Assembly (NCBI GenBank): GCA_001803565.1
Contig: MHDQ01000128.1
Location: forward strand, 1 to 31,649
Source: Nitrospinae bacterium RIFCSPLOWO2_12_FULL_45_22
GTDB taxonomy: Bacteria > 2-12-FULL-45-22
Direction: 5' to 3'
Length of the DNA: 31,649 bases
Both the position numbers and the translations under genes were made by a program. How positions within the stretch are numbered: position 1 is the stretch's first letter; each line of letters opens with the position of its first letter. The notes beneath the pieces are model-generated. The model saw nothing but the letters and a program-made list of their open reading frames with translations, did not search any database and had not been told where the DNA came from. Shown here in pieces: positions 1-31,649 of this stretch.

Positions 1-2
1 AT

Positions 3-107
3 TATTATGCGGTGTTCTCACGTGATACTGCTACTGTCCCGAACTGGAACGATACGGTAACGGAGGGTCAGAATGCGGATACCGGTATTTCCCCGGTAGG
101 GCCATAA
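3..107 (+). CDS. C-terminal end of an unidentified protein (partial)
   Basis: An open frame runs in from the window edge and stops at TAA 105-107, giving 34 residues that begin YYAVFSRDTATVPNW and end ISPVGP. No domain can be named from so short a piece. The YYAVFS stretch loosely resembles the TYIAFAVFAEPG stretch of the remnant at 18897-19131, which could mean a similar beta-rich C-terminus, but that is a weak guess. Between its stop and the first glycosyltransferase at 384 there are 276 bases in which I see no convincing gene on either strand. This tail could itself be chance. Confidence 0.3.
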   Translation, partial: YYAVFSRDTATVPNWNDTVTEGQNADTGISPVGP

Positions 108-383
108 GCTATTAGCCCAAAGTACCTGTACCGAGGGCGTTCCCACCTAATGAGGCTCAGGGAAATGCCAGGAAGGGCCAATATCATTTAGATACATACC
201 ATACCCAGCGCTATTTTTGGCGAGGCTCATATCACTGGAACTCCGAATATTGGGTTGAGTTACCCAATTCCCTACCTGGACAGGTATTGTGATTGATCCA
301 GAAATCCTTATTATCTGGAGGAAATTACCGATGATATATATATTTTCTTCCAGGTATTTATAACCATAGTAAGGAATCATTTC

Positions 384-1622
384 ATGAAAATATTGGTTAT
401 TGCTCCTACTCCTTTTTTTGCGGACCGGGGCTGCCATATAAGGATCTATCGCGAAATTGATTATTTGCAGTCCAAGGGGCATCAGGTAGAGCTAGTTACC
501 TATCACCTGGGAGATAATCTGCCAGGCTTAAAAATCCACCGTACTATCAAACTCCCCTGGTATAGAAAGTTAGGTCCCGGACCATCTTTTCATAAACTCT
601 ATATTGACTTTCTCTTATTGTTTAAAGCCTTAAGAGTGATAGGCAAATTTAAACCAGACATCATTCATGCCCATCTTCACGAAGGGGCTATAATTGCTAA
701 AATATGTAGCTGGGTTTATAAAATACCGGTGGTCTTTGATGTACAGGGCTCCTTGGTGGGAGAGCTCAAAGCCCACAAATTTATCCGTAAAAATTCTTTT
801 TTGGGAAAAATCTTTCTATTCATAGAAAGTTGGACTTATCATACGGCTCATATCCTTTTTGTTAATACCAATTATACTGCCGAAAACCTTGTTCGGGATT
901 ATTCCTTAAATCGAGGGTCTATCTTAGTAATCCCTGATGCTGCTATAGATGCCTCCCCTATGACTTTGTTTAATCCACCCGATAGGAAGAGGTCTGAGTT
1001 AGCTATTCCCCTGAATAAGAAAATGGTGGTTTATTTGGGAGTGCTGGGCGAACACCAAGGAACCGACTTTTTGTTGCGGGTAATTCAATATGTCCTGAGA
1101 GAAAGGGACGATATCCATTTTCTTATCATGGGTTATCCCGATGAAAAGAAATATATGAACCTGGCCACAACATATAATATCGCTAAATATGTATCATTTA
1201 CCGGCAGGATACCCTTTACTCAGAGATGGGAATATCTCGCCGTAGGGGATATCGCCGTAGCACCCAAATTTATGGATGGAGGTGAAGGGAATGGCAAATT
1301 ATATGATTATATGATGGCTGGCCTTCCCACTGTTGTTTTTGACCATCCGGTAAACAGGGAAATATTGGGAGATAAAGGCATATATGCCAAAACAGCCGAC
1401 ATTGGCTCCTTCGGAGATTGTATCTTGAGGCTGCTAGGGGACAAAAAATATTATCAAGAAATGAGGGATAAGATAAGGTGCTCCCAGTTTGAGGAGGATG
1501 TATCCGGTAGAAATTCCTTCTTTGCTTTAGAGCAAGTCTTAGAATCTATCCATAGATCAGCAAAAAATGGCTATTTCTGTCACAAGATTCCTGAAAGTGA
1601 AGCAAATACCAGACCATATTAA
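384..1622 (+). CDS. Glycosyltransferase family 4 (GT-B fold)
   Basis: A 412-residue retaining GT4-type enzyme, expected to transfer a sugar from a nucleotide donor to a lipid-linked glycan at the cytoplasmic face. The N-terminal Rossmann half opens MKILVIAPTPFFADRG, the usual GT4 start with a Gly-containing acceptor loop, and contains KPDIIHAHLHEG. The C-terminal donor half contains VVYLGVLGEHQGTDFLL and the donor-site region GNGKLYDYMMAGLPTVV. This is the KLYDYM(A)AG variant, in which the classical EX7E pair is replaced by a more divergent motif. AAGGA lies just upstream of the ATG. The last ~20 residues (KNGYFCHKIPESEANTRPY) look unlike a GT4 end, and a Wzt remnant begins in another frame within them, so the gene end may be a recombination junction. 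Donor and acceptor sugars cannot be read from the sequence. Confidence 0.9.
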   Translation: MKILVIAPTPFFADRGCHIRIYREIDYLQSKGHQVELVTYHLGDNLPGLKIHRTIKLPWYRKLGPGPSFHKLYIDFLLLFKALRVIGKFKPDIIHAHLHEGAIIAKICSWVYKIPVVFDVQGSLVGELKAHKFIRKNSFLGKIFLFIESWTYHTAHILFVNTNYTAENLVRDYSLNRGSILVIPDAAIDASPMTLFNPPDRKRSELAIPLNKKMVVYLGVLGEHQGTDFLLRVIQYVLRERDDIHFLIMGYPDEKKYMNLATTYNIAKYVSFTGRIPFTQRWEYLAVGDIAVAPKFMDGGEGNGKLYDYMMAGLPTVVFDHPVNREILGDKGIYAKTADIGSFGDCILRLLGDKKYYQEMRDKIRCSQFEEDVSGRNSFFALEQVLESIHRSAKNGYFCHKIPESEANTRPY

Positions 1623-1906
1623 ACGGTGAAGACCCGGAGAGTGTCATTACTTGGTATAATGATCTGATGCGCAAGCGGACAGAGAAACGGGCGGATCAAC
1701 TCTCAAGTGGAGCAGTTCAACCCAGCTTGGTAGTTGAACACGGCAGCCGTATGGGAACACATAGGAAGCATCGATCTGTGCTGTCTACCTGTACGATACA
1801 CATTGTAGGACCACTAATATCTTGCATAGTGGTAACGGTCTGATAATTGAGCTTGAATACGGCCTTACTAAATCTCTTTCCAATATCATCTACTCCGACA
1901 CAAATT
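1601..1906 (+). pseudogene. Remnant of a Wzt-type ABC-transporter ATPase: linker and C-terminal glycan-binding domain
   Basis: The gap between two glycosyltransferase genes holds two overlapping reading frames that together read like the end of a Wzt protein. The first piece, from about 1601, contains ILNGEDPESVITWYNDLM, followed by a basic stretch and VVEHGSRMGTHR. The second piece, in another frame and ending at TAA 1904-1906, contains AVYLYD, then HSGNGLIIELEYG. In Wzt proteins the ATPase domain ends in a G-x-PEEVI-x-Y motif; the intact wzt here has GEPEEVIQAYHTDI. The C-terminal carbohydrate-binding domain of long Wzt proteins carries a G-GEA-I--V-L-D---SG-PL-I---Y pattern, which the two pieces match in order. 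A frameshift near 1760-1775 and loss of the whole nucleotide-binding domain make it non-functional. It probably marks the cut left edge of a cassette that once followed another wzm-wzt pair. Confidence 0.6.
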
Positions 1907-1949
1907 AAACGGCTGAGATGAGAATGTAAAAGGTATATAAGGACAATGG

Positions 1950-4337
1950 ATGAATAGTAAAGGTCAAAATCATATCGTTGTTGTGGAAGCTTACGAAGGT
2001 TTTATCGAGTATCTTTCTGATGAGTCAGAGGAACGAAATTCCTTTCAGGGGCTTGGTCTTCCAGTCGAAGAAATTGCCGAGCATCTTGATTGTCGAATTA
2101 CCATTCTTTGTTGGGATCAATGGTATCGTTATGAACTAAAGGAGACTTGGGGGTCAACACCAGCGACACGGCCAGTATCACAACCAGATTTTAGTAACAT
2201 GTCAAGAGTTTTGGAATCCAGCAGAATAAAGCGGATCCCTATTCCCGCGAGAGATCCTGAATACTGGCTTTTATTCGATGAAAAAGGTTTGAGTCCTCGT
2301 TCTCATGGGCTAATCAATGATAGCGGGTTATTATTTTTCGTTTCTTATTGTTTGAGCAAGGAACTTCGAGTATTTTATAATAATGACCCCTTCCAGGTTG
2401 TCATCCTGCCCATGTGGGGTGGCGTCGGATATGTTTCTCAGATGGCAAGGGCAACGCAGGTTTCTAACATGGTGGATGTGCCTTTCGTAGTTGTGGCTAC
2501 AGATAAATCTATTAATCGCCAGATGGCTAATCAGGAGGGAATCTGGACTCGCCAGGCGATTGTTCAACGTCAAATGGAAGATGTTTCGCTTGCTCTGGCC
2601 GACCTTGTGCTGATCTTCGGACCGAGGGGTAATGAGATCGCTATTGATGGCAGGCTTCCCGAATCTCCTTCCCCGGTTTGTGCACCCCGTTTTGTTGAGG
2701 ACTTGTTGGTCGATAAAATTGCCAATGCGTCAGCACAACCTGCTGATACTCACAGTCCTTTAGAATTTTTTCTTCACGAACCCCAACAGGCCGCATCAGG
2801 AGTGCTGACTCTCTTAGATGCCGTTACTCTTTTGACAAATAAGGGGATAAGATTAAATAGGCCGGTGATAAGTGCCGGACCACCCATGATTTTTGCTCCC
2901 ATGAAGCCAAGAACGTTTATGGATTATTGGTCGTCTCGGGGATCTGTGCGTGAACTTATCCGCGAACACCAATGGGAATGGAGGAGAGAATATTCCTACC
3001 TTGATCAGGTTTTCCGGGTTCGTCTTTATCTTAGTTTTTTTGACTATCTTCCAAATGTTTGGGCAGAACTTGCCCGAGGTTCTTTAGTGCTTCTTTCTCC
3101 ATCTGCAGCAGAGGGATTGGCTCCTGGAAAGATTCTTCCTCAGGAGGTCTTAATTCAGGGAGATCCAGTTCCTGAAAAAGTGGCAGATTCTCTGGAGAAA
3201 ATCGCAGGGACAGATATCAAAAAACTCGATCAGATCAGACGAGAGTTATGTGCACGGGTTGTAGAAGCGCACCGAGGAAAGGGGCGACGGCGTCTTATCG
3301 AAAAAACTACCAAAGCCCTTGGACAGATCCTTCAGTCTCCCCCTGAACCACAAGACCTATCACGAATCTCTCTTATGTTTTTTGATCGCCGTGTATCCCT
3401 TCGGACACTTGCACAGAAAGACAAACCACCTCCCTTGCCAGAACCAAGATCAGGCATAAAAAAAGGAACACTGTCTGTTGTTGTGATCTGCTATGAGGAG
3501 GGGTCCATGATCAAGGAAGCTCTAGATAGCGTTTGGGCTTCAGAGCGGCAACCTGATGAGGTGCTTCTCGTCGATGACGGTTCACATGGAGATGAAACCC
3601 TTACAAATATTAGAGAACTTGAAAAGGATGCATCAAAAAAAGGATTCCCTTTAAGGGTTATTCAACAAAGGAACCGAGGATTAGCTTCGGCTAGGAATGC
3701 CGGCCTTGGGGCAGCAAAAGGAGAATTTATCTCCTTCCTCGATGGAGATGATATGATTGAACCTCAGTTCTATCGGATTGCCCTTGAAATTCTCGAGAGG
3801 TATCCGCGTTTGGGGGGGGTCGCCGCATGGGCATTACTCTTTGGTGCTGATATTACCGACGGCTTTTGGAATGCCCCGCAGCCGGAATTTCCTTTTTTAT
3901 TTATTGAGAATAGTATAATCGTTCCCTGTTTGACACGTACGGAACTTTTACGGGATCTTGGCGGTTATGATATCCGTCAACGTTATAATTACGAAGACTG
4001 GGAATTAGGTATTCGAATGCTCGTGTCGGGCTGGCCGATTGTTACTGTTCCCATGCATCTTTTAAAGTATCGTGTCCGTACAAATTCACTCTACCGGAGT
4101 ATGACCTACGTGCAGAATCAAGTTATGCGAGAACTTTTGTTAAACACTCATCGGGAGACAGTTTCCAAATTCTCTGTCGAAATTGCTATGCAATTGGAAA
4201 ATCAATGGATGAAATCCATCCATCCTGATTTAACACCACCCATTTCGATACAAGGCAATAACAATACTGTTTCCTTCTGCAGAAGGCTCTCGCAAAAGGT
4301 TCGAAGGCTTCTTACGCGTACACTAATAACAAACTAA
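1950..4337 (+). CDS. Two-domain protein: degenerate GT-B domain fused to a GT2 glycosyltransferase
   Basis: 795 residues, more than twice the size of a single transferase. Residues ~1-480 resemble a GT4/GT-B fold: a Rossmann-like half with VPFVVVATDKS and ALADLVLIFGPRGNEI, then a segment with FDYLPNVWAELARGSLVLLSP. That segment lines up with ENFPNTCIEAMCSGLPVIAS of the next gene, but the first Glu of EX7E is Asp. From about residue 506 a GT2 (GT-A) domain starts (GTLSVVVICYEEGSMIKEAL). It has LLVDDGS with Asp542-Asp543, LDGDD at 597-601 as the metal-binding DXD, and an ED pair at 682-683 (NYEDWELG) as the likely catalytic base. The GT2 half therefore looks active, while the GT-B half may be altered. 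AAGGA at 1939-1943 supports the start. The next gene has the same architecture, suggesting duplication or co-inheritance. Confidence 0.82.
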   Translation: MNSKGQNHIVVVEAYEGFIEYLSDESEERNSFQGLGLPVEEIAEHLDCRITILCWDQWYRYELKETWGSTPATRPVSQPDFSNMSRVLESSRIKRIPIPARDPEYWLLFDEKGLSPRSHGLINDSGLLFFVSYCLSKELRVFYNNDPFQVVILPMWGGVGYVSQMARATQVSNMVDVPFVVVATDKSINRQMANQEGIWTRQAIVQRQMEDVSLALADLVLIFGPRGNEIAIDGRLPESPSPVCAPRFVEDLLVDKIANASAQPADTHSPLEFFLHEPQQAASGVLTLLDAVTLLTNKGIRLNRPVISAGPPMIFAPMKPRTFMDYWSSRGSVRELIREHQWEWRREYSYLDQVFRVRLYLSFFDYLPNVWAELARGSLVLLSPSAAEGLAPGKILPQEVLIQGDPVPEKVADSLEKIAGTDIKKLDQIRRELCARVVEAHRGKGRRRLIEKTTKALGQILQSPPEPQDLSRISLMFFDRRVSLRTLAQKDKPPPLPEPRSGIKKGTLSVVVICYEEGSMIKEALDSVWASERQPDEVLLVDDGSHGDETLTNIRELEKDASKKGFPLRVIQQRNRGLASARNAGLGAAKGEFISFLDGDDMIEPQFYRIALEILERYPRLGGVAAWALLFGADITDGFWNAPQPEFPFLFIENSIIVPCLTRTELLRDLGGYDIRQRYNYEDWELGIRMLVSGWPIVTVPMHLLKYRVRTNSLYRSMTYVQNQVMRELLLNTHRETVSKFSVEIAMQLENQWMKSIHPDLTPPISIQGNNNTVSFCRRLSQKVRRLLTRTLITN

Positions 4338-4353
4338 AGGATACGAGTCTTTT

Positions 4354-6600
4354 ATGAAACATCTGATCATCTGCCGTGAATATCCTCCTGCACCTGGAGG
4401 AGGTGTTGGAACTTACGTACATAATATATCCCAATTGCTTGCCCAAAGTGGGGAGACTGTCCACATAATTGGACAACTTTGGGAAGGAGCTGAGGAAAAA
4501 GTCGAAGAGAAGTGTCATGGAAGGTTAATCATTCACCGCGTTCATTTCGAAGACTGGAAATTATCTTCTGGCCGGATACTGGGTTCCACTAACAAGTCCA
4601 AAGAAGAGAAAGGCCTTCTTGAATCAAATTTCTATCCTCAATGTTTTTCCTGGCAATCTGGTCTTCTTGCTGAAAGGCTTGTTGATCAGGAAGGAATTGA
4701 CATAATTGAAGCGCAGGAGTATGAGGCGCCCCTGTATTTTTTCCAGTTTCGACGCGCTCTGGGGCTTGGACCAAAACGGCATCCCCCTTGTATCGTACAC
4801 CTACATTCTCCTACCGAATTTATCGCTCAATACAACGATTGGAATATTAGTTCGCCTGCTGTGCAAACGGCAAAACGGCTTGAAGATTACAGCATTGCAA
4901 CAGCAGATGCATTACTTTGCCCCAGCCGATATCTCGCGCATCAAGTAGAAGCTTATTATGGATTGGCAGAAAATACCGTATGGATCATTCCGTGTCCTAT
5001 GGGAGACAATCCTATGCTCGAAAGGAATAAAGACACGTGGGAACATGGAACAATCTGTTATGTAGGGCGACTTGAAATGCGCAAGGGAGTAATAGAGTGG
5101 ATTGATGCTGCTGTTGCGGTTGCTCGTGAATATCCGACAGCATATTTTGAATTTGTCGGCGCTAATGTTCTCGGTAATGCTTGGATGGAGGGCGAGGAGT
5201 TTGTGGAAAGTCGGATTCCAGATGATCTACGGATGAGGTTTTACTTTCACGGCCAAAAAAAGAGATCTGCTATCCCACAGGTCCTGGTAGGTGCCCGTAT
5301 GGCTGTCGTTCCATCTCGCTGGGAGAATTTTCCTAACACTTGCATTGAGGCCATGTGTTCAGGTCTCCCAGTGATTGCGTCGCGTGATGGAGGGATGGCA
5401 GAGATGATCAAGGATGGCCAAACGGGTTGGCTGGCCAGCAAGACAGGATGTGAAGGTCTTGCAGATGCCCTCGGACGTGCGTTGGGGACCCCGTCGGCAA
5501 AGATTGCCGAAATGGGACGTAATGCATCGTTGGACATAAGAAGGATGTGCGATAACAAGAAAATTGTGGAAAGCCATTTAGATTTCCGCAGTCAGATTGT
5601 TAATCAAGGCGCAAAACGTTCTTTGTACCTGCCATTGAATTTGCCTTGGGCCAAAAGGCCACTTTCTGATGAGTCAGAGCGCCGAACTCCAAAAAAGAAT
5701 TCTGAGAAAGGTCTCGCCATTGTAATCACCTGCGCCAATAACGGCCGATTCCTCGACGAATGCTTGAGGAGTATTGAACGGCAGACTCGCAGGCCGGCGT
5801 CTGTTGTTATTGTGGATGACAAATCGACAGAGGAGTTAACATTGAAAGCTCTCAACAAAGCACAACAAGAAGGATGGCGGATTATTCAAAAAAGAAAGGG
5901 GGATCTTTTACCTGCTAAGAATACCGGTATCGAAGCAATTCTCAGTTCTGAGCCAAATCTCCTTGGTTTTGCTTTTCTCAATACGGAGGACCGGCTGCAG
6001 CTAGGCTTTGTTGCAGCATGCGAATCGGTTCTTCAACATTGCCCTGAAGTTGGTATCGTTTCCTGCTGGACTCATTATCTCTGGAGTGATGGGAGAATCT
6101 GGATCAGACCTTGTCCCAGCTTCCCTTACCAGTGGTTATCCAACGATGCGGTTCCTTTTAGTGCCATACGAACCGATGCATTGCGTGAAGCTGGTTACTT
6201 TCGTTCCGTAATGAGTCGAGAGTACGATGATTGGGATCTTTTTAATGCCGTAATGGCAGCAGGTTGGGTTGCTGTAACCATACCTGAGATACTTGGTGAA
6301 CACTGGTTCATAGATGACTCAATGCTCCAAACGAGTCTTCATATCTATGGGAAGATGCGTCGAGAACTTCTTGAAAGATTTCCAGATTTAGTCGCACGTG
6401 ATGCCAAGGATATCATTCTTCTCTCTGTGTGTGATACAACAAGGTTATTACGCGAAAAACATTTCAAAATATGGCTACAATGTGCAATAAAACGAATGTT
6501 ACCCTACTCCGCTCTATGGGTTCTTAAGAAAGTAAAAAACAAAATGCTTCGGAATGGCCCAGCTTGGATGTCTAACTTTATTTTTCGTGTGACGAGTTGA
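4354..6600 (+). CDS. Two-domain GT4 + GT2 glycosyltransferase fusion
   Basis: 748 residues with the same order of domains as its upstream neighbour. The N-terminal GT4 (about 1-420) begins MKHLIICREYPPAPGGGVGTYV, a typical acceptor-loop start. It has ICYVGRLEMRKGVIEW for the donor domain and an intact EX7E (WENFPNTCIEAMCSGLPV, Glu324 and Glu332), so this half is probably catalytic. The C-terminal GT2-like half starts near residue 453 (GLAIVITCANNGRFL) and keeps VIVDDKS (Asp488-Asp489) and an RSVMSREYDDWDL segment. The DXD position reads FLNTEDRL (543-546), a non-standard metal site, so its activity is uncertain. The two fusions thus each carry one clearly conserved domain and one altered domain, in opposite halves. 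It follows the previous stop by 16 bases, with AAAGGAT in the gap. Confidence 0.85.
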   Translation: MKHLIICREYPPAPGGGVGTYVHNISQLLAQSGETVHIIGQLWEGAEEKVEEKCHGRLIIHRVHFEDWKLSSGRILGSTNKSKEEKGLLESNFYPQCFSWQSGLLAERLVDQEGIDIIEAQEYEAPLYFFQFRRALGLGPKRHPPCIVHLHSPTEFIAQYNDWNISSPAVQTAKRLEDYSIATADALLCPSRYLAHQVEAYYGLAENTVWIIPCPMGDNPMLERNKDTWEHGTICYVGRLEMRKGVIEWIDAAVAVAREYPTAYFEFVGANVLGNAWMEGEEFVESRIPDDLRMRFYFHGQKKRSAIPQVLVGARMAVVPSRWENFPNTCIEAMCSGLPVIASRDGGMAEMIKDGQTGWLASKTGCEGLADALGRALGTPSAKIAEMGRNASLDIRRMCDNKKIVESHLDFRSQIVNQGAKRSLYLPLNLPWAKRPLSDESERRTPKKNSEKGLAIVITCANNGRFLDECLRSIERQTRRPASVVIVDDKSTEELTLKALNKAQQEGWRIIQKRKGDLLPAKNTGIEAILSSEPNLLGFAFLNTEDRLQLGFVAACESVLQHCPEVGIVSCWTHYLWSDGRIWIRPCPSFPYQWLSNDAVPFSAIRTDALREAGYFRSVMSREYDDWDLFNAVMAAGWVAVTIPEILGEHWFIDDSMLQTSLHIYGKMRRELLERFPDLVARDAKDIILLSVCDTTRLLREKHFKIWLQCAIKRMLPYSALWVLKKVKNKMLRNGPAWMSNFIFRVTS

Positions 6601-6619
6601 TATGGAAAGGTGTACAGGC

Positions 6620-7561
6620 ATGAATATACTTATATCGGCTATAATATGCACGCATAATCGTGCTAAGTATTTGACAAAAGCAATTCAAAGCCTGGTGGAT
6701 CAATGCACACCCAAAGACAAGTACGAAATCATAATAATAGACAACTGCTCAACGGATTCCACGAAAGAAGTAGTAGAACGATTTATAGGCAACAGCAATA
6801 TAAAATACATCTATGAATCAACCTTGAGTCTTTCATTTGCACGGAACACTGGCTGGAGCAATGCAAAGGGAAAGTATGTTGCTTACCTGGATGATGATGC
6901 TGTTGCTTGTCCAGTTTGGCTTGACAAAATTTTAGAAGTATTTGAAACCGTAACACCGAGACCCGGTTGCGTAGGTGGGAGGGTAGAATCAATATGGGAA
7001 TCTCCTAGGCCGAGATGGTTGTCAGATTGGCTTTTACATGGTCTTACCATCATAGATTGGTCAGAAACTCCGCATGTTTTGACTAATCTTTCTGCGGAAT
7101 GGCTCGTTGGAGCTAATATTGCTTTTCCGATTGAAATTCTTAAAAGCGTTGGTGGATTTACCTCAAGTCTTGACCGGGTGGGGAATAATCTCTTATCAAG
7201 TGGTGATGTATTCCTTGAAAAACAAATCACCAAAATGGGATATTCCTGCTTTTATCATCCAGACATCGCTATCGGACATCACATATTTGAATCGCGACTT
7301 AGTCAGGCCTGGTTCATTCGTAGGTATTACTGGCAGGGCATTTCTGATGCGGTAATGCAAATACTTCAAGAAAGACCTTCAACATTAAAGCGATTACGCT
7401 TTTCTATCTCGGAGGCGGGAATCTTTTTACGATCACCAAAAAAAATAATTACTCTTATGTTGCCAACAAGTGATCCAGAACAGTTTACTCAAAAATGTTT
7501 TGATTTAATAACATTGGGGCATATATACGGCTTATTAAGATTTGCGAACCGATGGCTATAA
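6620..7561 (+). CDS. Glycosyltransferase family 2
   Basis: A GT-A enzyme of about 313 residues: ISAIICTHNRAKYLTKAIQS at the N-terminus, IIIIDNCSTDST for the nucleotide-binding loop, SFARNTGWSNAKGKYVAYLDDDA with Asp91-93 as the metal-binding DXD, then a GANIAFPIEILKSVGGF acceptor segment. I chose the ATG at 6620 because GGAAAGG sits 9-10 bases upstream. An in-frame ATG at 6602 would add six residues (MERCTG) but has no ribosome binding site. It overlaps the next gene by 10 bases, so the two are probably translationally coupled. The expected product is one glycosidic linkage in the repeat unit; sugars unknown. Confidence 0.87.
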   Translation: MNILISAIICTHNRAKYLTKAIQSLVDQCTPKDKYEIIIIDNCSTDSTKEVVERFIGNSNIKYIYESTLSLSFARNTGWSNAKGKYVAYLDDDAVACPVWLDKILEVFETVTPRPGCVGGRVESIWESPRPRWLSDWLLHGLTIIDWSETPHVLTNLSAEWLVGANIAFPIEILKSVGGFTSSLDRVGNNLLSSGDVFLEKQITKMGYSCFYHPDIAIGHHIFESRLSQAWFIRRYYWQGISDAVMQILQERPSTLKRLRFSISEAGIFLRSPKKIITLMLPTSDPEQFTQKCFDLITLGHIYGLLRFANRWL

Positions 7562-8634
7562 ATATACATCTAATTCGCACCCAACGTCCTCATTGGGGTA
7601 CATACTCAGGCATAAATCAGTTTTTAAAATATGTTGATCATAACAAATATCACATAGATGTTTATGTTGCATCAGATCATGATGGAGATTTTCCAATACG
7701 AAACCGAGTGGTACAAAAATGGTTACGTTATATAGTGCAACGAAACGGTATGCAATATTATAAGCTGAGCGACCTGACTGCTGAGATCAAAGCGTTCCGT
7801 AAATGCTGGTGGAATAAAATCGATATAATCCATTATATGGATGGCGAGCACTCGGCGCAGTATTTGTCCTGGTTATGCAAACTACATCGAAGAATGAGGC
7901 CGAAAATAGTTGCTACGTATCACCAGCCTCCGGAACTGTTAGATTCACTTATTCGCAAGGATGTCATCTCCAGGTTCGATTACATCACCGTAGTATCGCC
8001 GGAGCAAGTATCTTACTTTAAACAATTTGTGCCATCTGATAAAATACAGTTAATTCTGCATGGCATAGACACTCACCATTTTAAGCCGGGCGGTACTCTA
8101 AAAGATAAAAATAAGTTCAAATGTATAACGACGGGCCACTGGCTAAGGGATTTCAAGGCTGTACGAGAGGTAGCAGAGAAATTGATGGCATATAAGGACA
8201 TAGAGTTTTACGTTATGACGTCTAAATTAACAGGTCCTAGAGTAACCGGACTGGAAGGTCTAGCAAACGTTACGCTATATAGAGATCATATTGATGATGC
8301 AAGATTATTAGAACTGTACCAGCAGTCAGATATATTGTTCCTGCCTTTGTTACAGTCTACGGCAAATAATGGGATTCTTGAAGGGATTGCTTGCGGGTTA
8401 CCGGTAGTGTCAACTTACTTGCCATCCGTGAAGGCATATCTACCGGGGAAGGAAGCTGTCTTGATAAAAGATAACGATCCAAAACAAATCGTAGATGCGA
8501 TATTGCATTTGGTTCATAACCCGGAGGACTGTAAAAATATGGCGTTAGAAGCTCGCAAGAGGGCTGAAGAACTTGATTGGCAGAACATCGCCCCACAATA
8601 TGAAGCGGTCTATTCTAAACTAAAAAGTAGTTAA
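7552..8634 (+). CDS. Glycosyltransferase family 4
   Basis: A 360-residue GT-B enzyme. The N-terminal half has WGTYSGINQFLKYV (acceptor loop with Gly), IDIIHYMDGEH and KIVATYHQPPE. The donor half has FKCITTGHWLRDFKAVREV and DILFLPLLQSTANNGILEGIACGLPVVST. At the EX7E site the second Glu is kept (ILEG), but the first falls on Ser, so the sugar-ring contact is changed and activity may differ from standard GT4. The start overlaps the end of the upstream GT2 by 10 bases in another frame, and a downstream gap of 23 bases leads into the radical SAM gene. Its composition is AT-rich, unlike the GT4-GT2 fusions just before it. Confidence 0.87.
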   Translation: MAINIHLIRTQRPHWGTYSGINQFLKYVDHNKYHIDVYVASDHDGDFPIRNRVVQKWLRYIVQRNGMQYYKLSDLTAEIKAFRKCWWNKIDIIHYMDGEHSAQYLSWLCKLHRRMRPKIVATYHQPPELLDSLIRKDVISRFDYITVVSPEQVSYFKQFVPSDKIQLILHGIDTHHFKPGGTLKDKNKFKCITTGHWLRDFKAVREVAEKLMAYKDIEFYVMTSKLTGPRVTGLEGLANVTLYRDHIDDARLLELYQQSDILFLPLLQSTANNGILEGIACGLPVVSTYLPSVKAYLPGKEAVLIKDNDPKQIVDAILHLVHNPEDCKNMALEARKRAEELDWQNIAPQYEAVYSKLKSS

Positions 8635-8657
8635 TCCGATATTATACGGACAATGGT

Positions 8658-9722
8658 ATGGATACTACAGTAGGACATAAAAAACTATTTTGTTCCAGAC
8701 CATTTAAGTGGTTTGAAGTGACTCAGGTGAATGAAATTGGAGAAGTGTATGTGTGTTGTCCCTCATGGCTGGATACACCCATAGGAAACCTTACGTATCA
8801 ATCGGTTGAAGAAACATGGAATGGCAAAAAGGCACAAGAATTCCGACGTTCAATTCTGGATGGTTCTTTCAAATATTGTAATCGTTCCAGATGTCCTTTT
8901 TTGCAAACCATATCGGAACCAGTTGAGAGAGTTGAAGACGTTAAAGATGAAGATCTAAAAATAATAATAGAAAAAAAACTTACAATTTTGCCATATGGGC
9001 CGAGAGAAATTAATTGTAGCTATGACAGGTCTTGCAACTTATCCTGTCCATCATGCCGTACGAAAGTAATTATAGAAAATGGGAATAAGCAGCAGATATT
9101 AAACATTCAAGGTAAAATCAACAATGAAGCTCTTAAGGATGCCCATCTTTTATATATTACAGGTTCGGGGGACCCTTTTGGTAGTCCTTTTTTTAGGAAG
9201 TGGCTGCAAACTATGAAGAGAGGAGACATGCCAAATCTTAAGAAAATACATTTACATACAAATGCACAGTTATGGACACCACAGATGTGGTCTACAATAC
9301 CAAAAGACATACAACAACTTGTAAAAACTGTTGAAATTTCAATTGATGCGGTAAGTTCAAGGACCTATTCTATCAATCGCAGGGGCGGGAGTTTTGAAAG
9401 GCTTCTTGAAAATCTTGAATTTATTCGCATATTACGCAAGAATGTCCCATTTGAATGGTTTGGTATAAGCATGGTTGTTCAGGAGAATAATTTTATGGAG
9501 ATGCCTGCTTTTGTGCTTCTTGGCCAGCGTTTTCATGCTGATACTGTTTATTTCAGCCAATTAGTAAATTGGGGGACATATTCTAATAAGGAATTTAGCA
9601 ATCGAGCAATTCATCTTCCCACTCATCCAAAACATGTAAAGTTTGTTGATCTCCTTAAGAACGAAATTTTTAATGAACCACTTGTTTATTTGGGAAATTT
9701 AACGAACGGGAGTTTTGTATGA
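8658..9722 (+). CDS. Radical SAM protein with an N-terminal SPASM-like cysteine segment
   Basis: 354 residues. The radical SAM core is shown by CNLSCPSC (Cys126, Cys130, Cys133; the CX3CX2C motif that holds the 4Fe-4S cluster and binds S-adenosylmethionine), with ITGSGDPFGS in place of the usual GGEP motif. Ahead of it lies a cysteine-rich segment with Cys12, Cys33-Cys34, Cys74 and Cys79, and the pattern GEVYVCCPSW...IGNL....EETWN. That pattern is typical of SPASM/twitch domains binding auxiliary clusters, which normally follow the core rather than precede it. In glycan clusters such enzymes may modify a sugar or a carrier group, but the substrate here is not inferable. Its last four bases overlap the next start (ATGA), so it is in the same transcript as the GT2-deacetylase gene. 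The start is preceded by GGACAATGG, the same nine bases found before the gene at 1950. Confidence 0.83.
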   Translation: MDTTVGHKKLFCSRPFKWFEVTQVNEIGEVYVCCPSWLDTPIGNLTYQSVEETWNGKKAQEFRRSILDGSFKYCNRSRCPFLQTISEPVERVEDVKDEDLKIIIEKKLTILPYGPREINCSYDRSCNLSCPSCRTKVIIENGNKQQILNIQGKINNEALKDAHLLYITGSGDPFGSPFFRKWLQTMKRGDMPNLKKIHLHTNAQLWTPQMWSTIPKDIQQLVKTVEISIDAVSSRTYSINRRGGSFERLLENLEFIRILRKNVPFEWFGISMVVQENNFMEMPAFVLLGQRFHADTVYFSQLVNWGTYSNKEFSNRAIHLPTHPKHVKFVDLLKNEIFNEPLVYLGNLTNGSFV

Positions 9723-11326
9723 ATGTGTCTGTCATCATACCCGCTCATAACGCAGCAAAAACAATATCCGAAACGCTTGAGTCTCTCCGTACCCAGACTC
9801 ACCAGGGTTGGGAGGCGTTTGTTATTGATGACGGGTCGAGCGATGAAACGGCAGCTATTGCCACGAGTTTCGTAGAAAAAGATTTTCGAGTTCACACGAT
9901 CAGCCAGCTACAGATGGGAGTCTGCGCAGCCAGGAATACTGGGATTAGACTAGCCAACTTCGATTGGTTGCTCTTCCTCGATGCTGACGACTGGCTCCTT
10001 CCTTTGCATCTGGAGCGATTGACGGGTAAGCTTATTTCTAACCCTAATCTTGATGCCGTCTATTGCGACTGGGCCCGCGTTGCTTCGGATGGAACACGAG
10101 TTAGCGAGGAGTTCTGTTACCTTTCGGGGGATATGTTTCCTACGTTCGCGTGCCGTGCCGTTTTTCCTATTCATGCCTGTGTTGTTCGTCGATCGATTGT
10201 CGAATCAGTCGGAGGCTTCGACACATCGTTCAGGACTTGTGAAGAATGGGATCTGTGGCAACGCATCGCCCGTACTGGTGCTCAATTTGGTGTGATTAGT
10301 GAGGTATTTGCACTCTATCGTATGCAGCCAGTGTCTACTTCGATGGACGGTTTCCAGATGCTTGCAGACGGTCTTCGCGTGCTAGAACAAGGACACTCCC
10401 ACGACACGCGTGTGCAAAATCCGCATCCAGCCCATGTAAATGGATTACCGAAAGAACAACTTATAAGCCAAAAGTTTTATTTATCTTGCTGGTGTGCCGG
10501 CCTCATACTCGGTTGTGAGAAGGATGCCAGGCCATTACTCAGGGCTCTCAAGGACAATCGCTACCCACAACTCGACCCAAGTGGTGTTGCACGAAATATT
10601 TTTCTGGCTGCACTGTTGCCCACGTGTCAAGCTCCATCTGCTTGGGTTCAACTTTGGCCTCGCATAGAACAGTGTGTTAACGAATTTCTGCTGGCTCTCG
10701 AAGAGCAATCTAAAGCTCCTGGGTTGTACCGTCGTACTCGTGCTGTTCTGGGGCGTTTGATTCTAAAAAATTCTCCAAGTTCCCGGTCGCAGACAGTTGG
10801 GATGATTCATGAGGTTTGTGTCGAGATCACGGAACCACTCTGTGACATTAATCCTCCAAAGCCAGCCGAACGTATCCATTGCAAATTGGAGTTTGAAGGG
10901 ACAAGCATTGGTACACTTGAGCTCCCGGTTTGTGATGGTGTTGTTTCTCGTTATGTATTTGCTGATGCCATAGCGGCCGAATTTTTTTGGGTTATTATTG
11001 GGCGGTTTTTTGAGCGTACAGTCTACCCCAGCCTCAGCATCAGACATGAGCCGGATGGTGCATCGATTTGGCGGGGAACACTGTGCCTTGCAAAATCACT
11101 TCCTGGAGATGAGTTTGCAGTCAGACAACAGCTCCACAAGCAAGTTGGCTGGACAGTTTTTTTACAGGAGATATGGGGGTGTAAGGATCAGCCACTCGAT
11201 GGTTTTTACACGGATGACCGTGCAGTGTCTTTGAAGAAGGTTGGTTGGAAGACATTCTTACAGGAGTTCTATGCGAGTATTTTTAAAACGACATCAACCT
11301 CGCGGTATCCATTACAGGGGGCCTAG
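9719..11326 (+). CDS. GT2 glycosyltransferase, N-terminal part of an interrupted GT2-deacetylase protein
   Basis: 535 residues to the TAG at 11324-11326. The first ~250 form a GT2 domain: MNVSVIIPAHNAAKTI, VIDDGSSDET with Asp37-Asp38, LLFLDADDWLLP with DAD at 88-90, and RTCEEWDLWQRIARTG with the EEWD catalytic-base motif. This half should be active. The remaining ~280 residues form an uncharacterised helical then beta-rich linker, containing a repeated VGWxxFLQE motif at about 476 and 508. Beyond the TAG the same frame stays open without another stop to 11986 and then joins, by a frameshift, a polysaccharide deacetylase. In the database family that I recall, GT2 and deacetylase domains occur on one chain. 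The gene is therefore most simply a broken bifunctional protein (mutation or assembly error). The start overlaps the radical SAM stop by four bases. Confidence 0.82.
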   Translation: MNVSVIIPAHNAAKTISETLESLRTQTHQGWEAFVIDDGSSDETAAIATSFVEKDFRVHTISQLQMGVCAARNTGIRLANFDWLLFLDADDWLLPLHLERLTGKLISNPNLDAVYCDWARVASDGTRVSEEFCYLSGDMFPTFACRAVFPIHACVVRRSIVESVGGFDTSFRTCEEWDLWQRIARTGAQFGVISEVFALYRMQPVSTSMDGFQMLADGLRVLEQGHSHDTRVQNPHPAHVNGLPKEQLISQKFYLSCWCAGLILGCEKDARPLLRALKDNRYPQLDPSGVARNIFLAALLPTCQAPSAWVQLWPRIEQCVNEFLLALEEQSKAPGLYRRTRAVLGRLILKNSPSSRSQTVGMIHEVCVEITEPLCDINPPKPAERIHCKLEFEGTSIGTLELPVCDGVVSRYVFADAIAAEFFWVIIGRFFERTVYPSLSIRHEPDGASIWRGTLCLAKSLPGDEFAVRQQLHKQVGWTVFLQEIWGCKDQPLDGFYTDDRAVSLKKVGWKTFLQEFYASIFKTTSTSRYPLQGA

Positions 11327-11986
11327 ATCATAGTCGAGGTTGGTGATGAACTTCGCGATGTGGAGCTATCAGGCCAAGAACTCAATGTTGTTCTAACGCT
11401 AGGTGGGGTGATGCTTGGGGTTGTGAGCATTCCCGTTAAAAAGAACATTGTACGTGCTCAGGAACTGCGAGTGGCTCTCACAAAAGCAAGTGGCCTTGAA
11501 TTGTGTCGGGCAGTTGTTCGTGAGGGTTTGCTTGGCAGGTCAGTGGTAGACATGCCAACATCGCTTCGAGATCGCTTGGTGGCTGTAAAGAAATCATTTG
11601 TACAGCGTAACCGAAATGAATCGCTCTTGAGGACGTGCACTGATGTTGTATTTGTGCCTGGAACTGACTGCGCTCTTGATTATGTGCTTTCAGCAGGAAA
11701 TTTTATCGTAATGCTCGGACGACATCTACACGGGGAGATTGGGACAAGTACCTCACGGCGTGCAATGCTACCTGCAGCAGCCCTTACCGAACTCATCAAT
11801 GCCGCTTCGGTAGTTGGTGAGCCCGTGATTCAGGCTCCAGCGACGAGTGAACAACCTAAACATATAGTTTACGCCCCAGAACTAGTCTGGCGTCCGTTGC
11901 GAGGTACGCAGGTATCTTCCACAAAAGCTAATGATCCTGGAATGGTCCAGAGAGAGCTCAGTATTCGACAACAAAAGTTATGTTGA
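11327..11986 (+). pseudogene. Middle segment of the interrupted GT2-deacetylase gene
   Basis: This is the direct in-frame continuation past the TAG at 11324. It reads IIVEVGDELRDVELSG and onward for about 220 residues to the TGA that ends QQKLC. The longest open stretch with its own possible start begins at GTG 11360, but there is no ribosome binding site, so independent translation is unlikely. No known domain is recognised. The sequence is beta/alpha mixed, with YAPELVWRP near the end. The downstream deacetylase frame overlaps it from about 11886, and a one-base shift near 11950-11965 would join SSTKANDPGMVQRE to SSVFDNKSYVEL. Codon use (CGT/CGA arginine, GC-rich third positions) matches the flanking segments, which supports one original gene. 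Confidence 0.62.
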
Positions 11987-12800
11987 GTTGGCGCAGCAAC
12001 CCACGGAGCTCCTACCCGAAGTTGCCGCGCATGTTCTATGGGATGTTGGTCGTCCTAACCGTAGCTGTGATCAGCAAAACGTTGTTACCGACCGACTTCC
12101 GATCCTCATGTACCATCGCATTGCACCAAACGGCGCATCTTCGACTGCTCGTTATCGGGTAACGCCTGAGTTGTTCGAAGAGCAACTACGTTATTTGCGT
12201 GATACTGGGTATTATAGTGTTAGTCTTGAAGGGTGGCGCAAAGCAATGGAAAAGAAAAGTCCACTTCCCGGCAGGGCAGTGATAATTACCTTTGACGATG
12301 GGTATCTTGATTTTCTTACCTACGCGTGGCCATTGTTGAAGCGTTATGGCTTTTTGGCTACTGTCTTCCTGGTGGCAGAGCATGTTGGGGGAACAAATAG
12401 CTGGGACAGCATTTATGTAGAGGAGGTACCGCTCCTTGGATGGGAAGACATCAGACAACTCCGGGATGAAGGGGTTGAATTCGAATCCCATTCGGCTAGC
12501 CACCCTTATCTTACTGCCCTTTCGCCAGAGAAGATTGTTAGTGAAGGGGCTCGATCGAGAGCGATCCTTGTGCGTGAGCTTGGGGTAACCATAAAGGCCT
12601 TTGCGTATCCTTACGGCGATGTTGATCATGTTGTTCAGCACCTTATTGGGGCATGTGGTTATATTTTTGGTCTATCCTGCCGATGTGATTTGAGCGGCTA
12701 CCATGATCCTTTTCTAGCGCTACCACGGCTCGAAGTGTTTGGTTTTGATAATTTGCAAGCTTTTATTGCAAAGCTCAGCGTTTGTGAGACGCAGGTTTAA
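11931..12800 (+). CDS. Polysaccharide deacetylase (NodB/CE4 domain), C-terminal part of an interrupted gene
   Basis: The CE4 domain starts near residue 57 (LPILMYHRIAP). It shows all the main motifs: ITFDDGYLDFL (Asp122-Asp123), ESHSASHPYLT with His187 and His191 for the metal triad, and FAYPYGD at 225-230. The enzyme class removes N-acetyl groups from hexosamine-containing glycans, usually outside the cytoplasm, but no signal peptide or membrane segment is visible here. The first ~55 residues have no domain and are probably the tail of the linker from the upstream frame. No ribosome binding site precedes ATG 11931, and the reading frame is open from 11886 only, so it may be made poorly or not at all as a separate protein. 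It was most likely the third part of one GT2-linker-deacetylase polypeptide beginning at 9719. Confidence 0.85.
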   Translation: MILEWSRESSVFDNKSYVELAQQPTELLPEVAAHVLWDVGRPNRSCDQQNVVTDRLPILMYHRIAPNGASSTARYRVTPELFEEQLRYLRDTGYYSVSLEGWRKAMEKKSPLPGRAVIITFDDGYLDFLTYAWPLLKRYGFLATVFLVAEHVGGTNSWDSIYVEEVPLLGWEDIRQLRDEGVEFESHSASHPYLTALSPEKIVSEGARSRAILVRELGVTIKAFAYPYGDVDHVVQHLIGACGYIFGLSCRCDLSGYHDPFLALPRLEVFGFDNLQAFIAKLSVCETQV

Positions 12801-12952
12801 GGCTAGTAGTTATTAGATTAACGTTGGTTGTTATCCGAGTGATTGGATTGGGACTAGGTTTACGATTATAACTGGCAGAGCAGGTAGGGCAGATTATAAC
12901 TGTCGGAAGGTTACTGTATCAGCGGGAATTTTCTGAGGTCTTTATCCAAGTA
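12801..12952 (+). promoter_or_regulatory. Leader of the wzm-wzt genes with a possible promoter
   Basis: This 152-base gap separates the GC-richer deacetylase gene from the AT-rich wzm. TTGGAT at 12843-12848 and TATAAC at 12867-12872 are separated by 18 bases and could be -35 and -10 boxes. The 11-mer GATTATAACTG occurs twice, at 12864-12874 and 12892-12902, overlapping the proposed -10, so it could be a regulator site or chance. No hairpin terminator is visible for the upstream gene. Confidence 0.25.
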
Positions 12953-13732
12953 ATGATTAGTCAAATTCTAGAAACTATGCGATACCGAGAAATGATAAAG
13001 AATATGGTCATCCGTGATCTTAAAGTAAAATATCAGCGTTCCCTTTTGGGTTTCCTCTGGACCCTGCTAAATCCCTTGCTATTGTTTGTCATATACATAA
13101 TAGTATTTTCTCAGGTAGTGCGGCTGGAGATACCTCATTATTGGGCCTTTTTACTCAGTGGTCTATTTGCGTGGAATTTCTTTGCTCAGTCCATTGTAAC
13201 TGCTTCTAATGCAATCCGGTATAATGCTAATCTGACTACCAGGATATATTTTCCCCAGGAAGTGCTGATAGTAAGCAGCGTGCTTTCTAAACTGGTAGAG
13301 TTTGGGCTGGAGTTATTTATATTGTTGGGGATTTTTTTAATTTTCTATCCAAAAATCTACCTTCTCAATCTATTTTTTTTACCGGTAGTAGTATTAATCC
13401 AAACCATTCTTATTATCGGACTCGTTTTTCCCCTTTCTTGTCTGATGGTTTTTTTCAAGGATATGGAGCATATCCTCTCACTTTTAATGACTGGCTGGTT
13501 TTTTTTGACCCCCATATTCTATCCCGATTTTTTAATCCCTACCGTATATTTAAAGTATTTTGAATTGAATCCCATGTTTGATCTTATTTCTCTTTACCGG
13601 TCCCTGCTCTATCAAGGAGAGTTACCTGATGTAATCCAGCTTTTCCGGAGTTGCAGCGTTTCAATCCTATTCTTTTTGGTAGGTTATAATATCTTTAATC
13701 GGTATAAAGCCCTTTTTGCAGAAGTAGCCTAG
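12953..13732 (+). CDS. wzm: Wzm: ABC-2 type polysaccharide export permease
   Basis: 259 residues, the normal length for Wzm/TagG permeases. It starts with a short cytoplasmic amphipathic part (MIKNMVIRDLKVKYQRSLLGFLWTLLNPLL, reading the conserved RDLK-RY-S-LG-LW-LL-P block) followed by about six hydrophobic spans. The last third has the characteristic FFLTPIFYP segment before NPMFDLISLYR. The protein forms the inner-membrane channel with Wzt and moves completed, lipid-linked polysaccharide to the periplasmic side. The ATPase gene follows after four bases, so the two are co-translated. It is AT-rich, like everything downstream. The ribosome binding site is weak. Confidence 0.95.
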   Translation: MISQILETMRYREMIKNMVIRDLKVKYQRSLLGFLWTLLNPLLLFVIYIIVFSQVVRLEIPHYWAFLLSGLFAWNFFAQSIVTASNAIRYNANLTTRIYFPQEVLIVSSVLSKLVEFGLELFILLGIFLIFYPKIYLLNLFFLPVVVLIQTILIIGLVFPLSCLMVFFKDMEHILSLLMTGWFFLTPIFYPDFLIPTVYLKYFELNPMFDLISLYRSLLYQGELPDVIQLFRSCSVSILFFLVGYNIFNRYKALFAEVA

Positions 13733-13736
13733 CCCT

Positions 13737-14483
13737 ATGCTGCTTATAGAATGTCATTCAGTTAGTAAAAAATTCTATTATTATCATGAAAGAAGCAAAA
13801 CATTAAGAGGGGCATTTCTTGACTTATTCAAAGGATGCGCAAGGTTGAACGGCGAGTGGTATACCATAAAAGATTTTGATTTAGAAGTCCATAGGAATGA
13901 AACGGTAGGACTAATTGGCCGCAATGGTTCGGGTAAGAGCACTATCCTAAAGCTCATTTCTAAGGTCTATAGACCCACTTCGGGCTATATTAGAACCCAA
14001 GGGAAAGTTGTTGCTTTACTGGAGCTAGGGGCAGCCTTCCATCCGGAATTAACCGGTAGAGAGAATATATATTTGAATGGATCAATCCTGGGACTAAGCA
14101 AAAAAGAAATAGAGCAAAAATTTGATCCTATAGTATCTTTTTCCGAGTTATCTCAATTTTTAGATACACCGGTAAAATATTATTCCTCTGGCATGTATGC
14201 CCGGTTAGGGTTTTCCATCGCTATCTTTGCTAACCCGGATATCTTATTGATAGATGAAGTCCTTGCTGTAGGAGACGAAGAATTCAAGCAAAAATGCTGG
14301 AATAAAATTGATCAATTCCAAAAGGAAGGCAAAACTATTCTGTTGGTGTCCCACGATTTAGATACCATAAAAAAGCTCTGTTCCCGGGTAGTATGGCTGG
14401 AAAATGGTATGATTCAAAGGGAGGGAGAGCCAGAGGAAGTTATCCAAGCTTATCATACGGATATTTCTCTGAGAAATCAATAG
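13737..14483 (+). CDS. wzt: Wzt: ATP-binding subunit of the polysaccharide ABC exporter (short form)
   Basis: 248 residues. It has Walker A GRNGSGKST (61-69), the Wzt-typical ELGAAFHPELTGRENIYLNG segment (96-115), signature YSSGM (149-153), Walker B ILLIDEVLA (169-177) and the H-loop His206. All are intact, so it should hydrolyse ATP to drive export through Wzm. It ends shortly after GEPEEVIQAYHTDI and lacks the extra C-terminal carbohydrate-binding domain of long Wzt proteins. It should therefore belong to the class that does not need recognition of a capped chain end. In contrast, the debris at 1601-1906 comes from a long-form Wzt. Two GT2 genes follow within the same run. Confidence 0.95.
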   Translation: MLLIECHSVSKKFYYYHERSKTLRGAFLDLFKGCARLNGEWYTIKDFDLEVHRNETVGLIGRNGSGKSTILKLISKVYRPTSGYIRTQGKVVALLELGAAFHPELTGRENIYLNGSILGLSKKEIEQKFDPIVSFSELSQFLDTPVKYYSSGMYARLGFSIAIFANPDILLIDEVLAVGDEEFKQKCWNKIDQFQKEGKTILLVSHDLDTIKKLCSRVVWLENGMIQREGEPEEVIQAYHTDISLRNQ

Positions 14484-14489
14484 TTAACT

Positions 14490-15395
14490 ATGAAAATATC
14501 TTTGATAATCTGCACCAGAAATAGGATACAACTGCTAAAGACCTGTCTCCAATCTATTCCTCAAAGTTCTATTGACTTCCATGAGGTCGTAGTTATAGAC
14601 CAGAGTTCTGATACCGCAAATACAGAGGAATTATTACCCATTATAAATAATCTGAGATATATTCCTACGGAAACTCAAGGGTTATCATGGGCAAGAAATT
14701 TGGGTATTAAAGTTAGCACGGGAGATATAATAGCCTTTACTGATGATGACTGTATTATGACAGATGGTTGGGCTGAGGCAATCATTAAAGAATTTCAAAG
14801 GGATCCCCATATAATGGCAGTTTATGGAAGAGTACTCCCATTTTTTAATGGTCTTCAACCCAGAAAAATGCTGGCAATTCAGTTGAATAATCAGCACCAG
14901 GAATATAAAAAATTAGTTAATCCCTGGAAATTTCAATCTGGTAATAATATGGCCCTGCGAAGAGAGGTTTTTGCAGAGATAGGATATTTTGATGAATTAT
15001 TGGGCCCAGGGGCTGAATTAAGGAATTGTGATGATGCCGATATGGCTTATAGACTCCTTCGGCATGGGCTAAGAGTTGTCTATACCCCTAAGGCTATTAT
15101 ATACCACCGACAGTGGAGAGGAGATGGGGAAGCTTGGCGGGTAGAGCAAGATTACCATATTGGTGCAGGGGCGTTATTCATTAAACATCTGCGTTATGGT
15201 GATGCGTATGTATTCAGATTGATCCTTGAAAGGCTCATCTATCGAGGTATTGGAAATATTATATTAGGGATCCTTAGCTGCAATAAATATAAGTTACGTA
15301 AGGGCTATTACTCCCTTTTTGTTGTCAAGGGAATGTGGCAGGGGCTCAGAAAACCCTTATCATCCATGGACAGAATATTTATAACTCCAAATTAA
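14490..15395 (+). CDS. Glycosyltransferase family 2
   Basis: 301 residues, GT-A fold: MKISLIICTRNRIQLLKTCL at the start, VVVIDQSSDT as the nucleotide loop, LSWARNLGIKVSTGDIIAFTDDD with Asp85-87 binding the metal, and GNNMALRREVFAEIGYFDELLG followed by NCDDADMAYRLLRHG as the acceptor/catalytic part. The C-terminal ~70 residues are basic and partly hydrophobic and may touch the membrane. It starts six bases after the wzt stop, without an obvious ribosome binding site, which suggests translational coupling. Probably one of the enzymes that builds the chain exported by Wzm/Wzt. Confidence 0.9.
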   Translation: MKISLIICTRNRIQLLKTCLQSIPQSSIDFHEVVVIDQSSDTANTEELLPIINNLRYIPTETQGLSWARNLGIKVSTGDIIAFTDDDCIMTDGWAEAIIKEFQRDPHIMAVYGRVLPFFNGLQPRKMLAIQLNNQHQEYKKLVNPWKFQSGNNMALRREVFAEIGYFDELLGPGAELRNCDDADMAYRLLRHGLRVVYTPKAIIYHRQWRGDGEAWRVEQDYHIGAGALFIKHLRYGDAYVFRLILERLIYRGIGNIILGILSCNKYKLRKGYYSLFVVKGMWQGLRKPLSSMDRIFITPN

Positions 15396-15417
15396 CCCTT
15401 GCAGGATTATCGGATTA

Positions 15418-16434
15418 ATGGCTCAAAAATTTGTCTCCATAGTTGTTTTAACCTCTAAGTGGGGAGAGCGAGGAAAGCACCTGGACGAATGTTTGCAGGG
15501 TATATATAGACAGAGTTTTAGAGACTTTGAGATTATCCTGGTTACCAATGGATTGGGAGAAAGTCAGGTACACTCTATTAGAAAGAAATATGACAAGCTA
15601 AAGATAATAAAGAATGAGGTAAATAAAGGCTGTGCTACCGGAAGAAACCAAGGAATCGAACAATCGCGGGGAAATTATATTGTTACCCTAGACGATGATG
15701 TTATCCCTGATGATAGCTGGTTAGAAGAACTTGTGACACCGGCATTAAATGATGAAAGCGTAGGGATGGTGGCCTCCAAAATATTATACAGTTCGCGTCC
15801 CGATACCATAGATAGTGCAGGTATTGAAATTAGTAAAGATGGCAATGCTTACCATCGGAAAGGTTTGGCCAGAAACGGCGGGTATGAGCAAAGTGAGGAG
15901 ATATTTGGTCCTTGTGGCGCTGCTGCCCTGTACAAGAGGGAGCTTTTTGAGGACATAGGGCTGTTTGATGAGGATTATTTTATCTATTACGAGGATGTTG
16001 ACCTGGCATTTCGGGCGAGGCTGGCGGGTTGGCAATGCCTATATGTCCCCCAGGCCATTGCATTTCACCACCATTCCTGGTCCTTGGGGCAGGAATCCAG
16101 CCAAAAGATTTTCTTTATCGAGAGAAATAAAATTTTAACCATCCTGAAAAACTGGCCGATAAGAGCAATGCTTTTATATGCCCCCTTAATAATAGGTTAC
16201 GACCTCATGGCCGATGGTTATTATATATTATTGAAAAAGGACTTTTCCAGATTACGGGCCAAGCTCAGTGCCCTGAGGCAGTTACCCAGGGTCTTGCGAG
16301 AAAGAAGCAAAATCCATGGCAACAAAAAGATTTCTGCCCCAACTATAAGTAAATTCTTGGCCGCCCCTTATGCCCCTTGGGTCATTTATAAACGACGTTG
16401 TCGATTGAACCATATATTGTGCTTGACTGGATAA
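15418..16434 (+). CDS. Glycosyltransferase family 2, rhamnosyltransferase-like (WbbL/WcaE type)
   Basis: 338 residues. It has VSIVVLTSKWGERGKHLDECLQ, a shortened nucleotide loop (LVTNGLGES, without the usual DDGS), CATGRNQGIEQSRGNYIVTLDDD with Asp92-94, GPCGAAALYKRELFEDIGLFDEDYF, and YYEDVDLAFRARLAGW with the ED catalytic pair. The FDEDYFIYYEDVDLAFR block is typical of GT2 enzymes that add rhamnose or similar deoxysugars, but the sugar is not certain. A hydrophobic stretch near residues 245-270 suggests membrane association. It ends 14 bases before the antitoxin start, and the ribosome binding site of the antitoxin overlaps its stop. Confidence 0.88.
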   Translation: MAQKFVSIVVLTSKWGERGKHLDECLQGIYRQSFRDFEIILVTNGLGESQVHSIRKKYDKLKIIKNEVNKGCATGRNQGIEQSRGNYIVTLDDDVIPDDSWLEELVTPALNDESVGMVASKILYSSRPDTIDSAGIEISKDGNAYHRKGLARNGGYEQSEEIFGPCGAAALYKRELFEDIGLFDEDYFIYYEDVDLAFRARLAGWQCLYVPQAIAFHHHSWSLGQESSQKIFFIERNKILTILKNWPIRAMLLYAPLIIGYDLMADGYYILLKKDFSRLRAKLSALRQLPRVLRERSKIHGNKKISAPTISKFLAAPYAPWVIYKRRCRLNHILCLTG

Positions 16435-16448
16435 GGAGGAAAAACAAG

Positions 16449-16643
16449 ATGCCGCAATTACAGATTGAAATAACGGTGGAAGATATAAAAAAGATATTGC
16501 CTCAATTATCAAAAACACAAATATTGGAGCTAGATCAAAAAATCCATGAATATTTAGAAACTCAAATGATGATGGCAGCTGCTGCAACAGCCTTTTCCGA
16601 ATGGGAAGATCCTGAGGAAGATATATATAATGAGTATTTATAA
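16449..16643 (+). CDS. Antitoxin partner of a MazF/PemK-family toxin
   Basis: A 64-residue acidic protein starting MPQLQIEITVEDIKKILPQL and ending DPEEDIYNEYL, with a helical middle (KTQILELDQKIHEYLE) and an alanine-rich stretch. I chose ATG 16449 because AAGGAGG at 16433-16439 is nine bases upstream; a longer reading to 16398 would run into the previous gene. Its end overlaps the toxin start by 14 bases, the usual antitoxin-then-toxin arrangement. It has no clear DNA-binding fold of the AbrB, RHH or HTH type. The name rests mainly on position and size. The acidic tail is the likely toxin-binding part. Confidence 0.75.
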   Translation: MPQLQIEITVEDIKKILPQLSKTQILELDQKIHEYLETQMMMAAAATAFSEWEDPEEDIYNEYL

Positions 16644-16974
16644 CCCCGGAGATATTGTCTTGGTAAACTTCCCTTTTACCGATTTATCCTCTTATAAAGT
16701 GAGACCTGCCTTAATCATTGCAACAAAAGGCGAAGACGCGATAGTGATAGGAATTTTTTCTAATGTCCCTGATTTCTTAAAAGATTCATGGATAGTGATC
16801 GAAGAAAGTTCACCATATTTTAAACAGATGGGTTTGAAGAAAAGATCAGTAATAAAGACCGAGAAAATAGCAACTATCCATAATTCCGTGATTAAAGCGA
16901 AGATCGGTGCTATTTCCTCGGAGGCAATGAGAGAAATAAAATCAACTTTAATTAAGACTTTGGCACTTAATTAG
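16630..16974 (+). CDS. PemK/MazF-family toxin (probable mRNA interferase)
   Basis: 114 residues, the usual MazF length. The SH3-like barrel signature is clear: YNPGDIVLVNFPFTDLSSYKVRPALII near the start (GDIV, the FPFTD loop and Arg25-Pro26 of the RPALI motif), then KRSVIKTEKIATIH and IGAISSEAMREIKSTLIK at the C-terminus. MazF toxins cut mRNA at short sites and are held in check by the antitoxin encoded just upstream; the two reading frames overlap. The last codons and stop (16972-16974) lie inside the left arm of a long hairpin element. If that element is an insertion, it may have supplied the stop. The position amid sugar genes suggests a stabilising addiction module. Confidence 0.9.
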   Translation: MSIYNPGDIVLVNFPFTDLSSYKVRPALIIATKGEDAIVIGIFSNVPDFLKDSWIVIEESSPYFKQMGLKKRSVIKTEKIATIHNSVIKAKIGAISSEAMREIKSTLIKTLALN

Positions 16975-17097
16975 TTGCCACTGAAAAATCCCTGCAAAGC
17001 AAGCTTTGTCACTACATATTGGTGCATCAGACTATTTCCACAATGTATGTAGTGGTCGAGCTTGCTCGACATACCATTTTTCAGTGGCAACTAATTA
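16968..17097. repeat. 130-bp inverted-repeat element (MITE/REP-like hairpin)
   Basis: The ends are perfect 22-base inverted repeats: 16968-16989 (TAATTAGTTGCCACTGAAAA...) and 17076-17097. Inside them a second imperfect pair follows: AGCAAGCT and CACTACATA at 16998-17019 match GTAGTG and GAGCTTGCT on the other side after reversal, leaving a loop near 17020-17043. GTCGAGC TT GCTCGAC at 17055-17070 is itself a small hairpin. No protein is encoded. It has the shape of a non-autonomous mobile repeat, but could also act as a terminator or attenuator after the toxin gene. No transposase is in the window. Confidence 0.75.
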
Positions 17098-17147
17098 GCT
17101 GGGGAAGGATAAAGGGGAGGGTAAAATAATTATTTCAGAGGAAGAGC

Positions 17148-18116
17148 ATGAAAATCCTATATCTTACCCAAACGGGACAGCTTTTGACCGGTTCAGGTAC
17201 TTATCGGGACCTGGTGTTGGATGGGATGAGTAACCGGCATCATATTAAGACCTTTGCAGGACCGCAGGACTATGAACAGGACTGGGATATTGCCCATGTA
17301 TTGGACTTGAAGCACGCGAGACTAAAGGATTTGCAAAGATTAGGCTGCCCGATAATCGTAGATGTCCATGATTATTACTGGACCCAATTCTATCCCTTTC
17401 CCTGCCCGGACCTGCCATTGAGATATTTTCTTCAGAAAATACGGAAATGGAGATATTCCAAAATCCTGAAAGAGAGCCAGGCAGTCATTGTCCATTCAGA
17501 ATATGTGAAGAAAAAGATTCAGCACCCCCATATATTTTTCATCAGATATGCCATTGATCGGAATGGTTTTCAATCACATGCCCAAGAACGGGATAAGAAC
17601 CTGATATTGTTTGTTGGCCGGGACTATTTTAGAAAGGGTATCTTGACCTTGATAAGGGCTTTGCCCTTGGTGTTAAAGGAAATCCCTGAGGCCAGGGTAG
17701 CAGTTATCGGGCCAGAGTATTTCCATTCCAGACTGGTAGCAAAATTCTTGAGCAGAAAACTCCCTATAGAATATATCAACGGACTATCCCCGAAGGAGAC
17801 CAGAGAATATTTTTTACAAGCTACTTTATTGGTCCTCCCTTCATATATAGAGGCCTTTGGCATAGTGCTCATGGAGGCCCTGGCTGCTGGATTACCCATA
17901 GTAGCCACCAGAGTGGGTGGCATCCCAGAGATTATCCAACATGGTATTAATGGGCTCCTGGTTGGGAAAGGAGACAGCCAACAACTGGCAGCCAGTATTA
18001 TCACCTCCTTGAGTAATGGGGACCTGAAAAGGGAAAACTTTTGGGAAAGACTGTTTAGTCCCGAAGATATGATAAATGAGCTGGAATTAGTATATAATAA
18101 TAATAAATTTCCATAA
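17148..18116 (+). CDS. Glycosyltransferase family 4
   Basis: 322 residues, on the short side for GT4, because the N-terminal half is compact. It starts MKILYLTQTGQLLTGSGTYRDL, with the Gly-rich acceptor loop GSGTYRDL, then PIIVDVHDYYW. The donor half has LILFVGRDYFRKGILTLIRALP and a complete EX7E motif, SYIEAFGIVLMEALAAGLPIVATRVGG (Glu235, Glu243), followed by IIQHGINGLLV. All motifs needed for catalysis are present. AGAGGAAG lies just upstream of the ATG. The gene stands alone between the hairpin element and a 1-kb gap, so its transcription is probably separate from that of its neighbours, though no clear promoter is visible. Confidence 0.92.
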   Translation: MKILYLTQTGQLLTGSGTYRDLVLDGMSNRHHIKTFAGPQDYEQDWDIAHVLDLKHARLKDLQRLGCPIIVDVHDYYWTQFYPFPCPDLPLRYFLQKIRKWRYSKILKESQAVIVHSEYVKKKIQHPHIFFIRYAIDRNGFQSHAQERDKNLILFVGRDYFRKGILTLIRALPLVLKEIPEARVAVIGPEYFHSRLVAKFLSRKLPIEYINGLSPKETREYFLQATLLVLPSYIEAFGIVLMEALAAGLPIVATRVGGIPEIIQHGINGLLVGKGDSQQLAASIITSLSNGDLKRENFWERLFSPEDMINELELVYNNNKFP

Positions 18117-18154
18117 GTCTTGGGCTTCAAAGGGGCATGAAAATTGGGCAAGCA

Positions 18155-18221
18155 GGACGTCTGGCACACACTTTATGAAGTCGATATTCACTAATAAGTA
18201 ATAAGACAGACGTCTCGCCTG
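18155..18221. repeat. Short inverted repeat (GACGTCTG arms)
   Basis: GGACGTCTG at 18155-18163 is matched in reverse by CAGACGTCT at 18207-18215. The surrounding GGCAAGCAGGACGTCTGGC and GACAGACGTCTCGCCTG keep partial pairing. It is a REP-like extragenic palindrome candidate in a gene-free stretch, and it may be part of a dispersed repeat of this genome. Confidence 0.35.
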
Positions 18222-18236
18222 TTAGAAAGGGTTTTT

Positions 18237-18578
18237 ATGAAAATATTGTGGTACGGTTTGGCAGGAGTTACATCGTGGATTTGGATATGGAGGGAAGAGA
18301 AAAAATTATTAAGGGAGGTGCTAACCAACTCGTCCGCCTGCCAAATATTATTTCCCAAAAAGCGAGTGAAGCTGGAGAGGGATTTAGTGAAGGGTGTAAG
18401 GGCTTGTACCATGGATGAGGTATGGGCTTCTTTGCCCAATTGGATAAAATTGATGATAAAAGAGGAAAAGAGCTTGAAAGAGGGACTTGAAAAGAAACCA
18501 CTGAACCAGGATAATATATCTTGGATATCTTGTTTGGCATTTTTGAATCTCACAGGCTGTCCTCCTTTCTGGCTATAA
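18237..18578 (+). CDS. Doubtful small ORF
   Basis: A 113-residue frame starting MKILWYGLAGVTSWIWIW, followed by a lysine- and glutamate-rich helical stretch, with AAAGGG five bases before the ATG. No family is recognised. The last residues are encoded by the terminator-like hairpin at 18554-18632, which argues against a native C-terminus. The next frame over the same DNA is also open for a long way (IVDLDMEGREKIIKGG...ISQKASEAGEGF, then a stop at about 18417), so the segment could instead be a decayed gene read in two frames. I see no way to choose from the sequence alone, and it may not be coding. Confidence 0.22.
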   Translation: MKILWYGLAGVTSWIWIWREEKKLLREVLTNSSACQILFPKKRVKLERDLVKGVRACTMDEVWASLPNWIKLMIKEEKSLKEGLEKKPLNQDNISWISCLAFLNLTGCPPFWL

Positions 18579-18632
18579 GATTATAAATTGGTTTTTTATT
18601 TAGCCAATTATAGGATGACAGCCTCTTTTTTT
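18554..18632 (+). terminator. Hairpin followed by a T-run: probable Rho-independent terminator
   Basis: AGGCTGTCCTCCT at 18554-18566 pairs with AGGATGACAGCCT at 18612-18624 (12 of 13 positions). An inner stem, TATAAATTGG with CCAATTATA, folds the intervening bases, and CTTTTTTT follows at 18625-18632. Stem plus T-run fits termination of a forward transcript, although the hairpin is longer than usual. It would separate the 17148 GT4 unit from the genes starting at 19169. Confidence 0.5.
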
Positions 18633-18790
18633 ATCCTCTAAAAAAGTGCAAGAGTTTAGTATAATAATTTTTCCCATATTGGGTAATTTGTTTCCCAAGT
18701 TTTCTCTACCTTTTATGTTTTTCCTAGAACTATCTCCCACAAAATACCCCTTTTTTAGGCTATTTTAAGATAAATTATGGTCATATCAAT

Positions 18791-18820
18791 AATGGCACAG
18801 ACCTTAATGGCACAGACCTT
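18791..18820. repeat. 15-bp perfect tandem duplication
   Basis: AATGGCACAGACCTT occurs twice without a gap (18791-18805, 18806-18820). It lies in the gene-free stretch before the secreted-protein remnant. It keeps frame and may be part of the same decayed gene, since one frame through it reads NNGTDLNGTDLAYKKYG. Confidence 0.6.
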
Positions 18821-18896
18821 GCATATAAGAAATATGGTTCGAGCAAATCTCGTAGCAAGGCAGGAAGCGCTAAATCCTGTGTGCCTATCTAACGGA

Positions 18897-19131
18897 GTGG
18901 GGGCGGAGCTCTATCTCAATCTGAGCTTCGGTATTGGCAGATACTTCTATAACCATACCAGGCGGGTATACATTGGCTCCTACGCAAGTCTTTTCTATGG
19001 TCTTGCCCACCGTCGGTCTGCAGACAGGCACATACATCGCTTTTGCTGTCTTTGCTGAGCCGGGCTCTGTACAATCGGGTAATCCCCGAATAATTGACAA
19101 GATAAGCTTTTTCAGCTTTATTATTGAATAA
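18897..19131 (+). pseudogene. Remnant of a secreted/surface protein C-terminal domain
   Basis: Two frames together read like the last ~75 residues of an exported protein. VGAELYLNLSFG is followed, after a frame change near 18934, by ADTSITIPGGYTLAP, FSMVLPTVGLQTG and TYIAFAVFAEPGS, ending FFSFIIE at TAA 19129-19131. The pattern (A-LYL---FG ... LP-GL--G-Y-AYAV---PG) resembles a beta-rich C-terminal domain found on cell-surface proteins of several bacterial groups. The family match is from memory and not firm. The upstream part of the gene is gone or unreadable and no start or signal peptide is present. The intact GT4 gene begins 37 bases later. Confidence 0.4.
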
Positions 19132-19168
19132 AAATTTTGGGGTATCTGCTTTATGATATGGGAGAATC

Positions 19169-20371
19169 ATGAAAGTTGCCTATTTTTTGGATGTCTTTCC
19201 GAAGCTTTCTGAGACCTTTATCCTTAATGAGATAATTGAGTTGAAGAAGCTTGGCCTGGATATAATTATTTTCTCTCTGGCAAGACCAGATGAAGAGGTC
19301 ATGCACCAAGAAGCGGCCCAATTACTGAAGGATACCCACTATCCCGATAATATAACTCTAAGTGAAAGAGTCTATGCCCATTTAAATCTCCTCATCCACA
19401 ATCCTCTTAGATACTTAAAGGCCTTTTGGTTTGCCTATAGCAGAGATGCAGCCGCTTTTTCCAAATTTAAGAGAGCAGCTCATTATGCTTTAGAGCTAAA
19501 GAAAGTCGGGGTAGAGCATATTCATGCACATTTTGCTGCTGCTGCCTCAGAATATGCTATGTTGATCTCTATGATATCTGGTATTCCTTATAGTTTTACC
19601 GTCCATGCCTATGATCTATTTATTAAGCCACGGTTGATAAGAGAGAAGGCTCACTTTTCAGAGTTTGTAGTCTCAAAAACCGACTTCAATAGAAGATTTA
19701 TAAGAGAAAGATACGCTGGTGTTGATGAATCAAAGCTACATTTAGTGCATTTGGGAATAAATACGGAGAAATTTGCACTAGCCGGATCATGTAGAGATAA
19801 AGAGACCCCTTTTACTATCCTGTCGGTTGCTAGATTAATCGAAAAAAAGGGACTTAGATACTTATTTGAGGCCTGTAGTATCCTTGATAAGCAAGGCTTA
19901 TCTAATTTTATCTGCAAGATAATCGGGGATGGCCCCCTCAAAAACGATCTTGAGGATTTGGCCTGGGGTCTTGGTTTGAAGCACAGGGTAGAATTTTTAG
20001 GGTCCCTTACTATTGACGAAGTAATTTTTAAGCTCGGTGGGGCAGATGTTTTTGTCCTTCCTTGTGTAGTTGCCAAGGATGGAGATATAGATGGAATGCC
20101 CAATGTCTTATTAGAGGCCATGGCCTTAGAAAGGCCTGTAATATCAACCTATGTCTCCGGAATTCCTGAATTGATAAGGGATGGGGCAGGGATATTAGTC
20201 CCCCCAGAGGACCCTGAAACCCTGGCCCAGGCCATAAATAAGATTTACTTAATGACTCCAGAAAGTAAAAAGGAAATGGGTCAAAAAGGACGGGAGATAA
20301 TAGAAAGGGAGTTTAACATTGTTCAAGAGACAAAGAAGCTCCAAAATTTGTTTTTAGCCACCATAAAGTAA
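19169..20371 (+). CDS. Glycosyltransferase family 4, WcaL/AmsK-like
   Basis: 400 residues. The start MKVAYFLDVFPKLSETFILNEI is characteristic of the WcaL/AmsK group of GT4 enzymes (FP--SETFI-NEI), which act in colanic-acid-type and other exopolysaccharide pathways. EHIHAHFAAAASEYAMLIS and PYSFTVHAYDLF continue the N-terminal half. The donor half has TILSVARLIEKKGLRYLFEA, IIGDGPLKNDLE and DGMPNVLLEAMALERPVIST. In this family the first residue of EX7E is Asp in the DGMPNVLLE block (Asp308, Glu316), which is normal for the group. GGGAG precedes the start. A good candidate for a late transferase of the exopolysaccharide assembled by the flippase downstream. Confidence 0.92.
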   Translation: MKVAYFLDVFPKLSETFILNEIIELKKLGLDIIIFSLARPDEEVMHQEAAQLLKDTHYPDNITLSERVYAHLNLLIHNPLRYLKAFWFAYSRDAAAFSKFKRAAHYALELKKVGVEHIHAHFAAAASEYAMLISMISGIPYSFTVHAYDLFIKPRLIREKAHFSEFVVSKTDFNRRFIRERYAGVDESKLHLVHLGINTEKFALAGSCRDKETPFTILSVARLIEKKGLRYLFEACSILDKQGLSNFICKIIGDGPLKNDLEDLAWGLGLKHRVEFLGSLTIDEVIFKLGGADVFVLPCVVAKDGDIDGMPNVLLEAMALERPVISTYVSGIPELIRDGAGILVPPEDPETLAQAINKIYLMTPESKKEMGQKGREIIEREFNIVQETKKLQNLFLATIK

Positions 20372-20404
20372 TAGAATGCTCCCACTGCACGTCCTGATCG
20401 CCTT

Positions 20405-22414
20405 ATGGTTATTGATATACTAGCAGAAATTATAAATACATGTGAGTCCAACGAAACCGAAGACCTCTTTGTTTCAACTTCCTTTAATAGGAGAATACTT
20501 AAGAGAAGCTACAATAATGGTTATCTCCTGATTATCCAGGATCGTTTCATAGGAAAGGGGTACGTTCTTTTCTATTTCTCATTCTTTTTCAATAACAATA
20601 TAGACCATAAGCTCCAATTTGTTATAAAGGGGGAGGAGGTTAATCAAGAGAGCATTTTGGATAAGACCTGGCTTCATATCCAAAAAGATAAAAAATTCTT
20701 TCTAATTCCCAGCTTACCCATAGTCCGACACTGGAACAATAAAAAGCAGATAATTGATGAAAAAACAGATTACTATACGAGATTTGAGAATCAACGTGTT
20801 ATCTTTGATGTTCAACTCTTTTCCGATGAAAGTTTTGAGCTTATCGTATTAGATGTTCCTAATCAGGGGTTTTTAAGTCTTCAAAGCATATATAAGAATA
20901 GTATGAAGAAATATACCTTAACCGGACCCTGGGTGGTTGTTTCGCCCCTGCTGGATTGCTGGAGGGTCATGGTAGATGGCCGAATTTACGAATATAGAGA
21001 AGGGCCCTCTCGAGAAGCCTCGGCCCGATTCAGCTCCCAACAAGCAGCCCTATTTCTTTATAAGCTCATTGCTATTCAAGATGATTGCCCAAGGGATCTG
21101 GTCGAAATTATTAAGGACGAAATCGCTTATTCGGTCATGCTGGATTTAGGAGCCGATGGGCGCTGGGTGCATGGATGCTGGACAGATCAGATGGAGACCC
21201 ATGCCCGCTTCCAGGTTGATGGAATCCATCTTCTCCTGGATCATTTTAATGAAACTAAAGAAGATATCTTTTTAGAAAAAGCCTTGCTTGCTATGAAATA
21301 CCTTATATCCATTGCCGATACTTTAAATAACGGATCTTTATGGTTTATCCATGATACCTTAGAACTAAATCAACCCTATATTTACCCCTTAATGAAATCC
21401 AGGGCCTTTGGAAAATCCCTCACCAATACCCTTTGTCTGAATACCCATTTAAGCACCCTGTGTGCCCTGATCAGGATTTATAAACAAATACGGATCCAAG
21501 AGCTGAAGACATCTATGGAAAAGGGATTAGAAGCGGCTGAAATGGTCATGCGAGCAGAACCGGCTACCATATTATATCAGATACTCTATTATCTTATTGA
21601 TCTTTCCTTCGCTGGCTCTTATTCTACGGATATAAAATCCCCATGGCTCGCCCGGCTTTCGAAAATATTAGTCAGAGATAATTTAGAGCTAGTTCTCCCT
21701 TATCTGAAGAAGGCCTTTCCCAGGTTTATCATGCCTAATGGTTTTACTACCAGACATCTGGCTATCACTCATGAGGCCTATCATTACCATATAATCAATT
21801 TATATGATATGTTAGTCCTTTATCAATTACTCTATCTCCATAAATATAGAGATCTGAGATGGTTATGGCATCGGATAGAGAAAGGGGTAAACTATTGCTT
21901 AAACGGAAATCTTATAAAATACTTGATACGGAATAGAGACAAATTCATACCCCAGCTTGTGGAGGTGCTCATAATATATTCAGCATTTAATAGTAGTTTT
22001 GATAAAAAGATCCTGGTGGATCTAATATTGATGCTGGCTGATTACGGGTATAAGCTTACCAGTGGCAGCTATGGGTTCGACAATTTGATAACCCCTGAGG
22101 CATATCAGGTTTCAGAAACCAAAATAAGTGTGTCGAGTCCCTCCATAGAGGTAATTAATACTTCGCTCAGGGCTGACAAAAAAAGGGAGTTGCTAATTAT
22201 AAATACCGGCTCGAAAAACGAGCAAATAGAGATTGCTTCAGGTAATGGTAATCCTATGGAAGCAGAAATAGAGCTATTCTCATCCAAAAAAGAAAAAATT
22301 CCATATTCGCTAGATCATACGATTCTTCCAAGGGATTATATGGCTATCATAATTCATCCCCACCCCAACCCTTCCCCCTTCGTGGGTGGGGGGTATTTTC
22401 AGGAGCAAACCTAA
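20405..22414 (+). CDS. Unassigned large protein, predicted alpha/alpha-toroid fold; glycan-active candidate
   Basis: 669 residues, no signal peptide or membrane span. The first ~200 look beta-rich, with KGYVLFYFSFFF and RVIFDVQLF. Residues ~210-550 are strongly helical, with paired-helix periodicity and clusters of aromatic and acidic residues, for example GRWVHGCWTDQMETHARFQVDGIHLLLDHF (about 252-281) and TTRHLAITHEAYHYHIINLYDM. This is as expected of toroid enzymes such as polysaccharide lyases, C5-epimerases or GH88/GH105-type hydrolases. The next ~90 residues look like a beta-sandwich cap. I cannot assign it to one of these families. The final ~20 residues (HPHPNPSPFVGGGYFQEQT) are encoded by a repeat-type palindrome and are probably not native. 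It lies between a GT4 and the flippase, which supports a role on the glycan. No ribosome binding site is evident. Confidence 0.7.
   Translation: MVIDILAEIINTCESNETEDLFVSTSFNRRILKRSYNNGYLLIIQDRFIGKGYVLFYFSFFFNNNIDHKLQFVIKGEEVNQESILDKTWLHIQKDKKFFLIPSLPIVRHWNNKKQIIDEKTDYYTRFENQRVIFDVQLFSDESFELIVLDVPNQGFLSLQSIYKNSMKKYTLTGPWVVVSPLLDCWRVMVDGRIYEYREGPSREASARFSSQQAALFLYKLIAIQDDCPRDLVEIIKDEIAYSVMLDLGADGRWVHGCWTDQMETHARFQVDGIHLLLDHFNETKEDIFLEKALLAMKYLISIADTLNNGSLWFIHDTLELNQPYIYPLMKSRAFGKSLTNTLCLNTHLSTLCALIRIYKQIRIQELKTSMEKGLEAAEMVMRAEPATILYQILYYLIDLSFAGSYSTDIKSPWLARLSKILVRDNLELVLPYLKKAFPRFIMPNGFTTRHLAITHEAYHYHIINLYDMLVLYQLLYLHKYRDLRWLWHRIEKGVNYCLNGNLIKYLIRNRDKFIPQLVEVLIIYSAFNSSFDKKILVDLILMLADYGYKLTSGSYGFDNLITPEAYQVSETKISVSSPSIEVINTSLRADKKRELLIINTGSKNEQIEIASGNGNPMEAEIELFSSKKEKIPYSLDHTILPRDYMAIIIHPHPNPSPFVGGGYFQEQT
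22358..22391. repeat. GC-rich palindrome overlapping the end of the toroid gene
   Basis: CCCCACCC at 22358-22365 pairs with GGGTGGGG at 22384-22391 around a C-rich loop. In the gene frame it reads HPHPNPSPFVGGG, similar to the HP-NPSP/LTPTLS-like tails produced by extragenic repeats (REP-type) fused to genes in other bacteria. It may also end transcription, although no T-run follows. Confidence 0.5.
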
Positions 22415-22472
22415 GGGGTTTGCCTAATAATTAGGTCTTGATTCAGATTTAACAGAGCTGGGTAAGGAAACC

Positions 22473-24005
22473 ATGGATTTAATTGCCAAGGCTAAAGCTG
22501 GTACTCTTTGGATGGCCCTGCAAGAAGTAAGCTTCAGGGTGTTATCCTTTGGAACCAATATTATATTGGCAAGATTGCTATTTCCCAGGGATTTTGGCGT
22601 AGTTGCCCTTGCCTTGGTCGCATGGGAAATTATCAGGTTACTTGGGAATCTTGGAATTGGGGCTAAACTCATCCACCAGCAGGACGACATAGAAGGATAC
22701 GCTACCGCCGCCTTCTGGTTAAACATAACCCTGGCAATAATTTTAGCAGTCCTAACTGCCATAATAGCCCCATATATAGCTTTATTTTATAGCAATGATC
22801 TAATCCATCACATCTTATTGCTCTACTCAGCAGTTTATATAATACAGTCTTTGGGCAGTACCCACTTGGCTTTATTAAACAAAGCCCTCGCTTTTAAGAA
22901 GATTGCTCTTGTGGAATTATTAATCACCTTTCTCAGCAAGTCTATTGCTATAACGATGGCAATTACAGGATATGGGGTATGGAGTTTAGTTATCCCCGAA
23001 GTCATCTTGTCCCCGCTGAAAGTATTGGGTCTTTGGATTATAAATCCCTGGAGACCTTCTTTGGCATTAAATATTTCATATTGGAGAGATATATTCGTAT
23101 TCGGGTTCAATTTTCTGGGGGCTGATCTGGTGCGCTATCTGAATATAAATGGCGATTATATGATTATAGGTAAACTCCTTGGTGAGCACAGCCTGGGCCT
23201 GTATACTTTTGCCTATAATTTAGCCAATCTACCCTTTCAAGCCATAACCGCGGTTGCGGCAAAGGTAGCTTTCCCTATCCTTTCCGGGCTCCAGGATAAC
23301 CTGGAGAGGTTCAGAGAGGTGTTTCTGAAAATGACTAAAGTTGTATCCCTGGTATCCTTCCCCCTGTTAATAGAGCTTTTCATATTTTCAGACCTGTTTG
23401 TTCCTCTAATTTATGGTAATAAATGGGAGGCTTCTATTCTTCCGTTAAAGATAATAATTGGTTTTGTATTATTCAGGACCTTTGCCTCTCCGGGGGGGCA
23501 GATCCTATTTGCTATGGGAAGACCAGATATTTTATTTAAATTTAACTTGGGGCAGGTACCGTTCCTCTTGACAGCCGTATTTATTGGTGCCAGATATGGC
23601 ATCGTTGGTGCAGCAATAGGCATGAGCGGAGTACTCATGGTGGGCACTTTGGTCCTATTATATATCTCCTTACGTCCCATAGGCTTATCTCTCCGGACGC
23701 CCTTTCAAGCAATTTTCCCTGCTGCAGCATCATCTGGTCTGACAGCGCTCTCACTTGGGTTATTAAAAGGAATTTTTTTAACTGCTGGACTTCAGAATTA
23801 TCTCATCCTGATTTCTCTTATGCCTCTCGGATTTGTAATCTATCTAATAGCCTTATCACTGTTTTTCAGGGATGATTTCAAATTTTTGCGGAATCTGTTC
23901 TGGGAAGAGTTGATCGGTCGAGCCATAACAACTTTCAGGAGCCCGGACTTTGCTTCATTTCCCGTGGGCTCTGCTTTGTTACTAAGGAAAACAAAGAAAT
24001 TATGA
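22473..24005 (+). CDS. wzx: Oligosaccharide flippase, Wzx/MOP family (WzxC-like)
   Basis: 510 residues with about 12-14 hydrophobic spans, the length typical of the polysaccharide transporter branch of MOP exporters. It opens MDLIAKAKAGTLWMALQEVSFRVLSF, then NIILARLLFPRDFGVVALALV, which matches the WzxC/RfbX pattern ILARLL-P-DFG--AL. GDYMIIGKLLGEHSLGLYTFAYNLANLP is also typical. It would flip lipid-linked repeat units from the cytoplasmic to the periplasmic face. The start has GTAAGGA upstream, and a 13-base perfect palindrome (CCTAATAATTAGG, 22423-22435) lies in the short leader and could be an operator. The next gene overlaps it by four bases. Confidence 0.93.
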   Translation: MDLIAKAKAGTLWMALQEVSFRVLSFGTNIILARLLFPRDFGVVALALVAWEIIRLLGNLGIGAKLIHQQDDIEGYATAAFWLNITLAIILAVLTAIIAPYIALFYSNDLIHHILLLYSAVYIIQSLGSTHLALLNKALAFKKIALVELLITFLSKSIAITMAITGYGVWSLVIPEVILSPLKVLGLWIINPWRPSLALNISYWRDIFVFGFNFLGADLVRYLNINGDYMIIGKLLGEHSLGLYTFAYNLANLPFQAITAVAAKVAFPILSGLQDNLERFREVFLKMTKVVSLVSFPLLIELFIFSDLFVPLIYGNKWEASILPLKIIIGFVLFRTFASPGGQILFAMGRPDILFKFNLGQVPFLLTAVFIGARYGIVGAAIGMSGVLMVGTLVLLYISLRPIGLSLRTPFQAIFPAAASSGLTALSLGLLKGIFLTAGLQNYLILISLMPLGFVIYLIALSLFFRDDFKFLRNLFWEELIGRAITTFRSPDFASFPVGSALLLRKTKKL

Positions 24006-25909
24006 TGAAAACCCTATCACTAGACAGATTAAAATATAATCAATATCTCTGGCTCCTGATGATAATCACCATAGGATTTCTGATGCGCTTATGGCTTTTA
24101 GACAAGCGGTGGATCAATCCCGATGAGGGGGCGCACCTCATGGATGGAAGGTTGGTATTAGATGGTTTTGTCCCCGGGGTCGATTACGATTCACGTCAGG
24201 TGATATATGTATACATTATTGCCTTATTTCTCAAGATATTCGGCGCCAGTTATCTAAATGCCCGATTTCTTCCCCTGGTCTCAATTATGCTAGTCAGTTT
24301 ATTTATTTTCTTAATTTCCAAAAAGTTGTTTAATGAAAAGATCGCGTTACTGGCATCTGCTATCTATACCTTCCTACCCCTTTCCATTATCTGGTCAGTG
24401 GTGGTAAAGACAGAACCGATGACAACTTTGTTGAGCTGTATGGGTATCTATTTTGCCATCTGTGGTGTGAAGAATGAAAAAGGGGCCCGGTTTTTATTTC
24501 TCGCCGGTATCAGCCTTTCCCTTGCCTACTATATAAGACAATCGAGTTTAGCGATTCCGATGGCTATTTTCCTCTTCTTTCTATTTTTTTATCAATGGAG
24601 TCTAAAAAAAGTCTTCAGAAGCTATGCTATTATGTTAGGCGGTTATATTTTGGTATGCCTCTTGGTGTCTACCTACTATAGCCAGTTTTTGAGTCTAACT
24701 CAGATTTGGCACAGCTCCCTGAATCCATCGAATATTTTCTTTGAGCAGATCCAAAATGTTTTTAATCCCCAAATAGCCCAAGGGTCAGCGGAGATAGATA
24801 ATTTCAGGTTGGCTGATCAGCCATGGAAAGTAACCATTGCGACCTTACGTTGGACCCTGAAATTAAACTCTTTCTTAATCATTGGTCTCCTTTTTTCATT
24901 TGGTATATTAGTTTTTTCCTGGTTAACGCGAAAAAATAATGGAGAAGACTTTGATAATATTTCTCCCCCCCTGGTCCTTTTATATTCATGGTTATTCAGC
25001 TTATCTATGGGTTATTCCTATTGGATACTCCATAGAGGTTTTTTTACCCAATATTTTGGTGAGTTCCTTCCGCCTCTGACCATTATCCTGGCCTTTGTGA
25101 TCTTCCATTCCTTATCAAAATTGAAGATAGAAAATAACCTAGGAAGAAATACAATTACTCTAGCACTATTTTTGGGAATAATTTTTACCCTTCATCAGAA
25201 AATTCCTTATCTTCCATCTAGTTTATATCCCTTAATAACCATATCGGTTTTAGCAATTCTATGCTTTTTCCAAAGCCTAAATATTCAAAAGAAATCGTTC
25301 ATGCTTATGGCATGTATCGGTATTCTTGCTGTCTCGTTAATTCGTTTAGAGCTAGGTTCTTTCATCCCTTACATTGCACGTGCCTTATCCTATTCCATTC
25401 TAGTTATTCTTTTGTATTCAACAATATTTATTATCTCAGGCTTGAAAATAAGAAATGCGAAATGGCCTAGCTTTATAACGGTTTCTTTTATCATTTCAGC
25501 CTTTGCCTTTTCCTTTGCCCTATCCGGAGGGAGCATGGGTGTTGCTTTCGATTGTAATTGGTCTCCAGCGACAGTTAGGAGGGTTTCAAACTATATAAAG
25601 ATGAATGCCAGAGATAATGATCAGGTAATGTCTGGTGCCCTTATCTGGGAGTTTGAATCTGATCGAAGACCCTTCATGTATCAGACGCACCCGCTGGCCT
25701 ATAGACCTGGTATATCTAAAGAAGAATTGAAGAAAATGGAAGAGTATTTATCCGAATACCCACCAAGATTTATTGTACTCGATGGCTATACCGAACAAAC
25801 CTACTTGAGGCATGTTGAGAAACTTCAATCCATCATAGATAAAAAATACGAATTAAAAAAAGTCTTTAACGGTTCCCAAGGTCCCGTAAGAATTTATAAA
25901 CAATTATAG
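24002..25909 (+). CDS. Membrane glycosyltransferase, PMT/ArnT-like (GT-C fold)
   Basis: 635 residues with many hydrophobic spans (about 11-13). The first extracytoplasmic loop has WINPDEGAHLMDG (Asp41, Glu42), the acidic pair that binds metal and donor in GT-C enzymes such as ArnT and PMT. These use polyprenyl-phosphate sugars and act on the outer side of the membrane. ASYLNARFLPLVSIM and FLPLSIIWSVVVKTEPMTTLLSC are also typical. The C-terminal ~120 residues are soluble and include SNYIKMNARDNDQVMSGALIWEF. The gene starts with ATGATG overlapping the flippase stop. The likely job is adding a side-chain sugar to the glycan, or to lipid A, after export. Acceptor unknown. Confidence 0.85.
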   Translation: MMKTLSLDRLKYNQYLWLLMIITIGFLMRLWLLDKRWINPDEGAHLMDGRLVLDGFVPGVDYDSRQVIYVYIIALFLKIFGASYLNARFLPLVSIMLVSLFIFLISKKLFNEKIALLASAIYTFLPLSIIWSVVVKTEPMTTLLSCMGIYFAICGVKNEKGARFLFLAGISLSLAYYIRQSSLAIPMAIFLFFLFFYQWSLKKVFRSYAIMLGGYILVCLLVSTYYSQFLSLTQIWHSSLNPSNIFFEQIQNVFNPQIAQGSAEIDNFRLADQPWKVTIATLRWTLKLNSFLIIGLLFSFGILVFSWLTRKNNGEDFDNISPPLVLLYSWLFSLSMGYSYWILHRGFFTQYFGEFLPPLTIILAFVIFHSLSKLKIENNLGRNTITLALFLGIIFTLHQKIPYLPSSLYPLITISVLAILCFFQSLNIQKKSFMLMACIGILAVSLIRLELGSFIPYIARALSYSILVILLYSTIFIISGLKIRNAKWPSFITVSFIISAFAFSFALSGGSMGVAFDCNWSPATVRRVSNYIKMNARDNDQVMSGALIWEFESDRRPFMYQTHPLAYRPGISKEELKKMEEYLSEYPPRFIVLDGYTEQTYLRHVEKLQSIIDKKYELKKVFNGSQGPVRIYKQL

Positions 25910-25931
25910 TGCACCTGCTAAATCAAGGAAG

Positions 25932-26849
25932 ATGGAAAAAGACAATCACCCAATGGTAAGCATTATAGTGCCGGTTTTTAATGGAGAAAATGCCATAGAG
26001 GAATGCATCCAGTCCCTGCTGGATCAGGATTATCCCAGAGATAAATATGAAATTATTATTGTCGATAATAACTCCAAAGATGGGACCGGGGAAATAATAA
26101 AAAGGTATCCCGTGCTGTATCTTTTAGAAGACGAGATCCAAAGCTCCTATGCTGCCCGGAATAAAGGAATTGGATATGCCCAAGGAGAAATTTTTGCCTT
26201 TACCGATTCAGATTGTGTTGCTTCAAAAAATTGGCTCAAAGAGGCAATGCTCCTATTTAAGGAAGATCTGGTAGGGTGTGTGACAGGCGAGGTTTATGCC
26301 TATAAACCGTTAACAGCGGTGGAAAAGCATCTCGAGAGATCAAAGGAGCTTTCTAATAAAGATAAGATGTTTAATGGAAAAATGGATTGTGTACCTACAT
26401 GTAACGCCATTTATCGAAGGAGTATTTTTGAGAAAATAGGCTTGTTTGATAGTACCATGAAGTCTGGGGGAGATGTGGATTTGGCTTGGAGAATGCACCA
26501 AAAAACCAACTACCAAATAGAGTTCTGTCCTGGAGCTGTTGTTTATCATAAACACAGGGCAGATTTGAGATCTTTATGGCGCCAAAAGGTGCTTTATGGG
26601 TATGCCCATGTTGTACTTTATAAAAAATATAGGGATAATTTGGGGAACCATTCCTTCAAAGATACGTGCCGGCATTTGAAAGTCCTGCTAGGGGCATTAA
26701 AGGCTATTCCAAAGCATTGGTTAAAATACCTGGCAGGAAATTCCAATACAGACGATTTAATAGATGCCCATCTCAATTTTCTGAAAAGCTTAGCGTACGA
26801 AGTGGGCAGGATAAAAGGATCAATTAAAGAAAGAGTCTGGTACCTATGA
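25932..26849 (+). CDS. Glycosyltransferase family 2
   Basis: 305 residues. It has MVSIIVPVFNGENAIEECIQSLLDQDYP, then IIIVDNNSKDGT, then SSYAARNKGIGYAQGEIFAFTDSDC (DSD at 92-94) and PTCNAIYRRSIFEKIGLFDSTMKSGGDVDLAWRMH. The CNA--RR-FE-IG-FD----GGDVDL-WR block is shared with GT2 enzymes that prime or elongate chains, including the MftF type. Ends in ~70 basic helical residues. The ribosome binding site AAGGAAG lies just before the ATG. It overlaps the next gene by four bases (ATGA), so transferase and polymerase are coupled. Confidence 0.92.
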   Translation: MEKDNHPMVSIIVPVFNGENAIEECIQSLLDQDYPRDKYEIIIVDNNSKDGTGEIIKRYPVLYLLEDEIQSSYAARNKGIGYAQGEIFAFTDSDCVASKNWLKEAMLLFKEDLVGCVTGEVYAYKPLTAVEKHLERSKELSNKDKMFNGKMDCVPTCNAIYRRSIFEKIGLFDSTMKSGGDVDLAWRMHQKTNYQIEFCPGAVVYHKHRADLRSLWRQKVLYGYAHVVLYKKYRDNLGNHSFKDTCRHLKVLLGALKAIPKHWLKYLAGNSNTDDLIDAHLNFLKSLAYEVGRIKGSIKERVWYL

Positions 26850-28288
26850 TAATTTCTCGATACCTCCCATTTATAAAGTCTTTAGATAAATATTCTACGG
26901 AAATAATTATAAAAATCATTTTATCAATTTCTTTATATATCGCTGCGACAGCCATCTTGAAAGAGTCCGAGATATTGGTGGTATTTCTGGTATCTGTTTG
27001 TTTTATTTTTTTAGTATTGAATATTCAAACATTTCCCATCTTATCGGCACTGGTATTTTTGGTTCCATTCCAGCCTATTGACTCAGGATTTGGATCGATA
27101 AATATGTTCCTGGTCTATTTTTTATCAGGAGTTGTTATAACCAAAAAAATAATCAGAAAAGAGAAGCTAAAGGAAAAGACCGTAGCTGACTTACCTTTCC
27201 TATTTATACTGTTAGCTTATATTCTGTCTCTTGCCAATATCAATTCCGGATTAAAACCCCATTTAATGTACCTCTTTGCGTTTATATCAAACATCCTCAT
27301 CTTTTATCTGATAGTCTCTTCTGTGAAAACTGAAAAGGAACTTTATACCCTGGTATATATTATGGGATTTTCCTCTATATTAGTCTTCTTATATTGCTAT
27401 CTGCAGATGTTCGCTCTTGGCTCACATATTAATGTTTTGGGCTTTGAAGAACTCCGATTGAGGGAAGCAAGCCATCAACTATATGGACTTAACAGGGTGA
27501 GAGGCCCTTTTGCTGACGCTGAAATTATGTGTGAATATGCTGTCATCCAGAGTCTTATACAAATATTTATGTTCTTTCACGAAAAAAAGACCCTCAAGAA
27601 ATATTTTTGGATGACTCTATTAATACTCAATATAACGGTTTTAATTGCTACTTCTACCCGGGCCGGAATTATATGCGAAACCATTGGTCTTATCTACTTT
27701 GCCTTTATCTTTCGAAAAAGGTTCCATCTTAGAAAATTCCTTATGGTAGTACCCTTAATAATCTTAATATTCTATTTGGGGAGTATTTTTTTGCACACCT
27801 ACACCCGATCCGGTTATCTCTTTGAGAGACTTGGAAGTACTGAGATTAAGGCTGGCTCTGTTATAAAAAATCGAGGAAATTGGTTCCTGGTATTCCCCTA
27901 TCTTAAGGAGCATCTTTTTATCGGCCATGGCCCTCGATATGACACGCCCTCCAATAATCTCAATTATCCCCATAGCTTATATATATTCCTGGTTTATACC
28001 ATGGGTCTCTTTGGACTAATTTCCTTTCTCTGGTTATTCTTGGAATTATTTAAATATTCCTGGAAGGGGCTTAAATTACCAAATTCAAATTTATTTCTGT
28101 GGGGTATGGTAGCTATTTTTCAGATTATCCTTGTAATCTTTTTAATAGACGAAATAAAAATAGAGTTTTTGAGGTGGCCTGACAGGAATTATCAGCATTT
28201 CATCTTCTTCCTCTTTGGGTTGTTAGTAGCTGCTGTTAATATGGTAAGGGCCGATCGAGCTAGAATCATGACCGAAATGAATAAATAA
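26846..28288 (+). CDS. O-antigen polymerase/ligase family membrane protein (Wzy or WaaL)
   Basis: 480 residues with about 10-12 hydrophobic spans. The Wzy_C-type large periplasmic loop lies late in the chain and contains RGNWFLVFPYLKEHLFIGHGPRYDTPSNNLNYPHSLYIFLVYTMGLFGL; the G-G--------PHN/S--- pattern is characteristic of this superfamily. LIATSTRAGIICETIGL is the conserved TS-SR-G-----G motif. The family holds both polymerases (Wzy) and ligases (WaaL). Its place between GT2 and a radical SAM gene, close to a flippase, favours a polymerase, but the sequence cannot tell them apart. The radical SAM gene starts two bases after its stop. Confidence 0.9.
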   Translation: MIISRYLPFIKSLDKYSTEIIIKIILSISLYIAATAILKESEILVVFLVSVCFIFLVLNIQTFPILSALVFLVPFQPIDSGFGSINMFLVYFLSGVVITKKIIRKEKLKEKTVADLPFLFILLAYILSLANINSGLKPHLMYLFAFISNILIFYLIVSSVKTEKELYTLVYIMGFSSILVFLYCYLQMFALGSHINVLGFEELRLREASHQLYGLNRVRGPFADAEIMCEYAVIQSLIQIFMFFHEKKTLKKYFWMTLLILNITVLIATSTRAGIICETIGLIYFAFIFRKRFHLRKFLMVVPLIILIFYLGSIFLHTYTRSGYLFERLGSTEIKAGSVIKNRGNWFLVFPYLKEHLFIGHGPRYDTPSNNLNYPHSLYIFLVYTMGLFGLISFLWLFLELFKYSWKGLKLPNSNLFLWGMVAIFQIILVIFLIDEIKIEFLRWPDRNYQHFIFFLFGLLVAAVNMVRADRARIMTEMNK

Positions 28289-28289
28289 A

Positions 28290-29402
28290 ATGAAAAGGTC
28301 CAATATTATTAAGAAAATATATTCTAAACAACTAATCCAGCTATTGAAGGGTTTTTTCGATTACAACATCATGGCTCATTTTAGGCCCTTACCCCCCAGG
28401 CATATACTGATGCCTATTACCTATCGGTGTAATGCCAGGTGTGTTATGTGCAATATCTGGAAAATGCCAATAAAAGCTGAATTAACAATCGGACAAATAG
28501 ACCAAATACTAGCTGATGATATTTTTAGATCCGTGGAGACCCTTACTATCACTGGTGGTGAGCCTATCTTAAGAGATGACCTGGTGGAGCTTGTTGCCCT
28601 ATTCATTGGCAAATTGACCCGGCTGAATCAACTTACCATCACAACCAATGGATTGCTCCCGGACAAAACAATCCAGTTTATTCAGAAAATTGCTCAAACT
28701 TGTCTTAAAAATAATATCCACTTATCCGTTTCTGTTTCTGTTGATGGCGTGGGAGAGGTTCATGACAGAATTAGGGGAATTCCAGGGGCTTTTGAAAAGA
28801 TAGAGAAGGCCATTTCTCAGCTTAAAGAGCTTCAGAAGGAATATGGTTTTTATTTGGGTGGGGGATGTGTAGTACAGCCCTCAAGCCTGCATAATTTGTC
28901 CGATTTAGAACAATGGCATAAAAAAAATGATTTTGATGGTAGTTTTCAACTGCTGGGATTCCATGAAACTTATGTTGCCAATTTAGAAAAAAAGGATGAG
29001 ATAAGCTTTACCGAAAAAGATAAAAAAGCACTCCTGACTTTTATTGAAAAAAGGGCAAAAGATCGATCTTTATTCAATTTTCAATCCTATTACTGGCATG
29101 ACATGCTGCAGATGTATAAGCATGGTAAACCAAGAAAGACTGTCTGTCCGATGATGATGGATGCCTTTGTCTTGGATGCCTATGGCGATGTCTACTGGTG
29201 TCTTTCAGAACCAGAGGCAAAGATCGGGAATTGTCTCTCCGGCCCCTCATGTAGTGATATATATTATAGCCCTGATAATCTAAAGGTGAGGAAATATATT
29301 AGAGAAAATAAATGTCCCAATTGTAATAGCGGTTGTTTAACCAGATTTGGAATCAGGAGTGAGATATTTGGATATCTCTGGTATTTGCTGTTGAGACAAT
29401 AG
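28290..29402 (+). CDS. Radical SAM/SPASM enzyme
   Basis: 370 residues. CNARCVMC (Cys47, Cys51, Cys54) is the CX3CX2C cluster motif and TITGGEP (89-92 for GGEP) binds the SAM amino group. The usual VSVSVDGVGEVHDRIRG segment lies in the middle of the barrel. A C-terminal SPASM domain follows, with VLDAYGDVYWCLSEPEAKIGN, then CPNCNSGCLTR, giving cysteines for auxiliary iron-sulfur clusters. The first ~40 residues (KRSNIIKKIYSKQLIQLLKGFF) are basic and amphipathic and could hold it at the membrane. The substrate is not known. Its place directly behind the Wzy-like gene and before an epimerase suggests a sugar or carrier-lipid modification. Its architecture is canonical, unlike that of the protein at 8658. 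Confidence 0.92.
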   Translation: MKRSNIIKKIYSKQLIQLLKGFFDYNIMAHFRPLPPRHILMPITYRCNARCVMCNIWKMPIKAELTIGQIDQILADDIFRSVETLTITGGEPILRDDLVELVALFIGKLTRLNQLTITTNGLLPDKTIQFIQKIAQTCLKNNIHLSVSVSVDGVGEVHDRIRGIPGAFEKIEKAISQLKELQKEYGFYLGGGCVVQPSSLHNLSDLEQWHKKNDFDGSFQLLGFHETYVANLEKKDEISFTEKDKKALLTFIEKRAKDRSLFNFQSYYWHDMLQMYKHGKPRKTVCPMMMDAFVLDAYGDVYWCLSEPEAKIGNCLSGPSCSDIYYSPDNLKVRKYIRENKCPNCNSGCLTRFGIRSEIFGYLWYLLLRQ

Positions 29403-29441
29403 TGAAATAATTTTTTTTAAAGGTCTAGGGGGTCAACAATA

Positions 29442-30368
29442 ATGAAAAGGATTTTGGTAACCGGGGGGGCCGGGTTCATTGGTTCCCATCTGGTTAAGGC
29501 GTTAGTAAAATCAAATCATAATGTTTTGGTCGTCGATGATCTATCCTTTGGGAAAAAGGAGTTTTTGCCATTAAATGGTAGTTTGAAATTTGTTCAATTA
29601 GATATAACCAATAAGATATTGTTAGAAGAGATCTTTTTGCAATTCAAGCCTGAGATAGTGGTACATCTTGCAGCTATTCATTTTATCCCCTATTGCAATG
29701 CTCATCCTGTAGAGACATCAAAGGTAAATATAATAGGAACTAGAAATATCCTTGATATTTGCCGTAATACAATTCCAGAGATGGTTCTCTATGCTTCTAC
29801 GGCTGCGGTATATCCTATAAGGGATGAGGCGAATGATGAGGAGTCCGAAGTAAACCCCATAGATATTTATGGTATTACTAAATTGGCTGGTGAGGATCTT
29901 TGCAAATTGTTTTATAACGAAACAGGAATAAATACCGTAGTGATGAGGTTTTTTAATGCCTATGGCCCTAATGAAACCAATGCGCACGTTATTCCCGAGA
30001 TTGTTAGGCAGCTCAAATCCGGGAAGCGAAAAATCGAGTTGGGTAATCTAGCACCCAAAAGGGATTATATCCATGTAAAGGATAAAGCAAAGGCTATTAT
30101 GGCATTGATGGAAAAAGTGAAAAATGGATACCAGGTTGTCAATATTGGATCAGGGAATGAATATTCAGTGAGTGAAATACTGCGATATTGCGAGGAAATA
30201 TTGAAGGAAAATATAGAGGTCGTAAGCACAAAAGAACGAACCAGAAAGATGGAAAGAAAGCATCTTCTGGCAAACATAAATAAAATAAAGAATTTGACGG
30301 GTTGGTCGCCCAGGGTGGAGTTTAAGGCGGGGCTTCGCGACTTATTGCTTCGAGTAAATGGTAATTAA
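29442..30368 (+). CDS. NAD-dependent epimerase/dehydratase (extended SDR, GalE/WbpP-like)
   Basis: 308 residues. GGAGFIG (8-14) binds NAD and Asp32 selects NAD over NADP. LYASTAAVYP gives Ser119/Thr120, and YGITK gives Tyr143 and Lys147 of the catalytic YX3K. MRFFNAYGPNET and RDYIHVKDKAKAIM are the C-terminal substrate-domain motifs of nucleotide-sugar epimerases. It would make a UDP- or GDP-activated sugar for the transferases around it; whether this is 4-epimerisation (GalE-like) or dehydration cannot be settled by eye. The length is near the lower normal limit. AGGGGGT lies upstream of the start. It is the only precursor-synthesis gene in the window, so most sugar nucleotides must come from elsewhere. 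Confidence 0.92.
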   Translation: MKRILVTGGAGFIGSHLVKALVKSNHNVLVVDDLSFGKKEFLPLNGSLKFVQLDITNKILLEEIFLQFKPEIVVHLAAIHFIPYCNAHPVETSKVNIIGTRNILDICRNTIPEMVLYASTAAVYPIRDEANDEESEVNPIDIYGITKLAGEDLCKLFYNETGINTVVMRFFNAYGPNETNAHVIPEIVRQLKSGKRKIELGNLAPKRDYIHVKDKAKAIMALMEKVKNGYQVVNIGSGNEYSVSEILRYCEEILKENIEVVSTKERTRKMERKHLLANINKIKNLTGWSPRVEFKAGLRDLLLRVNGN

Positions 30369-30380
30369 TGTGAGGTCGGC

Positions 30381-31541
30381 ATGAAAGTATTAATGGTCAC
30401 GCCTTTCCCAATCGACAGTCAAACTATAGAGGGTGGTGTGCAGGCAGTTGCCTACTATCTCTCCCAGGGGCTAACAAATACCAAAGAGATAGATCTACAT
30501 GTATTGATCCCTTTAAATGGACCAGGATATTTTAAGTATAAAGAAAAAAAGGAAAATTCTGGTTTCGATTTCGACGACCGAATTAAGATTCATCTTTATA
30601 GGAATAAGAGATTTCAAACCCTAACAAATTATTTTTTGGATAAGAAGTTTCTTATTCAAAAAATAAAAAGCATTAATCCCGATATTGTCCATGCCCAGGG
30701 GAGTGGCAGAAATAGTATTGTGGCAGCCTTATCAGGATACCCGAGTGTAACAACCCTTCATGGGGTGTTCAAGAAAGAAGAAGTATTCTATAGAAATATT
30801 CATGAGAAACTCTCTCTCAAACTCAGAAGTTTGCATGAAAAGAAGATATTCAAAAAAATTAAAAACCTAATAATAATTAATAAATACGTTGCTGAAGAAA
30901 TAGATGCTAAACATAATGCTAACCTATTTTATATTAATAATCCTATAAAAAATGATTTTTTCAAGATACAAAGAGAGCCAATAAGACAAAGGCTTTTATT
31001 TCCCAATGGCATAAGAGAAAGAAAGGATCTAGTTACCTTATTAAAAGCTATGAAGATATTAAGAAAAAAGTTTCCTTCTTTTTCTCTCCATATAACAGGT
31101 ATGAATGAAGGTAAGGAGTATTTTGATAAAATTGTGCAATTAGTCAACCAATATGATCTTTCCAATAACATAGAGATCTTGGGAACCATTAGCGAGGACA
31201 GGCTTTTTGAGGAATACCGTGATGCGGAAATATTAGTTATGAGTTCCCTGGAAGAAACGTCACCCATGGCTATTGAACAGGCTATGGCATGTGGGCTTCC
31301 CGTTGTATCAACCCGGGCTGGCGGGGTACCTTATATGATCGAGCATAAAAAAACCGGTTTATTAGTAGATATTGGTGATGCTGGAGGCATTGCCAATATG
31401 ATAGAGCTATTGTTTCATAATGAAACCCTAAAGAATGAGATAATTAAGAATACAAAGCTTAAAGCCATGAAGGAATATCATATTGACTCAATTATTAAAG
31501 AAACTATTAATACCTATAAAACGATTTTAGAACAGAATTAG
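30381..31541 (+). CDS. Glycosyltransferase family 4
   Basis: 386 residues. MKVLMVTPFPIDSQTIEGGVQAVAYYL is a standard acceptor-side start, followed by PDIVHAQGSGRNSIVAAL and SVTTLHGVFKKE. The donor half has LFPNGIRERKDLVTLLKAMK and an intact EX7E in SSLEETSPMAIEQAMACGLPVVSTRAGG (Glu291, Glu299), so it should be active. It lies 12 bases after the epimerase stop, so the two form an operon. Lysine, isoleucine and AGA/AAA codons are heavily used, fitting the AT-rich part of the cluster. Confidence 0.93.
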   Translation: MKVLMVTPFPIDSQTIEGGVQAVAYYLSQGLTNTKEIDLHVLIPLNGPGYFKYKEKKENSGFDFDDRIKIHLYRNKRFQTLTNYFLDKKFLIQKIKSINPDIVHAQGSGRNSIVAALSGYPSVTTLHGVFKKEEVFYRNIHEKLSLKLRSLHEKKIFKKIKNLIIINKYVAEEIDAKHNANLFYINNPIKNDFFKIQREPIRQRLLFPNGIRERKDLVTLLKAMKILRKKFPSFSLHITGMNEGKEYFDKIVQLVNQYDLSNNIEILGTISEDRLFEEYRDAEILVMSSLEETSPMAIEQAMACGLPVVSTRAGGVPYMIEHKKTGLLVDIGDAGGIANMIELLFHNETLKNEIIKNTKLKAMKEYHIDSIIKETINTYKTILEQN

Positions 31542-31576
31542 GTGGAGTTTTTGGTTTTTTAGGAGAATAGGAAGTC

Positions 31577-31649
31577 ATGAAAAAAATTAATCTTCTCCTA
31601 TTGCATCCCACGGCTGATATCGGGGGTACAGAGCAATATCTCTCGTCTC
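31577..31649 (+). CDS. Start of another GT4-like glycosyltransferase (cut by the window edge)
   Basis: ATG 31577 with GGAAG a few bases upstream. It reads MKKINLLLLHPTADIGGTEQYLSS and runs off the end. The IGGTEQY segment is the Gly-rich acceptor loop of GT4 enzymes, so this is probably another one. Only 24 residues are visible, so the family call rests on that single motif and on the neighbourhood. Confidence 0.6.
   Translation, partial: MKKINLLLLHPTADIGGTEQYLSS

Follow-up and report, generated by a model that had tools for sequence, protein, structure and literature searches.

The segment at 1628-1904 of the window, by which we mean the whole 31,649-nucleotide stretch analyzed here (MHDQ01000128.1, contig C128 of the 3.67-Mb, 321-contig draft assembly of Nitrospinae bacterium RIFCSPLOWO2_12_FULL_45_22), is a wzt pseudogene fragment that forms the 5' boundary of a cassette of glycan-biosynthesis genes (1628-12800), the latter likely acquired horizontally from a Brocadiales-type (anammox Planctomycetota) donor. 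The fragment is truncated at both its 5' and 3' ends and is frameshifted; it derives from a long-form wzt, and a second piece of such a gene lies at the far end of the cassette. The genes and remnants described below from 384 to 14483 are on the forward strand.

The original prediction had placed a Wzt linker and C-terminal domain in two frames of the gap 1601-1906, with a frameshift near 1760-1775, and had proposed a search against Wzt_C profiles. On translation, piece A (frame 1601-1843) contains ILNGEDPESVITWYNDLMRKRTEKRADQLSSGAVQPSLVVEHGSRMGTH, and piece B (frame 1765-1908) reads EASICAVYLYDTHCRTTNILHSGNGLIIELEYGLTKSLSNIIYSDTN and then a stop. Searches of Pfam, including its Wzt_C model, and of PDB sequences with the two pieces directly returned zero matches, and the proposed check therefore fails by itself; the match came instead from profiles of closer relatives. 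When bacterial genomes were scanned with the joined pieces (A-X-B), one relative was recovered, from Candidatus Brocadia sp. AMX1 (L007, 5308-6594): an intact Wzt of 428 aa, in which an ABC ATPase domain (ABC_tran, 45-176) is followed by Wzt_C (PF14524, 271-405). Closely related Wzt proteins, with 54-90% identity over the C-terminal region, were found in a further 10 Brocadiales genomes. We built protein and DNA profiles from these 11 intact Brocadiales Wzt, leaving the remnant out.

Piece A matches the protein profile with E 2.3e-17 (hmmsearch; model 230-277, window 1601-1840) and piece B with E 1.3e-11 (model 276-317, window 1765-1905), such that the two pieces abut directly in Wzt model coordinates. 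The DNA profile (nhmmer) gives a single left-side match that spans both, at 1628-1904 with E 5.6e-61, and tblastn with the 11 Brocadiales Wzt also matches the remnant. It corresponds to residues ~231-328 of ~428, and piece A is thus assigned by profile alignment to the linker and the start of Wzt_C, with piece B falling within the first half of that domain. The predicted identity and position of both pieces hold; the limits are narrower, since the homology begins at ~1628 rather than 1601 and covers only the first half of Wzt_C. The frameshift is also confirmed, as a 2-nt shift near 1759-1765. Five codons have been lost in-frame before IYSDTN, and the remnant stops abruptly before the VKCFET motif, the last ~90 wzt codons being absent there. 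Over the surviving part, amino acid identity to functional relatives is 48.9-67.4%, about the same as that of the relatives among themselves. No part of the ATPase domain remains, Wzt_C is cut to half, and GT4_412, rather than a wzm, lies immediately upstream. These features mark the remnant as a pseudogene descended from the long-form Wzt family and not a working member of it; with a frameshift, no ATPase part, and half a binding domain, the remnant is predicted to do nothing.

Immediately upstream is a 412-aa glycosyltransferase gene (GT4_412, 384-1622; Pfam GT group 1 and GT4), whose stop codon is separated from the start of the wzt homology by ~6 nt and for which a search of the Brocadiales loci at a threshold of E 1e-10 gave no homologue. 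Leftward extension of the wzt homology into the tail of this gene (a possible H-loop, "SQDS", at 1577-1591) was rejected, as its DNA score was at or below that of shuffled sequences. A 12-nt near-identical direct repeat, CATATTAAACGG at 1615-1626 and CAAATTAAACGG at 1901-1912, flanks the left remnant only; it may be the trace of a deletion or an insertion, although it could be due to chance. Downstream, positions 1906-1949 form a spacer and ribosome-binding region before GT795, and the GT795-proximal part resembles the wzt-GT795 spacer of one Brocadiales genome, G167 (aligned ...aaGGACAATG.ATGAA.AGTAAA..).

The DNA profile also matches 12806-12893, between the stop codon of a deacetylase gene (12800) and an intact wzm (12953), with E 1.5e-10 and a local DNA score of 58 against a shuffle maximum of 32. 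This scrap, which the original prediction did not mention, is out of frame and contains stops; it reads YYINVGLYP.DW...VYDYHWQ, corresponding to wzt residues ~363-390, near the 3' end of the gene and within Wzt_C near its C terminus. It has the same orientation as the left remnant and covers part of wzt that is absent there; pieces of long-form wzt that do not overlap thus flank the cassette on both sides. No wzt scrap directly follows the deacetylase gene in the 7 Brocadiales loci. Extension of the scrap past ~12893 to the wzt stop was unconvincing, with 21 of 500 shuffles scoring as well.

The first intact gene of the cassette, GT795 (1950-4337), encodes a 795-aa protein with a C-terminal GT2 domain and 70-78% amino acid identity to orthologues in 7 Brocadiales genomes; its N-terminal ~500 aa (1950-3440) match nothing in Pfam despite ~70% identity to the Brocadiales proteins. 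Genes for GT748, GT2_319, GT4_360, a radical SAM/SPASM protein (354), GT535, orf208, and a PgaB-like polysaccharide deacetylase (289) follow at 4354-12800; they are colinear with the Brocadiales loci, at roughly 41-79% amino acid identity, and the Brocadiales genes after GT795 run in the same order as the window cassette from 1950 to 12800. The orf208 product (11360-11986) matches no Pfam family, and its position is conserved in Brocadiales. Long-form wzt lies upstream of GT795 in all seven GT795-carrying Brocadiales genomes and directly adjoins it in six, about 2.5 kb separating the two genes in G159; wzm precedes wzt in six of the seven loci, and in the other, G167, the contig ends inside wzt. 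In the window, GT4_412 stands where those loci have wzm and the ATPase half of wzt. Some Brocadiales loci appear frameshifted as well, with wzt split across frames in G173 (L028/L022, C1:1268053-1268639) and wzm and GT795 split in G159 (L058).

GT795 was not found in the 144 other genomes of the comparison set or on plasmids; among 294 sampled genomes from the phylum to which G145 belongs, only 3, all Brocadiales, carried it. Five cassette genes are each 61-79% identical to Brocadiales; combined, they give 66-74% between the window and the Brocadiales loci, compared with 63-91% among those loci themselves. In an unrooted tree (iqtree), the window branch falls among Brocadiales and is no longer than the inter-Brocadiales branches.

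The recipient is placed outside the Brocadiales by its 16S rRNA, which is about 77-81% identical to Brocadiales 16S. Composition was scored with a Markov model of 4-base words, for which 14 stretches of the recipient genome and a set of Brocadiales loci served as training data. GT4_412 scores -16 nats/kb (recipient-like), the left remnant +22 (Brocadiales-like), the cassette genes +9 to +30, and wzm, the short wzt, and GT2_301 -9 to -13 (recipient-like). Composition thus flips between GT4_412 and the remnant, is Brocadiales-like across 1561-12800, and reverts between the deacetylase gene and wzm, leaving foreign sequence between recipient-like flanks; the result was unchanged with a Brocadiales training set free of cassette homologues. 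The flanks are recipient-like on balance, more weakly so than typical contigs of the recipient genome, and the window past the short-form wzm-wzt is mostly recipient-like, with slightly positive scores at 25-27.5 kb. No transposase was seen among the genes inspected.

The right flank opens with an intact, recipient-type wzm (12953-13732; ABC2 permease, PF01061), whose best Brocadiales match is just 36%, followed by an intact 248-aa wzt (13737-14483; ABC_tran) with no Wzt_C match. This Wzt ends directly after the NBD/linker, and its match to the 11-Wzt profile is limited to model 5-242; the pair 12953-14483 thus comprises an ABC ATPase lacking the C-terminal domain and its Wzm partner, and the window has no other intact wzm-wzt pair. 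As originally proposed, the intact wzt is of the short form, and the profile match of the remnant, taken with the limits of the short-form protein, assigns the remnant to a different, long-form exporter. Another intact long-form Wzt, with a different C-terminal domain, is encoded on contig C43 of the same genome. A Wzx-like flippase (22473-24005) and an O-antigen ligase/Wzy-like protein (26846-28288) share the locus with the ABC exporter, and thus two export routes are encoded together. The glycan locus also includes, at 16398-16974, a PemK/MazF-like toxin gene (16630-16974) preceded and overlapped by an 81-aa ORF, a probable antitoxin; about 1 kb without a recognizable gene (18120-19165), possibly decayed, in which the 2 ORFs searched have no Pfam match; and a gene for a 669-aa protein (20405-22414) that matches no Pfam family.

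Of the two histories originally offered for the locus, a switch of export type or assembly from a second cluster, the latter is favored, because the stretch from the remnant to 12800 is syntenic with and compositionally like Brocadiales while GT4_412 and the short-form exporter are recipient-like. On the simplest reading of these comparisons, the probable source of the cassette is a Brocadiales-type donor that has not been sampled; because the best Brocadiales identity over the five genes is ~74% and the donor is unsampled, passage through an intermediate carrier is possible. In the donor, wzm and a long wzt would have stood ahead of GT795, and the ~11-kb cassette would have landed between the recipient-type GT4_412 and the recipient-type short-form wzm-wzt. 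We infer that transfer ran from donor to recipient and that loss took place at integration rather than later, the cassette having arrived, or been cut on arrival, without wzm and the ATPase part of wzt, that is, without its cap-recognizing exporter; the long-form exporter may never have arrived intact at the recipient locus.

In characterized systems, export is gated by the C-terminal domain of Wzt, to which the capped end of the chain binds (PMC9445017; PMC11231755), while Wzt proteins without this extension typically serve glycans without a chain-terminating modification (PMC3989065). Since the sole intact wzm-wzt pair in the window is short-form, any cassette glycan is today probably exported by that transporter without cap proofreading, or else via the Wzx-like flippase; the long-form Wzt on C43 could be an alternative exporter.

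The other history, an in-place exporter switch, is possible though clearly less probable than import of a cassette that arrived, or was left on arrival, without its exporter. Here, the recipient lineage would have held a complete Brocadiales-type operon and lost wzm and most of wzt once the short-form pair took over, the remnant being the product of later decay. The scrap beside the short-form wzm implies that more of wzt was once present, and the identity of the left remnant to functional relatives, as high as among those relatives, indicates slight sequence decay, both of which favor such a switch. On the other hand, no wzm remnant accompanies the native wzm, which is the sole match in the window, and recipient-type sequence directly adjoins the left breakpoint; no recipient relative within the comparison genomes was found to carry the complete operon, the listed relatives in that set comprising one of the same order and others all listed as "same domain."

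A circle or tandem copy that integrated through wzt and then underwent deletions could possibly account for the bracketing of the cassette, as could displacement of the 3' piece of wzt at integration. That long-form wzt itself served as the recombination boundary, the cassette having integrated through it (e.g., as a circle or tandem copy) and left complementary, same-orientation pieces at both ends, is a speculative extension that we consider improbable; if true, exporter-specificity genes would also serve as sites of exchange through which entire glycan cassettes pass from one phylum to another. Still less probable is a chimeric contig, in which a Brocadiales contig was joined to recipient contigs in a mixed metagenome: the organisms could co-occur, the composition break is sharp, and the window is one contig of a 321-contig draft, but this would require two independent joins, both falling at decayed pieces of a single gene and both with recipient-like sequence on the outer side. 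By analogy with long-form systems in which a carbohydrate-binding domain supplied in trans can restore export (PMC9445017), the remnant might be imagined to act in trans with the short-form Wzt as a functional stand-alone domain; the frameshift, the absence of about half of Wzt_C including its C-terminal strand, and the stops in the second scrap make this very unlikely. A chance resemblance, or derivation from a different gene family, to which the lack of a direct Pfam or PDB match might point, is refuted by the 11-Wzt profile result, given the DNA-level E of 5.6e-61, the positional orthology, and the adjoining model ranges.

With import from a Brocadiales-type donor, our preferred reading, the locus would be a case in which a surface-glycan cassette of anammox type was acquired across what appears to be a phylum boundary, with scars of the donor exporter gene at either end. 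Long-form Wzt proofreads the chain end via Wzt_C whereas short-form Wzt does not, and the locus would thus offer a natural experiment on whether export in a glycan pathway can shift from cap-gated to ungated.

The intact orthologues of the remnant share the NBD-linker-Wzt_C order, with wzm immediately upstream, of the long-form, cap-binding (PF14524) systems of E. coli O8/O9a, Aquifex aeolicus, and Klebsiella O12; the window, in contrast, keeps the linker and half of the domain, frameshifted, plus a detached near-C-terminal scrap. In its architecture, the product of 13737-14483 resembles the short-form Wzt of group D of the Cuthbertson scheme (Haemophilus parainfluenzae strain 13; PMC3989065), likewise lacking Wzt_C. 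Unlike in such systems, however, the short wzt of the window belongs to the recipient-type flank and not to the imported cassette. Movement of polysaccharide cassettes that leaves pseudogene scars is a familiar type of event, of which the present case is an unusually well-preserved example. As in horizontally exchanged O-antigen and capsule cassettes with leftover exporter or ligase genes, the window holds a swapped block with exporter remnants at its edges; it differs from those exchanges in that the donor group and recipient belong to different orders, apparently different phyla, and in that the two fragments on either side of the cassette come from non-overlapping parts of one gene.
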